Under the pieces are notes generated by a model. It was not told the origin of the DNA and did no database searches. It saw only the letters and a program-made list of their open reading frames with translations. 64,000 bases of DNA from Microvirga tunisiensis (lineage in GTDB: Bacteria; Pseudomonadota; Alphaproteobacteria; Rhizobiales; Beijerinckiaceae): positions 1 to 64,000 of the forward strand of contig NZ_VOSK01000006.1 of the NCBI RefSeq assembly GCF_009296175.1, read 5' to 3'. A program made the position numbers and the translations under genes. This document shows positions 1 through 64,000 of this stretch, piece after piece. How positions within the stretch are numbered: the stretch's first letter is position 1; every line of letters begins with the position of its first letter.

Positions 1-84
1 CAGGCGCCCACCGTCGAAAGCAGCGGTGATCTTCTTGCGGCCAACGGCTGGAAACGGGAAGGTGGCAGGTGTATCGTCCGGCAT
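1..84 (-). CDS. IS1380-family transposase, N-terminal fragment (runs off the window)
   Basis: Reading the minus strand from an ATG at 84 gives 28 codons to the window edge, starting MPDDTPATFPFPAVGRKK and ending AAFDGGRL. The FPFPAVGRKK...TAAFDGGRL pattern is the characteristic N-terminus of IS1380-family DDE transposases (family recall, not a search). Only the start is visible, so completeness cannot be judged. The outer end of the element should lie between 85 and about 220, but I could not define the inverted repeat. Confidence 0.75.
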   Translation of the reverse strand, partial: MPDDTPATFPFPAVGRKKITAAFDGGRL

Positions 85-222
85 GGCGAGTGTGGCACAG
101 GGCAATTGGTGGCAGGGATTAGTCTCAACAACCAAATCCTACGCTGCTTCAAGTGCTTAAGCTACACTCGCCAGCCTTCATCAACCTTCCCATGCATAAG
201 AACGGCTAGTCCTCAGCGCATG

Positions 223-262
223 AAAAGACCCGGGGCGATGCGCATCGCCCCGGGTCTTTTTT
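223..262 (-). terminator. Bidirectional-looking intrinsic terminator
   Basis: A perfect 14-bp stem (227-240 with 243-256, GACCCGGGGCGATG and its complement) has a 2-base loop. It is flanked by a T run on the plus strand (257-262) and four T on the minus strand. It lies about 40 bases beyond the stop of the uronate dehydrogenase gene, so it probably ends that minus-strand operon and also insulates it from the IS element. Confidence 0.85.
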
Positions 263-302
263 GTTCCGCCGGTTGAGCGGATCGATGGCGCCGGCAGCAA
301 CC

Positions 303-1106
303 TCAGCCCAGCCATTCCTTCCGGCCGGAGAACTCATTCGGCACGAAGTTTCCGCCCTGGTAATGACGGGCGAGTTCGGTGTCGAGCTCGATATTCCCGA
401 CTTCGGCCGCGTAAATTTCCGCATTGTCCTGCGGCTCGTAGCCGAGACGGTAGGCTGCGGAGTTGTCCCACCAGGAGCGGGTGTTGTCGGAGACGCCATA
501 GACGATTTCGTGGATGTAATCGGCGGTGAGGCCCACCTGAACCAGACGCACGAAATCGGCGTGGGACAGCCAAGTGGACAAGGCGCGCCTGTTGTCGGGC
601 TTGGGCAGGCACGAGCCGATCCTCAGGCAGAGGCTGCGGATACCGTGCTTATAGGCATACAGTGCCGCCACGTCCTCCCCGAAGGCTTTCGTCAGCCCGT
701 AGCGCGAATCGGGCCGGGGCGGGCTCTCGCCCGACAGCGTCCTGTCGTTCGGATGCATGCCGGTGGCATGGTTGCTGCTCGCGAAGATCACCCGATCGAC
801 CCCGGCATGCCGTGCGCCCTCATACAGATTGATGGTGCCGACGATGTTGGACTGGAGCAATGCGGGCCAGCCGGTTTCATAAGCGATGCCGCCGAGGTGG
901 ATGATGGCATCCACCCCCTCGCACAGGGCCCGAACGGCAGCGGCGTCGGCAAGATCGCAGGTGAGGATCTCTTCGCTCTCCCCCGCTGTCCCCAAAGAGA
1001 CGACATCGGAGAGCCGCAGCAACTGGAACTGTCCGGCGAAGGAGCGGCGCAGAACGCCTCCAAGATGGCCTGCGGCTCCGGTGAGCAGAATTCGTTTCGG
1101 GGTCAT
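303..1106 (-). CDS. udh: Uronate dehydrogenase (NAD-dependent epimerase/dehydratase fold)
   Basis: 267 aa. Oxidises D-galacturonate or D-glucuronate with NAD+ to the aldarolactone. The N-terminal Rossmann motif is LLTGAAGHLGG. Later come CDLAD, HLGG, FASSNH and the catalytic pair YGLTKAFGE (YxxxK). The C-terminal WWDNS and QGG segments resemble the Agrobacterium uronate dehydrogenase that I recall. I start at ATG 1106 because the Rossmann fold begins immediately there; an in-frame extension to 1169 adds 21 residues unlike the family. It is the last gene of a minus-strand operon with an SMP-30 lactonase two positions from it, which fits lactone production followed by hydrolysis. Substrate preference is inferred. 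Confidence 0.85.
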   Translation of the reverse strand: MTPKRILLTGAAGHLGGVLRRSFAGQFQLLRLSDVVSLGTAGESEEILTCDLADAAAVRALCEGVDAIIHLGGIAYETGWPALLQSNIVGTINLYEGARHAGVDRVIFASSNHATGMHPNDRTLSGESPPRPDSRYGLTKAFGEDVAALYAYKHGIRSLCLRIGSCLPKPDNRRALSTWLSHADFVRLVQVGLTADYIHEIVYGVSDNTRSWWDNSAAYRLGYEPQDNAEIYAAEVGNIELDTELARHYQGGNFVPNEFSGRKEWLG

Positions 1107-1136
1107 GGCTGGTTCGCGATGCTGATGATCGAGGCG

Positions 1137-1148
1137 CTTATTTATAAG
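1137..1148. promoter_or_regulatory. Small palindrome upstream of udh
   Basis: CTTAT-TT-ATAAG lies about 30 bases before the udh start, in the 134-base gap between the lactonase and udh genes. It could be a -10-like AT-rich element or an operator. The assignment is weak. Confidence 0.3.
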
Positions 1149-1240
1149 ACATGTGATGAATTTTACCACTCCGTCGGGAGTGGCCGATCCTGGTGAAATC
1201 CGCCGGGATCGTCAGGAGTGTCGATGACGACACATGCCCG

Positions 1241-2119
1241 TCAGGCGTCCGCCCACCGTTCGATCCGGGCTCCGGCCACCGGAGAGGACGCGATGAACAG
1301 GCTGCCGGATTGCGGAGCGGAGGCCAGCACATCGGGATTGTCCGGCTTGAGGGACGTGATGACCAGAGTCTTCAGATCGTCTCCGCAGAAGCACGGCATG
1401 GTGGGCGCAGGCACGGGAACGGGATAGGACGCCAGGATCTCTCCATCGCGGGAGATCCGGTTCAGGCGCCCGGCGGACACGCCGGAACTCCAGTAGAATC
1501 CCTCCGCGTCGCAGGCGCCGCCATCCGGCCGTCCCATGGCTTCATCGAGCGTGGCGATGCGCATTCGGTTCGCGAGACGGCCCGAGGACGGTTCGAAATC
1601 GTAGCGGTCGATCCAGGGGCCGCGGGAATCCGAATGGAACATGGTGCGACCGTCGGCCGACCAGGCCAGCCCGTTCGAGACGAGGCATGCATGCTCGAGC
1701 ACCCGGGTCACCCGACCGCCGCCATCGACGCGATAGAGGGAACCGCGGGGTTCCTTCTGCGGGCGGTCGTCCATCGACCCGATCCAGAAGGCGCCATCCG
1801 GCCCCACCTTTCCGTCGTTCAGGCGATTCGAGGCTGGCTCGCCGTCGATCTCCGCCAGTACCTCCAAGCTTTCGCTCTCCGGGTCGAAGACGGCGATCGT
1901 GCGCTCGAGCGCCACGACCAGCCGGCCGCTGGCCCCGAGCCCGATGGAGCCAACGACCTTCGGCATCGTCCAGACGCGATGCTCCGTGCCGTCGAGCCGG
2001 ATGGAATGAATGGCGGGAGCCTTGATGTCGATGAAGAACAGGATCTGGCGTCGATCGTCCCAGACGGGGCTCTCGCCGATCCCGCAGCGCACGTCCTTGA
2101 GCAGGCGGAATTCGAGCAT
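1241..2119 (-). CDS. SMP-30/gluconolactonase-family lactonase
   Basis: 292 aa, six-bladed beta-propeller lactonase family that opens sugar lactones with a bound divalent metal. Visible family marks are GESPVWDD near the N-terminus (metal Glu), ASNRLNDGKVGPDGAFWIG, and SNGLAWSADGRTMFHSDS (metal Asn and Asp). The start ATG overlaps the upstream stop by one base (TGATG), so it is translationally coupled to the Gfo/Idh/MocA gene. Together with udh downstream it suggests that an aldono- or aldarolactone is formed and hydrolysed. The exact lactone is unknown. Confidence 0.85.
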   Translation of the reverse strand: MLEFRLLKDVRCGIGESPVWDDRRQILFFIDIKAPAIHSIRLDGTEHRVWTMPKVVGSIGLGASGRLVVALERTIAVFDPESESLEVLAEIDGEPASNRLNDGKVGPDGAFWIGSMDDRPQKEPRGSLYRVDGGGRVTRVLEHACLVSNGLAWSADGRTMFHSDSRGPWIDRYDFEPSSGRLANRMRIATLDEAMGRPDGGACDAEGFYWSSGVSAGRLNRISRDGEILASYPVPVPAPTMPCFCGDDLKTLVITSLKPDNPDVLASAPQSGSLFIASSPVAGARIERWADA

Positions 2120-3150
2120 CACCGGGCCCCCTGCCCGGCCGGAGCCGCTTCCGCCACCGCTTGCGCCTTGAGAGTGAGTTCCATGGCCTTGAAGCAATGC
2201 TCCTGGCCCATCGCCGTCTCGGTCCGGTTCCGGACGTCGTTGAGGAGATCGCGCCCGTAAGGCAGGTCCTCGTTGGAGCAGTCGAGATGACGCATGCCGG
2301 TCTTGTCCACGAGGAAGAGGTGATCCTTGCCCTCGCGTCCGGCGATATCGATGTACTTGCGCATCTCGATCGTGCCCTCGGTGCCGACGATCATGACGCG
2401 GCCGTCGCCCCAGATCGGCAGGCCGTCCGGCGTGAACCAGTCCACCCGGATATAGCCGGTGGCATCGGCCGACCTGAGCGTCATCTCGCCGAAATCCTGA
2501 AGACCCGGCGTCTGAGGATTGTTGCGGTTGGCCACCATCGCATAGGTGACCTCGGCCTCCTTCGCGCCCGTATAGAACAGGAACTGCTCGCATTGATGGG
2601 ATGCGATGTCGGTCAGGATCCCGCCATAGGCCTCACGCTCGAAGAACCATGACGGGCGGATGGGCGCATTCAGCCGGTGCGGGCCGAGGCCTAAGGTGTT
2701 CACCACCTTGCCGATGGCACCGGAGCGGATCAGCTCGCCGGCCTTGTTGGTGACGCGGCTGCTGAAATGCTCGGAATAGAAGATCGAATAGATGCGCCCG
2801 GTTTCCTTCTGAATCCGGCGAACCTCTTCCAACTCCTCGAGCGTGATCATGCCCGGCTTGTCGACCATGTAGTCCTTGCCGTGGCGCATGACCTCGATGC
2901 CGATCCGCGCACGGTCCTTGGGGATCGCGGCGCTCAGCACGATGGCGATGCTCTCGTCCTCCAGGATCCGGCGGGCATCGTGAACGCGTTCCGCCTGCAG
3001 GTAGCGCTCTTTGAAGGGAGCGGCGAGGTCGTCCTCCTGGGCGAAGAAGGATACGAACTCGCCGCCGGCGCCGAGAAGGGCATCAACCTGGCCGAAGATG
3101 TGGTTGTGGTTGATGCCGATGACGGCGAAGCGAATTCCGGATGCTGACAT
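2119..3150 (-). CDS. Gfo/Idh/MocA-family oxidoreductase
   Basis: 343 aa. N-terminal NAD(P)-binding Rossmann domain (GIRFAVIGINHNH), then the family's EKP-equivalent step seen here as YMVDKPG, followed by the alpha/beta C-terminal domain. ATG 3150 is chosen because AGGA lies 8 bases upstream; an in-frame TTG at 3165 overlapping the permease stop is the alternative. It sits between the ABC permeases and the lactonase, so it probably oxidises the imported sugar or a derivative. The substrate cannot be read from the sequence. Confidence 0.8.
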   Translation of the reverse strand: MSASGIRFAVIGINHNHIFGQVDALLGAGGEFVSFFAQEDDLAAPFKERYLQAERVHDARRILEDESIAIVLSAAIPKDRARIGIEVMRHGKDYMVDKPGMITLEELEEVRRIQKETGRIYSIFYSEHFSSRVTNKAGELIRSGAIGKVVNTLGLGPHRLNAPIRPSWFFEREAYGGILTDIASHQCEQFLFYTGAKEAEVTYAMVANRNNPQTPGLQDFGEMTLRSADATGYIRVDWFTPDGLPIWGDGRVMIVGTEGTIEMRKYIDIAGREGKDHLFLVDKTGMRHLDCSNEDLPYGRDLLNDVRNRTETAMGQEHCFKAMELTLKAQAVAEAAPAGQGAR

Positions 3151-3161
3151 TCGCTCTGTCC

Positions 3162-4031
3162 TCAACCCTTCAGGCCGGTGGTGGCGATGCCTTCGATCAG
3201 CAGGCGCTGGAAGACCGCGAAGAACAGCAGGACCGGGATCAGGGCGACCACGGACATGGCGAACAGGGCGCTCCAGTCGGACTTACCTGTCGAGTCCACG
3301 AAGGTGCGCAGGCCGAGCTGGACCGTGTACTGGCTCGCATCGTTCAGGTAGATCAGCGGACCGAAGAAATCGTCCCAGGTCCAGATGAAGGTGAAGATCG
3401 CCGCCGTGGCGAGCGCCGGCACCGACAATGGCAGCATGACGCTCCAGAAAATGCGCCAGGGCCCAGCTCCGTCGATGATCGCCGCCTCGTCGAGCTCGCG
3501 CGGAATGCCGCGGAAGAACTGGTAGAGCAGGAAGATGAAGAAGGCGTCCGCGGCCAGGAACTTGGGCACCACCAATGGCAGGAAGGTGTTCACCCAGTCG
3601 AGGTTCAGGAACAGCACATATTGCGGGATGAGGGTCACGTGATAGGGCAGCATCAGCGTGCCGAGCATGAGCGCAAACCAGAAGTTCTTCAGCGGAAACT
3701 TCAGCCGCGCGAAGGCATAGGCCGCCAGCGAGCAGGAAAACACGTTGCCGATCACGCTGAGGACCGCGATCACCAGCGAGTTCCAGAAGAAGGTCCCGAA
3801 GCTCACCGTCAGGCCGCTCCAGCCGCGAATGTAGGCGTCGAGAGTGAAGGTATCGGGCAGGAGCGAGGCATTGCCGAAGATCTCGTCGTCGGGCTTGAAG
3901 CTGCTCGCGAGCATCCACAGCAGCGGGTAGAGCATGAGCAGCGACACGCCGCACAGGATCACGTGATAGAGGAGAGAGCGGGCTCCGCCGGCATTCGGCG
4001 TCGTTGCGACTGTTGTTGAAGCATCAGTCAT
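3162..4031 (-). CDS. ABC sugar transporter permease, MalG/UgpE type
   Basis: 289 aa inner-membrane permease of the CUT1 (carbohydrate) class with about six membrane spans. The EAA loop reads ELDEAAIIDGAGPWRIFWSV, the contact site for the ATPase. The start ATG overlaps the partner permease stop by 8 bases (ATGACTGA), a typical coupled pair. It is the second permease of the operon headed by the binding protein at 5054-6334. No matching MalK-type ATPase is encoded in the window. Confidence 0.9.
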   Translation of the reverse strand: MTDASTTVATTPNAGGARSLLYHVILCGVSLLMLYPLLWMLASSFKPDDEIFGNASLLPDTFTLDAYIRGWSGLTVSFGTFFWNSLVIAVLSVIGNVFSCSLAAYAFARLKFPLKNFWFALMLGTLMLPYHVTLIPQYVLFLNLDWVNTFLPLVVPKFLAADAFFIFLLYQFFRGIPRELDEAAIIDGAGPWRIFWSVMLPLSVPALATAAIFTFIWTWDDFFGPLIYLNDASQYTVQLGLRTFVDSTGKSDWSALFAMSVVALIPVLLFFAVFQRLLIEGIATTGLKG

Positions 4032-4965
4032 TGTAATGGACCCAGTAACGAGAGGTGAGGAACGAGAAGGCGGTGAAGCAGGCAATGATGATCAGAAGGA
4101 TCCATGCCAGAGCCGACGCATATCCCATGCGGAAATAGGCGAAGCCTTCCTGGTACAGGTACAGGGTGTAGAAGAGGGTCGAGTCGATCGGCCCGCCCGT
4201 GCCCTCGCTGATGATGAAGGCCGGCGTGAAGGCTTTGAACGCATCGATGGTCTGCACGATGCCGTTGAAGAAGATAACCGGTGTAAGCAGCGGAACGGTG
4301 ATCTTGATGAACTGCTGCATCTTGCTGGCGCCGTCGATGCTGGCTGCCTCGTAAACGTCAGACGGGATCTGCCGCAGGCCGGCGAGGAAGATGATCATCG
4401 GCGAGCCGAACTGCCAGACGCTGAGCAGCACCAGGGTATAGAGGGAGTAGTTCGGATCGGAGATCCAGCTCGGCCCATCGATGCCGAAGAAGGCCAGTGC
4501 CACGTTGGCAAGACCGTCCTTGGCGAAGAGCTGGCGCCAGAGCACCGCGATGGCGACGCTCGCGCCGAGCAGTGATGGCAAATAGAAGAGAGCCCGGTAG
4601 AGAGGCAGCCCGGCAATGCCGCGATTGAGGACCATGGCCAGACCGAGCGCGAAAGCGAGCTTCAGCGGGACGGCCATGATGACATAGGTAAACGTCACCT
4701 GCATGGAATGCCAGAACTTCACGTCATTGGTGACAATGCGCTGGTAGTTGGCCGTTCCGATGAACTGCGGATCCTGCAGCAGGTCGAAATTGGTAAAGGA
4801 CAGATAAAGAGATGCGAGCGTCGGGCCGAGGGTCAGCCCGAGAAAGCCGATGAGCCAGGGCGCCAGGAAGGAATAGGAGACGAGCGCACGGGACAATCCC
4901 TCCCGACCCTTGCTGCGCTTTTCCGGCTCGATGATCGTCAATGGAATTTGAGCAGTTGTTGTCAT
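4024..4965 (-). CDS. ABC sugar transporter permease, MalF/UgpA type
   Basis: 313 aa, six predicted membrane spans after a short cytoplasmic N-terminus. The EAA motif is DVYEAASIDGASKMQQF. It forms a heterodimer with the MalG-type permease immediately downstream, in CUT1 style. It lies 88 bases after the Tat-exported binding-protein gene on the same strand, so it is probably co-transcribed with it. Confidence 0.9.
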   Translation of the reverse strand: MTTTAQIPLTIIEPEKRSKGREGLSRALVSYSFLAPWLIGFLGLTLGPTLASLYLSFTNFDLLQDPQFIGTANYQRIVTNDVKFWHSMQVTFTYVIMAVPLKLAFALGLAMVLNRGIAGLPLYRALFYLPSLLGASVAIAVLWRQLFAKDGLANVALAFFGIDGPSWISDPNYSLYTLVLLSVWQFGSPMIIFLAGLRQIPSDVYEAASIDGASKMQQFIKITVPLLTPVIFFNGIVQTIDAFKAFTPAFIISEGTGGPIDSTLFYTLYLYQEGFAYFRMGYASALAWILLIIIACFTAFSFLTSRYWVHYND

Positions 4966-5053
4966 GCAGAATGGCTCACAGCAATGTCATGATAGACGGG
5001 CGGGCCGACCCGGTTCGGCTGGGTCGGCCTGGTGAGTCAGGAGGCGCTTGTCG

Positions 5054-6334
5054 TCAGGCGCGGCTCAGAATGGCCTGAGCTTCGCTGACGTACTGCTTGC
5101 CGCCGTCGGCCGTGGACATGCGTCCGAATCCGACCTGTTCGGAGATCCGGCGCAGCATGGTCTGGATCTCGCCGGCGCCTTTCGGCGGAGCGGGCGGAAT
5201 GGGACCGACCTTCGGCGTGACGTGAGAGATGTAGTCCACGACGAGCTTGCCCTGGGCGTCGAGCTCCGCCGCGACGGCCTCGCGGATCTTCGGAGAAGCC
5301 GGAACGCCGCGCTCCACGCCGAGGAGCTTCGCGCCGTCCACGTCCTTCACGGTGAAGTTTGCGAACTTCACCGCAGGCTCGGCCACCTTGCTGCGGGCAT
5401 AGATGCTCCACATCATCGAGGGCTTGAGGTAGTGGCCCGGATTGGGCCCAGCGCCCTGCGGATACATGGTGATGCCGAGCGGGTTCTTGTTGAGAACTTG
5501 GTAGCCGACATACTGGTTGGAATGGTTGAACGCGCAGGCCGCGCGGCCCTGGGTCAGCAGGTTGGTCTCGATGTTGTTCTTGTCGAGCGCCTGGAGATCG
5601 GCCGGCGGGCAGGCCTTCGCCTCGCGCGCCTTGGCCCACATGGCGAACCAGTCGCCCGCATCCTTCTCGTCCAAGCCGAGCTTGCCGTCCTCGGTGAACA
5701 GCGCCTTGCCGCGCTGGCGCAGCCAGTTCTCGAAGGCAACCTCTTCGGCGCTGCCGTCCGACGTGCCGTAATAGTCGCCGTTATGCGCCTTCGTGACGGC
5801 GGCCGCGAGTTCGAAGAACTTGTCCCACGTCACGTCGATCGGCTCAGGCACACCGGCCTTCTGGAACGCGGCCTTGTTGTAGATCAGGGCGTTCGAGTTG
5901 TTGCCGATATTGATGCCGTAGAGCTTGCCGTCGACCTTGCAGCTGTCGAGGGAAGCCTTGTCGAAATCGCTGATATCGAGCGACTTGCCGAGAAACTCGT
6001 CGAGCGGCAGCAGCGCACCGCGACGGGCATATTCCGCGACATAGCGGTAGTCCATCTGGATCAGGTCCGGAGCGTTGCGGCCAGCCGCCTGGGTCGCGAG
6101 CCGCGGCCAGTAGTCGCCCCAGGCCAGGGTCTCACCGTCGATCTTCACGCTCGGGTTCCGCTCCTGGTAGAGCGAGACCGCTTTCAGGGTGCGGTCGGCG
6201 CGCTCCTTCGAGCCCCACCAATACAGACGGACGCGAGCATCCTGCGCGAAAGCCGGAAGGCTTCCCAGAGCGCTGAGACCGGCAGACCCGAGGGCCGCCT
6301 TCAGCAAGGTCCTGCGGTTAAGGTTGTGAGTCAT
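5054..6334 (-). CDS. Tat-exported ABC sugar-binding protein (paralogue 1)
   Basis: 426 aa family-1 extracellular solute-binding protein. The N-terminus NRRTLLKAALGSAGL followed by AFAQ is a twin-arginine signal peptide. Mature-protein landmarks are WWGSKERADRTLKA and APDLIQMDYRYVAEYA. Start ATG 6334 sets the Tat motif near residue 7; the reading frame is open to 6484 but that extension has no family resemblance. It is the first gene of the transporter operon. A close paralogue lies at 9196-10473; the two share long identical stretches such as DSCKVDGKLY and LLTQGRA. Both presumably feed the single permease pair here. Confidence 0.88.
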   Translation of the reverse strand: MTHNLNRRTLLKAALGSAGLSALGSLPAFAQDARVRLYWWGSKERADRTLKAVSLYQERNPSVKIDGETLAWGDYWPRLATQAAGRNAPDLIQMDYRYVAEYARRGALLPLDEFLGKSLDISDFDKASLDSCKVDGKLYGINIGNNSNALIYNKAAFQKAGVPEPIDVTWDKFFELAAAVTKAHNGDYYGTSDGSAEEVAFENWLRQRGKALFTEDGKLGLDEKDAGDWFAMWAKAREAKACPPADLQALDKNNIETNLLTQGRAACAFNHSNQYVGYQVLNKNPLGITMYPQGAGPNPGHYLKPSMMWSIYARSKVAEPAVKFANFTVKDVDGAKLLGVERGVPASPKIREAVAAELDAQGKLVVDYISHVTPKVGPIPPAPPKGAGEIQTMLRRISEQVGFGRMSTADGGKQYVSEAQAILSRA

Positions 6335-6509
6335 GTGGCGTGTCTCCCTCTTGGGCGCCGCTTCGACGGTCGCCCGAACTTGATGCCTCTTTCGGCGACA
6401 ATTCTTTTTCTTTGGTGCCCGTCGCGCCGAGGGTTCGGTCCCTTGACCCCATACGTTACGGGAGCGCTTTTCTTTTGTCGCCATCCGACGTGAAGCTAAA
6501 ATTTAGAAT

Positions 6510-6524
6510 GGTTGTATGTCAACC
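6510..6524. promoter_or_regulatory. Candidate GntR-type operator, TTGTATG class
   Basis: GGTTG-TATGT-CAACC is a perfect 5-bp inverted repeat containing TTGTATG. The same heptamer occurs at the promoters of the DapA-family gene, the TctC gene, the GntR gene region and the IlvD/Edd dehydratase gene. Binding by the GntR protein at 22763-23551 is inferred. Confidence 0.45.
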
Positions 6525-6631
6525 AGTTGTATGATGTAATTTGACGATCTAAGCTTCTCCCCCGAAGCTTCCCAAGAGACAACCGGACAAAAAAGAGCCT
6601 GCCCCCTGGTTCGCCAACGGCCGAAGCTCAC

Positions 6632-6646
6632 ATTTGTCAGACAAAT
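6632..6646. promoter_or_regulatory. Candidate operator ATTTGTC-A-GACAAAT
   Basis: A perfect 7-bp inverted repeat with one central base lies 50 bases upstream of the Gfo/Idh/MocA start. TTGTCnGACAA is the shape expected of GntR/FCD-family operators. No regulator for it is identified. Confidence 0.45.
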
Positions 6647-6696
6647 TTAACGCTCGAACAACCTTTAAGAGCGAAGCAGCAGGAGAACCCAAGAGA

Positions 6697-7947
6697 ATGG
6701 ATCGCTCAAGCAGGAAACGCATTGCCCTCATCGGCACAGGCCACCGCGGCACGGGCATGTGGGGGATCAACGTGGTCAAGGGCTACAGCGACTACGTGGA
6801 AATCGTCGCCCTCTGCGACACGAACCGGCTCCGCGCCGAGCGAGCCCGGGGTTTTTTGGGGATCGATGCCCCCATCTATACCGACGCCCAGGAGATGATT
6901 GCGACGGTCAAGCCGGACCAGGTCATCGTCTGCACCCGGGATTCGAATCACGATGAAATGATCGTACGGGCACTCGAGGCCGGGGTGGACGTCATCACCG
7001 AGAAGCCGATGACGACCACGGCCGAGAAGGTGCGGCGCATCCTCGAGGCCGAGAAGCGCACCGGACGCCGCGTCGATGTGACCTTCAACTACCGCTACGC
7101 TCCGACCGTTCGGAAGATCAAGGAACTCCTCAACTCTGGCGTGATCGGTGATGTGACCTCGATCGATTTCCACTGGTTTCTCGACAACAAGCACGGCGCG
7201 GACTACTTCCGCCGCTGGCACGCGGTCGAAGAGAATTCCGGCAGCCTGTTCGTGCACAAGAGCACCCACCATTTCGACCTGATGAACTGGTACCTGGACG
7301 ACGATCCGGAGCAGGTCTTCGCTTTCGCGAGCCTGCGCAAATACGGCAAGGTCAATCCTTTCCGCGGTGAGCGCTGCAAGACCTGCCCGCATGCAAGCTG
7401 TTGCGACTACTATGTCGACATCAGCAAGGATCCCTGGCTTGAGGCCCTGTACGAGGATCCGTCCCGCGAAGATGGCTACGTCCGCGATGCCTGCGTGTTC
7501 CGCGAAGAGATCAACATTCCCGACACGATGTCGGCCATGATTCGCTATCAGAAGGGCGTGCAGGTCACCTATTCGGTGAACACCTACATGCCGATCGAGG
7601 GCCATTTCATCGCCTTCGACGGCACCAAGGGCCGCATCCAGATGCGCCAATTCGAGCGCCAGCCCTGGGAAACCCCGGAACACGACGAGATCCAGCTCGT
7701 GCGGAATTTCGGCGGCGTCGAGACGATCCAGGTCCCGCATGAGCCAGGCGGGCACTTTGGCGGCGATCCAAAACTGCAGGACATGCTCTTCAAGCCGGGG
7801 ACCCCTGACCCGCTGAACCAGCGTGCCGGTTCGCGCGCCGGCGCCATGTCGGTGCTGTGCGGAATCGCGGCGCTGCAGAGCTCGAAGACGGGCCAGATGG
7901 TCAGCGTCTCGAAGCTGCTCGATCCGGCGCAGGCCATTGCCGCTTGA
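6697..7947 (+). CDS. Gfo/Idh/MocA-family oxidoreductase with a cysteine cluster
   Basis: 416 aa. The NAD(P)-binding start is RIALIGTGHRGTGMWG, and VITEKPMTTTAEK is the EKP motif. An unusual cysteine-rich segment, CKTCPHASCC (from residue about 227), is followed by a further Cys in DACVFREE, which may bind a metal or be structural. ATG 6697 is preferred because AGGAG lies 11 bases upstream; an upstream in-frame ATG at 6634 sits inside the operator palindrome. It is divergent from the transporter operon and probably co-transcribed with the dehydrogenase gene that follows. Confidence 0.8.
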   Translation: MDRSSRKRIALIGTGHRGTGMWGINVVKGYSDYVEIVALCDTNRLRAERARGFLGIDAPIYTDAQEMIATVKPDQVIVCTRDSNHDEMIVRALEAGVDVITEKPMTTTAEKVRRILEAEKRTGRRVDVTFNYRYAPTVRKIKELLNSGVIGDVTSIDFHWFLDNKHGADYFRRWHAVEENSGSLFVHKSTHHFDLMNWYLDDDPEQVFAFASLRKYGKVNPFRGERCKTCPHASCCDYYVDISKDPWLEALYEDPSREDGYVRDACVFREEINIPDTMSAMIRYQKGVQVTYSVNTYMPIEGHFIAFDGTKGRIQMRQFERQPWETPEHDEIQLVRNFGGVETIQVPHEPGGHFGGDPKLQDMLFKPGTPDPLNQRAGSRAGAMSVLCGIAALQSSKTGQMVSVSKLLDPAQAIAA

Positions 7948-7955
7948 TGCTCGAC

Positions 7956-8003
7956 GGGAGGTGGCTGCAGCCACCTCCCCATCTGCTCCCCAGACGGGAG
8001 CAG
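7956..8003 (+). other. Two adjacent hairpins between Gfo/Idh/MocA and dehydrogenase genes
   Basis: A perfect 24-base palindrome (7956-7979, GGGAGGTGGC stems) is followed by an 8-bp stem CTGCTCCC/GGGAGCAG (983-990 with 996-8003 of this stretch, i.e. 7983-8003). There is no T run, so they look more like mRNA-processing or stabilising structures than a terminator. Confidence 0.5.
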
Positions 8004-8031
8004 CCGGATTGAACACGCGAGAGAACACACA

Positions 8032-9144
8032 ATGATCGCGAGCGAGAATTTCTCGGCGGACGTGATTCGCGCCCAGATCGAGGCGATCCTGCGGGCCTGG
8101 GGCATGAGCGAGGAGAAGCTGCGCCTGACGGCCGAGGTGATGGTCGAGACCGATCTGCGCGGCATCGACTCCCATGGAATCTCGATGCTGACCCAATATG
8201 CCCAGATGCAGAAGGCCGGGCAGCTCCAGCTGCAGGCCGAACCCCGGATCGTCCGGCAGAGCGCCAGCACGGCCCTGCTCGATGGCGGAGCCGGTTTGGG
8301 TCATCCTGCCGCCCTCATGGGCATGAACCTCGCCATCGAGAAGGCGCTGGCGCACGATGTCGGCATCGTGTCGGTGTTCAACTCCCACCATTTCGGCGCC
8401 GCGGGCTATTACGCCACGATGGCCGCGGAACGGGGGCTGATCGGTGTGGTATCGTCGACGACCCGCGTGATCTCCGTCGTGCCCACGAACGGGGTCGAGC
8501 GCGTGCTCGGCACCAATCCAATCGCCGTCGCGGTGCCGGCCGGTCGTCATCCGAGCCTTTGCGTCGACATGTCCACCAGCGTCGTCGCGGCCAACAAGGT
8601 CAAGGTCTATGCCCTGCAGGGCAAGGACCTTCCGGCCGGATGGGTGATCGATGGCGATGGACAGCCTGTCACCGATTCCGGCCGAGCCTTCCGTCAGATT
8701 TTCGAGGGCCAGGAAGGTGGCCTCACACCCGTGGGCGGCGATGGCAGCGATATGGGCGGGCACAAGGGTTACGGGCTCGGCCTGATCGCCCAGATCCTGT
8801 CGGGCAGCCTGTCGGGCGCTTCCTTCTCGCCGGTCCGGAACAGGACGCAGAAACCGTCCGACCCCGACAATATCGGCCACTTCTTCATGGCCCTGAATCC
8901 AGCGGCCTTCCGGCCGTTCGATGCCTTCCAATCGGACGTGGAGGTGGTCATCGATACCCTGCATGCCACGAAGCCGGTCCACGAGGACGAGCCGGTTCTG
9001 GTGCCGGGCGAACCGGAATGGGCCGCTCGCGAAGAGCGGCTCGTCACGGGCATTCCGATCCCTGAGACGTTGAAACTGAAGGTGCGGGAAATTGCCGAGG
9101 CCGCGGGCGCCCCTTACCTGCTGCAGCCGGCGATGGCCGCCTGA
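8032..9144 (+). CDS. Malate/L-lactate dehydrogenase-family (Ldh2) oxidoreductase
   Basis: 370 aa. This family (YlbC/YjmC/DpkA type) uses NAD(P)H to interconvert 2-hydroxy and 2-keto acids or cyclic imines. Its marks are the catalytic segment GIDSHGISML, NSHHFGAAGYY, VVAANKVKVYA and HKGYGLGL. It follows the Gfo/Idh/MocA gene by 84 bases on the same strand and faces the second binding-protein gene. In this context a sugar-acid or keto-acid reductase is likely, but the substrate is not determined. Confidence 0.85.
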   Translation: MIASENFSADVIRAQIEAILRAWGMSEEKLRLTAEVMVETDLRGIDSHGISMLTQYAQMQKAGQLQLQAEPRIVRQSASTALLDGGAGLGHPAALMGMNLAIEKALAHDVGIVSVFNSHHFGAAGYYATMAAERGLIGVVSSTTRVISVVPTNGVERVLGTNPIAVAVPAGRHPSLCVDMSTSVVAANKVKVYALQGKDLPAGWVIDGDGQPVTDSGRAFRQIFEGQEGGLTPVGGDGSDMGGHKGYGLGLIAQILSGSLSGASFSPVRNRTQKPSDPDNIGHFFMALNPAAFRPFDAFQSDVEVVIDTLHATKPVHEDEPVLVPGEPEWAAREERLVTGIPIPETLKLKVREIAEAAGAPYLLQPAMAA

Positions 9145-9151
9145 GAATGAT

Positions 9152-9180
9152 GGGGCTCCCGCCACGCGAACAGGAGCCCC
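9152..9180. terminator. Shared hairpin between convergent genes
   Basis: GGGGCTCC (9152-9159) pairs with GGAGCCCC (9173-9180) between the convergent dehydrogenase and binding-protein genes. There is no T tract, so intrinsic termination is uncertain. Confidence 0.4.
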
Positions 9181-9195
9181 GGGTAATCAGTGTGA

Positions 9196-10473
9196 TCAGC
9201 GCCCGCGCGCCAGAATCGAATTCGCCTCGGTGATGTATTGCTTTGCCGCGGCGGATGCGGCTGAGCGTCCAAAGCCGACCTGCTCGTTGACGCGCCTGAG
9301 CAGAACCTGGATCTCGCCGGCTCCTTGCGGCGGCGCAGGCGGGATCGGCCCGACGCGCTGCGATACCTCCGCGATGAAGTCGACCACCTTCCTGCTCATT
9401 TCATCAAGCTGATCCGACACCGCCTGCCGTGTCGACGGCGAGGCCGGCACCCCGCGCTCGACGCCGAGGACCCGCGCGCCTTCCGGATCCTTGACGGTGA
9501 AGTTGGCGAACTTCACCACCTCCGGGGCAACCTTCGAGCGGGCATAGATGCTCCACATCATCGAGGGCTTGAGATACTGCCCCGGATGGGGTCCGGCGCC
9601 CTGCGGATAGGTGGCGATGCCGAGCGTGTTCTTGTTGATGGCCTGGAAGCCGACGAACTGGTTGGAGTGGTTGAAGGCGCAGCCCGCGCGTCCCTGCGTG
9701 AGCAGGCTGGTATCGGGGCCGCTCTTGTCGAGCGCCTGAATGTCTGCGGGCGGACAGGCCTTCACCTCGCGCATCTTCACCCAGAGCGAGAGCCAATCGC
9801 CGATATCGGCCTCTTCGAACCCGAGCTTGCCGTCCTCGGTATAAAGCGCCTTGCCGCGCTGGCGCAGCCAGTTCTCGAAAGCGGCCTCGTCCGCACCTGC
9901 GTCGACGGTACCGAAATAGGAACCGTCATGGGCTTTCGTGACCTCGGCGCAGATCGCGGTGAACTTGTCCCAGCTCGTTCCGATGACGGGCTCATCGACG
10001 CCGGCCTTCTGAAAAGCCGCCTTGTTGTAGATCAGGGCATGGGAGTTGTTGCCGAGGTTGATGGCATAGAGCTTTCCGTCCACCTTGCAGCTGTCGAGCG
10101 AGGCCTGACCGAAATCGCCGATCTGCAAGTCCTTCCCCATGAATTCATCGAGGGGAAGAAGGACGCCGCGCCGCGCATATTCGGCGAGGTAGCGATAATC
10201 CATCTGGATCAGATCGGGAGCATTGCGTCCGGCGACCTGCGTCGCAAGCCTCGGCCAATAATCGGTGAAGGACAGGGATTGGCCGTCGATCCTGATGTGC
10301 GGATTGCGCTGCTGGTACAGAGCCGCCGCCTTCAGGGTTCTGTCGGCGCGCTCCTTGGATCCCCACCAGAAGATCCGGAACCGAGTGCTCTCCTGCGCCC
10401 ATGCGGCCTTGTGGGCAAGCATGGACGCACCTGCGGCTGCCATGAAGGTCCGTCGCGAGACGTTTCCTACCAT
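9196..10473 (-). CDS. Tat-exported ABC sugar-binding protein (paralogue 2)
   Basis: 425 aa, close paralogue of 5054-6334 (shared WWGSKERADRTLKAA, QMDYRYLAEYARRG, FENWLRQRGKALYTEDG). Twin-arginine signal VSRRTFMAAAGASML ending AWAQ. ATG 10473 has AGGAG 9 bases upstream. It is the last gene of the long operon running from 17861 and has no permease genes of its own beside it. It therefore probably works with the CUT1 permeases at 3162-4965 and widens or retunes their ligand range. Confidence 0.87.
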   Translation of the reverse strand: MVGNVSRRTFMAAAGASMLAHKAAWAQESTRFRIFWWGSKERADRTLKAAALYQQRNPHIRIDGQSLSFTDYWPRLATQVAGRNAPDLIQMDYRYLAEYARRGVLLPLDEFMGKDLQIGDFGQASLDSCKVDGKLYAINLGNNSHALIYNKAAFQKAGVDEPVIGTSWDKFTAICAEVTKAHDGSYFGTVDAGADEAAFENWLRQRGKALYTEDGKLGFEEADIGDWLSLWVKMREVKACPPADIQALDKSGPDTSLLTQGRAGCAFNHSNQFVGFQAINKNTLGIATYPQGAGPHPGQYLKPSMMWSIYARSKVAPEVVKFANFTVKDPEGARVLGVERGVPASPSTRQAVSDQLDEMSRKVVDFIAEVSQRVGPIPPAPPQGAGEIQVLLRRVNEQVGFGRSAASAAAKQYITEANSILARGR

Positions 10474-10520
10474 CGTTGCTGTCTCCTGTTCGTCAGGACG
10501 TTTTCTTTGATGCGGCCATG

Positions 10521-11387
10521 TCAGACGACCGTGCGGTGTCGCTCGATGCAGGTGGCGAGCACCTCGTCCATCGGCTTCGTCCACCAGTTGTTCTCGGAGA
10601 AGATCTCCACCTCCGAATAGCCGGCATAGCCGACCGCTTCGACCTCTTGGCGAATGCCGCGCAGGTCGATCACGCCGTCACCCATCATGCCCCGGTCGAG
10701 CAGCAGGTCCGTGGTGGGCACGAGCCAGTCGCAGACGTGATACGCGAGCAGCCGGTCCTGGCCGGTGCGGCGGATCTGCTCCCTCAATTCCGGATCCCAC
10801 CAGACATGGTAGACGTCGACCGCAAGGCCGAGCATTCCCGTGCGTTCCGGGTCGACCCGGTCGCAGATGTCGAGAGCCTGGCGCATGGTGTTCACGCAGG
10901 CGCGGTCGGCCGCATACATGGGATGCAGCGGCTCGATCGCGAGCGGGAGGCCTGCCTGCCGGGAATAGTCGAGCAGCGTCGCGATGCCGTCCTCGACCAT
11001 GGCGCGCGCCGCGTCGATGTCCTTCGACGGTTGCGAACCTGGGCGAGAGTATTGCGGCAGCCCGCCGACCACGAGCACCAGGCAGGGCGCGCCGAGCGCA
11101 ACTGCCTCGTCGACGGCGCGGCGGTTGTCGTCGGTGGCCTCCGGCAGCCGCGCCGCATCGGCCGGGAACATGCCGCCGCGGCAATAGCCGGAGAGTTCGA
11201 GCCCTGCATCCTTCACGGCGGCCACGGCCCGGTTGAGTCCGACCGCGGCCACCTGGTCGCGCCAGGGCGAGATCGCTTTGATCTCGGCTCTGGCGCAGGC
11301 CTCCGTGATGGCGACGAGGTCGCCCTGCTTCCTCACCGTCGCCGTGTTGATCGACAGGGTGCGGTGATCGCCTGTAAAGTCACGCAT
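10521..11387 (-). CDS. Sugar phosphate isomerase/epimerase-like TIM-barrel protein
   Basis: 288 aa, xylose-isomerase-like TIM barrel. Metal-site residues are suggested by IEPLHPMYAADR, VDVYHVWWDPEL, YHVCDWL and YSEVEIFSENNWW (Glu, Asp/His, His and Glu at strand ends). Members include inosose dehydratases and keto-sugar epimerases. The start is 3 bases beyond the DUF993 stop, so the two are translationally close. The likely role is isomerisation or hydration of a keto-sugar made by the neighbouring Gfo/Idh/MocA enzyme (inferred). Confidence 0.8.
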   Translation of the reverse strand: MRDFTGDHRTLSINTATVRKQGDLVAITEACARAEIKAISPWRDQVAAVGLNRAVAAVKDAGLELSGYCRGGMFPADAARLPEATDDNRRAVDEAVALGAPCLVLVVGGLPQYSRPGSQPSKDIDAARAMVEDGIATLLDYSRQAGLPLAIEPLHPMYAADRACVNTMRQALDICDRVDPERTGMLGLAVDVYHVWWDPELREQIRRTGQDRLLAYHVCDWLVPTTDLLLDRGMMGDGVIDLRGIRQEVEAVGYAGYSEVEIFSENNWWTKPMDEVLATCIERHRTVV

Positions 11388-11390
11388 CTC

Positions 11391-12581
11391 TTACGCCTCC
11401 ACCCCATGCGTGGCCAGGACGAAGCGCATGCGCTCGACCGCGAGGTCCGGATCCCGCAGGAGGCCGGCCTTGTCCGCCAGACGGAAGAGCTCGGCGAGAT
11501 GCAGGGTCGAGCGGGCGCTCTCCTGTCCGCCGACCATGGTGAAGTGATCCTGATGGCCGTTGAGATAGGCCATGAACACCACCCCCGTCTTGTAGAACCG
11601 CGTCGGCGCCCGGAAGATGTGCCGCGACAGCGGAACCGTCGGCGCGAGCGCCTCGTGGAACGCGTCGAGGTTGCCGGCCGCGAGGCTCACCAGAGCCGAC
11701 GAGGCCGCCGGCGCGATGGCATCGAAGATACCGAGCAGCGCATGCGAATAGCCCTGGTCGTCGCCTGCGATCAGCTCGGCATAGTTGAAGTCGTCGCCCG
11801 TATACATGCGCACGCGCTTGTCGAGGCGGCGGCGCATGGCGATTTCCTTGTCCTTGTCGAGGAGGGAAATCTTGACGCCGTCGACCTTCTCCGCATGGCT
11901 GTTGATGATCGAAACGCACGTATCCATCGCGGCATCGAGGTCGCCCGTGCCCCAATAGCCGGCAAGCGCCGGATCGAACATGTCGCCGAGCCAGTGGATG
12001 ATCACCGGCTCCTTCGCCTGAGACAGAATGCGATCGTAGACCTTGACGTAGTCGTCGGCGGACCTGGCGACGCGGGCGAGCGCGCGCGACGCCATGAGAA
12101 TGATGCGCCCGCCGACGGCTTCGATGGCGGCGAACTGCTCCTCGTAGGCGCGGATCACGTCATCGATGCTGCGGGCCGCGTCAGGCGCCAGATGGTCGGT
12201 GCCGGCGCCGGAGAACACGAGGGCGTCGCCCCGCGCCTTCGCCGCGCTGACGGAGCGGCGGATCAGCTCGAGCGAGGTAGGCCAGTCGAGACCCATGCCG
12301 CGCTGTGCGGTGTCCATCGCTTCGGCGACGCCGAGGCCGAGATCCCACAGACGCTCGCGATAGGCGATCGTCTTGTCCCAGTCGATGGCGGCCTGCAGCC
12401 AGGGGTCCGCATCGGCGAGCGGATCAGCGACCACATGGGCGGCCGAGAACGCGATGCGGTTCATCGGCCCGCTCACCTTGTCCGGGAAGGATTTCGGCGC
12501 GGAGAGCTTATAGGTTTCCAGGCCGCGATCCGCCTGCGGCAGGCGGATCGACAGGGCGCTGATGGTCTCAGGCCGGTTCAT
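11391..12581 (-). CDS. DUF993 protein, dihydrodipicolinate synthase-like (putative class I aldolase)
   Basis: 396 aa. I recognise it as the DUF993 family, which is related to DapA-type TIM-barrel lyases but has no firmly known reaction. The segment [15 protein letters not shown] (Lys about 237) matches the position and context of the Schiff-base Lys in DapA enzymes (GIK then a short strand), followed by [17 protein letters not shown] 12581 overlaps the end of the upstream Gfo/Idh/MocA gene by 14 bases. In the operon it lies between an oxidoreductase and an isomerase, so a retro-aldol step on an oxidised sugar is a reasonable hypothesis. Confidence 0.75.
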
Positions 12582-13755
12582 GCTGCTTCTCCTTCGCGGC
12601 GCCCACATTCAGCGGCGGCACATCGACCCAGCGGCGCTCGCGCCAGCTCTCGAGAGCGCATTCGACGAGCTGAACGCCCTTGGCGCCTTCCACCAGCGTG
12701 TAGCGATAGGGCGCATCCTCGACCACGTGACGGACGAACATCTCCCACTGGGTCTTGAAGCCGTTGTCGTAGACCACATTGTCGGGCACCGGCTGCCAGG
12801 TGTTGTAGAAATCGATGGTCTGCTTCTGGTCCGGATTCCAGACCGGACGCGGCGTGGCCTGACGCGGCTGGATCACGCAATCGGTGAGACCGGCGACGGC
12901 GGAACCATGCGTTCCGTCCACATGGAAGGTGACGAGATCGTCCCGATAGACGCGGGTGCACCACGACATGTTGATGTGGGCGATCACGCCGCCATCGAGC
13001 ATGAAGGTGGCATAGGCGGAATCGTCGGCGGTCGCCTGATAGGGCTTGCCCTTTTCGTCCACGCGCTCGGGGATATGCGTCGAGCCCACGCAGGAGACCG
13101 AGCGCACCTCGCCGAAGAGGTTGTCGAGCACGTAGCGCCAGTGGCAGACCATGTCGAGGATCATGCCGCCGCCGTCCTCGGAGCGGTAGTTCCAGGACGG
13201 ACGCTGCGCGGGCTGGCCCCAATCGCCCTCGAATACCCAGTAGCCGAACTCGCCGCGCACCGAGAGCATGCGGCCGAAGAAGCCGGAATCGCGCAGCATC
13301 TTCAGCTTCTGCAGGCCGGGCAGGAACAGCTTGTCCTGCACGGTTCCGTTCTTCACGCCCTTCTCGCGGGCGAGACGGACGATCCGCAGGGCTTCCGGCA
13401 GATTCGTGGAAATCGGCTTCTCGCAATAGATGTGCTTGCCGGCATTGATCGCCTGGTCCAGCAGGGTCGGACGCATCTGCGTCGTCGCGGCATCGAAGAA
13501 GATCTCATCCTTCGGGTCCGCGATGGCAGCGTCGAGGTCGGTCGTCCACCGGTCGATGCCGTGCGCCTTGGCGAGTTCCTGGATCTTCTCCGCATTGCGC
13601 CCGACGAGGATCGGATCGAGCTGCACCTTCGATCCGTCGGACAGCGTCACGCCGCCCTCGGCGCGGATGGCTGCGACGGAGCGAATGAGATGCTGGTTCA
13701 TTCCCATGCGGCCTGTCACGCCATGCATGACGATGCCTAACCTGCGCTGAGTCAT
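12568..13755 (-). CDS. Gfo/Idh/MocA-family oxidoreductase (operon with DUF993)
   Basis: 395 aa. It starts [18 protein letters not shown] (Rossmann), has the motif [14 protein letters not shown] (EKP with catalytic Lys) and the later [13 protein letters not shown] segment. A GGAGA ribosome-binding site lies about 8 bases upstream of ATG 13755. It follows the enolase-superfamily gene by 15 bases and overlaps DUF993. It is clearly different from the two other family members in the window. Probably NAD-dependent oxidation of a sugar or cyclitol. Confidence 0.83.
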
Positions 13756-13770
13756 AATAAAGATCTCCTA

Positions 13771-15156
13771 TCAAAGATGGTGTTGTGTGAGCGGAACGAG
13801 GCTGCTCCAATCAGGCTCGGCGCCGCTGGCGAAACCTGGAGCAGACAGGAGAGACGTGGTCGGGAGCGACCCGCGTTCGAAAGCAAGGCCGATGCGGCCA
13901 CCCTGCTTCCGGTAGAGATCGGGATGCGCGGCCGCAAAGCGCGCCGCCTCCGCATCCGGTGCGGGGCCGAAGCCCTCGACGTAATGGTGGCCGTTGCGCT
14001 CGGCATGGGCCATGCCGAGCGTAGCGACGAGCGCCGTGTCCTGCTGAATCCCAAGCCCGGCCTGGCACGTGAGATCCTCGGCGGAGACGAAGAACCGGCC
14101 CGTCCGCGGCTCATTCAGAATCGAGACGCGGACGGCATTCAGGACAGACTTGTAGAACCCCTTGCAGGCCTTCGAGGATACGCCGCGATAGCCGAGCTCG
14201 ACCGCACGCGGGAAGGCGTCGTAATCGCCATCCGCCTCGTCGATGATGAGCGGGATCTCGCCGGCGAGATCGCCCAGGGGCTCAGCGAAGGTCTCTGCCC
14301 TGTCGAACGGCTGCTCAATGTAGAGCAGGTGCTCCCGGAAGGCGCGCAAGCCGCCGCCGCTCATTGCCTGGAGAAGAATCCGCAGGCGTTGCGGATCGTA
14401 CTGCTCGTTGGCGTCGAGGGTGGCGCGATAGTCCGGAACATGTCGCGACAGGAGATCGTGGATGGCCTGCAGGCGCGCGATGTCCGCATCGACGTCGCCG
14501 CCGATCTTGATCTTGAAGAGCCTCAAGTTGGCCAGCCGAATCTCGTCTTCGAGCCCGCCGGCTCCATCGAGCGAATCCAGCAATCCGATCGTGTGCCGCA
14601 GCAGGACCGCGCCGACCGGCTGAACGTCCGCCAGGAAGGACTGGATGCGCTCGGCGCCGAGATCCGGCGTCTGTCGCGCATCGATGCCGAAGACATTGCG
14701 CCGCAATCCTTCAGGGAAATTGAGCTTCAGCGCCTTGAGGGCAGCATCGGCGACAGCCTTGTCGACGAGCGCGGGTCCGAACGAGGCGACGAGCCCCGGC
14801 AACCCCTGGTCGGCGGCCCACATCTTCTGGGCCGCGAAGCCGCGCCCATGATGGCCGAAGGCCGTGTCCCAGTCCTGCGCCTCGGCATAGTTGCGGGCGG
14901 CCTCGCCGAGGCTCGCCTTCAGGTCGGCGATCGTATCCTGCGGTGACTTGGCCGGGTTCTTGTCGAACCATTTCGGCATCATCATCTCGGCGGTGACGCC
15001 GGTCGCCAGGCCGGCGCCTTCCACCTCGACGACAACCCGAACGAAGGCCTGCGGCGCCTCGTCGACGGTCACGAGACCGAATCGGAATGGGCGCGCAAAG
15101 CGCATGGAACGCTCGAAGGTCTGGATCTCGCGAATGCGGAGCCGGGGAGCTGACAT
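13771..15156 (-). CDS. Enolase-superfamily (mandelate racemase/muconate lactonising-like) protein
   Basis: 461 aa, with an N-terminal capping domain and C-terminal barrel. LFKIKIGGDVDADI supplies the KxK base motif on the second barrel strand, and LDANEQYD, IEQPFDRAETF and IIDEADGDYD look like the three metal-ligand strands (Asp, Glu, Asp/Glu). The C-terminal SSKACKGFYKS holds a further Lys. These mark an acid-sugar dehydratase, racemase or cycloisomerase. It starts 5 bases after the ABC ATPase stop and is 15 bases before the Gfo/Idh/MocA gene. It does not resemble the galactarolactone cycloisomerase I recall from Agrobacterium. Confidence 0.78.
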   Translation of the reverse strand: MSAPRLRIREIQTFERSMRFARPFRFGLVTVDEAPQAFVRVVVEVEGAGLATGVTAEMMMPKWFDKNPAKSPQDTIADLKASLGEAARNYAEAQDWDTAFGHHGRGFAAQKMWAADQGLPGLVASFGPALVDKAVADAALKALKLNFPEGLRRNVFGIDARQTPDLGAERIQSFLADVQPVGAVLLRHTIGLLDSLDGAGGLEDEIRLANLRLFKIKIGGDVDADIARLQAIHDLLSRHVPDYRATLDANEQYDPQRLRILLQAMSGGGLRAFREHLLYIEQPFDRAETFAEPLGDLAGEIPLIIDEADGDYDAFPRAVELGYRGVSSKACKGFYKSVLNAVRVSILNEPRTGRFFVSAEDLTCQAGLGIQQDTALVATLGMAHAERNGHHYVEGFGPAPDAEAARFAAAHPDLYRKQGGRIGLAFERGSLPTTSLLSAPGFASGAEPDWSSLVPLTQHHL

Positions 15157-15161
15157 GATCG

Positions 15162-16007
15162 TTAGTCCAGCTGGCCGCGGGCGTAGAAATGGCCGCGGAT
15201 TCTCTGCGTGAGATCGACGAAGGTCGGGTGCCCCATGATCTCCAGGTTGCGCGGTCGGGGCAGCGTGACATCGTAGATGGCGGCAATCGAACCCGGCCGC
15301 TCCGACATGACGACCACGCGGTCCGCGAGGAACACCGCCTCGGGAATCGAATGGGTGATCAGCATAATCGTCTTGCCCGTCTCGTGGTGGATGCGCTGCA
15401 GTTCCAGGTTCATGCGCTCGCGCGTCATGGCATCGAGCGCGCCGAAGGGCTCGTCCATGAGGACGATCTTCGGATCGTGCACCAGCGCCCGGCAGATGGC
15501 GGCGCGCTGCTGCATGCCGCCGGAGAGCTGCCAGGGATACTTGGCCTGGAAATCCTCGAGCCCCGCCATGGACAGGAGCTTGCGGGCCCGGGCGAGATGG
15601 GTCTCCCGGTCGAGCTTGCGCACCTCGACCGGCATCATCACGTTGCGCAGCACCGAACGCCACGGCAGGAGCACCGGATTCTGGAAGACGATGCCCACAT
15701 CATCCGGCGGCTCCTGTACGGTGACGCCGCCGATCTGCACCTCGCCTTCGGTCGGCGGTATGAGGCCGGCCACGAGTTTCAGGAGTGTGGACTTGCCGCA
15801 CCCGGACGGCCCGACGACGGCGACGAATTCACCGTCGGCAACGTCGAGATCGATCGGCCGCAGAGAGGGAACGTCCCCGCTCCGGGTGCGATAGGTTTTA
15901 GCCAGGTTGCGGATCTGGATCAGCTGGCGAGGCGCGGACGCCTCGCTCTTGGCCTCGCTCTTGGGGACGACACGGAGATGTGCCATGGCGTGCGCCTGTC
16001 TGCTCAC
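15162..16007 (-). CDS. ABC transporter ATPase, nitrate/sulfonate/taurine type
   Basis: 281 aa. Walker A GPSGCGKSTL, Q-loop FQNPVLLPW, signature LSGGMQQR, Walker B IVLMDEPFGALD and H-loop THSI are all present. It energises the SsuC-like permease at 17055-17861 with the binding protein at 16004-17014. I keep the GTG at 16007, which overlaps the upstream stop as GTGA; ATG 15986 is an alternative and neither has a strong ribosome-binding site. This subfamily is not the MalK type, so it is unlikely to serve the CUT1 permeases. Confidence 0.9.
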   Translation of the reverse strand: MSRQAHAMAHLRVVPKSEAKSEASAPRQLIQIRNLAKTYRTRSGDVPSLRPIDLDVADGEFVAVVGPSGCGKSTLLKLVAGLIPPTEGEVQIGGVTVQEPPDDVGIVFQNPVLLPWRSVLRNVMMPVEVRKLDRETHLARARKLLSMAGLEDFQAKYPWQLSGGMQQRAAICRALVHDPKIVLMDEPFGALDAMTRERMNLELQRIHHETGKTIMLITHSIPEAVFLADRVVVMSERPGSIAAIYDVTLPRPRNLEIMGHPTFVDLTQRIRGHFYARGQLD

Positions 16008-17014
16008 TGGGAGGGCGCCTTCGGCAGGAAGTCACGGGTGTAGAAGGCCTTCGGATCGTTCTTCGCCGCCGGGTCGAGTCCGCCGTACTCGATGAGGAGA
16101 TTCACCGTCTCGGCCATGTTGGCATCCGAGACATTGAACGGACGCTGACCCTTCGTCTCTTCCGTGCGGTAGAGCGGGATCGTCAGCTCGAAGCCTTCCT
16201 GCAGCGTATCGGGCTTGCCGGCCTTCGGCAGCGCCTTCAGAACCGCCTGGGTGGCCTCGGCAGGAGCCTTCTCGGCGCCTTCGATCGCCTTGGTGGTCGC
16301 GCTCATGAAGCGGCGGACGAGATCGGCCTTCTCCTTCAGCGTGTCCTTGTGCGCGATGATGCCGGACGAGACGAGGTTGACGCCGTAATCCGCGAACATG
16401 ACCGGCGTGACGTTCTTGCCCGTCGCGTCCTTGATCTTCATGCTCTGGTCCATGACGTAGCCGAGGAGCACGTCGGCCTGACCGTTGATGACCGCATTGA
16501 GCTTCGTCTGCGCGTCGCCGGACACGATGCGCATCTCGCTTTCTTTGAGACCCGCCTTCTTGAGGAAGAGCGGCCAGATCTGCGACATGGAATCGCCCGG
16601 CGTGGTCGCGACCGTCTTGCCGCGCAAATCTTCAGCCTTGCGAATGTTCTTGTCGGAGAAGCCCATGACCGACATGGGGTTCTTCTGCAGCAGCACGCCC
16701 GGCGACGTGACGGGAGCACCCTTCACCGCGGCACGGATCATGGTGGGAACGTCGGCATAGGCGAAGTCGACGGTCTTGGCCGCCACGGCCTGCACCGTCA
16801 CGGCCGAGCCGCGGCCCTCCTGAATTTCGAGATCGATGCCCTCGGCTGCGTAAAGACCTTTTTCCTTGCCGTAGAAGAAGGGTGCATGCTCGCCATAGAC
16901 GTACCAGTTGAGCATCAGCACGACCTTGTCCGCCGCCTGGACCGGCAGCGACACGAAGGGCATGAGAGCCGTGGCGGCAAAGAGGGTAGCTTTCAGGAAC
17001 GTACGTTTCTTCAT
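16004..17014 (-). CDS. ABC transporter substrate-binding protein, NMT1/SsuA-like
   Basis: 336 aa. A Sec signal MKKRTFLKATLFAATALM ends at VQAAD. The mature start VVLMLNWYVYGEHAPFFYGK is the NMT1/THI5/SsuA-like pattern, which binds small N- or S-containing or aromatic compounds (pyrimidine, thiamine precursor, sulfonate). TTPGDSMSQIWPLFL forms part of the ligand pocket region. It is in operon with a permease upstream and an ATPase downstream. The ligand cannot be deduced. Confidence 0.87.
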   Translation of the reverse strand: MKKRTFLKATLFAATALMPFVSLPVQAADKVVLMLNWYVYGEHAPFFYGKEKGLYAAEGIDLEIQEGRGSAVTVQAVAAKTVDFAYADVPTMIRAAVKGAPVTSPGVLLQKNPMSVMGFSDKNIRKAEDLRGKTVATTPGDSMSQIWPLFLKKAGLKESEMRIVSGDAQTKLNAVINGQADVLLGYVMDQSMKIKDATGKNVTPVMFADYGVNLVSSGIIAHKDTLKEKADLVRRFMSATTKAIEGAEKAPAEATQAVLKALPKAGKPDTLQEGFELTIPLYRTEETKGQRPFNVSDANMAETVNLLIEYGGLDPAAKNDPKAFYTRDFLPKAPSQ

Positions 17015-17054
17015 GGACTTCCTCCGATGATTTTATGGGCTCCGCCCTTATGGG

Positions 17055-17861
17055 TCAGGCGGTTGCTGCGAAATCGTGCCGCTGGCTGGCGTGCCAGGGC
17101 ACCGTGAAACGCTCGAGCAGGTCGATGAGCCAGAAGAGAATGACGCTGATCATCGCCAGGATCACGAGAGCCGCGAACATGGTCGGCAGTTCGAAATTGC
17201 CGATGGATCGCTGCAGCACGAATCCGATACCGGAATTGGCTCCGACGAATTCTCCGACGACGGCACCGACGACAGCCAGCGTCACCGAGACTTTCAGGCC
17301 TGCGAAGATGGCCGGCAGCGCATGCGGCAGGCTGACCATGTAGAATGATTGCAGGCGGGATGCCTTCATCGAGCGCACCAAGTCGTGCATCTCGGGATCG
17401 AGGGACTTGAAGCCCTGAACGCCGGCGACGACGACGGGGAAGAAGCCGAGCAGGAAGGCCGAGATCACCTTGGGTGCCATGCCGAAGCCGAACCAGACCA
17501 CGAAGAGCGGCGCCACCGCGACCTTGGGGATCGACTGCGAGAAGACGAGCAGCGGATAGACGTAGGACTCGACCGTCCGCGATCCGGCGATCAGCATCGC
17601 AATCGGGATGCCAAACAGGGCGGAAAGGATAAACCCGCCGAGCGTCGCCGTGGTGGTGGGAACAGCCTCCCTGAGCAGCATGCCGCCTTCATTCCAGAAG
17701 GCCACTGCCACGTCCTTCGGAGGAGGCACCAGATAAGGCGGGATCGCAAAGATCCGCACTGCGAGATCCCAGAGCACGACGGTCAGGATGAGAAGCCCGA
17801 ACGGCTTGATCCAAGCGGAATTCAGCAGGTTTTGACTGGTGCGCGCGAGCTTCGACGTCAT
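17055..17861 (-). CDS. ABC transporter permease, SsuC/TauC type
   Basis: 268 aa, about six membrane spans, BPD_transp_1 family. The ATPase-contact loop is seen in HDLVRSMKASRLQSFYMVSLPHALP, of which the family-typical part is SRLQSFYMVSLPHALP. It is the first gene of the minus-strand operon that runs to 9196. A partly symmetrical TetR-type operator lies 68-83 bases upstream. Confidence 0.87.
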   Translation of the reverse strand: MTSKLARTSQNLLNSAWIKPFGLLILTVVLWDLAVRIFAIPPYLVPPPKDVAVAFWNEGGMLLREAVPTTTATLGGFILSALFGIPIAMLIAGSRTVESYVYPLLVFSQSIPKVAVAPLFVVWFGFGMAPKVISAFLLGFFPVVVAGVQGFKSLDPEMHDLVRSMKASRLQSFYMVSLPHALPAIFAGLKVSVTLAVVGAVVGEFVGANSGIGFVLQRSIGNFELPTMFAALVILAMISVILFWLIDLLERFTVPWHASQRHDFAATA

Positions 17862-17928
17862 GAAGCGTCTTCCTCAAGAGCGTTTCCAAATAAGGGTTTC
17901 ATGGCGGCTTCGGCCGCTCTATGTAACT

Positions 17929-17944
17929 ATCTGGTTAATTAGAT
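17929..17944. promoter_or_regulatory. Candidate TetR operator upstream of the SsuC-like permease gene
   Basis: ATCTGGTTAATTAGAT is an imperfect 16-bp palindrome (ATCT-rrTTAAyy-AGAT; 12 of 16 positions symmetrical). It lies in the 121-base gap between the tetR stop and the permease start. TetR-family regulators usually bind such sites next to their own genes. Binding is inferred. Confidence 0.45.
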
Positions 17945-17982
17945 GCCCGGTTGTCCGACATGTCAAGCGCTGTTTGGAAAAT

Positions 17983-18624
17983 TCAGGCGCGCACGCCCGC
18001 CAGGACGAAATCGACCACGTGGTCGATGCGCTCCTTCATGGCCGGCTCGGATAGGAGCTCGCGTCCGAAGGCCACGGACAGAGTGTAGACGTTCGACAGA
18101 TAGAAGTAGCAGAGCCCGGCAATCGACACGTAAAGCTGGACCGGATCGATGCCCGGACGAATGGCCTTGGATTTCTCGCCGCGCTTCAAGATGACCCCGA
18201 TCGTCTCGATGACCGGGGAGTTCATGGTGTGCACCTGCGTGGACTTCTTCAGATGCTTGGCGCGGTGCTGGTTCTCGGCATTCAGGAGCATCATGAACTC
18301 GGGATATTGGACGAAATAATTCCACGTGAAACGCACGAGTTCCTCGAGCGCCTGCAGGGGAGAAAGCTCCTCCAGGTGCAGTTCCCGCTCCGCGGCACGA
18401 ATATGGTCGTAGGCCGCTTCGAGCGTTGCGAGAAACAGGGCTTCCTTGCTCCCGTAATAATAGTAGAGCATGCGCTTGTTGGTGCGGGCAGCCTCCGCGA
18501 TCTGGTCTACGCGCGCCCCGCCATAGCCGTGACCGGCGAATTCAGCCGTCGCCGCATCGAGGATCCGCCTTTTCGTCGCTTCGGCGTCTCGAACGGCTTG
18601 CTTGCTGACTGCGGGGGCGTTCAT
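17983..18624 (-). CDS. TetR-family transcriptional regulator
   Basis: 213 aa. N-terminal helix-turn-helix ATKRRILDAATAEFAGHGYGGARVDQIAEAA then NKRMLYYYYGSKEALF, of which YYYYGSKEALF is the classic end of the TetR HTH. The C-terminal ligand domain is helical and unassigned. It lies upstream and on the same strand as the transporter/catabolic operon starting at 17861, with a palindrome between. It probably represses that operon in response to the imported compound or a metabolite. Confidence 0.87.
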   Translation of the reverse strand: MNAPAVSKQAVRDAEATKRRILDAATAEFAGHGYGGARVDQIAEAARTNKRMLYYYYGSKEALFLATLEAAYDHIRAAERELHLEELSPLQALEELVRFTWNYFVQYPEFMMLLNAENQHRAKHLKKSTQVHTMNSPVIETIGVILKRGEKSKAIRPGIDPVQLYVSIAGLCYFYLSNVYTLSVAFGRELLSEPAMKERIDHVVDFVLAGVRA

Positions 18625-18772
18625 GAAGATCCAGATCCTTGCAGTCCGGCTGTCGCCGGCCTGGCATGCAGGTTCAATGTTGTTACCTCAATCGCAACCA
18701 AAACGAAACGGTTGCCGGACAGCGCACTTCTTCAATCTCAGAGTCCAGCGGACTACTGGGCACTCCTTGAGC

Positions 18773-18880
18773 CCTCATCCTGAGGGCCGCTGATGGCGGT
18801 GTCTCGAAGGACGAGGGCGTCTCCAGTGCTCTCTGGATCCTCCTTCGAGACGCCTGCTCCGCAGGCTCCTCAGGATGAGG
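18773..18880. repeat. 108-bp intergenic repeat with inverted ends (copy 1)
   Basis: The element starts CCTCATCCTGAG and ends with its exact complement CTCAGGATGAGG. Its core CTCCAGTGCTCTCTGGATCC and the following CTCCTTCGAGACGCC recur almost unchanged at 50996-51101. It fills most of the 279-base gap between tetR and the FAD oxidase gene. It resembles the palindromic intergenic elements common in Rhizobiales genomes. Confidence 0.8.
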
Positions 18881-18903
18881 TGAGATTTTGATGAGCCAGC
18901 GCC

Positions 18904-20370
18904 TCAGGCCTTGCGCGCCACCGGCAAGGCCGGCGGCAAATCACCTTCAAGAGCAACGACCTTTCCAGGATTGAGAATGTTCCGGGGGTCGAGAGCCCTC
19001 TTCAGCGTCTTCATGAGATCCAGGGCGACCGGATCCTTGTAGCGCGCCAGCTCGTCGCGTTTGATGAGGCCGACCCCGTGCTCGGCGGAAATCGAGCCAT
19101 TCATGGCGTGAACGATGTCATGGACGATCCGGTTGAAGCGCTCCCATTGGGCTAAAAAGAGCGATTTTTCCATCTCGATGGGCTGGGTCAGGTTGAAATG
19201 AATGTTGCCGTCCCCGAAATGGCCGAAGGCGCACACGCGCACGCCGGGCAACGCCTCCTCGCAGGCCCTGCTCGCCGTCAGGATGAAATCCGCGACATCC
19301 GAGACCGGCACCGAAACGTCGTGCTTGATCGATCCACCCTCAAGCCCCTGGACGTCGGAGAGGCTTTCCCTCAGGTGCCAGAGCGCCGCATTCTGAGCCT
19401 CGCTTGCGGCAATCGTCGCATCCTCGATCGCGCCGTTCTCGAAGGCGGCTCCCAAGGCCTTCTCCAACTGCTCGCGCAGGTCGAGTTCGGGGTCCGGCGA
19501 CGAGAATTCGATCAGAGCGTAGGCGGCGTGATCACCGCTCAGCGGTCGAACGGCGCCGGGTGCGTGCTTGAGCACGATTTCCAGGGCGAAGCGCGGCATG
19601 AACTCGAAGGCGGTGAGCTCGTCGCCCATGGTCTGGCGCAGCGTTTCGAAAAGTTCGAGCGCCGCATGCGGAGAGGCGCAACCGACGAAGGCCACCACCT
19701 GTGTCTTGGGCTGCGGGAAAAGCTTCAGCACCGCCGCCGTGACGATGCCGAGCGTTCCTTCCGAACCGATGAAGAGGTTCTTCAGGTCGTAGCCGGTGTT
19801 ATCCTTGCGCAGGCTTTTGAGGCCGTTCCAGATCCGGCCGTCCGCGAGGACGACCTCGAGGCCGAGAACGAGATCGCGGGTATTGCCGTAGCGCAGCACG
19901 TTCACGCCACCGGCATTGGTCGAGATATTGCCGCCGATCCGGCAGGAGCCTTCGGAGGCGAGCGACAGTGGAAAAATGCAATCCACCTCCTTCGCCGAGT
20001 CCTGAACCGTCTTCAGGACGCAACCGGCCTCGGCCGTGATGGTGGCGTTGAAGGCGTTGACCTCGCGGATGCGGTCGAGCCTGGCGAGCGACAGGACGAT
20101 GCCTCTGTGAGGCACACCACCCCCGACGAGACCCGTATTGCCGCCCTGCGGCACCACGGCGACGTTCGCTGCGGCACATTCCCGAACGACGAAGGCCACC
20201 TCGTCCGTGCTGCCGGGACGGACCACGGCCAGGGCCGTGCCGCGATAGAGCTTCCGCTCCTCGACGAGATAGCCTTCCATTTCGGCGGGATCGACGATGA
20301 CGTGCTTGGCTCCCAGGCGTGCTGAGAGCACGCCCAGGAGATCGGAGTGGGATTCGGGCATAGGGATCAC
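18904..20370 (-). CDS. FAD-binding oxidase, GlcD/D-2-hydroxyacid dehydrogenase type
   Basis: 488 aa. The PCMH FAD-binding domain shows VVPQGGNTGLVGGG and GGNISTNAGG, and the C-terminal domain shows FGHFGDGNIHFN and ISAEHGVGLIKR. These are standard for glycolate oxidase GlcD, D-lactate and D-2-hydroxyglutarate dehydrogenases. GTG 20370 has AAGG close upstream; ATG 20361 is the alternative. It follows the DapA-family gene on the same strand. In a pathway that makes glycolaldehyde or lactate-type products it could oxidise the resulting 2-hydroxyacid (inferred). Confidence 0.87.
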   Translation of the reverse strand: MIPMPESHSDLLGVLSARLGAKHVIVDPAEMEGYLVEERKLYRGTALAVVRPGSTDEVAFVVRECAAANVAVVPQGGNTGLVGGGVPHRGIVLSLARLDRIREVNAFNATITAEAGCVLKTVQDSAKEVDCIFPLSLASEGSCRIGGNISTNAGGVNVLRYGNTRDLVLGLEVVLADGRIWNGLKSLRKDNTGYDLKNLFIGSEGTLGIVTAAVLKLFPQPKTQVVAFVGCASPHAALELFETLRQTMGDELTAFEFMPRFALEIVLKHAPGAVRPLSGDHAAYALIEFSSPDPELDLREQLEKALGAAFENGAIEDATIAASEAQNAALWHLRESLSDVQGLEGGSIKHDVSVPVSDVADFILTASRACEEALPGVRVCAFGHFGDGNIHFNLTQPIEMEKSLFLAQWERFNRIVHDIVHAMNGSISAEHGVGLIKRDELARYKDPVALDLMKTLKRALDPRNILNPGKVVALEGDLPPALPVARKA

Positions 20371-20424
20371 AGACGCCTTACATGCTGCCGGCGCAAAGCC
20401 GGCTGACCGACGATGCCGGCCAGA

Positions 20425-21363
20425 TTACGCAGCAGCGGCCTGCTGTCGAGCGGTCATTTCGGCGGCGAGGAGCGCCCTGGCGGCTTCCTTGATCTCCCCG
20501 TGGATCGCCGGATCGGCCTCGGTGAGGAGCGGCAGGATCGGCCCCATATCGGCCACGCCCGACAGGGACACCGCCGTGTGCAGCACCCGGATCGCGTTGT
20601 GGCGCTCGCGGAGGGCTTCGAGCGGCAGGAAGACTTCGAGCAGGCGCTTGGCCTCTGCCTCGTCGCCGCGCTTCAGCGCATGAAGGAAGGACATGGACAG
20701 ATGGGGCGCGATGCAGACGCAGCCTGCGGTGAAGCCGGCGAGCTTGAAGTGCACGAGATGCGGCAGCGCCGGAGGCTCGCCGAAGCCGCTGACGATCCGG
20801 TCGGCCCCGACCGCATCGATCAGCTCCTGCAGATAGGCATCCTGCGTCAGGTCGGCCCGCGGAACGGCGTACTTGATGCCGAAGACGGCGCCCTGTTCCA
20901 CAAGCCGTCCCATCGCCTTGGCGGGCACGTACTGGTCGGTCTTGATATAGACGATCAGCGGTACGCCGGAGCGGTCGACGAAATCCTCCAGCCCGCGGAC
21001 CACGCCGTCGGGCGTCTGCGGCGCGATCATCGGCAGCGCCATGGCGACGGGATAGCGGCGGGACTTCAAGATCGCCGCCTCGTCGACGAGCTTGCCCCAA
21101 TCGGGTCCGACCGACGGGATCAGCCAGGTGTCGTCGGCGACCGATCCCTCGAGGCTGTCGAGCCATTCGGCAAACTTCGACACCGGCCAGTTGTGAACAT
21201 TGGCGTTGCCGCCATAGAGCAGCGTCGAGACGCCGCCGGCCTCGAGATGGCGGATCAGCTTCGCATTGGCGTCCCGGTTGACCTCGAAATCGGGCGTCAG
21301 GGCAAACGGCGGAACCGCCAGAACGGAGCGGGCGAGTTCAGAGGTTTCGATCTTTGTCAGCAT
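20425..21363 (-). CDS. Dihydrodipicolinate synthase/N-acetylneuraminate lyase-family protein
   Basis: 312 aa TIM barrel. Schiff-base Lys is K164 in FGIKYAVPRA, with a Tyr in LIVYIKTDQY and the early LLYGGNANVHNWP pocket. Families of this type include 2-keto-3-deoxy-aldonate aldolases and dehydratases (KdgD, AraD). The IlvD/Edd dehydratase at 23674 would make a 2-keto-3-deoxy acid, so this is probably the next enzyme. A TTGTATG site lies just upstream at 21380-21386. Confidence 0.82.
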   Translation of the reverse strand: MLTKIETSELARSVLAVPPFALTPDFEVNRDANAKLIRHLEAGGVSTLLYGGNANVHNWPVSKFAEWLDSLEGSVADDTWLIPSVGPDWGKLVDEAAILKSRRYPVAMALPMIAPQTPDGVVRGLEDFVDRSGVPLIVYIKTDQYVPAKAMGRLVEQGAVFGIKYAVPRADLTQDAYLQELIDAVGADRIVSGFGEPPALPHLVHFKLAGFTAGCVCIAPHLSMSFLHALKRGDEAEAKRLLEVFLPLEALRERHNAIRVLHTAVSLSGVADMGPILPLLTEADPAIHGEIKEAARALLAAEMTARQQAAAA

Positions 21364-21379
21364 GGATGGTGTCTCGCTG

Positions 21380-21386
21380 TTGTATG
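21380..21386. promoter_or_regulatory. TTGTATG site upstream of the DapA-family gene
   Basis: This heptamer sits 17 bases before the DapA-family start, between it and the TctC gene. It matches the half-site of the perfect palindrome at 22468-22485. A single half-site alone is weak evidence. Confidence 0.3.
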
Positions 21387-21443
21387 GGCGGTTCCGGAAT
21401 GGCCGAGCTTCGCCCGGCCCCGTTCTTCAAAAAAATCGGGCTC

Positions 21444-22411
21444 TCACTGGCCGATCTGGATGCCGACGGTCTTGACGACCTCGGACCATTTCTGCCGCTC
21501 GCTCTGAATGTACTCGGCGAACTGCTTCGGAGTCATCGGCGAGGGCGTCGAAGCCATTTCCGCAGCCTTCTTCTGCACTTCGGGCTTTTCGAGGATGGTC
21601 TTCACATCGGCCGCGATGGTGTCGACGATGGCTTGCGGCGTACCGGCCGGCGCCCACAGGCCGTTCCATGAGGTCGCGTCGAACCCGGGCAGCGTCTCGG
21701 CGACGGCCGGGATCTCCGGCGCTTGCGGGCTGCGCTCGGTGCTGGTCACCGCGAGCGCCCGCACGGTTCCGCCCTGCGCCTGAGGCCAGGCGATGGTCAT
21801 GTTGTCGAAGGCGAGATCATATGCCCGCCGATGAGCCCGTTGACGATGTCCTGGGAACTGCGGAACGGAACATGGGTCATCTTCGCGCCGGTCTTGAGCT
21901 GGAACAGCTCGGCCGCCAGATGCTGCGATGTTCCAGCACCGGACGAGCCGTAGTTCAGCTTGCCGGGATTCTGTTTCGCATATTCGACGAATTCGGCGAA
22001 GGTTTTCACCGGGATCTTGGGATTCACCACCAGGAGGTTCGGAAGCTTGGCCAGACCCGTGATCGGGATGAAGTCTTTCTCGGCATCATGGGGGAGGTTC
22101 TTGTAGAGAAATGGATTGATGGCGTGCGTGCTCACCGTGCCGACGAGGAGCGTATGCCCGTCGGGCGTGGCCTTGGCGACGGCGGTCGTCCCGATATTGC
22201 CGCCTGCTCCCGGACGGTTCTCGATGACGAAGGGCTTGCCATATTTGGCCTGAAGCTGCTCGGCGACGATGCGGGCAAACAGGTCGGTCGTGCCACCGGC
22301 GCCGAAGGGCACGACAATCGTGACCTGCTTCTGCGGCCAGGCCGGGCTTTGCGCCTGGACCGCTCCAAGTCCGAGGAGCGAGAGGCCGATCGCCGCGAGC
22401 AACTTCTTCAT
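21444..22411 (-). pseudogene. Tripartite tricarboxylate transporter receptor (TctC/Bug), frameshifted
   Basis: The signal peptide MKKLLAAIGLSLLGLGAVQAQ leads into the Bug fold (IVVPFGAGGTTDLFARIVAE, ENRPGAGGNIGT). The frame ends prematurely after NGLIGGH near 21822. The rest of the protein (DLAFDNMTIAWPQAQ... to GIQIGQ) continues one frame over. Adding one base around 21817-21823 restores a 322-residue protein of normal family length. This is either an inactivating 1-base deletion or a sequencing error. No TctA/TctB membrane genes are present, so it would be an orphan receptor. Confidence 0.85.
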
Positions 22412-22762
22412 GTGTTCTCTCCCTGATTCCGTTTTGTTGAGCTTCGGCGCTGGAATTGCGGCATATCTTGTATGGCAACATACAAATTTTGACAAGCCGG
22501 CACGAGTGGGATCATACTCGTCTTTCCTAGAGCATCTTTCCACCAGGGGATGTGTCTGTAATCGCAATTTCTTTTGACTTGGGAGATGCCAGCAAGTAGT
22601 GAGACATACGACAAGTTGGCCTACCCGATCGGGCAAATCACCTGTGAGGCCGGCCGCTGCTCCGGGACCCGGTGCAAGCTTGACGGATCGCTTCCGAGCG
22701 ATTGGCAGCGGCATCAGACACCTTCATTTTTCAGCGCCTTGCAAGAGACCCTCAACGGCTCC
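22412..22762. promoter_or_regulatory. Divergent promoter region between TctC and GntR genes
   Basis: 351 bases with no gene. It contains the TTGTATG palindrome at 22468-22485 and, on the minus strand, TTGTCA-N17-TACAAG (22495 to 22467) as a plausible -35/-10 pair overlapping it. On the plus strand TTGACT-N17-TAGTGA (from 22575) may drive the GntR gene, with CATACGACAAG (22604-22614) nearby as a degenerate related site. Confidence 0.5.
22468..22485. promoter_or_regulatory. Perfect TTGTATG-GCAA-CATACAA operator palindrome
   Basis: TTGTATGGCAACATACAA has 7-bp perfect arms and a 4-base centre. It sits over the candidate -10 and spacer of the minus-strand TctC/DapA/FAD-oxidase unit, a position expected for a repressor. 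The divergent GntR/FCD gene is the obvious candidate regulator. Confidence 0.6.
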
Positions 22763-23551
22763 ATGAACGAACGCTCTTTCCTCTCCGGCTTGTCTCTCAA
22801 CACCGTCGCCCGCAAGCGCAATCTCGTGAGCGATCTGGCGGAAGCAATCTCGCGTGAGATCGCTGAAGGACGGTTGCAGGCGGGAGATCGCCTGCCCACC
22901 GAGGCGGAACTCGCCTCGGCCGCCGGCGTCAGCCGGACCGTGGTGCGCGAGGCCGTGGCGGCGCTCAAGGCCGCCAAGCTGGTTCAGACCCGCCAGGGCG
23001 CCGGCGCCTTCGTGCTGCCGCCCCCGCCCAAATCGGATTTCTTCGCCTCGCTCAGCAACGGCGAGGTCGACGATATCCTGGCCATGCTGGAATTGCGCCT
23101 GGCCGTGGAGGTGGAGGCCGCTTCGCTCGCGGCCGTGCGCCGGACCGAGGAAGAGATGGCGGCGCTCGACCGGGCGCTGGAGAACATCACCAAGGGCGAG
23201 GATTACGGCATCGCGGCGGATCTCGAATTCCACCGTATCCTGGCGGGTGCGACCAAGAACCCCTATTTCGCACGCTTTCTCGACTTCCTCGGGGAGTTCG
23301 CCGTCCCTCGCCGCCCCGGCGCCTCGAACCCGGTGGGAGAGGATCAGCGTCAGCGCGACTATCTCGGCGTCATCGAGCGCGAGCACCGGGCGATCCGGGA
23401 TGCGATCGCCATGGGCGACTCGAACCTCGCCGCCGCCATGATGCGCGCGCATCTCGCCAACAGCCGCAACCGCTATTCGGCCCGAATTCTGCAGGCTGCC
23501 GCCAAGCCGGCTTCTAAGGCCGTCAAAGTCCGGTCCGCCGCGAAAGCCTGA
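22763..23551 (+). CDS. GntR-family regulator, FadR/FCD subfamily
   Basis: 262 aa. The N-terminal winged HTH includes RLQAGDRLPTEAELASAAG and SRTVVREAVAALKAAKLV, ending in the wing TRQGAGAFV. The C-terminal FCD ligand domain has the metal-binding pattern DLEFHRILAGATKN and a later EHRAIRDAI His. ATG 22763 gives the usual spacing to the HTH. It is divergent from tctC-dapA-FAD oxidase and upstream of the dehydratase on the same strand. It probably represses both and is relieved by a sugar acid. Confidence 0.88.
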   Translation: MNERSFLSGLSLNTVARKRNLVSDLAEAISREIAEGRLQAGDRLPTEAELASAAGVSRTVVREAVAALKAAKLVQTRQGAGAFVLPPPPKSDFFASLSNGEVDDILAMLELRLAVEVEAASLAAVRRTEEEMAALDRALENITKGEDYGIAADLEFHRILAGATKNPYFARFLDFLGEFAVPRRPGASNPVGEDQRQRDYLGVIEREHRAIRDAIAMGDSNLAAAMMRAHLANSRNRYSARILQAAAKPASKAVKVRSAAKA

Positions 23552-23623
23552 GCCGAAGCAAGCCAGGCAAAAGGAGCGGCTGTACTTGACAGCCAGCCGC
23601 AAAACGGCGACGAATTTCTAAAT

Positions 23624-23638
23624 TTGTATGATATATGG
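23624..23638. promoter_or_regulatory. TTGTATG site and -10-like element upstream of the dehydratase
   Basis: TTGTATGATATATGG lies 36-50 bases before the dehydratase ATG. It contains both the shared TTGTATG heptamer and TATGAT, a good -10 hexamer, so a bound repressor would block the promoter. TTGACA at 23585-23590 is too far away to pair with it. Confidence 0.4.
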
Positions 23639-23673
23639 CTTTTGCACCGCGAAGCGTGGGGAGTGAAGCAATA

Positions 23674-25395
23674 ATGGCCAAGCGATCGCCTGAACAGTTG
23701 AGAAGCCACCGCTGGTTCGGCGTGACGGACCTGCGCTCGTTCGGACATCGGTCCCGCACGCTTCAGATGGGCTATGCCCGTGAAGACTTCATGGGCAAGC
23801 CGGTGATCGCGATCATCAACACCTGGAGCGACATCAATCCGTGCCACGCCCATTTTCGCGTTCGCGTCGAGGACGTGAAGCGCGGCGTGTGGCAGGCCGG
23901 CGGCTTCCCCATCGAATTGCCCGCGATGTCTCTGTCGGAGAACTTCGTGAAGCCGACCACGATGCTCTACCGCAACCTCCTTGCGCTGGAAGTGGAGGAG
24001 CTTCTGCGCTCCCATCCGGTGGATGGCGCCGTGCTCATGGGCGGCTGCGATAAGACGACGCCCGCCACCGTCATGGGCGCGATCAGCATGAATTTGCCGA
24101 TGATCTTCATGCCGGCAGGACCCATGAACCGCGGGCACCATGCCGGCACGATCCTGGGCTCGGGATCGGATATCTGGAAGTACTGGGCCGAGAAGGAAGC
24201 GGGCACCATCACGAACCAGCAATGGAACGACATGGAAGCCGGCATCGCGCGCTCGCCCGGCACCTGCATGACCATGGGGACCGCCTCCACCATGACGGCG
24301 ATCGTCGAGACGCTCGGCCTGAGCCTTCCGGGCGCGTCCTCCATCCCGGCCGTCGATGCCGCTCATCCGCGCATGGCGAGCCTCACCGGCCGGCGGATCG
24401 TCGAGATGGTCTGGGACGATCTCAAACCCAGCGACATTCTCACACGGCGCTCGTTCGAGAACGCGCTGATGGTTCACAACGCGCTCGCCGGCTCGACGAA
24501 CGCGATGATCCATCTCGTGGCGATGGCGGGCCGCGCGGGCGTCGAGGTCTCGCTGCAGGATTTCGACGACTTCGCCCAGAAGGTGCCGGTGATCGCCAAT
24601 CTTCGTCCATCCGGCCAATGGCTGATGGAAGATTTCCATATTGCCGGCGGCATTCGCGGCCTTCTCTCTCGCCTCGAGCCGCTGCTCCATCTCGACGAGC
24701 GCACCGTGACCGGAACCCTGCGCGACGCGCTCGAAGGCGCCGCCGTCTATAACGACGACGTCATCCGTCCGCTCGACAAGCCGATCGCGGCCTCCGGCGG
24801 GACGGCCATCCTGCGCGGCAACCTGGCGCCGAAGGGATGCGTGATCAAGCCGCCCGCGGCGGAGCCGCGGCTGCTGCAGCACACGGGCCCCGCCATCGTC
24901 TTCGACACCTATGACGAGATGACGAAGGCCGTGAACGATCTCGATCTCGACGTCACGCCCGACCACATCATGGTGCTGCGCAACGCCGGCCCCATCGGCG
25001 GGCCAGGCATGCCGGAATGGGGCATGCTGCCGATTCCGAAAAAGCTCCTGCGGCAGGGTGTGCGCGACATGCTTCGCATCTCCGACGCGCGCATGAGCGG
25101 CACCAGCTATGGCGCCTGCATCCTGCACGTCTCTCCGGAAGCTCACATCGGCGGGCCACTGGCGGCCGTGCGCACGGGCGATCTCATCACCGTCGACGTA
25201 CCGAACCGCTCGATCCATCTCCACGTCAGCGATGAGCAGATCCAGGACCGCCTGCGCACCTGGTCGCCACCGCCGCGCGATTACCCGCGCGGCTACAACA
25301 AGCTCTTCGCTCAGCACATCCGCCAGGCGGACGAAGGCTGCGACTTCGACTTCCTGGAAGGGTCCGGCGGCGTGCCGGAGCCCGAAATCCACTGA
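23674..25395 (+). CDS. IlvD/Edd-family sugar-acid dehydratase (L-arabinonate dehydratase-like)
   Basis: 573 aa. Members use an iron-sulfur cluster and Mg2+ to turn aldonates into 2-keto-3-deoxy acids. Cluster Cys are suggested by [18 protein letters not shown] and [24 protein letters not shown] and [10 protein letters not shown] are also family signatures. ATG 23674 is used; an upstream in-frame start at 23635 overlaps the TTGTATG/-10 element. With the DapA-family enzyme and FAD oxidase it makes a plausible non-phosphorylative pentonate or hexonate route. The exact aldonate is unknown. Confidence 0.87.
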
Positions 25396-25405
25396 TCCTC
25401 CCCAC

Positions 25406-25441
25406 TGCCGACAGCACTGCCATGCCGCAGTGCTGTCGGCA
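25406..25441 (+). terminator. Strong hairpin after the dehydratase gene
   Basis: A perfect 15-bp stem (25406-25420 with 25427-25441) with loop CATGCC lies 11 bases after the stop codon. The following TTCTCGTATTT is only weakly T-rich, so it may attenuate rather than end transcription into the epimerase gene. Confidence 0.6.
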
Positions 25442-25456
25442 TTCTCGTATTTGCTC

Positions 25457-26507
25457 ATGAGCATCCAGAAAACTGCCTTCGGTGCCATCGACGGCCAGCC
25501 GGTCGAGGCCTTCGAGATCGAATCCGGCGCTGTCCGCGCGACGATCATCACCTACGCGGCCGCCTTGAACCGGCTGTTCGTTCCGGATGGCGACGGCCGA
25601 TGGGGGGATATCGTCCCGGGCTACGACGATCCGGTTTCCTACGTCCAGAACCGCGGCTCGGCCGGCGCAATCTGCGGCCGCTACGCCAACCGTATCGCCG
25701 ATGCGCGCTTCACGCTCGATGGGCAGACCCATTCTCTTTCAGCCAACGAGCCGCCCAACCACATCCACGGCGGCTTTGGCGGCTTCAGCAAGAGAATCTG
25801 GACCGGCGAGTCCGACACGGCGAACAAGGCTGTCCGCCTGACCTTGAACCGACCCGACGGCGACGAGGGTTATCCTGGCGCCATCACGGCAACGGTGACC
25901 TACAAGCTGACGGACGATCCGGCGCTCGAGATCGTCATGGGGGCCACGACCGATCGGCCGACCGTCGTGAACATGGCCTATCACGGCTATTGGAATCTCG
26001 CCGGTCACGGTTCGGGCCATGTGCGCGATCAGCATCTCCTGATCGATGCCGATCATTACACACCGGTCGGACCCGGCAAGATCCCAACCGGCGAATTGGC
26101 GCCCGTCGCCGGAACGGCCTTCGACTTCAGATCGTCACGGTCCATCGGCGCGATGATTGACGACATCACCCAGCTTCCGGAAGCCGGCTACGACCACAAC
26201 TTCTGTCTCAACGACAAGGGACAGCCTCTGCGCCGTGCGGCGCGTGCGGTGGACCCCGTCTCACGCCGAGGATTGGAGATCTGGACCAATCAGCCGGGCG
26301 TTCAATTCTACACGGCCAATCATTTCGGCAAGGCCCCGGCCGTTGGCAAAGGCGGCGTTACTTATGAGAAGCATGCCGGCTTCGCGCTCGAGACGCAGAA
26401 CTTCCCGAATGCGCCGAACATCCCGCACTTCCCCCCCGGCGGTGCTGCGTCCTGGCGAAATCTATCACCACGTGATGCGCATTCCGTTCTTCGTCGCGGA
26501 TGCCTGA
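25457..26507 (+). pseudogene. Aldose 1-epimerase (mutarotase), frameshifted near the C-terminus
   Basis: Galactose-mutarotase fold with GRYANRIADARFTLDG, NEPPNHIHGG (catalytic His), MAYHGYWNLAG (His) and FALETQNFPNAPN (catalytic Glu). At a run of seven C (26431-26437) the frame shifts. Read through as it stands the tail is unrelated and runs to 26545. Removing one C restores PPAVLRPGEIYHHVM and a stop at 26507, giving a normal 349-residue enzyme. The restored stop abuts the convergent SDR stop. Sequencing error in the homopolymer, slippage or true decay are all possible. The catalytic part is intact. Confidence 0.85.
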
Positions 26508-27302
26508 TCAGATGCCGGAGGCGAGATAGCCTCCATCCACATTGAGCACGGTGCCTGTCGCGAATCCCGCCGCAGGTGATGCAAGATAGATCGCAGCCCC
26601 CACGAGTTCGTCGAGCTGGCCGAACCGGCCCATGGGTGTGCGCAGAAGCGCGTTCTCCTTGCGCTTCGTGTCCATCTTGGACTGGTTCAGCTCGGTCATG
26701 AAGAAGCCAGGCGAGATGGCGTTGACGCGAACGCCCCTGTCCGCCCATTCGGCAGCCAGCGTCTTCGTCAGCCCGACAACGCCATGCTTGCTGGCAGCAT
26801 AGACCGAGGCGAGGGGCCAACCGCAGTGGGCGGCCAGCGACGCGATGGTGATGATCGAGCCCGATCCGTGCTCCAGCATATGGCGGCCGAAACGAGTGCA
26901 GGTGAAGAACACGCTGCGCAGGTTCGTCTGCATGAGCTCGTCGTATTCCGCCGGCGTGAACTCCTCGGCCGGCTTGAGGATGGTCATGCCCTGGCACGCG
27001 ACCAGAATGTCCACGTGACCGAGATCCGCCAAGACCGATGTGACAAGTCCGTCGATCTCCTCCGGTCGCGCGGCATCGACCACGTAACCGCGCGCTGCCG
27101 GGTCGGTCTCCTGCAGGCGCTGCGTCGCCTCCCTCACCTTCGCGGGCGTTCTGGCGGCGATCGCCACCCTTGCGCCATTATGCTGGAAGCCATGGGCGAT
27201 GGCATTGCCGATCCCGCTCGATCCGCCCACAACAAGCGCCGTCTTGCCCTGCAGCGACAGCTGCGATCCGGGGGTCGGTCGTATGCCCTTTGTCTCAACC
27301 AA
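26508..27302 (-). CDS. Short-chain dehydrogenase/reductase (gluconate 5-dehydrogenase-like)
   Basis: 264 aa classical SDR: VVGGSSGIG cofactor motif, NLRS (NxxS), catalytic Ser in IASLAA, YAASKHG (YxxxK), and NAISPGFFMTEL. The TTG start at 27302 overlaps the upstream transporter stop by 8 bases and has AGGAGA close before it; no in-frame ATG fits. It is likely to oxidise or reduce a sugar, sugar acid or small alcohol at one hydroxyl. The substrate is not determined. Confidence 0.83.
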   Translation of the reverse strand: MVETKGIRPTPGSQLSLQGKTALVVGGSSGIGNAIAHGFQHNGARVAIAARTPAKVREATQRLQETDPAARGYVVDAARPEEIDGLVTSVLADLGHVDILVACQGMTILKPAEEFTPAEYDELMQTNLRSVFFTCTRFGRHMLEHGSGSIITIASLAAHCGWPLASVYAASKHGVVGLTKTLAAEWADRGVRVNAISPGFFMTELNQSKMDTKRKENALLRTPMGRFGQLDELVGAAIYLASPAAGFATGTVLNVDGGYLASGI

Positions 27303-28215
27303 TTTTCTCTCCTTTCAGGCGTTCCGTTCGCACGGATGGCTCGGGCCTTCTCACCGTCGAGATCATGCTCTCCGCCCGTCGCTGATGGCTGAGCAGGAAC
27401 AGAACCGATCCGATGACCACGAGGGCTCCCGCCAGAACATGAAGTTTCGGCTCGTCGCCAAAGATGAACAGCCCCACGGGAAGCGCCCAGACGAGCTTGG
27501 TGTATTGCATGGGAGCAACGCTGGAAGCCGGCGCACGCCGTAATGCCTCCAGCAGCAGGAACTGCGCCGTTACCATCACGAGACCGGAGATCGTCACGAG
27601 GCCCACATCGCTCCATGCGGGAGCATGGCTCAGGAACACGCCAGGCAGGCTCGCCGTCAGCTGCCCGGCCATCACGGCGGCCACCATGATCGCGCGGTTT
27701 TCCTGCGAGCCGATCGTGCGCATGATCAGAATGACGCCGGCACCGACGAAGACATTGAGGAAAGCCGCCAGATGTCCGAGGGACAATGCGACATAGCCGG
27801 GCTGCACCATGATCAGAATGCCGGAAAAGCCGACGAGGATCGCAATCCAGCGCGCCAGCCCCGTGCGCTCACCGAGCAGCCACGTCGCCGCAACCGTGAC
27901 GACAAGCGGTGAGCCGAAGGTGATCGCATAGACATCGGCCAGCGGCAGAAGCGAGAAGGCATAGAATCCCGAAACGGTGCCGATTCCGGCGAGAAAGCCG
28001 CGGCCGATCAGCATCTTCGGGTTGCGGATCGCCGAGATCCTGTACGCCTTCTCGCGCCAGATGACGATGCACACCACGAGGCAGGCCACGCTCGCCTGCA
28101 TCGCGATGATCTGGAAGATGGGATAGCGGGTGGAGAGGAGCTTCACCAGGGTGTCGCTGGTCGCAAAAAGCCCGTTTGCGGCAATTGCAAAGAGAACACC
28201 TGTCAATCGGCTCAC
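27295..28215 (-). CDS. EamA/DMT-family membrane transporter
   Basis: 306 aa with about ten hydrophobic segments in two EamA repeats (first from MSRLTGVLFAIAANGLF, second from AFLNVFVGAGVILIM). Such proteins export or import small metabolites through the inner membrane. The start is GTG at 28215. It is coupled by overlap to the SDR gene, suggesting a shared substrate. Confidence 0.8.
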   Translation of the reverse strand: MSRLTGVLFAIAANGLFATSDTLVKLLSTRYPIFQIIAMQASVACLVVCIVIWREKAYRISAIRNPKMLIGRGFLAGIGTVSGFYAFSLLPLADVYAITFGSPLVVTVAATWLLGERTGLARWIAILVGFSGILIMVQPGYVALSLGHLAAFLNVFVGAGVILIMRTIGSQENRAIMVAAVMAGQLTASLPGVFLSHAPAWSDVGLVTISGLVMVTAQFLLLEALRRAPASSVAPMQYTKLVWALPVGLFIFGDEPKLHVLAGALVVIGSVLFLLSHQRRAESMISTVRRPEPSVRTERLKGEKIG

Positions 28216-28341
28216 GGGCGTATCCCACCTGGCTTATGAAGCTGCGGTCTCATCTTATTTGCCTGTCATCATACATCCTTTTGCCGGAGTCGGAATGCCC
28301 GCAGCGCATGGGTGGGGAGCGTCGTCGGTGGGAGACCCGAA

Positions 28342-28370
28342 ACAAAAAAGGCGGCCCATGGGCCGCCTTT
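28342..28370 (-). terminator. Intrinsic terminator of pckA
   Basis: The perfect palindrome AAAGGCGGCC-CATG-GGCCGCCTTT is followed on the minus strand by six T. It lies about 30 bases past the pckA stop. Confidence 0.9.
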
Positions 28371-28397
28371 CAAAAATCTGGTGGGTGTTCTGAGAGC

Positions 28398-30035
28398 TTA
28401 TGCGGCAATCGACGTCTGCGGCGCGGCCGAGCGGACATCCGAATCCACGTGGCCCTCGAAGCGCTTGAAGTTCTCGTTGAACATGTCGATCAGGCGCTTG
28501 GCGGTCTCGGCGAACTCCGCCTTGTTCTGCCACGTCTTCACCGGATACAGGATGTGCGGCTCGACGCCGGGCACCGAGGTCGGCACCGCGAAGCCGAAGT
28601 AAGGATCGCGGCGGAAATCGGCACGGGAGAGAGAACCGTCCAGCGCGGCCGTCAGCAGGCGGCGGGTGACGCGGATCGGCATGCGCCGGCCGACGCCGTA
28701 CTTGCCGCCGGTCCAGCCGGTGTTGACGAGCCAGCAATCCACATGGTGCTTGGCGATGAGATCGCGCAGCAGGTTGCCGTACTCGGAGGGATGGCGCGGC
28801 ATGAAGGGTGCGCCGAAGCAGGTGGAGAACGTCGCCTCCGGATCCTTCACGCCTTTTTCCGTGCCAGCTACCTTCGCGGTGTAGCCGGAGAGGAAGTGGT
28901 ACATGGCCTCGGCCGGCGTCAGCTTCGCGATGGGAGGCAGCACGCCGAAGGCGTCGCAGGTGAGCATCACGATGTTCTTCGGAATGCCCGCGCGGCCGGT
29001 GGCGCTCGCATTGGGAATGAAGTCGAGCGGATAGGCGCAGCGCGTGTTCTCCGTCTTCGATGCGTCGTCGAAATCGGGAATGCGCGTGATCGGATCGATG
29101 GTCACGTTCTCCAGCACCGTGCCGAAGCGCTCGGTGGTGGCGAAGATTTCGGGCTCCGCCTCACGGGACAGGCGGATGGTCTTGGCGTAACAGCCGCCCT
29201 CGAAGTTGAAGACGCCATTCGGCCCCCAACCGTGCTCGTCGTCGCCGAGCAGGACGCGGTTCGGATCGGCCGAGAGCGTGGTCTTGCCGGTGCCGGAGAG
29301 GCCGAAGAAGACCGCCACGTCGCCCTTGTCGCCCACATTGGCGGAGCAATGCATGGGCATGACCTTCCGGTCGGGAAGGACATAGTTGAGATAGGTGAAG
29401 ACCGACTTCTTCATCTCACCCGCATAGGACGTGCCGCCGATGAGCACGATCTTGCGCTTGAAATCACAGGCGATGACCGTCTCCGTGCGGCATCCGTGCC
29501 GGGCCGGATCGGCCTTGAAGGACGGCAGATCGATGATGGTCAGCCCGGGGACGTAATCGTTGAGCTCTCCCTGGTCCGGACGGATCAGGAGGTTGCGGAT
29601 GAAGAGCGAGTGCCATGCATATTCCGTAAAGACCCGTGCCTTGACCCGGTAGGCCGGATCGGCGCCGCCATGGAGATCCTGCGCGAACAGCTCCTTGCCC
29701 TCGGCATGGGCCAGGAAGTCCTGCAGCAGGGTATCGAAATGGCCGGGGGTGATGGAGCCGTTGTTGTCCCACCAAACGGTGCTTTCCGTGGTCTCGTCGC
29801 GCACCACGAACTTGTCCTTGGGGGAACGGCCCGTATGCACGCCGGTGTCCGCCAGAAGCGCACCGCCCTGCACGAGCTTGGTCTCGCCCCGGATCAGGGA
29901 CTGCTCGTAGAGCGCGGGCGCCTCGAGGTTCCAGTAGACCCGCTTGAGATTGCGGAGGCCGGAGGCCTCAGAGCCCTGTGCGCTGTTGAAGACGCCGATA
30001 TTTTCCACGGAAGACTTCTCCTGATTGGCGGCCAC
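28398..30035 (-). CDS. pckA: Phosphoenolpyruvate carboxykinase (ATP)
   Basis: 545 aa, full length for the ATP-dependent family. Converts oxaloacetate and ATP to phosphoenolpyruvate, CO2 and ADP, the entry step of gluconeogenesis. Signatures are [22 protein letters not shown] (metal and oxaloacetate site), [13 protein letters not shown] (kinase P-loop), GDDEHGW and the C-terminal [10 protein letters not shown]. It is divergent from chvI across a 498-base gap, an arrangement conserved in Rhizobiales, and ends at a strong terminator. Confidence 0.97.
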
Positions 30036-30533
30036 CGCGCAGCTGGATCAGCCGCCGTCCGTTGACCGTCCCATGGGTAGGGTCAAACAATCCTGGCAAA
30101 ATTTTGCCGTCTCGCTTGAACATGGAACCTTCTTTAGGTCAGCTGACGGTGCCGTCAACTCAGCTCGTTTCATCGCATTCTATTTTTCGCAGAGCCAGAC
30201 CTCCATCAGTCTCAATCCTTCGAATTTGAAGGTATTTTCGGAGTTCTTTCGTATGATTGACGAGCTTTCGGTCCGGCGCCCCGGCCCCCTAACGCTACGG
30301 CACGGGATCGTTCGAGGAGCGGAGGCATTCTGTCCAATCCGTAAGGGATCCTTCATCTGCAGTTGAACAGGCGGCTCTTAGACACCACTATCAGGGCCGC
30401 CCTCTGGTCGCGGCCGGAGGGAAAACCATATTTATGCCACGAGAAAGGCGCAGTTGGGGACATTTTAGGGCCCTCTGCGTTGTCAGACGAGACGAAAAGC
30501 TGACATAATCCGTGCCAAGCTAAGGAAGAGTTC
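30036..30533. promoter_or_regulatory. Intergenic region between pckA and chvI
   Basis: 498 bases with no convincing gene. The only clear symmetry is TGACGG-TG-CCGTCA at 30144-30157, about 110 bases upstream of pckA, which could be an operator. AAGGAAGAG before 30534 serves as the chvI ribosome-binding site. No small RNA could be identified by eye. Confidence 0.4.
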
Positions 30534-31232
30534 ATGCCAACGATCGCCCTTGTCGATGACGATCGCAACATCCTGACCTCTGTTTCCATCGCCCTCGAAG
30601 CGGAGGGCTACCGCATTCAGACCTATACGGATGGCGCCTCGGCCCTGGACGGCCTCAAGCATGCTCCGCCGGATCTGGCGATCTTCGACATCAAGATGCC
30701 GCGCATGGACGGCATGGAGCTCCTGCGCCGCCTGAGGCAGAAGTCGGACCTGCCGGTGATCTTCCTGACCTCCAAGGACGAGGAAATCGACGAATTGTTC
30801 GGCCTCAAGATGGGCGCCGACGACTTCATCCGGAAGCCCTTCTCCCAGCGCCTGCTGGTCGAGCGCGTGAAGGCAGTCCTGCGCCGCTTCGCCCCCAAGG
30901 ACCAGAGCGCCCCCAAGGAGGCCGACCCGAAGGCCCTGGAGCGCGGCCAGCTCAAGATGGACCCGGAGCGCCATGCATGCACCTGGAAGGGCGAGCCGGT
31001 CACCCTGACCGTGACGGAATTCCTGATCCTGCAGGCGCTCGCCACGCGCCCGGGGGTGGTGAAAAGCCGCAACGCCCTGATGGATGCGGCCTATGACGAT
31101 CAGGTCTATGTGGACGACCGCACCATCGACAGCCACATCAAGCGCCTGCGCAAGAAGTTCAAGTCGGTTGACCAGAGTTTCGAAATGATCGAGACCCTCT
31201 ACGGCGTGGGCTACCGTTTCAAGGAAGCCTGA
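30534..31232 (+). CDS. chvI: Response regulator ChvI (OmpR/PhoB family)
   Basis: 232 aa. Receiver domain with acidic pair D9/D10, phosphoacceptor D52 in [12 protein letters not shown]79 and K101 in FIRKPF. The C-terminal winged helix runs from about residue 140 ([35 protein letters not shown]). It is partner of ChvG, which follows 77 bases later. In rhizobia this system responds to acid and envelope stress and controls exopolysaccharide and carbon genes (established for Agrobacterium and Sinorhizobium). Confidence 0.95.
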
Positions 31233-31309
31233 CGCGTTGGTGGCGCAAGCAACCTGGAAAGACGGCCACGACCCGATGGAATGCACCGGATCGTGCTTGA
31301 ACGAGTGGC

Positions 31310-33163
31310 ATGAAGGCTGACCCCATCCACGCCGAGGCGGCGTTCGACGATCCGCCCGCTCCACAGGGCGCTCTGGCGCGGCTGAAGCATTTCGGCCGCA
31401 TGATCGTGCAGCGCGCTTCGTCGAGCCTGACGCGCCGGATCGTCGTGCTCAACCTGGCCGGCCTCGTGGCCCTGCTCGTCGGCTTTCTCTACCTCAACCA
31501 GTTCCGCGAAGGACTGATCGAAGCCCGGGTGCAGAGCCTTCTCACGCAGGGCGAGATCATCGCAGGCGCGATCGCGAGTTCCGCGACGGTCGAGACCAAC
31601 ACCATCACGATCGATCCGGACCAGCTCCTGCAGATGCAGGCGGGGGAGACGGAGCGGTTCACCGACGAGGCCTTCTCGTCGCTCGAATTCTCCATCAATC
31701 CCGAACGCGTCGCACCCCTGCTGCGCCGGCTGGTGACACCGACCAAGACCCGCGCCCGCATCTTCGACCGGGAAGGCATGCTGCTGCTCGATTCCAGGTC
31801 GTTCTATTCCCGTGGCGACATCCTGCGCATGGACCTGCCGCCGGTTGCCAATGTCGAGGATACGACGAGCTTCATCGAACGCACCTGGAACAGCATCCGC
31901 AAGATGTTCCGGCGCACCAGACGCCCCGTGCAGGAAGAGGCCGGTCCCGCCAACGGCAAGTCCCTGCCCGAGGTGCAGCAGGCTTTTTCCGGCCAGCAAT
32001 CGAGCGTGGTGCGCGTCAACAACCGTGGCGAGACCATCGTCTCGGTGGCCGTGCCGATCCAGCGCTTCCGCACGGTGCAGGGGGCGCTCCTGCTCTCGAC
32101 CCAGGAAGGCGACATCGACGCGATCATCGCGTCCGAACGTTTCGCCCTGCTCCAGGTCTTCCTGGTGGCAGCCGTGGTCATGATCGTCCTGTCGCTCTTT
32201 CTGGCCGGCGCCATCGCGGGCCCTGTCCGGCGGCTGGCGGAGGCGGCGGAGCGGGTACGCTGGGGCACGAAATCCCGCCAGGAAATCCCCGATTTCACCA
32301 CCCGTTCCGATGAGATCGGCCATCTCTCGGGCGCCCTGCGGGACATGACCAAGGCGCTCTACAACCGCATCGATGCCATCGAAAGCTTCGCGGCCGACGT
32401 GGCGCACGAGTTGAAGAATCCGCTGACCTCGCTGCGCAGTGCGGTGGAGACCCTGCCGCTCGCCCGCAACGACGATTCCAGGCAACGGCTCCTGTCGATC
32501 ATCCAGCATGACGTGAAGCGCCTCGACCGCCTGATCAGCGACATCTCGGACGCCTCGCGCCTCGATGCGGAGCTCGCTCGCGCCGATGCGGAGCCGGTGG
32601 ACATGGTGCGCCTTCTCGATGCGGTGGTGTCGGTTGCCAACGAGCGTCGCCAGGAGCATGACCCGCTCATCACGCTCAGCATCGACAGGCAGGCCCAGGG
32701 CCGCGACGCCTTCCTGGTCCTCGGCCATGACAGCCGCCTGGGCCAGATCTTCAACAACCTGATCGACAACGCGCGCTCCTTCTCGCCGCCCGACGAGACC
32801 GTGAAAGTCTCCATGCGCCGCCGCAAGAACCAGGTCGAGATCCTCGTCGAGGACAGCGGGCCCGGCATTGAGCCCGATGCCCTCGACCGGATCTTCGAGC
32901 GCTTCTACACGGACCGGCCCGAGCAGGGCTTCGGCCAGAATTCGGGCCTCGGCCTGTCCATCTCCCGCCAGATCATCGAGGCTCATCGCGGCACGATCCG
33001 TGCCGAGAACCGGCTCGGCCCTCCCGATGAGGACGGGGAGCCGACCCGGCTCGGCGCCCGCTTCGTCATCCGCCTGCCGATTGAGGGAGCGAAGGCCAAG
33101 AAGGAGCAGGAGAAGAAGGACAAGGACAAAGCCAGGCGCGAAGCCGGGAAGAAAGCATCTTGA
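31310..33163 (+). CDS. chvG: Sensor histidine kinase ChvG
   Basis: 617 aa. First membrane span near residues 42-62 (IVVLNLAGLVALLVGFLYL), a periplasmic domain of roughly 220 residues, and a second span around FLVAAVVMIVLSLFLAG. HAMP follows, then the dimerisation helix with phospho-His H366 in DVAHELKNPLTSL. The ATPase domain has IFNNLIDNARSF (N box), EDSGPGIE and NSGLGLSIS. The C-terminus is very Lys-rich. It phosphorylates ChvI. The stop overlaps the hprK start by four bases. Confidence 0.95.
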   Translation: MKADPIHAEAAFDDPPAPQGALARLKHFGRMIVQRASSSLTRRIVVLNLAGLVALLVGFLYLNQFREGLIEARVQSLLTQGEIIAGAIASSATVETNTITIDPDQLLQMQAGETERFTDEAFSSLEFSINPERVAPLLRRLVTPTKTRARIFDREGMLLLDSRSFYSRGDILRMDLPPVANVEDTTSFIERTWNSIRKMFRRTRRPVQEEAGPANGKSLPEVQQAFSGQQSSVVRVNNRGETIVSVAVPIQRFRTVQGALLLSTQEGDIDAIIASERFALLQVFLVAAVVMIVLSLFLAGAIAGPVRRLAEAAERVRWGTKSRQEIPDFTTRSDEIGHLSGALRDMTKALYNRIDAIESFAADVAHELKNPLTSLRSAVETLPLARNDDSRQRLLSIIQHDVKRLDRLISDISDASRLDAELARADAEPVDMVRLLDAVVSVANERRQEHDPLITLSIDRQAQGRDAFLVLGHDSRLGQIFNNLIDNARSFSPPDETVKVSMRRRKNQVEILVEDSGPGIEPDALDRIFERFYTDRPEQGFGQNSGLGLSISRQIIEAHRGTIRAENRLGPPDEDGEPTRLGARFVIRLPIEGAKAKKEQEKKDKDKARREAGKKAS

Positions 33164-33615
33164 ACGCGCATGAGACCATCCATGCCGGCTGCGTGCTCAT
33201 CGGCGAGGCGGGGCTCCTGATCCGGGGTGCATCGGGATCCGGCAAGTCGGCCCTCGCCCGCGAGGTGGTGTCGCTGGCTCTCGGGACCGGGCGCTTCGGA
33301 AGGCTGGTCAGCGACGATCGGACCCGCCTCGAGGCGCATCACGGCCGCCTTCTGGCGCGACCGGTGGAGCCTCTCGGCGGCAGCATCGAGGTCTTCGGTC
33401 TCGGCATCGTCCGGCGGCCCTTCGAAGCCGCTGCCGTCGTCCGTCTGGTGCTCGATCTTTCCGATGCCCCGGCCCGCTATCCGGAGGAGCAGGACAGGCA
33501 CGTCGTCCTCTGCGGCGTCATGATCCCTCGCATCCGGATGCAAGCCGGGGCAATCTCAGCGGATGTCGCCCTGGGCTGCCTGAGTGGTGTTTGCGACACG
33601 ATAGTGACACTGTGA
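33160..33615 (+). CDS. hprK: HPr kinase/phosphorylase, short alphaproteobacterial form
   Basis: 151 aa, only the C-terminal kinase domain of the larger Gram-positive HprK. P-loop GASGSGKS at residues 23-30, followed by LVSDDRTRLEA. It phosphorylates a Ser on HPr. The TTG start is forced: it overlaps the chvG stop, and no in-frame ATG precedes the P-loop. Its substrate HPr is two genes downstream. Confidence 0.92.
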   Translation: MNAHETIHAGCVLIGEAGLLIRGASGSGKSALAREVVSLALGTGRFGRLVSDDRTRLEAHHGRLLARPVEPLGGSIEVFGLGIVRRPFEAAAVVRLVLDLSDAPARYPEEQDRHVVLCGVMIPRIRMQAGAISADVALGCLSGVCDTIVTL

Positions 33616-33703
33616 TGAACTTTTCCTCTCAATGCTCTTGCGCTTGGCTTCGCGGTGCACAAAATAGCGGCTCCGCTCTCGGAGCGCTCGGACTTGTAAC
33701 ATT

Positions 33704-34105
33704 ATGATTGGAATGGTGCTCGTCACCCACGGGCAGCTCGCGACCGAATTCAAAGCGGCGCTCGAGCATGTCGTGGGGCCTCAAGAGCAGCTTGAAACGA
33801 TCACGATCGGCCCAGACGATGACATGGAGACACGGCGCAAGGACATCATGGCCGCCGTGTGCCGGGTCAATTCGGGACAGGGGGTCGTGGTTCTGACGGA
33901 CATGTTCGGCGGTACGCCTTCGAACCTGGCCCTGTCCTGCATGAATGGCGGCTCCGTCGAGGTGGTCGCCGGCATCAATCTGCCCATGCTCATCAAGCTG
34001 GCCTCCGTGAGGGACGAGGAGCCCCTGTCCGACGCCGTCTCTCACGCCCAGGAGGCGGGGCGCAAATACATCAATATCGCCTCGCGCGTTCTCTCCGGAA
34101 AGTAA
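33704..34105 (+). CDS. PTS system EIIA component, mannose family (regulatory)
   Basis: 133 aa. The phospho-His is His9 in MVLVTHGQLA, and TDMFGGTPSNLA is typical of the EIIA-Man fold. No EIIB, EIIC or EIID is present nearby, so as in other Alphaproteobacteria it belongs to a regulatory rather than transport PTS, taking phosphate from HPr. Position between hprK and ptsH is conserved in Rhizobiales. Confidence 0.92.
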   Translation: MIGMVLVTHGQLATEFKAALEHVVGPQEQLETITIGPDDDMETRRKDIMAAVCRVNSGQGVVVLTDMFGGTPSNLALSCMNGGSVEVVAGINLPMLIKLASVRDEEPLSDAVSHAQEAGRKYINIASRVLSGK

Positions 34106-34113
34106 CCGTCATC

Positions 34114-34434
34114 ATGGACCGGCCCCTCGATCAGGACTGCCCGCCTGCCGTTGTGCCCGATGGAGCCGAGGTCCGGGAACTTCCCATCATCAATCGCCGG
34201 GGCCTGCACGCCCGCGCCTCGGCCAAGTTCGTCCAAACGGTCGAGCGCTTCAATTCCGATGTCACGGTGACCCGCTGCGGCGAGACCGTGGGCGGACGCT
34301 CGATCATGGGTCTCCTGACCCTGGCGGCCGCGCAGGGCACCTCGATCACCGTCACGGCCAAGGGCGAAGATGCCGCCCTCTGCCTCCAGGCCATCGATGA
34401 CCTCCTCGCCAACAGGTTCGGTGAAGACGAGTAA
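34114..34434 (+). CDS. ptsH: Phosphocarrier protein HPr
   Basis: 106 aa. Catalytic His is H32 in RRGLHARASAKF and the regulatory Ser is S63 in GGRSIMGLL, so both the EI-dependent and the HprK-dependent phosphorylation sites are kept. The N-terminal 20 residues exceed the usual HPr length. ATG 34114 lies 8 bases after the EIIA stop. Enzyme I is not in the window. Confidence 0.93.
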   Translation: MDRPLDQDCPPAVVPDGAEVRELPIINRRGLHARASAKFVQTVERFNSDVTVTRCGETVGGRSIMGLLTLAAAQGTSITVTAKGEDAALCLQAIDDLLANRFGEDE

Positions 34435-34445
34435 TCGAAACAAAC

Positions 34446-34465
34446 ATATAAAGACATCTTTATAT
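34446..34465. promoter_or_regulatory. Perfect ATATAAAGA/TCTTTATAT palindrome upstream of ahcY
   Basis: ATATAAAGACATCTTTATAT has 9-bp perfect arms and a 2-base centre, 75-94 bases before the ahcY start. It has the form of an ArsR-family operator. SahR-type regulators of S-adenosylhomocysteine metabolism are known to control ahcY in Proteobacteria, so that class is the best guess. The regulator gene is not in the window. Confidence 0.6.
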
Positions 34466-34539
34466 CTTGATTGCCTCTCCCGGCGAGCTCTGATAGAGAC
34501 AGCGCCAATTCAACCGAACAGGTGCAAAGAGAGGCCATC

Positions 34540-35940
34540 ATGGCGCAGGATTACATTGTCAAAGACATCAGCCTTGCCGATTTCGGCCGCAAGGAGATCT
34601 CGATCGCCGAGACCGAGATGCCGGGCCTGATGGCCGTCCGTGCGGAATACGGCCCGAAGCAGCCCCTGAAGGGCGCCCGGATCGCCGGCTCGCTCCACAT
34701 GACGATCCAGACCGCAGTGCTGATCGAGACCCTGAAGGCTCTCGGCGCCGACATCCGCTGGGTCTCCTGCAACATCTACTCCACCCAGGACCATGCCGCC
34801 GCCGCCATCGCGGCTGCCGGCATTCCGGTCTTCGCCTATAAGGGCGAATCGCTGACGGAGTACTGGGACTACACCGCCAAGCTGTTCGACTGGCACGGCG
34901 GCGGCGTACCGAACATGATCCTCGACGACGGCGGCGACGCCACCATGCTCGTCCATCTCGGCCTACGCGCCGAGCAGGGCGACGTCGCCTTCCTCGACAA
35001 GCCCGGCGCAGAGGAAGAGGAAGTCCTCTTCGCGCTCATCAAGCGTCTGCTCAAGGAAAAGCCGAAGGGCTGGTTCGCGGAAGTCGCCCGGTCCATCAAG
35101 GGCGTGTCGGAAGAGACCACCACGGGCGTGCACCGCCTTTACATCATGGCCAAGGAGGGCAAGCTCCTCTTCCCGGCGATCAACGTCAACGACTCGGTCA
35201 CCAAGTCGAAGTTCGACAACCTCTACGGCTGCCGTGAATCGCTCGTCGACGGCATCCGCCGCGGCACGGACGTGATGATGGCCGGCAAGGTCGCCATGGT
35301 GGCGGGCTTCGGCGACGTGGGCAAGGGCTCTGCCGCCTCGCTGCGTCAGGCCGGCTGCCGCGTGCTCGTGTCGGAAGTCGACCCGATCTGCGCGCTCCAG
35401 GCCGCCATGGAAGGCTATGAGGTCACGACGATGGAGGACGCTGCTTCTCGCGCCGACATCTTCGTCACCGCCACCGGCAACAAGGACGTCATCACGCTCG
35501 ACCACATGCGGGCGATGAAGGATCGGGCGATCGTCTGCAACATCGGCCACTTCGACAACGAGATCCAGGTCGCGGGCCTCAAGAACCTCAAGTGGAACAA
35601 CATCAAGCCGCAGGTCGACGAGATCGAGTTCCCCGACGGACACCGCATCATCCTGCTCTCGGAAGGCCGCCTCGTGAACCTCGGCAACGCCATGGGTCAC
35701 CCGTCCTTCGTGATGTCGGCTTCGTTCACCAACCAGACGCTCGCCCAGATCGAGCTCTGGAACGATGCCGGCAAGTACGAGAAGAAGGTCTACACCCTGC
35801 CGAAGCACCTGGACGAGAAGGTCGCCGCGCTGCACCTCGAAAAGATCGGAGTGAAGCTCACCAAGCTGCGTCCCGACCAGGCGTCCTATATCGGCGTCTC
35901 CGAGAAGGGACCGTTCAAGCCGGATCACTACCGCTACTGA
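34540..35940 (+). CDS. ahcY: Adenosylhomocysteinase (S-adenosylhomocysteine hydrolase)
   Basis: 466 aa. Hydrolyses S-adenosylhomocysteine to adenosine and homocysteine with bound NAD+. Visible motifs are [45 protein letters not shown] (NAD-binding), [10 protein letters not shown] and [11 protein letters not shown], ending in the C-terminal DHYRY. ATG 34540 follows AGAGAGG. The other in-frame upstream starts are not supported. Confidence 0.97.
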
Positions 35941-35965
35941 TCGGCCATCCGATTATCGAGCATCG

Positions 35966-35991
35966 AAAGCCCGGCTTCGGCCGGGCTTTTT
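35966..35991 (+). terminator. Intrinsic terminator of ahcY
   Basis: AGCCCGGC-TTCG-GCCGGGCT stem-loop with a UUCG-type tetraloop, then TTTT. It begins about 26 bases after the ahcY stop. Confidence 0.92.
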
Positions 35992-36013
35992 CATTTGTTC
36001 GCCAGCTTGGGCG

Positions 36014-36140
36014 CCGGACCCGAAAGTGGGCCCACTTTCGGGATCCATCCGGTGCTTCATTTCCCAAGGCATCGCTCGTTGTGGGCGGAAAACCGGATCT
36101 GCTTTTCGCTGCCGCGGACCGCCGGTTCCGCACGATGCGC
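36014..36140. repeat. Composite palindromic intergenic repeat (copy 1)
   Basis: The first half is a perfect 24-base palindrome CCCGAAAGTGGG/CCCACTTTCGGG followed by ATCCATCCGG. The second half contains GGCGGAAAACCGG and ends GCACGATGCGC. The same two modules, diverged, occur at 57655-57766; single modules occur at 55857-55906 and 63627-63649. Confidence 0.75.
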
Positions 36141-36230
36141 CCGCGAATCGAACAGAATGTCGCACCGGCATGTGTGTGTCACAAATGCAATATGGTTCGA
36201 CGAATTGCACACAGGTTCTCCAAAGGAAGT

Positions 36231-36246
36231 TTAAGCCGGTGTTAAC
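36231..36246. promoter_or_regulatory. CtrA-type binding site TTAA-N7-TTAAC upstream of divL
   Basis: TTAAGCCGGTGTTAAC matches the full CtrA consensus TTAA-N7-TTAA(C). It lies 192-207 bases before divL. GANTC sites (GAGTC near 36256, GAATC near 36289), the CcrM methylation target, follow closely. Both are cell-cycle control elements in Alphaproteobacteria. Function is inferred. Confidence 0.65.
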
Positions 36247-36437
36247 CCCCTTTCTGGCGGAGTCGGGGGTAGTCTAGAGTGAACACGAATCGACCGGCTG
36301 TGCTGTGGCTTCGAACCTGCGCCGGCAGTTCCGTTCATGCGTAGACGGTTGACCTCTGTAGCGTCGGAAAGCGCGACCGGGGATCGATCCAACTTGGCCT
36401 GATCGTCAGGCCGCCAACACAGGAAGGGCCGCACGGC

Positions 36438-39005
36438 ATGGCCGGGCATTGGGAACGTCACGATGGCAGCAACGACGGGAGAGTTCCCATCGTCGGCTCC
36501 GCCCGTGTACCCCTGTCCCTGATGCTCCTGACGGGCACCTCCCAGGCCGCCCTCGCCAACGACCTGCTGCTCCCCATCGCGGAAGGGGCCTCGGACCTCC
36601 TCGGCTTCCTTCACAGCTTCGACCTGCACAATGCCGCCTATTTCGGCCTCTTCATGGGCCTCGTCGCCTTCTCGACCACCACCGCCCTGCTGCTGATGCA
36701 CGAGCGCAAGCGCGCCGCCCGGATGGAACGGCGTCTGCGAAACGAGCTCGATGCCTTGCGGGGCGCGGACGATCTCGCGGCCCTTCTCATGGGCTCGGAG
36801 CGCCAGCTCCTCGTGAGCTGGCACGGCCGGGACGGAGAACCGCGCTTCCAGGGCGATCCCACCATCCTCGGCGAGAACGCGCCGGCCCAGCGCGCCCTGG
36901 CCTTCGGCACCTGGCTCGCGCCGGCCGACGCCGGTGCCGTCGAGGGCGCTCTTGAACAGCTCAAGCAGCGCGGACAGGCCTTCCGCCTGACCGCCCGCTG
37001 CATCGGCAGCCGCTTCGTCGACGTGGAAGGCCGCACCATCGGCGGACGGGCGATCCTGCGCCTGCGGGACGTGACCGGCGACCGGGCCGAACTCATGAAG
37101 GCTCAAGGCCAGCTGTCGGTCGCACGAAGCGACCTGCGTTCGATGACGATGCTGCTCGACGACGTCGCCTATCCGCTCTGGATCCGCGATACGGACGACA
37201 AGCTGCTCTGGGCAAACCAAGCCTATCTCCGCTCCGTCGAGGCCAAGGGTCTCGATGACGCCATCGCCCGATCCCTCGAGCTCCTGAGCGCGCCGACCCG
37301 GGACGAAGCCCGTCGCCAGCGCCGGTCCGGCGTTACCTTCTCGGGCCGCGTCACGGCCGTGGTCGCAGGCCATCGCGCGGTGCTCGAGGTGATCGAACGC
37401 CCGACCGCCGGCGGCAGCGCAGGCATCGCGGTGGACGTGTCGGAACTGGAGGCAGTCCGCACCGACCTGCAGCGCCAGATGGATGCCCATGTGCGCACCC
37501 TCGATCAGTTGCCCACCGCGGTGGCGATCTTCGATGGATCGCAGAATCTCATCTTCAGCAACGCCGCCTATCAACGCCTCTGGGGCCTCGATCCGACCTT
37601 TCTCGTCTCGCGCCCCACCGACAGCGAGGTGCTCGACAAGTTGCGCGCCGGCCGCAAGCTTCCTGAGCAGGCGGATTTCCGCGCCTGGAAAACCGATTTT
37701 CTGCAGGGCTACCATTCTGTCGAGCAGCAGGAGACCTGGTGGCACCTGCCCGATCGGCGAACCCTGCGCGTCGTCATCAACCCCAATCCGCAGGGCGGCG
37801 TGACTTACCTCTTCGACGATGTGAGCGAGCGGTTCGAACTGGCCTCGCAGGTCCATTCGCTCACCCGCGTGCAGAGCGAGACCCTCGACACCCTGAAGGA
37901 AGGCGTTGCCGTGTTCGGTTCCGACGGACGCCTCAAGCTGCACAACCGCGCCTTCGCCGACATGTGGAACCTGTCGTCGGAGATGACCGCTCAAAACCCG
38001 CACATCGACACGATCATCAAGGCCTGCCGTCTTCTGGCATCGCAAGACGAGCCGTGGATCGACATTCGCGGCGCGGTGGCGGGACTTGCCGACATGCGCA
38101 TGGGTCTTTCGTGCCGCATCGAGCGTCATGACGGCACGGCGCTCGACTGCACCGCGCAGCCTCTGCCCGACGGCGCGACGCTTCTGAGCTTCACCGATGT
38201 CACTGCGAGCGTGAACGTGGAGCGTGCGCTCACCGAGCGCAACGATGCGCTGGAGCGCGCGTCGCGGCTGCGCGACGAATTCGTGCATCACGTGTCCTAC
38301 GAGCTGCGCTCTCCGCTCACCAACATCATCGGCTTCACGCAATTGCTCGGCGACGAGACCGTGGGCGCGCTCAATCCGCGCCAGCGCGATTATGCCGATC
38401 ACATCATGCGCTCCTCGGCGGCACTGCTTGCGATCCTCAACGACATTCTCGATCTCGCCTCCATCGACACCGGTTCGCTGGAGCTGACGCCGGAGATCGT
38501 CGACATCCGCTCCACCATCGAGGCCGCCATGCGCGGGTTGGAGGATCGGCTTGCCGAGTCCTCGCTCAATCTCGTCATCGACACTCCGGACGACATCGGC
38601 ACCTTCGTGGCCGATGGGAAGCGCGTGCGCCAGATCCTGTTCAACCTGCTCTCCAATGCGGTCGGATTCTCATCGCCCGGCCAGACCATCCGGGTCTCGG
38701 CGCGCAAGCGCGGCGGCGAGGTGATCTTCGACGTGAAGGATCAGGGCCGCGGCATTCCGCCCGAGATCAAGGCACGCATCTTCGAGCGGTTCGAGAGCCA
38801 TACCCTCGGAACGCGCCACCGCGGCGTGGGCTTGGGCTTGTCCATCGTGCGCTCCTTCGTGGAACTGCATGGCGGGCGCATCGAGATATCGTCCGCACCG
38901 GGCGTCGGCACTACGGTCACGTGCGTCTTCCCCAATGACCGGCACGAGACGCCGTCCGATGGCCGATCCGCGCAATCTGCGCTAACTCCAATCGCAGCCG
39001 AGTAG
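36438..39005 (+). CDS. divL: DivL-type PAS sensor pseudokinase (Tyr in place of phospho-His)
   Basis: 855 aa. A hydrophobic stretch around residues 65-90 is the membrane anchor, followed by several PAS domains (for example DVAYPLWIRDTDDKLLWANQ and PTAVAIFDGSQNLIFSNAAY). The dimerisation helix is EFVHHVSYELRSPLTNIIGF; residue Y621 occupies the position of the phosphoacceptor His in ordinary kinases, the hallmark of DivL. The ATPase boxes are retained ([29 protein letters not shown]). In Caulobacter, DivL controls CckA and so CtrA. Location next to tsaE is typical of Rhizobiales. AGGAAGG precedes ATG by 10 bases. Confidence 0.9.
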   Translation: MAGHWERHDGSNDGRVPIVGSARVPLSLMLLTGTSQAALANDLLLPIAEGASDLLGFLHSFDLHNAAYFGLFMGLVAFSTTTALLLMHERKRAARMERRLRNELDALRGADDLAALLMGSERQLLVSWHGRDGEPRFQGDPTILGENAPAQRALAFGTWLAPADAGAVEGALEQLKQRGQAFRLTARCIGSRFVDVEGRTIGGRAILRLRDVTGDRAELMKAQGQLSVARSDLRSMTMLLDDVAYPLWIRDTDDKLLWANQAYLRSVEAKGLDDAIARSLELLSAPTRDEARRQRRSGVTFSGRVTAVVAGHRAVLEVIERPTAGGSAGIAVDVSELEAVRTDLQRQMDAHVRTLDQLPTAVAIFDGSQNLIFSNAAYQRLWGLDPTFLVSRPTDSEVLDKLRAGRKLPEQADFRAWKTDFLQGYHSVEQQETWWHLPDRRTLRVVINPNPQGGVTYLFDDVSERFELASQVHSLTRVQSETLDTLKEGVAVFGSDGRLKLHNRAFADMWNLSSEMTAQNPHIDTIIKACRLLASQDEPWIDIRGAVAGLADMRMGLSCRIERHDGTALDCTAQPLPDGATLLSFTDVTASVNVERALTERNDALERASRLRDEFVHHVSYELRSPLTNIIGFTQLLGDETVGALNPRQRDYADHIMRSSAALLAILNDILDLASIDTGSLELTPEIVDIRSTIEAAMRGLEDRLAESSLNLVIDTPDDIGTFVADGKRVRQILFNLLSNAVGFSSPGQTIRVSARKRGGEVIFDVKDQGRGIPPEIKARIFERFESHTLGTRHRGVGLGLSIVRSFVELHGGRIEISSAPGVGTTVTCVFPNDRHETPSDGRSAQSALTPIAAE

Positions 39006-39013
39006 GAACAGCG

Positions 39014-40600
39014 ATGGTGAATGGACTGGCCCTCATGCCCGAGCAGGACCTTTTGCAAGCCGCATGGATTGTGACGCTCCCCGACCACGAGTCGACTGAG
39101 CGCTTTGCGAGGATTTTGGCGGAAGAGCTCAAGCCCGGCGATCTCGTCACCCTCTCGGGCGGTCTCGGCGCCGGCAAGACGACGCTTGCCCGCGCCCTGG
39201 TGCGGTTGCTCGCCGGCGATCCGGAGCTCGAGGTTCCAAGCCCCACCTTCACCCTGATGCAGATCTATGACGGCCCGCGCTGTCCCATCGTTCATGCGGA
39301 TTTCTATCGCCTCTCCGGCGGCTACGAGCTGGTGGAGCTGGGCTGGGACGAAATGACGGAGAACGCCATCGCGCTCGTCGAGTGGCCTGAGCGCGCCGAG
39401 GAAGCGCTCAAGCCCGAGCACCTCGACATCCGCCTCGATTTCGCCCCTGGCAGCCAGGGCAGGGGGCGGCTTGCCATGCTCACCGGAACCGGCGCCTTCG
39501 CCTCCCGGCTCCAGCGCATGAAGGCCTACCGGAGCCTGGTCGAGCGCTGCGGCTGGGCCGATGCCTCACGCCATCCCATGACGGGCGACGCCTCGGTGAT
39601 CCGTTCCTACGAGCGCCTCGTGAAGCCCTCGGGCGAAACCGCGCTCCTGATGATCTCCCCGCCACGCCCGGTCGGACCCGCCGTGCGGCGTGGCAAGCCC
39701 TACACGACCATCGCGAAGCTCGCCGAGACGGTCCATGCTTTTGTGGCCATGGACAAGGGCCTGCGCGCGCTCGGCTTCAGCGCGCCCTACATCTACGGCG
39801 AGGACCTGGAGGCAGGCCTCCTCCTCATCGAGGACCTCGGCTCCGAGCCCTTCACAGACAAGAACAGCCCGATCCCCGAGCGCTATGCGGAGGCGACGCG
39901 GCTTCTGGCGCAGCTCCACGGTCAGACCCTGCCGCAGGTCTTGCCCGTGGCCGGGGGGATCGATCACCCGATCCCGCCCTACGATCTCGAGGCGCTTCTA
40001 ATCGAGGTGGAGCTTCTGCTCGACTGGTACGTGCCGCACATCATCGGCACGCAGCTCTCGGGCTCGGCGCGGGCCGAGTTCGTCAATCTGTGGACCGAGA
40101 CTCTGGGCGAGGTTCTCTCCACCCCGGCTTCCTGGACCCTGCGCGACTACCACTCGCCCAACCTGATCTGGCTCCCCGAGCGCGAAGGCCTGCAGCGGGT
40201 GGGAATGATCGATTTCCAGGATGCGGTGCTGGGCTCGCCGGCCTATGACGTCGCGTCCCTCTTGCAGGATGCGCGCGTGACCGTGCCGCCGGAGCTCGAA
40301 CTGAAGCTCATCGGCCATTATGCCCGCGAGCGGAAGGCCGCCGATCGTGCCTTCGACGTCTCGGCCTTCGCCCGCGCCTACGCCATCATGGCGGGCCAGC
40401 GCGCCACCAAGATCCTCGGCATCTTCGCCCGCCTCGACCGGCGCGACGGCAAGCCGCACTACCTCAAGCATCTGCCGCGGATCGAAGCCTACCTCATCCG
40501 CAACCTCGCCCATCCGGCCCTGGGGAAACTCAAGGTCTGGTATGAAAACTATCTGCCGAGGCTCATTCCGCATGCGGATGAAGCCCCTCCCGAATCCTGA
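39014..40600 (+). CDS. tsaE: TsaE ATPase fused to an AmgK-like aminoglycoside-type kinase
   Basis: 528 aa, two domains. Residues about 15-165 are TsaE, the ATPase of the tRNA threonylcarbamoyladenosine (t6A) machinery, with Walker A GGLGAGKTT at 49-57, PSPTFTL and HADFYRL. Residues about 180-528 are a phosphotransferase of the APH/choline-kinase fold with TLRDYHSPNL (catalytic Asp) and MIDFQDAVLG (metal Asp). The second domain resembles AmgK, the anomeric MurNAc/GlcNAc kinase of peptidoglycan recycling, and the next gene is MurU-like, supporting that assignment. The start lies 8 bases after divL. Confidence 0.9.
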   Translation: MVNGLALMPEQDLLQAAWIVTLPDHESTERFARILAEELKPGDLVTLSGGLGAGKTTLARALVRLLAGDPELEVPSPTFTLMQIYDGPRCPIVHADFYRLSGGYELVELGWDEMTENAIALVEWPERAEEALKPEHLDIRLDFAPGSQGRGRLAMLTGTGAFASRLQRMKAYRSLVERCGWADASRHPMTGDASVIRSYERLVKPSGETALLMISPPRPVGPAVRRGKPYTTIAKLAETVHAFVAMDKGLRALGFSAPYIYGEDLEAGLLLIEDLGSEPFTDKNSPIPERYAEATRLLAQLHGQTLPQVLPVAGGIDHPIPPYDLEALLIEVELLLDWYVPHIIGTQLSGSARAEFVNLWTETLGEVLSTPASWTLRDYHSPNLIWLPEREGLQRVGMIDFQDAVLGSPAYDVASLLQDARVTVPPELELKLIGHYARERKAADRAFDVSAFARAYAIMAGQRATKILGIFARLDRRDGKPHYLKHLPRIEAYLIRNLAHPALGKLKVWYENYLPRLIPHADEAPPES

Positions 40601-40609
40601 GCCATCTCC

Positions 40610-41344
40610 TTGTCCCAGACCTCCCCGCGCGCGCCGCATAAAGCCATCGTCCTCGCTGCAGGCTTAGGCAAGCGCATGCTGCCGATCACGGCCTCCATGC
40701 CGAAGCCCCTCGTGAAGGTGGCCGGCCAGAGCCTCGTCGACTTCGCCCTCGACAGGCTGCACGAGGCGGGCATCGCGACCGTGGTGGTGAACGTGCACCA
40801 CTTCGCCGACATGCTCGAAGCGCATTTGCGCACCCGGGTCCTGCCCCGCATCATCATCTCGGACGAGCGCGGCGCGCTGCTGGAGACTGGCGGCGGCGTG
40901 AAGAAGGCGTTGCCGCTTCTGGGAGACGAGCCGTTCATCACCTTCAATTCCGATTCGCTCTGGATCGAGGGAAAAGAGCCGAATCTGAAGCGCCTCGTGA
41001 AGGCCTGGGACCCGGAGCGGATGGATATCCTGATGCTCGTGGCCCCGTTATCCACAAGCATTGGATTCGAAGGCCGCGGCGATTTTCACATGGAGGAAAG
41101 CGGTCGTCTTAGCCGCCGCGGAACGGATGACAGCGCTCCTTTCGCCTACGCGGGCGTCGCCATCGTGAAGCCGGAACTCGTTCACGGCACCCCGGACGGA
41201 GCGTTTTCGGCCAATGCCTTCTACGACCGTGCCATCGCGAAGGAACGCCTCTACGGCTTGTGCATGGAGGGGCAATGGCTGCATGTTGGGGAGCCCCAGG
41301 CCATCGCCGAGGCCGAAAAGTGCCTTGCCGCCAGCAAGCGATGA
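40610..41344 (+). CDS. murU: Nucleotidyltransferase, MurU-like (sugar-1-phosphate uridylyltransferase)
   Basis: 244 aa. The signature VLAAGLGKRMLPITASMPKPLVKV binds nucleotide triphosphate and its Lys-Pro-Leu part is conserved; FNSDSLW supplies the metal Asp. It probably makes UDP-MurNAc from MurNAc-1-phosphate and UTP, the step after AmgK, bypassing de novo synthesis. The TTG start at 40610 lies 9 bases after the TsaE-kinase stop. General NDP-sugar pyrophosphorylase activity is the alternative. Confidence 0.78.
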   Translation: MSQTSPRAPHKAIVLAAGLGKRMLPITASMPKPLVKVAGQSLVDFALDRLHEAGIATVVVNVHHFADMLEAHLRTRVLPRIIISDERGALLETGGGVKKALPLLGDEPFITFNSDSLWIEGKEPNLKRLVKAWDPERMDILMLVAPLSTSIGFEGRGDFHMEESGRLSRRGTDDSAPFAYAGVAIVKPELVHGTPDGAFSANAFYDRAIAKERLYGLCMEGQWLHVGEPQAIAEAEKCLAASKR

Positions 41345-41360
41345 GGTTTTGTGGTGTCGA

Positions 41361-41405
41361 GCATGACCCGGAAAAGTGGGAACCGGCTTTCCGACCAGGT
41401 CATGC
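41361..41405. repeat. 45-bp palindromic repeat, copy 1, at the addB start
   Basis: Begins GCATGACC and ends GGTCATGC, with GTGGGAACCGGCTTTCC between. A second 45-bp copy of the same design is at 50011-50055. The last three bases of this copy overlap the ATG chosen for addB. Confidence 0.8.
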
Positions 41406-44400
41406 ATGATTCAAAGACTTTGCCGCACGTCTTTTCGATCCCTCCGGGCTGCGCCTTCCTGCCGACCCTGGTGGATGCGCTTCTCGACGGCCGCCTTGTC
41501 GGCCCCCTGCCCGACGATCCCGCCGCTCTTGCCGACATCACGATCTATGTTCCCAACCGCCGTGCCACCCGCGCGCTGATCGCGCTGCTCGCCGAGCGCA
41601 GTTCGGGCAAGGCACAGCTCCTGCCGCGCATCGTGCCCTTGGGCGAAACCGACGAGGCCGAGTTCGAGTTGACGGGTCTGGAAGGCACGCCGCTGCAGGA
41701 CGCCGCGAGCCTCAAGCCCCCGATCCCGCCCCTGGAGCGCCGCCTCATCCTGACGCGTCTCGTGCAGCGCTGGTCGGCGGAAGTGGACCGCGCCCTGCTG
41801 CAGCTCGGCCCCGAGGTGCCCTTCATGGTGCCGGCCTCGCCCGCCGACGCGGTGAACCTCGCGGGCGATCTCGAGACCCTGATGGATGCCTTCACCACGG
41901 AAGGCATCGACTGGCATGCCCTCGAACTGGCGGTGGATGCGGATTATTCGAAATATTTCGAGATCACCCGCCACTTCGTGCAGATCGCGAGCGAGAACTG
42001 GCCCAAAATCCTCGCCGAGCGTCAGGCGAGCGATCCCGCGCAGCGGCGCAATGCACTGCTCGAAGCCGAGGCGCGGCGCCTCACCCGCGAGCGGCCGGAG
42101 CATCCCATCATCGTCGCGGGCTCGACCGGGTCCGTGCCCGCCACCGCGAACCTCATGGGCGTCATCGCGCGCCTGCCCAAAGGCGCCATCGTGCTGCCCG
42201 GCCTCGACACGGATCTCGACGAGGAGAGCTGGTCCACCATCGGCGGCATCGGCGACGACGAGACCGATCCGGTGCATGGACACCCGCAGGCCTCGCTCCG
42301 CCGCCTCCTCGACAGGCATCTGCGCGTCCCGCGCGCCGACGTCACCGTTCTCGGCGACGTGTCGAAAGCTGCGAAAGCCCGCAACCACCTGCTCTCCGAA
42401 GCCCTGCGCCCGGCTGATACCACGGATCGCTGGTCGCTGATCGCGCCCGAGGATCGCGCCGCCTTGAGCCGCAGCGGTTGCGAGGGCCTCGCCATCATCG
42501 AGGCGATGGACGAGCGCGAGGAGGCTCTCGCCATCGCGATCTCCTTACGCGAAACCATCGCGCATCCACATAAGACCGCAGCCCTCGTCACGCCGGACCG
42601 TGCACTCGCCGTACGCGTGACGGCGGAGCTCGCGCGCTGGGGTTTGAGCGTCGAGGATTCAGCGGGCATTCCCCTGTCCGACACGCCAGCGGGACGCCTC
42701 GCGCGTCTGGCTGCGGAAGCCGCCGCGGACGATTTGCGGCCCGTGCGGCTGCTGGCTCTGCTCGCCCATCCGCTGGTGCGCCTCGGCTTGCCCCGCGAAA
42801 CGGTCGAACATGCGGCGAGCGTGCTCGAGATCGGTGTGCTGCGTGGGCCCGCTCCGGCACTCGGCATCGAGGGCATGCGCGCGGCGCTGGCCAGCCGCCG
42901 CGCCGGGAACGATCACCGCACGCCACGTCCACGCAAGCGCCTGACGGAAGCCGAGTGGGACCTCGCCGACGAATTGCTGCAGCGTCTCGGAGTGGCGTTC
43001 AATGCCTTCACGCCGGCCATTCACGGCGAGGGCAAGCTCGATCTCATGTCCCTGGTGGAGGATCATCGCCGCACCGTGGAGGCCCTGTGGACGGCAGCGG
43101 ACGATGAGGAGATCGAGGATACGGATTCATCCCGCGAGGCGCTCGCCGCGCTCTTCGACGATCTCGAACATTCCGACATCCGCGCGGAGGAAGGGCATCC
43201 GCTCCGAGGCCGTTTCGTCGATTATCCGACCTTCTTCACGGCGCTCGCCAAGCAGCGGTCCTTGAGCCCCTCGCCCCGCGCCACGCATCGCCGCCTGAAA
43301 ATCCTGGGCCTTCTCGAAGCGCGCCTTCTCTCCGTCGACCGCGTGGTGCTCGGCGGATTGGACGAGGGCACATGGCCCCCGCGCACCGTGACGGATGCGT
43401 TCCTCAACCGGCCCATGCGGACGCGCGTCGGGCTGATGCCGCCGGAGCGGCGCATCGGTCAGACGGCGCACGATTTCGTGCAGGCCCTGGGCACCCACGA
43501 CGTGGTGATCACCCGCGCGCACAAACGCGACGGCTCGCCCATGGTGCCCTCACGCTTCCTGCAGCGCCTCAAGGCCTTCACCGGCAAGGATGTGTGGGAG
43601 CGAATGACGAAGGCCGGCGATGATTACCGCCGCCTCGCGCGTACCCTCGACACGCCGGAGCCCGCGCCTCCCCTGCCGCGCCCGCGGCCGAAACCCGATC
43701 CGGCACTCTTCCCCCGCTCCTTGAGCGTCACGGAGATCGAGACGCTGGTACGAGATCCCTATTCGATCTTCGCGCGTCACATCCTCAAGCTCGACGCGCT
43801 CGATGCGATTGCGGTCACGCCGAGCGCGGCCGAGCGCGGCACGATCATTCATGACGTGGTCGGACAATTCGCCGAGAGATATCCGAAGATCATCCCCGCT
43901 CACGCGCTGGAGGAGCTGCTCGCACTCGGCACGGATGCGTTTGCCGACATCGCCGAGACTTATCCCGAGCTCTATGCGGAATGGTGGCCGCGCTTTACAC
44001 GGCTCGCCACTGCATTCGTAGGCTGGGAGCAAGAACGCCGCCCGGACCTCATCGAGGTCTATGCCGAACGCTCGGGCCGATTGTCGATCCCGCTGCCGGA
44101 CGGCACGATCTTCAACTTGCGCGCCCGAGCCGACCGCATCGAGCACCGCCGTGACGGCGGTTTCACCATAGTCGATTTCAAGACCGGCCAACCGCCCGGC
44201 GTGCGCGAGGTCTATGCCGGCTTTTCGCCGCAGCTCACGTTAGAGGCCATGATGCTGATGAAAGGCGCCTTCAAGGGCCTGCCCATGGCGAAGGAAACGC
44301 CGGACCTGATCTACGTGCATACGACTGGCGGACGCACACCTATCGACCCACGAGAGATTAAGCCAACGGGCAAGGAAACACGGAGTGTTGCGGACATCGT

Positions 44401-44575
44401 CGAAGAGCACCGCCGCCGGTTCGAGGGCATGATCGTGCGCTACGCCAAGGGCGAAGCGGCTTACCTCTCGCGGCCCTTCCCGAAATATGCGCGCCGCTTT
44501 TCGGAATACGATCATCTGGCGCGCGTGAAGGAATGGTCGTTGGCAAGTGCGGGCGGCCGAGAGGGATCCGAATGA
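41402..44575 (+). CDS. addB: AddB, double-strand-break repair helicase/nuclease subunit
   Basis: About 1057 aa. It partners AddA in the RecBCD-like complex that resects DNA ends for RecA. The C-terminal PD-(D/E)XK nuclease is seen in RGTIIHDVVGQFAE and TIVDFKTGQPPG. Other landmarks are the GLDEGTWPPR motif and the alphaproteobacterial N-terminus HVFSIPPGCAFLPTL. ATG 41402 is chosen because earlier in-frame ATGs (41351-41366) would translate through a palindromic repeat; they remain possible. The stop overlaps addA as ATGA. Confidence 0.92.
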   Translation: MHDSKTLPHVFSIPPGCAFLPTLVDALLDGRLVGPLPDDPAALADITIYVPNRRATRALIALLAERSSGKAQLLPRIVPLGETDEAEFELTGLEGTPLQDAASLKPPIPPLERRLILTRLVQRWSAEVDRALLQLGPEVPFMVPASPADAVNLAGDLETLMDAFTTEGIDWHALELAVDADYSKYFEITRHFVQIASENWPKILAERQASDPAQRRNALLEAEARRLTRERPEHPIIVAGSTGSVPATANLMGVIARLPKGAIVLPGLDTDLDEESWSTIGGIGDDETDPVHGHPQASLRRLLDRHLRVPRADVTVLGDVSKAAKARNHLLSEALRPADTTDRWSLIAPEDRAALSRSGCEGLAIIEAMDEREEALAIAISLRETIAHPHKTAALVTPDRALAVRVTAELARWGLSVEDSAGIPLSDTPAGRLARLAAEAAADDLRPVRLLALLAHPLVRLGLPRETVEHAASVLEIGVLRGPAPALGIEGMRAALASRRAGNDHRTPRPRKRLTEAEWDLADELLQRLGVAFNAFTPAIHGEGKLDLMSLVEDHRRTVEALWTAADDEEIEDTDSSREALAALFDDLEHSDIRAEEGHPLRGRFVDYPTFFTALAKQRSLSPSPRATHRRLKILGLLEARLLSVDRVVLGGLDEGTWPPRTVTDAFLNRPMRTRVGLMPPERRIGQTAHDFVQALGTHDVVITRAHKRDGSPMVPSRFLQRLKAFTGKDVWERMTKAGDDYRRLARTLDTPEPAPPLPRPRPKPDPALFPRSLSVTEIETLVRDPYSIFARHILKLDALDAIAVTPSAAERGTIIHDVVGQFAERYPKIIPAHALEELLALGTDAFADIAETYPELYAEWWPRFTRLATAFVGWEQERRPDLIEVYAERSGRLSIPLPDGTIFNLRARADRIEHRRDGGFTIVDFKTGQPPGVREVYAGFSPQLTLEAMMLMKGAFKGLPMAKETPDLIYVHTTGGRTPIDPREIKPTGKETRSVADIVEEHRRRFEGMIVRYAKGEAAYLSRPFPKYARRFSEYDHLARVKEWSLASAGGREGSE

Positions 44576-47500
44576 GCGCCGATCTCGTCATTCCGGAATA
44601 CACCAAGGACGCGCAGCGCCGCGCAGCCAACCCACGGGCTTCCGCCTGGGTGTCGGCCAATGCGGGCGCGGGCAAGACCAAGGTTCTGACGGATCGCGTC
44701 GTGCGCCTTCTGCTCGCTGGCTCGCTGCCGGGCCGCATCCTGTGCCTGACCTTCACCAAGGCGGCCGCCGCCAACATGGCGATCCGCGTTTTCGAGCGTC
44801 TCGGCCGCTGGGTGACCCTGGACGAGGAAAGCCTCGTCAAGGAACTGACGGAGTTGGAGGGCGAGACGCCGACGCGTCGTCAGGTGAAGCTCGCGCGGAC
44901 GCTCTTTGCCCGCGCGGTGGAAACGCCGGGCGGTCTCAAGATCGACACGATCCACGCCTTCTGCGAGCGACTTCTGCACCTCGTGCCGTTCGAGGCCAAT
45001 GTGCCGGCGCGCTTTGCCGTGCTCGACGAGAGCCAGACCGACGAGATGCTGGCGCAGGCGACATCCAATGTGATGGCCGATGCAGCGAGCGGCAACTATC
45101 CGGAACTCGCCGATGCGCTCGATATCATCAGCGTCGATGCAGTGGGCGATGCGCTCGCCTCCGCCATCAATGCGGCGTTGAAATGCAAGACGTTCCTGCA
45201 CGATCCGACACGTCCCGCACGGCTTCGCCAGGAACTCGGCCTAGCACCGGGCGACACTCTCGAGTCCATCGAGACCACGATGCTGGAAGGCGGCATCGGG
45301 CCGGAACAATGGCCTGCCATCGCACAGGAGCTTCTGGCTGGCAAAGCAACCGATCAGAAGCGGGCGGCCTCTCTTATTGCGACTGCCGAAGCCAAGAATA
45401 TTTCTGAGAAGCTGGAAATCTATCTCTCGGTCTTTCTCACGGATAGCGGCACGCCGCGCAAGGGCTCGGCCTTCCTAACAAAAGACGTCAGCGAGAGCCT
45501 GAAAGACGCGTTGCTGCGCGAGCAGGAGCGGGTATGCTCGCTGATCGACAGGCGCAAGGCCGTGCGCGCCGCCGAGCGCACCGATGCGCTGTTTACGCTT
45601 GCGGCCGAAATCCACGCTCGCGTCGAGCAGGCGAAGATGCGCCTCGGCGCGCTCGACTTCCAGGATCTCATCGACAAGACCCTGGCGCTGCTCTCGCGCG
45701 GAGACACCGCCTGGGTGCTCTACAAGCTCGATCGCGGCATCGATCATGTGCTCATCGACGAGGCGCAGGACACGAACCCCGAGCAATGGGAGATCCTGCG
45801 CAAGATCACCGAGGATTTCACCGCGGGCGCGGGCGCGGCGGGCGGGCGCGTGCGCACGCTCTTTGCGGTCGGTGATCCCAAGCAGTCGATCTACGGCTTT
45901 CAAGGAGCCGCCCCGCAGGAATTCGAGACGACGCGCCGGAGCTGGTCGCAGAAGGTCAAGCAAGCGGAGCTCCATTTCGAGGACGTGTCGCTCACCATGT
46001 CGTTCCGCTCGGCCAAGGCCGTACTGTCGGCGGTCGACGCCACCTTCGCGGTCGACCGGAACTTCAAGGGCCTCTCGTTCGAGGACAAGGCGGTCGGCAC
46101 CGTGCATGAAAGCGCACGTCCCCATGCACCGGGTCTGGTGGAGATGTGGCCCCTCGAGACGCCCGCTCAAGAGGAAGAGCCCGAGGCCTGGGTGCTGCCC
46201 ATCGACGAACCCGAGCAGCAATCGCCGCCCGTCGTCGTCGCGCGGCGCATCGCGCAGGCGGTGAAGTGCTGGACCACCAAGGGCGACGAGATGGGCCGCG
46301 TGTGGACGGCCGGCGACGTGCTCGTGCTGGTGCGAAAGCGCGGCGCTGCCTTCGAGGCGGTGATCCGCGCCCTGAAGGAAGCGGGCGTGCCGGTGGCAGG
46401 CGCGGACCGCCTCAACATCGGCGAGCACATCGCCGTGCTCGATCTCGTGGCGGCGGGACGTGCGGCGCTACTGCCGGACGATGACCTGACTCTCGCGACC
46501 GCGCTGAAATCGCCCCTCGTCGGGCTCACCGACGACGATCTCATCCGCATCGCCGCCGACCGCCCCGAGGGGGAATCGCTCCACGCCGCCATGACGCGCC
46601 ATGCGGAAGCAGGTGACGCGAAGGCGAAGCGCGGATGCGAGGCGCTCGCTGCATGGCGCGCGCTCGCGCGCATCCACGGCCCCTTCGGATTCTTCGCCAC
46701 CCTGCTCGGTCCGCGCGGCGGACGCTCGCTGCTCGTCGCGCGGTTGGGCAGCGAAGCGGGCGATGCCATCGATGCTTTCCTGTGCTTCGCGCATCAATCG
46801 GAGATGACGGAGACGCCCTCGCTCACCGTCTTCCTCAACCGGTTCGAATCCGCCTCCCACACCATCAAGCGCGACCTCGATTCCGTGAACAACGAAGTGC
46901 GCGTCATGACCGTGCACGGGGCGAAGGGCCTGGAAGCCCCCATCGTGGTGCTCATCGATGGCTGCGAGGTGTTGGGCCGTGATCCGCCGCTGCTGCCATT
47001 GCAGTCGGCAGGCGGCGACAGGATTCCCGTCTGGTCGCCGGGCAAGAATTCCGATTCGAGCGCGATGACGCAGGCGCGCGACCTCCTGCACGCCAAGGGC
47101 TACGAGGAGCACAACCGCCTGCTCTACGTCGCCATGACCCGCGCCAAGGACCGGCTGGTGATCGCGCCTTACCGGATGACCGGCAACGAGACCCGGCAGG
47201 AAGCCTGGTGCGAGATGATCCGTCATGGGCTCGTCGCCAAGGCGGGAGGCCTGGAACTCGACGAAGCGCCCTATGGCCCGATCTCCGTCTGGCGCGACGG
47301 CTCGCCGCTTGCGCGCACGCTCGCGGCCGAATCCGATGTCCAGCCGCTCGATCCCATCGCCGTGCCGGATTGGCTGACGACGGCGGTGCTGCCGGAGCCC
47401 GAGCCCCTGCCCCCGATCCGCCCCTCCAGCGCGCTGGGCGCCGCCGATCGCATGACGCGTCCCGGCGATGGCCCCTACGCGCCCGAGGCCCGATTGCGCG

Positions 47501-48006
47501 GCACCCTGGTCCATGCCCTGCTGGAACGTCTGCCGAGTCTGGCGCCGGAGCACCGGGAGAGCATGGCGCGCTCCTACATCAAGGCGCGCGCGCCGCGCCT
47601 CACCCCCGACTTGCGGGAATCGATCCTGGCCAGCGCCCTCAACGTCCTCGACCATCCCGACCTGAAGCCCCTGTTCGGCGAAAGCTCACGGGCCGAGGCG
47701 CCCATCGCCGGGCGCGTGCGGACGGCGATGGGCGAGATCATGGTGTCCGGCCAGATCGACCGACTGGCCGTGCTCGAACACGAAGTGCTGGTTGCCGATT
47801 TCAAGACGACCGCACGTCCCCCCAAAGCCGGTCAGCCGCCGCCGCAATCCTACGTGGCGCAGCTTGCCCTCTACCGGACGCTGCTGGCCGAGATCTATCC
47901 GGACAGGCGCATCCGCACCTTCCTGATCTGGACCTCCGGTCCCGTGATCCACGAACTTCTGGAACCCGACCTGGAATCGGCACTTACCCTCATCAAAGCG
48001 GCGTGA
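44572..48006 (+). CDS. addA: AddA, double-strand-break repair helicase/nuclease subunit
   Basis: 1144 aa UvrD/Rep-type superfamily 1 helicase with a C-terminal nuclease. Walker A ANAGAGKTKVLTDRV; motif Ia LTFTKAAAANM; motif II LIDEAQDTNPEQWE; motif III GDPKQSIYGFQGA; motif V VMTVHGAKGLE; motif VI LYVAMTRAKDR; nuclease VADFKTTARPPK. ATG 44572 overlaps the addB stop by four bases, showing translational coupling; the longer frame from 44533 would overlap addB further and is not needed. Confidence 0.96.
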   Translation: MSADLVIPEYTKDAQRRAANPRASAWVSANAGAGKTKVLTDRVVRLLLAGSLPGRILCLTFTKAAAANMAIRVFERLGRWVTLDEESLVKELTELEGETPTRRQVKLARTLFARAVETPGGLKIDTIHAFCERLLHLVPFEANVPARFAVLDESQTDEMLAQATSNVMADAASGNYPELADALDIISVDAVGDALASAINAALKCKTFLHDPTRPARLRQELGLAPGDTLESIETTMLEGGIGPEQWPAIAQELLAGKATDQKRAASLIATAEAKNISEKLEIYLSVFLTDSGTPRKGSAFLTKDVSESLKDALLREQERVCSLIDRRKAVRAAERTDALFTLAAEIHARVEQAKMRLGALDFQDLIDKTLALLSRGDTAWVLYKLDRGIDHVLIDEAQDTNPEQWEILRKITEDFTAGAGAAGGRVRTLFAVGDPKQSIYGFQGAAPQEFETTRRSWSQKVKQAELHFEDVSLTMSFRSAKAVLSAVDATFAVDRNFKGLSFEDKAVGTVHESARPHAPGLVEMWPLETPAQEEEPEAWVLPIDEPEQQSPPVVVARRIAQAVKCWTTKGDEMGRVWTAGDVLVLVRKRGAAFEAVIRALKEAGVPVAGADRLNIGEHIAVLDLVAAGRAALLPDDDLTLATALKSPLVGLTDDDLIRIAADRPEGESLHAAMTRHAEAGDAKAKRGCEALAAWRALARIHGPFGFFATLLGPRGGRSLLVARLGSEAGDAIDAFLCFAHQSEMTETPSLTVFLNRFESASHTIKRDLDSVNNEVRVMTVHGAKGLEAPIVVLIDGCEVLGRDPPLLPLQSAGGDRIPVWSPGKNSDSSAMTQARDLLHAKGYEEHNRLLYVAMTRAKDRLVIAPYRMTGNETRQEAWCEMIRHGLVAKAGGLELDEAPYGPISVWRDGSPLARTLAAESDVQPLDPIAVPDWLTTAVLPEPEPLPPIRPSSALGAADRMTRPGDGPYAPEARLRGTLVHALLERLPSLAPEHRESMARSYIKARAPRLTPDLRESILASALNVLDHPDLKPLFGESSRAEAPIAGRVRTAMGEIMVSGQIDRLAVLEHEVLVADFKTTARPPKAGQPPPQSYVAQLALYRTLLAEIYPDRRIRTFLIWTSGPVIHELLEPDLESALTLIKAA

Positions 48007-48108
48007 GCGAAAGCGCGCTTGCTTGATTCAATCGAGCCGGGTTCTTACCTTGGCCCTATAGCCGAGCGGCTCGGGATATGAGTCGCGTTCAAAGTCAAAG
48101 GTGATCTG

Positions 48109-48429
48109 ATGGCAACCGTAAAGGTGACCGACTCAAGCTTCGCGCAGGATGTCCTGCAATCCTCCGAGCCCGTCGTGGTCGATTTCTGGGCCGAGTGGTG
48201 CGGACCCTGCCGCATGATCGGCCCGGCCCTGGAAGAGATTTCCGATGAGATGGCCGGCAAGGTGAAGATCGTCAAGCTCAACGTGGACGAGAACCCGCAG
48301 ATCTCCTCCCAGCTCGGCATCCGCTCGATCCCGGCGCTGATGATGTTCAAGGACGGCAAGGTCGTCGCCCAGAAGGTCGGCGCCGCCCCCAAGGGCGAGC
48401 TGTCCCGCTGGATCCAGGCTTCGGCATAA
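48109..48429 (+). CDS. trxA: Thioredoxin
   Basis: 106 aa cytoplasmic thioredoxin. Active site WCGPC with C31 and C34, cis-Pro in [10 protein letters not shown], and the classic [13 protein letters not shown] start. It reduces protein disulfides using thioredoxin reductase. AGGTGA precedes the ATG by five bases. A terminator follows, so it ends the plus-strand block. Confidence 0.97.
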
Positions 48430-48456
48430 GTTCGTTCCCGTTTTTGAAGAGATGCG

Positions 48457-48480
48457 AAGGGGCCGAAAGGCCCCTTTTCT
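48457..48480 (+). terminator. Intrinsic terminator of trxA
   Basis: AAGGGGCC-GAAA-GGCCCCTT hairpin with a GNRA-type loop, followed by TTCTTTT. It lies 28 bases after the trxA stop. Confidence 0.92.
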
Positions 48481-48544
48481 TTTGCGTGGGTCATCTCCGG
48501 CCTGCACCGCGGAACCCAGGATCGCCAGACGAGAATGCGGGAAC

Positions 48545-48605
48545 GCCATCCGTCATAGGGCCGTCCCCGGACTTGATCCGGGGATCGGTCCCGGCCATCC
48601 CGATC
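48545..48605. repeat. Intergenic hairpin sequence, probable dispersed repeat
   Basis: Contains the hairpin TCCCCGGA-CTTGA-TCCGGGGA (48564-48584) flanked by GGGCCG and GGCC-rich bases, in the gap between convergent trxA and folC. CCCCGGACTTGATCCGGGG is a widespread palindrome in Rhizobiales intergenic DNA in my recollection. No second copy was found in the window. Confidence 0.5.
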
Positions 48606-48671
48606 ATGGAACGCGCAGCCCTTCAACCTGTCGAGATCACCGGTACAGGGCCGATGATGATGATGGGAGAG

Positions 48672-49997
48672 CTACTCCGGCAAAGTCCCGTTCGCCGCCA
48701 GGACCTCGCCGGCGAGATAAAGCGAGCCGCAGATCAGCACGCGGGGCGGGCGGTCCCAGACATAGTTGTGGAGCGCGGCGAGCGCCGACTCGACGCTGGA
48801 AGCAATCGAGGTCGTGAGCCCGACGCTTGCCGCAAGGGTTGCGACTTCCTCGGCGGGGCGCGCCGCGATCTGGCCCGAGATCGGCACCGCAATCACCTCG
48901 CGGGCGAGACCGGAGAAATTTTTGAAGAAGGCCTGGGAATCCTTCGTGCCGAGCATGCCCGCGATGAGCACGAGGGGCGCATCCGAGCGCTCGCTCTGAT
49001 CGGCCATGGCGGCAGCGAGAACCCGGCCGCCATCCTGGTTGTGGCCGCCGTCGAGCCAAAGCTCGCAGCCCTGCGGGGCGATTTCCGGCAGGCGGCCCCG
49101 GTTGAGCCGCTGGAGGCGGCCCGGCCATTCGGCGCGGGTGAGGCCCGCCTCGAAAGCCGAGGTCTCGAACTGCTCGAAGCCGGCCGCGCGCAAGGCCGCG
49201 ATGGCCGTGCCGGCATTCGTGAATTGATGCCGCCCGATGAGCTTGGGACGCGGCAGGTCGAGAAGGCCCTTCTCGTCCTGGTAGACCAGGCGCCCTCCCT
49301 CCTCGTGCACGGAGAAATCCTGCTGGCCGACGAGGAGCGGCAAGGCACCGATGCGCTCCGCCTCGTCGCGCAGGGTCTGGTCGGCTTCCAAATAATCCTG
49401 CGGGGCGATGATGGCGGGGCAGCCGCGCTTGAAGATGCCCGCCTTCTCCTTGGCGATGGCCTCCAGCGTCGTGCCGAGATATTCCGCGTGGTCGTGGCCG
49501 ATGGGCGTGGCGACGGCGGCGGCCGGCCTGTCGATGACGTTGGTGGCGTCGAAGCGGCCGCCGAGGCCGACCTCGAGCAGGAGAACGTCGGCAGGCTCCT
49601 CCGAGAAGATCAGCAGCGCCGCCGCGGTCGTGATCTCAAACACGGTGATGGGCTCGCCCGCATTCACCGCCTCGCAGCGGCGGAAGGCTTCGACGAGCCT
49701 CTCCTCGCTCACATAGCGCCCGCCCCCGAACCGCCCGAGCCGAATACGCTCGTGGAATCGCACGAGATGGGGCGAGGTGTAGACGTGGACGGCGAGCCCC
49801 GCGCTTTCCAGGATCGCCCGCATGAAGGCGATGGTCGAGCCCTTGCCGTTGGTGCCGGCCACATGGATCACCAGCGGCAGGCGGCGCTCCGGATAGCCGA
49901 GCTGGCCCAGAAGCCGCTGGATGCGCCCGAGCGAGAGATCGATGGTCTTCGGGTGCAGGGCGAGAAAGCGCGCGATCAGCGCATCGGAGGATTCCAT
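48672..49997 (-). CDS. folC: Folylpolyglutamate synthase/dihydrofolate synthase
   Basis: 441 aa Mur-ligase-like enzyme that adds glutamate to dihydropteroate and folates using ATP. VIHVAGTNGKGST is the P-loop, and YTSPHLVRFHERI, VLLLEVGLGGRFDATN and LDGGHNQDG are folC signatures. ATG 49997 is used because the upstream in-frame extension lies within a palindromic repeat. It follows accD on the same strand with a 70-base gap occupied by that repeat. Confidence 0.95.
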   Translation of the reverse strand: MESSDALIARFLALHPKTIDLSLGRIQRLLGQLGYPERRLPLVIHVAGTNGKGSTIAFMRAILESAGLAVHVYTSPHLVRFHERIRLGRFGGGRYVSEERLVEAFRRCEAVNAGEPITVFEITTAAALLIFSEEPADVLLLEVGLGGRFDATNVIDRPAAAVATPIGHDHAEYLGTTLEAIAKEKAGIFKRGCPAIIAPQDYLEADQTLRDEAERIGALPLLVGQQDFSVHEEGGRLVYQDEKGLLDLPRPKLIGRHQFTNAGTAIAALRAAGFEQFETSAFEAGLTRAEWPGRLQRLNRGRLPEIAPQGCELWLDGGHNQDGGRVLAAAMADQSERSDAPLVLIAGMLGTKDSQAFFKNFSGLAREVIAVPISGQIAARPAEEVATLAASVGLTTSIASSVESALAALHNYVWDRPPRVLICGSLYLAGEVLAANGTLPE

Positions 49998-50010
49998 CGC
50001 CCTGCTCCAA

Positions 50011-50055
50011 GCATGATCCGAAAAGGTGGAAACCGGTTTTTCAGCACGATCATGC
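50011..50055. repeat. 45-bp palindromic repeat, copy 2, between accD and folC
   Basis: Starts GCATGATC, ends GATCATGC, with GAAAAGGTGGAAACCGGTTT inside. Same length and layout as 41361-41405. It sits between two same-strand genes and could fold in the mRNA. Confidence 0.85.
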
Positions 50056-50067
50056 GACAACAAAAAG

Positions 50068-50958
50068 TTACTCGGCGGCAACCGCAATGGCTGTCGTCTC
50101 CGGCGCAGAAGTCGGCGCCTTGGTGAAGAGGCGCGACAGGCGCGCGACGGTCGGTTTCAGGTCGTGCCGGTGCACGACCGCGTCCACCATGCCGTGCTCC
50201 TTCAGGTATTCGGCGCGCTGGAAACCGTCGGGCAGCTTCTCGCGGATGGTCTGCTCGATCACGCGCGGGCCGGCAAAGCCGATGAGCGCACCGGGCTCGG
50301 CGAGATGCACGTCGCCGAGCATGGCGTAGGACGCCGTCACTCCGCCCGTGGTCGGATTGGTGAGCACAACGATGTAAGGGAGCTTGGCATCGCGCAGGCG
50401 GCGGATCGCCACCGTGGTGCGCGGCATCTGCATGAGGGAGAGGATGCCCTCCTGCATGCGCGCGCCGCCGGAGCCGGCGAAGAGCACGAAAGGCGTCTTC
50501 TTGTCGAGCGCGGTCTCGGCCCCCCTGATGAAGGCCTCGCCCGCGGCCATGCCGAGGGAGCCGCCCATGAAGCCGAAATCCTGCACGGCGATGGTCATCG
50601 GCAGGTCCTCGACCCGGCCGAAGCCGACCTTGAACGCGTCCTGCTGGCCGGTCTTGGTGCGGGCGTCCTTCAGGCGGTCGATATACTTCTTCTCGTCGCG
50701 GAACTTGAGCGGATCGACCGGCACTTCCGGCACGGCCACGTCGAGCCAGGTGGCGCCGTCGAACATGAGCTGCAGGCGCTGGGTGGCGGAGATGCGCATG
50801 TGGTGGTTGGAACCAGGGATCACCCACTGGTTCGCCTCCACGTCCTTGTGGAACACGACCTGCCCCGTCTCCGGGCACTTGATCCAGAGATTGTCCGGCG
50901 TCTCGCGCTTGAAGAGCGTCTTGATCTTCGGACGGACGACTTCGGAAATCCAGTTCAT
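50068..50958 (-). CDS. accD: Acetyl-CoA carboxylase carboxyltransferase subunit beta
   Basis: 296 aa. With AccA it transfers the carboxyl group from biotin to acetyl-CoA, the first step of fatty acid synthesis. [26 protein letters not shown] and [15 protein letters not shown] are crotonase-fold signatures. The N-terminal zinc ribbon that normally has four Cys is degenerate: only C28 remains ([10 protein letters not shown]), and the second knuckle reads [12 protein letters not shown]. The folC-accD-trpA order is conserved in Rhizobiales. Confidence 0.95.
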
Positions 50959-50995
50959 CGCTTACCCTTTTCTGTCAGCACCCCGGAAGCCCTGC

Positions 50996-51101
50996 CCTCG
51001 TCCTGAGGAGCGAGCGTGCTCGCGTCCCGAAGGATCAGGGCGCCTCCAGTGCTCTCTGGATCCTCCTTCGAGACGCCGCTTCGCGGCTCCTCAGGATGAG
51101 G
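50996..51101. repeat. 106-bp intergenic repeat with inverted ends (copy 2)
   Basis: Starts CCTCGTCCTGAG and ends CTCAGGATGAGG. The core CTCCAGTGCTCTCTGGATCC is identical to the copy at 18773-18880. It occupies the gap between trpA and accD. Confidence 0.8.
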
Positions 51102-51154
51102 CAGAGCGTTATGACCCAGTCTCCTCGGCATGAGAGGAGACCTTGCCTTATGTA

Positions 51155-51994
51155 TTAGGCCGCGGCGCGTTTTGCCACCGAGCGCACGCCGTCGCTCAAT
51201 TCCTTCACCAGCTTCGTGACCGCCTCAATGGTGCCTGCCGTTGCGCGATCCTGGCCATCGAGAGTGTTTTTCAGCGCATCGATGAGGGCCGAGCCCACCA
51301 CCACGCCGTCGGCGCCCTCGGCCACCGCCGCCGCATGGGCGCCGCTCTTGACGCCGAAGCCCACCACCACCGGCAGGGGCGTGTGGCGCTTGATCCGCTC
51401 CACGGCCGTGGCGACCTTGCCGAAATCCGGGGTCGCAGCGCCGGTGATGCCGGTGATCGAGACGTAATAGACGAAGCCCGCCGTGTTCGCGAGCACCGCC
51501 GGCAGGCGCTTGTCGTCGGTCGTCGGCGTGGCCAGTCGGATGAAGGCAAGGCCGGCCTTCAGCGCCGGCAGGCACAGCTCGTCGTCCTCTTCCGGCGGCA
51601 GATCGACGACGATCAGGCCGTCGATGCCGGCCTCCTTGGCGTCCTTGAGGAAGCGGTCGACGCCGTAGACGAAGATGGGATTGAAATAGCCCATGAGAAT
51701 CACGGGCGTGTCCGCATCCTCGGCCCGGAAGCGGCGGATGAGATCGAGGGTCTTGACCGTATCCTGGCCCACCTTCAGGGCACGCAGGCCCGCCGCCTGG
51801 ATCGCCGGCCCGTCGGCCATCGGATCGGTGAAGGGCAGCCCGAACTCGACGATGTCGGCACCCGCCTTGGGCAGGCTCGTGAGGATCTGGAGCGAGGTCT
51901 CGGGATCCGGATCGCCGGCCATCACATAGGTGACGAGCGCGGCGCGGCCTTCCGCGCGGCACTTTTGGAAACGGGCTTCGATGCGTTGGGTCAT
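51155..51994 (-). CDS. trpA: Tryptophan synthase alpha chain
   Basis: 279 aa TIM barrel that cleaves indole-3-glycerol phosphate to indole and glyceraldehyde-3-phosphate. Catalytic Glu is in [12 protein letters not shown] and catalytic Asp in VVDLPPEE; phosphate loops are VSITGITG and [11 protein letters not shown] 51994 starts MTQRIEARF, as in the family. It is separated from trpB by 943 bases and an opposite-strand ATPase gene, so the usual trpBA coupling is lost here. Confidence 0.96.
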
Positions 51995-52151
51995 GGGCGG
52001 GTCTTTAGCATGGGATTTCCGAGATGTGGACAGAGATATCGCATTTCCGCGAAGCCGCATGTAATAGAGTTTTCAGACCGCGCGGCAAGGCAAGGCTCAC
52101 CCTTCGTGACGCGGGATCTCCGGGAGTCGGCTGTTGGCGAGAACCACCCAG

Positions 52152-52901
52152 ATGACCAAGATGCGAGCGCCCTATCTCAAGAGGGTATGGCTCGATGAGA
52201 CCCGGGTCCCCGACAGGAATGGCTATCCCTTTTGCCTGCCGATTTTCAACCGGGACGAGTTCTCGCTGGAGTTCGACAGCCCCATCACCATTATCGTGGG
52301 CGAGAACGGCGTCGGCAAATCGACCATCCTGGAGGGGATAGCCGCCCTGGCCGGCTACGATGAAGCCGGCGGCGGGAAAGGATACATGCCCGTCGATCAC
52401 TCCCGCGCCGTGGAGGCGATGGGCGGGGAACTGAGCAAGGCTTTACGCGCGAGCTGGCTCCCAAAGATCACGAAAGGCTGGTTTTTCAGGGCCGAGAGCT
52501 TCTTCTCCGTCTCCCGCTACCTCGACCAGGCTGCCGTGGATACCGGGGAGGTTCCGCCGGATTTTCTCTCGCATTCCCATGGGGAGGGATTTCTGCGCTT
52601 CTTCGAGGAGCGTTGCAGGCACCAGGGCCTCTACATCTTCGACGAGCCCGAATCGGCCCTGTCGCCATCGCGGCAGGTGGAATTCCTCAAGCTGCTGCGC
52701 CGGATGGATGAGGCAGGTTTCAGCCAGGTCATCATGGCGACGCACTCGCCCATGCTGATGGCCTACCCTGGCGCAAGGCTGCTCGGGTTGACGAAATATG
52801 GGTTGGAACCGATCAAGCTGGAGGAGACACAGCACTTCCGGCTGTTGCGGGAGTTCTGCCTCGATCCCGAGCTTTTCATCCACATGATGCTGGGCGATTG
52901 A
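52152..52901 (+). CDS. AAA-type ATPase (ABC-like, AAA_21-type), unknown function
   Basis: 249 aa. Walker A is VGENGVGKSTILEG, Walker B GLYIFDEPESALSPSRQ and a switch His MATHSPMLMAY, the layout of small stand-alone ABC/SMC-like ATPases also seen in predicted transporter or defence-related proteins. There is no membrane span or nuclease domain, and a signature LSGG motif is replaced by SHGEGFLRFF. It lies alone and opposite to the trp genes between trpA and trpB. ATG 52152 is preferred over an in-frame TTG at 52134. Function is unknown. Confidence 0.8.
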   Translation: MTKMRAPYLKRVWLDETRVPDRNGYPFCLPIFNRDEFSLEFDSPITIIVGENGVGKSTILEGIAALAGYDEAGGGKGYMPVDHSRAVEAMGGELSKALRASWLPKITKGWFFRAESFFSVSRYLDQAAVDTGEVPPDFLSHSHGEGFLRFFEERCRHQGLYIFDEPESALSPSRQVEFLKLLRRMDEAGFSQVIMATHSPMLMAYPGARLLGLTKYGLEPIKLEETQHFRLLREFCLDPELFIHMMLGD

Positions 52902-52937
52902 AAGGGCCAGCCCCCATGGCCCTTTCAAAGCGATGCC

Positions 52938-54158
52938 TCAAACGATCTGGTTGCCCAGATGCTCGGCGATCTGGAACAGGTCCTTGTCGCCCCGGCCGCT
53001 GATATTGACCACCATCAGGTGATCCCTGGGCTTTTGCGGGGCCAGTTCCATCACCTTGGCGAGCGCATGGCTCGGCTCGAGCGCGGGCAGGATGCCTTCG
53101 AGCCGCGAGCAGAGCTGGAAAGCCTCCAGCGCCTCCTCGTCGGTGGCGGAGATGTACGTCACCCGGCCCATTTCGTGCAGCCAGGCGTGCTCCGGGCCGA
53201 TGCCGGGATAGTCGAGGCCGGCCGAGATGGAATGCGCGTCCGCAATCTGCCCGTCCTGGTTCATGAGCAGATAGGTGCGGTTGCCGTGGAGCACGCCGGG
53301 GCGGCCGCCCGTCAGCGACGCAGCATGGAGGCCCGACAGGCCATGGCCCGCCGCCTCGACGCCGTAGATCTCCACGTCCTTGTCGTCGAGGAACGGGTGG
53401 AACAGGCCGATGGCGTTGGAACCGCCGCCGATGCAGGCGACGAGCGAATCCGGCAGGCGGCCTTCCGCCTGCATCATCTGCTCGCGGGTCTCGGTGCCGA
53501 TCACGCACTGGAAGTCGCGCACCATGGCCGGATAGGGATGCGGACCCGCCACCGTGCCGATGCAGTAGAAGGTGTCGGAGACATTGGTGACCCAGTCGCG
53601 CAGGGCCTCGTTCATGGCGTCCTTGAGGGTCCGGGTGCCGGACTGCACCGGCACGACCTTGGCGCCGAGCATGTTCATGCGGAACACGTTGGGCTTCTGC
53701 CGCTCCACGTCGACGGCCCCCATATAGACCACGCAGTCGAGGTCGAAGCGCGCGCAGAGCGTCGCGGTGGCCACACCGTGCTGGCCCGCGCCTGTCTCGG
53801 CGATGATGCGCTTCTTGCCCATGCGGCGGGCGAGAAGGATCTGGCCCAGCACGTTGTTCACCTTGTGCGCGCCGGTATGGTTCAGCTCTTCGCGCTTGAA
53901 GTAGATTTTCGCTCCACCGAGATGTTCGGTCATGCGCTCTGCGAAATAGAGCGGGCTTGGACGGCCGATATAATGCGTGGAGAAATACGCCATGTCGGCA
54001 TGGAAGGCCGGATCGTTCCTCGCCTCCTCGTAGGCCTTTTCCAGCTCGAGGATGTTCGGCATCAGGGTCTCGGCGACAAAGCGGCCGCCGAACTGGCCGA
54101 AATGCCCGCGCTCGTCGGGACCGGTGCGGAAGGAGTTGGGTTGGGCTTGAGCTGACAC
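52938..54158 (-). CDS. trpB: Tryptophan synthase beta chain
   Basis: 406 aa PLP enzyme joining indole and serine. The PLP Lys is in [19 protein letters not shown] and the phosphate-binding GGGSNAIG follow. The start is 57 bases after the trpF stop on the same strand. Full length for the family. Confidence 0.97.
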
Positions 54159-54215
54159 GGCCTGTCCTGCCTTGAAGATCTTAAGGCACGCCCGGGAGAG
54201 GACGCGCTGTCTAAA

Positions 54216-54878
54216 CTAGTGATGGGCAGCAGCGAATGCTGTCCGGGCGGCCCTGATGAAAGCCTCGATCCTGGCCGGATCCTTGAGACCTGGTCCGCTT
54301 TCCACCCCGGACGACACGTCGACGGCCTGCGGCTTCGTGAGCCGGATCGCCTCCGCCACGTTGTCGGGATTGAGGCCCCCTGACAGCATGAAGAAAAGCT
54401 TGGGGTCAAGCCCGTTCAGGAGCCGCCAATCGAAGGCGATCCCGTTTCCGCCGGGGAGCGCGTTGGCCGCGCGGGGCGGCTTGGCATCGAGCAGGATGTG
54501 GTCGACGCCGGATGCATAGGGGCCAAGTGCCTGCAGATCCGAGGCTTCCGCGATACCGAAAGCCTTCATGACCGGGCGTCTGACCATGGAGCGGATCTCG
54601 GCCACGCGCTTAGGGCTTTCGCTTCCATGCAGCTGAATCAGGTCAGGGTTGATCGCCTCGATGGCCTGCGCGATCGCCTCGTCCTCCGGATTGACCAGCA
54701 GCACCACGCGTTGGGCGCAACCCCTGGCCTGCAGGGAGAGACGGTGACCGAGATCGAGGCTGACATGACGGGGGCTCTTGGGAAAGCGCACGAAGCCGAC
54801 CATGTCCGCGCCTGCACCCAAGGCCACATCGAGGGTTTCGGGCGTCGAGAGCCCGCAGATTTTGATCAGACTATCCAT
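54216..54878 (-). CDS. trpF: Phosphoribosylanthranilate isomerase
   Basis: 220 aa TIM barrel, Amadori rearrangement step of tryptophan synthesis. Catalytic Cys is in IKICGLSTPE and catalytic Asp in ILLDAKPP; phosphate loops are MLSGGLNPDN and VDVSSGVES. ATG 54878 starts MDSLIKICG; a longer in-frame start at 54953 would run into the upstream gene. It precedes trpB. Confidence 0.95.
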   Translation of the reverse strand: MDSLIKICGLSTPETLDVALGAGADMVGFVRFPKSPRHVSLDLGHRLSLQARGCAQRVVLLVNPEDEAIAQAIEAINPDLIQLHGSESPKRVAEIRSMVRRPVMKAFGIAEASDLQALGPYASGVDHILLDAKPPRAANALPGGNGIAFDWRLLNGLDPKLFFMLSGGLNPDNVAEAIRLTKPQAVDVSSGVESGPGLKDPARIEAFIRAARTAFAAAHH

Positions 54879-54891
54879 AAAGGGTATTTTA

Positions 54892-55836
54892 CTACACTTT
54901 TGCCAGGGAGCGCCACACCAGCATCGCCGCAGCCAGATCCTCCAGCGCTGCACCGACCGATTTGAAGGCCGTGATGGCCGCGGGGTCGCGGCGCGGCGGG
55001 TTGTGGCATAGATCCGTCAAGGTGCCGCGAATATGGCTCTCGGAGATGGCGCCCCGGGACAGGGCCACCGCGACGTCGCCGCCTTCCGACTTGGCGGCGG
55101 GCGTGTCGACATAGACCTGAGCCCGGCGCAGGGCCTCATCGTCGGCTTCGCGCATCTTGAGATTGAACGCGCCGACGAGATCGAGATGCGCGCCCGCCTT
55201 CAGCCAGGCTCCCCTGACGATGGGAGTGGTCGAAAGGGTGGCGCAGGAGACGAGATCGGCCTCGCTTACGGCCGACTCCAGATCCGCCACCGCCGCGACG
55301 GGCAGGCCCTCGGCTCGCAACTCGGCAGCGAGGATTTCCGCCTTCTCGAGGTTGTGGTTCCAGAGCGCCACCTCGCGGATCGGCCGCTGGCTCATATGGG
55401 CGCGGATCAGGAAAGGCGCGAGGGAGCCTGCACCAACCATGACCATGCGGCTGGCATCGTCGCGGGCGAGATGGCGCGCGGCAAGCGCCGAGGCGGCGGC
55501 GGTGCGCCAAACCGTCAGGCGGGTCCCGTCAAGAACCGAGACAGGCTCGCCCGTGGCGCCGTCCATCAGCAGATAGGAGCCCATCACGCTCGGAAGGCCT
55601 TTGGCGCCGTTCTCCGGAAAGACGGAGACGATCTTCACGCCGATGAAACCCTCCTGCATGGCAGGACCGGTCCAGGACGGCATGAGCAGGAGCGTGCCCT
55701 GGGCGCCGGGACGCTCGATCTCGTGGTGATGGCGCACCGGCGTGACCATATCGCCGCGAAAGGCCTCGGCCAGGGCATCGATCAGGACCGGAAAGCTGAG
55801 AACCCGATCGATCTCGGCAGAGGTCACGACGCGCAT
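54892..55836 (-). CDS. Ornithine cyclodeaminase/mu-crystallin-family protein
   Basis: 314 aa. N-terminal substrate domain with GVKIVSVFPENGAKG (Lys that contacts the substrate in the family) and a Rossmann domain starting MVMVGAGSLAPF. Members are NAD(P)-dependent cyclodeaminases, alanine dehydrogenases or ketimine reductases. It lies 13 bases before trpF on the same strand, so it is probably co-transcribed. The actual substrate is not clear. Confidence 0.85.
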   Translation of the reverse strand: MRVVTSAEIDRVLSFPVLIDALAEAFRGDMVTPVRHHHEIERPGAQGTLLLMPSWTGPAMQEGFIGVKIVSVFPENGAKGLPSVMGSYLLMDGATGEPVSVLDGTRLTVWRTAAASALAARHLARDDASRMVMVGAGSLAPFLIRAHMSQRPIREVALWNHNLEKAEILAAELRAEGLPVAAVADLESAVSEADLVSCATLSTTPIVRGAWLKAGAHLDLVGAFNLKMREADDEALRRAQVYVDTPAAKSEGGDVAVALSRGAISESHIRGTLTDLCHNPPRRDPAAITAFKSVGAALEDLAAAMLVWRSLAKV

Positions 55837-55856
55837 GGGAGGGTCTCTTCTGAGGA

Positions 55857-55906
55857 GCGCATCGTTGGTTGCGGAAAACCGGAGCCACGTTTCCGCACGA
55901 TGCGTT
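55857..55906. repeat. Single-module palindromic repeat overlapping the lapA stop
   Basis: GCGCATCGT...GCGGAAAACCGG...TTTCCGCACGATGCG, the second module of the composite repeat at 57655-57766. Its end reaches the TAA stop codon of lapA at 55905-55907, so the repeat lies directly at the 3' end of that gene. Confidence 0.7.
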
Positions 55907-56264
55907 AGAACCTGGAGCTTTGAGCGGAAGGAACGGTGGCCGGCACGGTGGTGGCCGGGGCGCCCTGCGATTTGAGGCGCTCGGTCTCATAGCGCAGCTG
56001 CCGCGTCTCGCGCCTCAGCTGACGACGGGACTTGCGGTTTTTGCCTTGCGCGAGCCAGCTCGCCACGCCGCCGATCACCACCCCGAGCATGACGGCGGCG
56101 AAGATCACGGCGAAGAGGGGCAGCTGAGCGGCGAATTCCGGCGCGTCCTGCGAGAACGGATCCAGCGACAGGGTCACCGGAGCGCGGTTCGCGACGGCGA
56201 GCAGAACGACCAGGATGGCAATCGGCAGGAGAATGAGCGCCTTTAGAAAGCGAATCACGAACAC
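55905..56264 (-). CDS. lapA: LapA-domain (DUF1049) inner-membrane protein
   Basis: 119 aa. Two membrane spans (ALILLPIAILVVLLAVAN and LFAVIFAAVMLGVVIGGVAS) and a cytoplasmic Arg-rich helix (RKSRRQLRRETRQLRYETER). This matches the LapA family involved in lipopolysaccharide assembly control. The place between ihfB and trpF is conserved in Rhizobiales. The C-terminal tail is Ala/Pro/Thr-rich. Confidence 0.85.
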   Translation of the reverse strand: MFVIRFLKALILLPIAILVVLLAVANRAPVTLSLDPFSQDAPEFAAQLPLFAVIFAAVMLGVVIGGVASWLAQGKNRKSRRQLRRETRQLRYETERLKSQGAPATTVPATVPSAQSSRF

Positions 56265-56298
56265 CTCTCAAGAATGACTTCAAGGATCCCGTCAGGGA

Positions 56299-56613
56299 TC
56301 ATTGGGCGGCCGCGGCCTTGAGCACCTTCGGAGCTGGAGCATTGAGCCGCTGACGCATTTCCTTGCCCGTCTTGAAGACGGGAACGACCTTTTCGGAGAT
56401 GGAAACGGATGCACCCGTGCGCGGGTTGCGACCCGTGCGGGCATCCCGCTTCTTTACCGAAAACGCGCCGAAGCCGCGCAGTTCGACCCGGTCGCCCCTG
56501 GCGAGGGCGTCGGCGATGGTGTCGAGGATCGCGTTCACGATCTTCTCCACGTCGCGCTGGTAGAGATGCGGGTTCTGCTCAGCGATCTTGAGCACCAGTT
56601 CGGATTTGATCAT
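56299..56613 (-). CDS. ihfB: Integration host factor subunit beta
   Basis: 104 aa HU/IHF fold. The DNA-bending arm is [14 protein letters not shown] with the intercalating Pro, and [18 protein letters not shown] is the family core. Start [17 protein letters not shown] is typical of IHF beta. It lies 26 bases after sppA on the same strand. Confidence 0.95.
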
Positions 56614-56639
56614 GGAGTGGCTATATCTTTGACGTTGCT

Positions 56640-57605
56640 TTATTTTTCCAAAGGTTGCCAGACAGCCAGGAGGCCGTCAAGTTGCGCAACCTGCCCATGA
56701 GCCGATGTCCTGCGCAGCGCCTCGGCCACGCGCTCGAAACCGAAGAGATCGGCCACGGTCGCGCTCATGGCGAAGATCGAAAGATCCCGGTCGCTGCTCG
56801 GTTTCCAATCGCGAATCGGCAGGTCCTTGGCCACGCCCTTCGTCTGCTCGAGCCAGGCGACCGCATCCCGCTCGCCGCCGATCTTGTCGACGAGCTTCAT
56901 GGGCACGCCCTGACGGCCGCTGAAGACCTGACCGGTGGAGGCGGTGGCCAGCTCGCCCTCGCTGAGGCGGCGGCGGTCGCGCACCAGGGCCTTGAACCAG
57001 TCGTAGGTGTCGTTGACCACCGCCTGCATGGCGGCACGGGCTTCCGGCGATGTGGGCTTGAAGGGGCTCGGCTCCGCCTTGAGGGGCGAGGATTTCACCT
57101 CCTCCAGCTTCACGCCGACCTGGCCCATGAGTCCCGACAGGTCGGGATATTGGAACAGCACCCCGATGGAGCCCACGAGCGAGGTCTCGCGCGCGACGAT
57201 GTAGTCGGTCGCGATGGCCGTGATATAGCCGCCCGAAGCCGCCGTTCCGTCGACGAAGGTGACGACGGGCTTCTTCTCGGCGAGCCGGCGGATGTTGCGG
57301 TAGAGCTCCTCGGAGCCCGTCGTCGTGCCGCCGGGGCTGTTGATGGAAATCACGACGCCGGAGACCGCATTCGAATCGCCCACGCGCTGCATCAGGTCGG
57401 CGAGGCGCTGGTTGCCGGTGATCACGCCGTCGACGGAAATGCGCGCGATCTGGTTCTGGATCGCGCCATATCCCGCCCGGTCGGCGGCGGCGTAGCCAAG
57501 GGCGGCAACGGCCGCGATGAGGCCGGAGAATCCCGCAACGCGCCAGAAGGAGAGCTTGCGGCGCAGACGGCGGCGGTCGGCGATGGCTTCGGCATCGATG
57601 GACAT
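56640..57605 (-). CDS. sppA: Signal peptide peptidase SppA
   Basis: 321 aa single-domain protease IV. One N-terminal membrane anchor ([19 protein letters not shown]), catalytic Ser in [11 protein letters not shown] and catalytic Lys in [13 protein letters not shown]. It degrades cleaved signal peptides in the membrane. ATG 57605 is selected; an in-frame start at 57695 lies inside a palindromic repeat. Confidence 0.93.
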
Positions 57606-57654
57606 CGATTGGTCTCTTGCTGGTTCCAGATCGGATGAGAAGGGCTGCACCCTA

Positions 57655-57766
57655 GAGCATCGGACCCGAAAGTGGAAACCACTTTTGGAATCCATCCGAC
57701 GCTCAATTCCCTAAGTAGCGCATCGTCTTGAGCGGAAAACCGGGCGCGCTTTTCCGCGCGATGCGC
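57655..57766. repeat. Composite palindromic intergenic repeat (copy 2)
   Basis: First module GAGCATCGGACCCGAAAGTGG then CCACTTTTGGAATCCATCCG; second module GCGCATCGTC, GCGGAAAACCGG and TTTTCCGCGCGATGCGC. Equivalent to 36014-36140. It fills the gap between rpsA terminators and sppA. Confidence 0.8.
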
Positions 57767-57802
57767 TGCGAGGGCACTTAGGGCGGCAAGCGCGCCGGCC
57801 AA

Positions 57803-57833
57803 CAAAAAACCCGCGCGATGGCTCGCGCGGGTT
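57803..57833 (-). terminator. Second intrinsic terminator after rpsA
   Basis: AACCCGCGCGA-TGGC-TCGCGCGGGTT, with TTTTTT following on the minus strand. It is the distal one of a tandem pair. Confidence 0.9.
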
Positions 57834-57841
57834 CACGAAAT

Positions 57842-57871
57842 AAAAAATCCCCGGGCTTAAAGCCCGGGGAT
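57842..57871 (-). terminator. First intrinsic terminator after rpsA
   Basis: ATCCCCGGGCT-TAA-AGCCCGGGGAT, with a run of six T on the minus strand. It lies about 27 bases after the rpsA stop. Confidence 0.92.
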
Positions 57872-57897
57872 CCAATCAGGTTTCTTTTCGAGCCCGA

Positions 57898-59595
57898 TTA
57901 TTTCTTGTCCTTGGCCTTCAGAGCGGCGCCGAGGATGTCGCCGAGCGATGCACCCGAATCGGCCGAGCCGTACTGAGCCATGGCTTCCTTCTCCTCAGCG
58001 ACCTCGAGGGCCTTGATGGAGACGGTGACGCGACGGGCCTTGCGGTCGAACTGCGTGACGCGGGCATCGAGCTTCTCGCCGGGGGCGAAGCGCTCGGGGC
58101 GCTGGTCGGCGCGGTCACGAGCGAGCTCGTTGCGCTTGATGAAGGTGGAGAGGTCGGTGTCGACGATCTTCACTTCCAGGCCGCCGTCCTTCACCTCGAG
58201 AACCTCGCAGGTGACGATCTGGCCCTTCTTGATCTCGCCGGCTTCGGCGAAGGGATCGCCCGCAAGCTGCTTGATGCCCAGCGAGATGCGCTCCTTCTCG
58301 ACGTCCACGTCGAGAACCTGAGCACGGACGATGTCGCCCTTCTTGAAGTCGTCGATGACCTGCTCGCCCGGACGGTTCCAGTCGAGGTCCGAGAGGTGGA
58401 CCATGCCGTCGACGTCGTTCTCGAGACCGATGAACAGACCGAACTCGGTCTTGTTCTTGACCTCGCCTTCGACTTCGGAGCCGACAGGATGCTTCTCGGC
58501 GAAAGCATCCCACGGGTTCTGGAGCGTCTGCTTCAGACCCAGCGAGATGCGGCGCTTCACCTGATCGACCTCGAGGATCACGACCTCAACCTCCTGCGAG
58601 GTGGAGATGATCTTGCCCGGGTGGACGTTCTTCTTCGTCCAGGACATCTCGGAGACGTGGATCAGGCCTTCGATGCCGGGCTCGAGCTCGACGAACGCAC
58701 CGTAATCGGTGATGTTCGTGACGCGGCCCTTCAGCTTCGCCTGGACCGGGTAGCGGGCGGCGATGCCTTCCCACGGATCAGCCAGCAGCTGCTTGATGCC
58801 CAGCGAGATGCGGTGCGTCTCGTGGTTGATCTTGATGATCTTCACCTTCACCGTCTGGCCGATGGTTACGACCTCGGACGGATGGTTCACGCGGCGCCAT
58901 GCCATGTCGGTGACGTGCAGCAGGCCGTCGATGCCGCCGAGATCAACGAACGCACCGTACTCGGTGATGTTCTTGACCACGCCGTCGATGACCTGCCCCT
59001 CTTCGAGGTTCGCCACGAGCTCGGAACGCTGCTCGGCGCGGCTCTCTTCGAGAACCGTGCGGCGCGACACGACGATGTTGCCGCGGCGGCGATCCATCTT
59101 GAGGATCTGGAACGGCTGAGCCACGCCCATGAGCGGGGTGACGTCGCGGACCGGGCGGATGTCGACCTGCGAGCGGGGCAGGAACGCCACGGCGCCGTCG
59201 AGGTCGACCGTGTAGCCGCCCTTCACCTGGTTGAAGATCGTGCCGTTGACGCGCTCGCCGGCCTCGAAGGCCTTCTCGAGCTTCACCCACGACTCTTCGC
59301 GGCGGGCCTTGTCACGGGAGATGACGGCCTCGCCCAGCGCATTCTCGATGCGCTCGACATAGACCTCGACCTCGTCACCGACGACGACCGTCTGGTCGCG
59401 GTTCGGGCCGGCAAATTCTTTGAGGGCGACGCGACCTTCGGTCTTGGCGCCGATATCGATGACCGCGACGTCCTTTTCGATCGCGACCACCTTGCCCTTC
59501 ACGACCGAGCCTTCGCTGATCTCGTTCGTGCGGAAGGATTCTTCGAGCAGGGCCGCGAAATCTTCACGGCTCGGCTGTTGCAAAGCTGCAGACAT
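57898..59595 (-). CDS. rpsA: 30S ribosomal protein S1
   Basis: 565 aa with six S1 RNA-binding repeats (for example GSVVKGKVVAIEKDVAVIDIG, VVKNITEYGAFVDLGG and VTNITDYGAFVELEPG). It brings structured mRNAs to the 30S subunit. It is ended by two tandem terminators, which fits a strongly expressed gene. Confidence 0.97.
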   Translation of the reverse strand: MSAALQQPSREDFAALLEESFRTNEISEGSVVKGKVVAIEKDVAVIDIGAKTEGRVALKEFAGPNRDQTVVVGDEVEVYVERIENALGEAVISRDKARREESWVKLEKAFEAGERVNGTIFNQVKGGYTVDLDGAVAFLPRSQVDIRPVRDVTPLMGVAQPFQILKMDRRRGNIVVSRRTVLEESRAEQRSELVANLEEGQVIDGVVKNITEYGAFVDLGGIDGLLHVTDMAWRRVNHPSEVVTIGQTVKVKIIKINHETHRISLGIKQLLADPWEGIAARYPVQAKLKGRVTNITDYGAFVELEPGIEGLIHVSEMSWTKKNVHPGKIISTSQEVEVVILEVDQVKRRISLGLKQTLQNPWDAFAEKHPVGSEVEGEVKNKTEFGLFIGLENDVDGMVHLSDLDWNRPGEQVIDDFKKGDIVRAQVLDVDVEKERISLGIKQLAGDPFAEAGEIKKGQIVTCEVLEVKDGGLEVKIVDTDLSTFIKRNELARDRADQRPERFAPGEKLDARVTQFDRKARRVTVSIKALEVAEEKEAMAQYGSADSGASLGDILGAALKAKDKK

Positions 59596-59909
59596 AGGTT
59601 CTCCTGAATGGCCCTCGTTTAAAGGGGCAACGCCGGCGGCTCGTGTTAACGGGCCGTTTCCAGCCGCCGCTGCCTGAGGACGCCCCTTTTAGGGCCATGT
59701 CCGAGGCATGCCGCTCATTGAGCGGGCCGGCGTATCATCGACGGATGGAAACGCTTGTACCGACAAGACTTTTCGGAACACCGCGAGGGCGCGGAACACG
59801 CACCCTTACAATCGAAAACCGTCAATGTCTTGTCGGATGGGGGTTCTTTTATCCCATGTGGCCCCGGATCACAAGGCTTTCAAGCCATTCGGCCGGGGCC
59901 CGCATCACC
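59596..59909. promoter_or_regulatory. Region upstream of rpsA
   Basis: 314 bases without a gene. It should hold the rpsA promoter; TTGACG occurs on the minus strand near 59821 but no good -10 was found. A hairpin with GGCCCCGG/CCGGGGCC arms (59860-59867 with 59893-59900) and an inner GGCTT/AAGCC stem lies just past the SMP-30 gene stop and may end that transcript, though it lacks a T run. Confidence 0.4.
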
Positions 59910-61136
59910 TCACCCCGGACCTGCACCCTGAGTGTTGACATAGACCGCGTAGAGCGACTGGCTGGCCGCCATGAACAGACGGTTACGCTTGGGGCCGCCG
60001 AAGCAGATATTGCCGCAAACCTCGGGCAGGCGAATGCGTCCCATGAGCTTGCCCTCCGGTGTCCAGACGGTCACCCCATTATAACCGACTGCCCGCCCGG
60101 CATTGCTCGAAGCCCACAGGTTGCCGTCCACGTCGCAGCGCAGGCCGTCGGGGCCGCATTTCACCCCGTCGATCGTGCAGTCGGAGAACAGCCGCCGGTT
60201 CGAAAGCTTGTTGTCGGTGCCGACGTCGAAGACGTGAATGTCGCTCTTGCCGCCGGCGCCCGTGTCGCCCGGACCCTTGCCCGTGCTCGCGACATAGAGC
60301 TTCTTGTAGTCCGGCGAGAAGCACAATCCGTTGGGATCGGGAACCTGGTCCTCCGTCACCACGAGGTCGACGCGGCCGCTCGGATCGACACGGTAGCAGT
60401 TCGTCGGCAGCTCCCGTCGCGCGCTGCCGATGCCGGCAGCTTGGCCAAGCTTGGGATTGAGCCGTCCGCCCGCATTGCTCGGCCCGCCCTGAATGTCGGG
60501 TGCGCCTTCGTAAAGCTGGCCGCCATAGGGCGGGTCTGTAAACCAGTAGCTGCCATCGGGATGGGCCACCACGTCGTTGGGCGAGTTGAGGCGCTTTCCC
60601 TCGAACGAATCAGCCAGCACCGTGACCGATCCGTCGAGCTCGTATCGCACGACCCGACGGGTCAGATGTTCGCAGGAGAGCTGGCGGCCCTGGAAATCGA
60701 AGCTGTTGCCGTTGCTGTTGTTCGACGGCATGCGGAACACGCTCACGCGGCCGTCGTCCTCGAGCCAGCGCATCTGCCGGTTGTTCGGAATGTCGCTCCA
60801 GACGAGATAGCGCCCCTGGGCGTTCCAGGCCTGCCCCTCGGACCAGAGCGCTCCCGTCCAGAGACGGGTGATGGCGCTGTTCGGCTGGGCATATTGGTTG
60901 AAGAGCGGATCGACCGTGAGAACGTCCGGATCGGTGAAATAGGTTGTGGGGGCGCCGCCGGGGCCGAAGTCACGGGGAGGATTCGTCACCGTGCTGGGAG
61001 GCTGGGCGGGAGTCTGGGCCCATGCGGCGCCGGATCCGGCCACGACGGCTCCGGCACCCATGGCCTTGATGAGACTGCGTCTGGACAGGATATCAGGATA
61101 CTCGACCGGCGAACGTCGCTGCGAAGTCATGGACAC
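59910..61136 (-). CDS. Tat-exported SMP-30/gluconolactonase-family protein
   Basis: 408 aa. Twin-arginine signal LSRRSLIKAMGAGAVVAG ending AWAQT, then a beta-propeller with LNSPNDVVAHPDGSYWFTDPP, DPNGLCFSPDYKKLYVAS and GPDGLRCDVDGNLW (metal-site Asn and Asp). This is a periplasmic lactonase, unlike the cytoplasmic one at 1241-2119. It stands alone, about 250 bases from the transporter upstream. The substrate lactone is unknown. Confidence 0.85.
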   Translation of the reverse strand: MSMTSQRRSPVEYPDILSRRSLIKAMGAGAVVAGSGAAWAQTPAQPPSTVTNPPRDFGPGGAPTTYFTDPDVLTVDPLFNQYAQPNSAITRLWTGALWSEGQAWNAQGRYLVWSDIPNNRQMRWLEDDGRVSVFRMPSNNSNGNSFDFQGRQLSCEHLTRRVVRYELDGSVTVLADSFEGKRLNSPNDVVAHPDGSYWFTDPPYGGQLYEGAPDIQGGPSNAGGRLNPKLGQAAGIGSARRELPTNCYRVDPSGRVDLVVTEDQVPDPNGLCFSPDYKKLYVASTGKGPGDTGAGGKSDIHVFDVGTDNKLSNRRLFSDCTIDGVKCGPDGLRCDVDGNLWASSNAGRAVGYNGVTVWTPEGKLMGRIRLPEVCGNICFGGPKRNRLFMAASQSLYAVYVNTQGAGPG

Positions 61137-61324
61137 CTCCCTGTTTCGGCGTCTTTTTCACCCGCTGGTCGGCGGACCGCGAGTCTCGCTGAATGGATCA
61201 GAATCCCATATTTCAGCGAAGCTTGAACCGTTCTTTTGAGGAATGCGGTCAAGGGCCGACTCGAAAGAGTTATTGGGCCCGTCACCGCGCATGCCGATTG
61301 CAGGGGCTCGCAGCCATAAACGAT

Positions 61325-61358
61325 TCACCCCCCGCTTTTCCGGAAAAGCGGGGGGTGA
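61325..61358. repeat. Perfect 34-bp palindrome downstream of the MFS transporter
   Basis: Each arm is TCACCCCCCGCTTTTCC and its exact complement, with no loop bases. It lies 32 bases past the transporter stop. There is no T tract on either strand, so it is not a standard intrinsic terminator even though its position suits one. Confidence 0.7.
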
Positions 61359-61389
61359 AAAGGATGGATCGATGTCAGAGGGCTCGTCC

Positions 61390-62679
61390 TCAGTCCTCGT
61401 GAATGAGGCTGTGCTCGCGGGTGTCCTTCATCCCGAGATAGACGATGAGGGACAGGCCGATCATGGCGGTCACGTACCAGAAGAAGCCGTATTCGATGCC
61501 GGCCTGCTTGAACCAGAGCGCCACGTATTCGGCCGTGCCGCCGAAGACCGTGTTGGCGATGGCATAGGGCAAGGCGACGCCCAGCGCCCGGATATGCGCC
61601 GGGAACATCTCGGCCTTCACCACCGCGTTGATCGAGGTATAGCCGGTGACGATCACGAGCGCCGCGAGGCAGAGGGCGAAGGCCACATACGGATCCTTCG
61701 TGCCGGCGAGCGTCGAGAAGATCAGGTAGGTGAACAGCACGCCGAGAATGCCGAAGCCCACCATCAGGGGCTTGCGGCCGATCTTGTCCGACAAGGCGCC
61801 GGCCACGGGCTGCAGCAGCATGAAGACGAAGAGCGCCGCCGCCGTGATCTGGCTCGCCGCCTCGCGGGAGAAGCCCGAGGTGTTCACCAGGAACTTCTGC
61901 AGGTAGGTGGTATAGACATAGAAGGCGAGCGTGCCGCCGGCGGTGAGCGCGATGACCGTGAAGGCCTGGCGGGGATATTTGGTGAAGAGCGCGAGGCCGC
62001 TGGAGCGCGGCGCCGCCGCGCCCTGCGCGTTCTTGTAGGATTCCGTCTCGGCGAGGCCGCGGCGGAGATAGAACACGATCACCGCGAGCACGCCGCCGAT
62101 GGCGAACGGGATGCGCCAGCCCCAGGCCTCGAGATTCTGCTCGGACATGGCCTGCTGCAGGATCAGCAGCACGGCGAGCGCGATCAGCTGACCCGAGATC
62201 AGCGTCACGTACTGGAAGCTTGAGAAGAAGCCGCGCCGGCTTTTGCCTGCCATTTCGCTCAGGTAGGTCGCGCTGGCGCCGTACTCGCCGCCGACGCTGA
62301 TGCCCTGGAGCAGGCGCGCCACAATCAGGATGACCGGAGCGAGCACGCCGATGCTGTCATAGCCCGGGGTGACGGCGATCATCAGCGAGCCCGTGCACAT
62401 CAGCGTCACCGAGAGGGTGAGGCCCGCCTTGCGGCCCTTCCGGTCGGCGTAGATGCCCATGATCCAGGCGCCGATCGGGCGCATGAGGAAGCCCACGGCG
62501 AAGACGGCCGCCGCGTTCAGGAGCTGGGCGGTCTGATCGCCCTTGGGAAAGAAGATGGGCGCGAAATAGAGGGTGAAGGCTGAATAGACGTACCAATCGT
62601 ACCACTCGACCATGTTGCCGGCCGATCCGCCGAGGATCGACTTGAGACGGCCTTTCTGGTCGGCGACACTGTTTTTCAT
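61390..62679 (-). CDS. MFS transporter, metabolite:H+ symporter (KgtP/ProP-like)
   Basis: 429 aa, about 12 membrane spans. The start GNMVEWYDWYVYSAFTLYF and GSYADRKGRK-type loop (here MGIYADRKGRKAG) mark the metabolite:H+ symporter branch that carries dicarboxylates, alpha-ketoglutarate or shikimate. GGEYGASATYLSE is the usual fifth-helix signature. ATG 62679 is used; in-frame starts at 62688 and 62715 are possible. Ligand unassigned. Confidence 0.85.
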   Translation of the reverse strand: MKNSVADQKGRLKSILGGSAGNMVEWYDWYVYSAFTLYFAPIFFPKGDQTAQLLNAAAVFAVGFLMRPIGAWIMGIYADRKGRKAGLTLSVTLMCTGSLMIAVTPGYDSIGVLAPVILIVARLLQGISVGGEYGASATYLSEMAGKSRRGFFSSFQYVTLISGQLIALAVLLILQQAMSEQNLEAWGWRIPFAIGGVLAVIVFYLRRGLAETESYKNAQGAAAPRSSGLALFTKYPRQAFTVIALTAGGTLAFYVYTTYLQKFLVNTSGFSREAASQITAAALFVFMLLQPVAGALSDKIGRKPLMVGFGILGVLFTYLIFSTLAGTKDPYVAFALCLAALVIVTGYTSINAVVKAEMFPAHIRALGVALPYAIANTVFGGTAEYVALWFKQAGIEYGFFWYVTAMIGLSLIVYLGMKDTREHSLIHED

Positions 62680-62841
62680 CAACATCATGCGACTCGTTTT
62701 CCAACGTGGGCACACGCTCCAAACGAGGAGCGCATGGCTTTATGGAGAGGATGGAAGGATTGTCGGAAGGGGCGGCAGCGTTTGGCGTGTCACTGCGGCC
62801 TTATTTGGTTGACCCCGACATAGAGCCAGCTCGACCTCGGG

Positions 62842-63471
62842 TCAAACCGGCCAGTCCGAGCGCCTGGCCTGGGCGACGGCCCAGTCGAGGGCCTGTTCGA
62901 GGCGGTCGTTGCCCCAGAACATCTCGCCGTCCTCGGTGAAGAAGGTCGGCGCGCCGAAGATGCCGCGGGACTGGACCTCGTCGCCCATCCGGCGCAGGCG
63001 CGTCTTGTTGGCATCCGTCTGCGCCTCGGCCAGGATGGCCTCGGCCGCGAGCCCCAACGCCGTCAGGATGTCGGTCAGCACCGCCGGATCGGCGATGTCG
63101 CGGCACTCGCCGAACTCGGCCGTGTAGACGGCCTTCGTGAAGGCGGGGGTCCAGCCGGGCTCGATGCCGAGGAGCGCGACGCGCGCTGCCGTGAGCCCAT
63201 TCTGGGGAAAGGTCTTGGGACGGTAGAAGGGCAGACCGAGCCGGGCGGCCTCCCGCTCCATGTCCCGCCACATGTAGCGCCCCTTGGCCGGATAGCGCGC
63301 AAAGGGCGATGTCTCCAGGCCTTGGGCCTTGAAGACGGGCCCGAGCAGGAACGGCCGCCAGAGAAGCACCACGCCGGCCTCCGCGGCGGCCTTTTCGACG
63401 CGCATGGCGGCGAGGTAGGAATAGGTGGAGGCGAATTCGTACCAGAATTCGACGTTCGGCTGACGGATCAT
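62842..63471 (-). CDS. 2-hydroxychromene-2-carboxylate isomerase-like DsbA-family protein
   Basis: 209 aa thioredoxin-fold protein of the kappa-GST/HCCA isomerase group. The N-terminal EFWYEFASTYSYLAAMRVE carries the Ser that binds glutathione, and GIFGAPTFFTEDGEMFWGNDR is the family C-terminal signature. Such enzymes isomerise in aromatic degradation or use glutathione generally. No aromatic pathway is nearby, so the role is uncertain. Confidence 0.88.
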   Translation of the reverse strand: MIRQPNVEFWYEFASTYSYLAAMRVEKAAAEAGVVLLWRPFLLGPVFKAQGLETSPFARYPAKGRYMWRDMEREAARLGLPFYRPKTFPQNGLTAARVALLGIEPGWTPAFTKAVYTAEFGECRDIADPAVLTDILTALGLAAEAILAEAQTDANKTRLRRMGDEVQSRGIFGAPTFFTEDGEMFWGNDRLEQALDWAVAQARRSDWPV

Positions 63472-63626
63472 GAGCGCCTTTCACTGCCAGAGCCCTGGAG
63501 GAAGGAACCGGCCCGCTTCCCAAGCCGGCTTTTCGCTCCATGATCTGACCTATCGCGTTCCTTTAAGTTATGGCAGTCCCTGGCTTTCCGGTCAGGAATG
63601 CAGAGCGGGCATACCATGCGATCCGA

Positions 63627-63649
63627 CCGAAAGTGGCTTCCACTTTCGG
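63627..63649. repeat. Single-module palindromic repeat upstream of argG
   Basis: CCGAAAGTGG-CTT-CCACTTTCGG, the first module of the composite repeat seen at 36019 and 57665. It lies 63 bases before the argG start and could affect its leader. Confidence 0.7.
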
Positions 63650-63711
63650 GTTCGATGTTCTAAGTCGCGAGCACCCTTTCACTGGACCCTTGCACTCTGG
63701 AACCCTTTGCT

Positions 63712-64000
63712 ATGGCTGAGAAGCGCGTGAACAAGGTCGTGCTCGCCTATTCCGGCGGCCTCGACACCTCCATCATCCTCAAGTGGCTGCAGACCACCTA
63801 TGGCTGCGAGGTGGTGACGTTTACCGCCGATCTCGGCCAGGGCGAGGAGCTGGAGCCGGCGCGCAAGAAGGCCGAGCTTCTGGGCATCAAGCCGGAGAAC
63901 ATCTTCATCGAGGACCTGCGCGACGAGTTCGTGCGCGACTACGTGTTCCCGATGTTCCGTGCCAACGCGCAATACGAGGGCCTCTACCTGCTCGGCACCT
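63712..64000 (+). CDS. argG: Argininosuccinate synthase, N-terminal part (runs off the window)
   Basis: The first 96 codons are visible. It ligates citrulline and aspartate with ATP in arginine synthesis. Start [20 protein letters not shown] contains the PP-loop SGGLDTS, and [12 protein letters not shown] and [13 protein letters not shown] are typical of argG. ATG 63712 is used. The remainder lies beyond the window. Confidence 0.96.

Follow-up and report, generated by a model that had tools for sequence, protein, structure and literature searches.

Closest described systems

Levoglucosan and 3-keto-glycoside pathways (LgdA, DgpA) pair a Gfo/Idh/MocA dehydrogenase with TIM-barrel isomerase-like partners, and non-phosphorylative sugar-acid pathways (glucarate, galactarate, arabinonate; KdgD) draw on enzymes of the enolase and DHDPS superfamilies. 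We analyzed a 64,000-nucleotide stretch of Microvirga tunisiensis DNA (the window), in which an operon and its upstream elements are arranged as follows, in the direction of reading.

17983..18624, minus strand, TetR-family repressor (TetR_C_29)
17938..17966, minus strand, candidate promoter, TTGACA (17966-17961), 17-base spacer, TCTAAT (17943-17938), overlapping the operator
17918..17943 (core 17924-17937), minus strand, imperfect palindrome TCTAATTAACCAGATAGTTACATAGA, candidate TetR operator of the TAACN6GTTA type
17055..17861, minus strand, ABC importer permease, TauC/SsuC-like, first gene of the operon (BPD_transp_1, 2e-29; no equivalog cut-off reached)
16004..17014, minus strand, NMT1/THI5-like periplasmic receptor (NMT1, 5.6e-46; SsuA family 67.5 bits, cut-off 163.5 not reached)
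15162..16007, minus strand, ABC importer ATPase (ABC_tran; best taurine-type model 230 bits, cut-off 357 not reached)
13771..15156, minus strand, enolase-superfamily enzyme, ENO (start corrected to the ATG at 15156)
12568..13755, minus strand, Gfo/Idh/MocA dehydrogenase, GfoA (Pfam GFO_IDH_MocA; PDB 3oqb, 1.7e-209)
11391..12581, minus strand, DUF993 protein, candidate class I lyase (ATG at 12581 behind AAGGAG; open reading frame from 12608)
10521..11387, minus strand, xylose-isomerase-like TIM barrel, TIM, homologue of SMc04130 (Pfam AP_endonuc_2)
9196..10473, minus strand, Tat-exported CUT1 receptor, extra copy (SBP_bac_1/8; RRTF twin-arginine signal)

Measured against the levoglucosan and 3-keto-glycoside pathways, the equivalog scores of the window are far below cut-off, and we know of no counterpart there of DUF993, ENO, or the acid-type importers. 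An L-arabinonate dehydratase and a KdgD-like gene adjoining the region resemble the non-phosphorylative pathways; however, the lysine pair of ENO is of the MLE type, DUF993 forms a family of its own, and GfoA and TIM are additional. The pAO1 sugar cluster, presumably an oxidative xylose pathway, has GfoA (57%) and DUF993 (50%) homologues side by side with a glycerate kinase, but no ENO, TIM, NMT1, or TetR of the window type in the stretch examined.

The core is shared by the uncharacterized Sinorhizobium meliloti region SMc04130-SMc04139 (tags besides SMc04130 assigned by gene order only), with identities of 51% for TetR, 69% for GfoA, 69% for DUF993, 43% for ENO, and 60% for TIM. That region differs in its gene order and has no NMT1 importer in its stretch. 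The S. meliloti TIM has been solved as 3ju2, and a relative of DUF993 as 4dnh; solved structures related to DUF993, GfoA, and TIM (4dnh, 3oqb, 3ju2, 3qc0) are annotated as uncharacterized or by family only. One table of PMC12542648 places SMc04132, 33, 35, 38, and 39 under a single module number, and genes of the region are touched on in a part of PMC11387232. In the open-licence literature we found no functional description of DUF993, the SMc tags, the PDB codes, or pAO1, and no description of the conserved importer-enzyme operon.

Gene organization of the operon

A preliminary description of this DNA had proposed a tight eight-gene operon running from 17861 to 9196. All genes, their strand, and their order agree with it, as do the gene families by Pfam (BPD_transp_1, NMT1, ABC_tran, GFO_IDH_MocA, DUF993, AP_endonuc_2, SBP_bac_1/8) and the TetR gene and palindrome ahead of the operon. 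Raw intergenic gaps were, in operon order, 40, -4, 5, 15, -41, 3, and -64 bases. The ATG at 12581, which has a good ribosome site, reduces the overlap of DUF993 with GfoA from -41 to -14, and that at 10473, likewise with a good site, moves the junction after TIM from -64 to +47; with these two starts corrected, the packing is as tight as described, with junctions of -14 to +47 bases.

Of the eight genes, seven form the conserved unit, while the CUT1 receptor is a lineage-specific extra, found only in the window and locus L130 among nine same-genus loci (L027/L129 and L028/L127, apparently identical contigs by their equal lengths, counted once each, both copies being kept as alignment rows). 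On this 2/9 distribution we rejected it as a founding member. It shares 68% identity with its counterpart at 5054-6484, which belongs to a neighbouring CUT1 operon.

A consensus scan detected no promoter-like site between the ENO and GfoA genes and a single 9/12 minus-strand promoter-like match ahead of the NMT1 gene (17058-17030). Its totals of 3 promoter-like and 7 terminator-like matches were near those of shuffled sequence (1.9 and 7.2), so consensus promoters and terminators were dropped as evidence. Gene comparison establishes the importer and ENO-GfoA-DUF993-TIM as a conserved, predicted operon behind a conserved palindrome.

Conservation and importer exchange

We compared the best 80 of at least 591 DUF993 loci, judging presence by score limits within each locus stretch; near relatives are over-represented because the 80 are the best of the larger set, and gene calls in unannotated loci are rough. 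GfoA, DUF993, and TIM occur together in 73 of these best 80 of at least 591 loci, a TetR homologue in 63, and ENO in 53. ENO was not found in the other 27, including 12 of the 14 with TctC alone, which suggests that the route can run without it and counts against our best explanation. Across 289 genomes of the class, DUF993 is present in 25, ENO in 21, and TIM in 27; DUF993 coincides with ENO in 17 (Fisher 5e-18) and with TIM in 23 (Fisher 8e-28).

Together, these comparisons bear out the co-occurrence of DUF993, ENO, and the NMT1 receptor that the preliminary description had put forward as a check. Scattering of the homologues, which it had named as grounds for refutation, is not seen in most of the best 80 of at least 591 loci, but does occur: DUF993 and ENO lie within 10 kb on one contig in 11 of the 17 class genomes having both and are apart in 6. 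The suggestion of an undescribed catabolic system stands, given its conservation across genomes and the lack of a description in the open-licence literature.

Importers are more variable than the enzymes. The best 80 of at least 591 loci divide into 37 with the NMT1 type, 14 with TctA and TctC, 14 with TctC alone, and 15 with none found; wherever the NMT1 importer occurs in this set, ENO is alongside (37/37). On the DUF993 tree (91 rows, 22 without an importer label), the NMT1 importer is swapped for tripartite (TTT) or Bug-type systems, with at least 11 changes; many branches are weak, and those with good support require 5, 4, and 5 changes for the three importer labels. The same enzymes are also found with MFS or CUT1 systems, and locus L124, from the same genus, keeps the enzymes while the NMT1 importer is missing.

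Conserved residues of the core enzymes

Residue alignments covered loci L027-L139 (n = 113), with 108 rows for DUF993, 97 for TIM, 94 for GfoA, and 70 for ENO, each plus the window. The ENO protein of the window has no Pfam match of its own, and 22 of 34 members of its alignment match MR_MLE_C; its structure is predicted with a pLDDT of 93. K215-x-K217, D248, E281, D306, and K329 are present in 71/71 rows, and we take their roles as metal carboxylates and lysines by analogy. By these sequence features ENO is a member of the enolase superfamily, with an MR_MLE domain detected among its alignment members, three predicted metal carboxylates, a KxK motif, and a second lysine.

GfoA retains E112-K113 (the EK nucleotide motif) and the catalytic D201/H205 in 95/95 rows, in keeping with the Gfo/Idh/MocA family. 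TIM retains E152, D191, H217, and E259 in 98/98 rows, presumably a Glu-Asp-His-Glu metal site by analogy, and belongs with the AP_endonuc_2 sugar isomerases/epimerases.

The DUF993 protein matches PF06187 over model positions 1-382 of 382 (642.5 bits, gathering threshold 24). Its Lys246 (numbering of the open reading frame from 12608) is invariant in 109/109 rows and lies in strand 242-248 of the predicted model (pLDDT 82), by our own count the sixth of the barrel. The Schiff-base lysine of DHDPS sits on the sixth barrel strand. A profile comparison places GVKIS over GIKEA, YTGDD over YSGDD, and Lys246 on the DHDPS lysine, with scores at noise level: E is 0.028 for the whole sequence and 3 for the lysine stretch alone, and the unrelated chains 5cwb (0.011) and 5fhy (0.026) score as well. 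Neither hhalign against a six-row DHDPS alignment (shallow profiles) nor a Pfam search of DUF993 proteins for DHDPS (0/18) gave a signal. The invariance and strand position of Lys246 and the motif placement speak for our best explanation; the noise-level scores and the two missing signals count against it.

TetR gene and candidate operator

The palindrome is likely a TetR operator of the TAACN6GTTA type, placed over a promoter, as judged from motif statistics. There are 32 TAACN6GTTA sites in 22 of the best 80 of at least 591 loci, versus 0-4 for ten other spacers, and 27 of the 32 are intergenic; 17 plasmid loci have 18 sites versus 0-6 for control spacers. In S. meliloti, the motif is kept ahead of both the CUT1 and the core operons. 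The exact motif is absent from 58 of the best 80 of at least 591 loci and thus does not precede every operon, which counts against our best explanation; 22 of those 58 (Bradyrhizobium and kin) have a one-mismatch variant ahead of the permease. A stricter operator pattern occurs in one place in the genome, and its reversed control also matches once. The candidate TTGACA-N17-TCTAAT promoter is identical in 9 distinct same-genus loci; it was not reported by the consensus scan, whose rule requires A at position 2.

Neighbouring genes

The operon is flanked by the following genes.

1241..2116, minus strand, SMP-30/gluconolactonase-like lactonase, start provisional (52% to the S. meliloti gene)
2119..3165, minus strand, Gfo/Idh/MocA dehydrogenase GfoC (58% to S. 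meliloti)
3162..4085, minus strand, CUT1 permease 2 (69% to S. meliloti)
4024..4965, minus strand, CUT1 permease 1 (73% to S. meliloti)
5054..6484, minus strand, CUT1 receptor of the neighbouring operon, YesO-like
6634..7947, plus strand, Gfo/Idh/MocA dehydrogenase GfoB (63% to the Gfo adjoining the S. meliloti core operon)
8032..9144, plus strand, Ldh2, malate/L-lactate dehydrogenase-like, convergent neighbour conserved in the genus
18904..20370, minus strand, GlcD-like FAD-linked oxidase, upstream, kept in the genus
20425..21363, minus strand, DHDPS/KdgD-like protein, upstream, kept in the genus (below the KdgD cut-offs)

The S. meliloti region holds homologues of the same CUT1 receptor, permeases, GfoB, GfoC, and SMP-30 protein, and this common CUT1/Gfo/SMP-30 operon is likely a partner of the core operon. 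The CUT1 receptor is closest to YesO 5z6b, 4r6k, and 4ovj, with 2uvh further off; YesO and 2uvh presumably bind pectin-derived acidic oligosaccharides.

Substrate and alternative explanations

Our best explanation, held tentatively and at slightly less than an even chance, is that the locus may encode the substrate-inducible catabolism of a carboxylated, uronate-like sugar, comprising uptake, oxidation, isomerization, and aldol-type cleavage, with the substrate suggested by gene context and receptor similarity. Enolase superfamily enzymes need a carboxylate on the substrate, and the exchange for TTT/Bug systems, the presence of an enolase-type enzyme, and a YesO-line CUT1 receptor together point to a carboxylated sugar. 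In favour of a uronate-like compound, an ENO homologue of Rhizobium johnstonii adjoins KduI/IolB, GH39, and 2-hydroxyacid dehydrogenase genes, and one of Halomontanus lies near heparinase II/III and sulfatases. Against it, no uronate genes surround the ENO homologues of Natrononativus and locus L139, MLE-type active sites also serve racemases and cycloisomerases, and a second DUF993 cluster type carrying a CoA-transferase and an acyl-CoA dehydrogenase is not explained by a simple uronate route.

A neutral glycoside or anhydrosugar could instead be degraded by an oxidative 3-keto route, a reading that we consider unlikely but by no means negligible. GfoA or GfoB would then oxidize C3, as happens in the breakdown of levoglucosan or C-glycosides, TIM would eliminate or isomerize, and DUF993 and ENO would act on the freed sugar. 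Several Gfo proteins and TIM-barrel isomerases do share one island, GfoB matches DgpA 7xr9 (1.1e-18) among solved proteins, and GfoA matches 6a3f (1.9e-16; putative dehydrogenase in its database entry), which we take to be levoglucosan dehydrogenase. GfoA nevertheless reaches 66 bits where the NCBIfam levoglucosan dehydrogenase model requires 650, and neutral sugars leave the TTT/Bug and NMT1 importers and the carboxylate-requiring enolase-type enzyme unexplained. The lack of a carboxylate for ENO also weighs on cyclitol or inosamine (rhizopine-like) catabolism, in which the Gfo protein would be an inositol-type dehydrogenase, TIM IolE/IolI-like, and DUF993 a replacement for IolJ. IolG is the best NCBIfam model of GfoA (73.8 bits) and GfoB (95.6), TIM weakly matches IolI 1i60, and a KduI/IolB family gene lies beside one ENO homologue; the IolG cut-off of 355 is not reached, however, and no IolB, IolC, or IolD family member is among the window genes scanned at 1-34 kb, making this reading improbable.

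Hardly more probable is a loose cassette, in which DUF993 and TIM serve several substrates and the enzymes have drifted to unrelated roles: DUF993 also occurs with CoA-transferase/acyl-CoA dehydrogenase, in a Streptomyces polyketide synthase cluster, and on pAO1, yet all cluster types keep the same residues invariant or almost invariant, and operons of both main types are preceded by an operator motif of the same kind. The preliminary description had suggested perhaps an amino-, sulfo-, or otherwise modified sugar; an amino- or sulfo-sugar we regard as very unlikely, the least probable of the readings. The importer is indeed nearest to taurine/sulfonate systems, the best NCBIfam model of Ldh2 is L-sulfolactate dehydrogenase (243 bits, below the cut-off of 500), and Chelatococcus has a PIG-L deacetylase some kilobases upstream. 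Nonetheless, no Tau or Ssu cut-off is attained (TauC 91 of 342 bits, besides the NCBIfam values listed for receptor and ATPase), TTT, Bug, MFS, or CUT1 systems replace the importer around the same enzymes, L124 lacks it, and Ldh2 lies outside the conserved core (2 of the best 80 of at least 591 loci). An exchangeable entry port is weak evidence for such sugars, and reading a sulfonate or amine substrate from the NMT1 importer was rejected, given the cut-offs, the exchange, and L124.

Proposed pathway and significance

For a uronate-like substrate, the neighbouring TetR would sit on TAACN6GTTA over the -10 box and leave when substrate or product binds. The acid would enter by the NMT1-type ABC importer, or in relatives by a TTT/Bug or CUT1 importer. 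ENO, with its paired lysines and three metal carboxylates, could abstract the proton beside the carboxylate, resulting in epimerization or water loss; GfoA would convert a hydroxyl to a ketone, and the metal-dependent TIM enzyme may shift or epimerize it. DUF993 would then form a Schiff base via Lys246 and cleave the chain, with glycerate or a closely related compound as the fate of one fragment. A glycerate kinase (DUF4147/MOFRL, as we take it) adjoins DUF993 in L116 and L132 and is no more than 6 kb away in L117 and L118. A larger acidic glycoside or its lactone would probably be supplied by the neighbouring CUT1 importer, GfoB, GfoC, and SMP-30 lactonase.

It is possible, though doubtful, that DUF993 founds a new family of Schiff-base C-C lyases and that, together with TIM and either GfoA or an SDR, it makes up a widespread, so far undescribed oxidize-isomerize-cleave route for acidic sugars. 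Such a route would occur in both Pseudomonadota and Actinomycetota, end in glycerate, be fed by interchangeable importers, and be controlled by a single dedicated TetR switch. The operon lies beside its likely dedicated repressor; it is found in many bacteria of soil and plants and probably enables them to use an acidic sugar through a route that we did not find described. At least 591 relatives of DUF993 are present in a single genome collection, many of them from bacteria of soil and root nodules, and the conserved operon, interchangeable importers, and predicted operator narrow the question of DUF993 function to a few direct tests.

Operon layout and gene starts

The preliminary description had placed eight genes in one minus-strand run from 17861 to 9196, and in the window all eight were recovered at the claimed position, strand and order: permease, NMT1 receptor, ATPase, enolase-superfamily enzyme (ENO), Gfo/Idh/MocA dehydrogenase (GfoA), DUF993 protein, xylose-isomerase-like TIM barrel (TIM) and an extra CUT1 receptor. 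With the longest frames, successive genes were spaced by 40, -4, 5, 15, -41, 3 and -64 bases; the preferred starts of the DUF993 and receptor genes changed -41 to -14 and -64 to +47, respectively.

15156, minus strand: start of ENO
12581, minus strand: preferred ATG of DUF993, with an AAGGAG ribosome site
10473, minus strand: preferred ATG of the extra CUT1 receptor, with an AGGAG site and an RRTF signal

Conserved enzymes and exchanged importers

A scan of species genomes revealed at least 591 DUF993 relatives. Among the best 80 of these, retained as loci, homologues of the window proteins were found for DUF993 in 80, GfoA in 76, TIM in 75, the TetR regulator in 63, ENO in 53, the ATPase in 39, and the NMT1 receptor and permease in 37 each; GfoA and TIM were both present in 73. 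ENO was not found in 27 of these best 80 loci, including 12 of the 14 having TctC as sole receptor, which counts against the operon view.

In a survey of 289 evenly drawn genomes of the class (thresholds E 1e-30 for ENO, 1e-60 for TIM and NMT1), DUF993 occurred in 25, ENO in 21, TIM in 27 and the NMT1 receptor in one, the source genome itself. DUF993 was accompanied by ENO in 17 genomes (Fisher p 5e-18) and by TIM in 23 (p 8e-28). By listed coordinates, DUF993 and ENO lay <10 kb apart in 11 of the 17 genomes having both, on separate contigs in five and 1.7 Mb apart in one. Within the genus of the source genome the DUF993 family is patchy (11/37 genomes). The source assembly (8.83 Mb, 1022 contigs) carries 8.78% contamination, and whole-genome counts may include foreign contigs.

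Importers in the best 80 of at least 591 loci were NMT1 in 37, all with ENO, TctA plus TctC in 14 and TctC only in 14, with none found in 15. On a tree of 91 DUF993 rows, 22 without an importer label, the label required a minimum of 11 changes compared with 27.6 for shuffled labels, and well-supported branches alone forced 5, 4 and 5 changes for the three importer labels. Annotated plasmids showed the same enzymes surrounded by genes of the tripartite TTT importer, elsewhere by MFS genes. In the same-genus locus L124, TetR stands immediately before ENO, and the NMT1 importer is absent from that stretch. Importers vary while the core enzymes stay constant.

Active-site residues

Several residues were invariant: GfoA Glu-112–Lys-113, Asp-201 and His-205 (95/95 rows); TIM Glu-152, Asp-191, His-217 and Glu-259 (98/98); and ENO Lys-215, Lys-217, Asp-248, Glu-281, Asp-306 and Lys-329 (71/71, the most distant being a haloarchaeal row at 31% identity). 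This conservation fits active enzymes. In the AlphaFold model of ENO (pLDDT 93), Lys-215 and Lys-217 lie within strand 213–217, whereas five further active-site residues sit at strand ends or beside them.

The DHDPS lysine is located on the sixth barrel strand. In the DUF993 model (pLDDT 82), Lys-246 falls within strand 242–248, the sixth barrel strand by our own count. The DUF993 profile aligned with P. aeruginosa DHDPS placed Lys-246 over the GIK lysine and YTGDD over YSGDD in a noise-level match (E 0.028 over the full length and 3 over the lysine stretch, equalled by unrelated chains), and the Pfam DHDPS domain was detected in 0 of 18 DUF993 proteins. Glycerate kinase adjoined DUF993 or lay within 6 kb of it in four loci.

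Other DUF993 settings

A second cluster type (L117, L119, L120, L121, L123, L132; 57–62% identity) carries, in different combinations, CoA-transferase, acyl-CoA dehydrogenase, enoyl-CoA hydratase, ETF, aldehyde dehydrogenase, glycerate kinase and CUT1 importers. TAACN6GTTA-like sites, located ahead of operons, occur in several of these clusters (up to two mismatches allowed, some matches being chance). On plasmid pAO1 of Paenarthrobacter nicotinovorans (L116:12886-16430), adjacent GfoA, DUF993 and glycerate kinase genes come after aldehyde dehydrogenase and GMC oxidoreductase. A Streptomyces plasmid gene (L122:8998-10188; 43% identity) adjoins an FAD monooxygenase and a type I polyketide synthase, a context that suggests a biosynthetic use of the family.

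The enzyme superfamilies are already known; no description of their combination, of the operator or of a role for DUF993 was found in the open-access literature searched.

Promoter and candidate operator

In nine distinct loci of the same genus, the region separating TetR from the operon contains TTGACA-N17-TCTAAT together with a palindrome. TAACN6GTTA occurred 32 times in 22 of the 80 loci, against 0 to 4 sites for each of ten alternative spacers; by rough gene calls, 27 sites were intergenic and five within genes. On 17 plasmid loci there were 18 sites versus 0 to 6 for control spacers, and in the window one versus 0.03 expected. The exact motif was missing from 58 of the 80 loci, 22 of which (Bradyrhizobium and kin) have a one-mismatch variant before the permease.

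The stricter TAACYRGNTRGTTA had a single match per genome in the source genome and eight relatives, each time at the operon promoter, with no match in two more distant genomes. Because its reversed control also matched once in the source genome (and in 2/8 relatives), the number of matches does not exceed chance; the informative part is their position.

The larger island and its substrate

Within stretch limits, same-genus loci repeat GfoC, a CUT1 permease and receptor, GfoB, Ldh2, the core enzymes, TetR and the FAD-linked oxidase GlcD. Among the nine distinct loci, the extra CUT1 receptor, 68% identical to the 5054-6484 receptor, is confined to the window and L130. In L130 (6548-10984) the matches to the genes for the NMT1 receptor and for GfoA are each split into two pieces, which may reflect frameshifts or assembly errors.

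In S. meliloti, homologues of the CUT1 part (permeases 73 and 69% identity, receptor 54%, GfoC 58%, GfoB 63%, SMP-30 52%) adjoin the core operon, and exact TAACN6GTTA stands ahead of both operons. Its SMc tags are chromosomal; the Ak57 record called pSymB (L109), 3.72 Mb long and holding this region, may be a mislabelled chromosome. SMc04130 is the TIM homologue (named in 3ju2), and tags up to SMc04139 were linked by gene order. A 2025 proteome study gives SMc04132, 33, 35, 38 and 39 one module number (PMC12542648). This shared number and the S. meliloti adjacency suggest that the CUT1 and core operons probably cooperate.

Further sugar genes flank the island: an L-arabinonate dehydratase (23635-25395; 1037.9 versus an NCBIfam cut-off of 882 bits), overlapped by a galactose-1-epimerase-like frame (25109-26545). 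The far end of the island holds an NAD-dependent epimerase-family protein (303-1169; closest model Azf, 154 versus 400 bits), with a similar protein in L027.

The enolase superfamily requires a carboxylate on its substrate, as ENO should too. The closest solved proteins to the CUT1 receptor were YesO, 4r6k and 4ovj, with 2uvh further off. Some ENO homologues adjoin KduI/IolB and GH39 and some lie near heparinase and sulfatases; others had no such uronate-type neighbours. Acid-type importers replace one another around the core enzymes. From indirect evidence, namely this exchange, the expected carboxylate need of ENO, the YesO-near receptor, the ENO neighbours and the lactonase included in the island, we favour a uronate-like sugar acid as the substrate, at somewhat less than an even chance.
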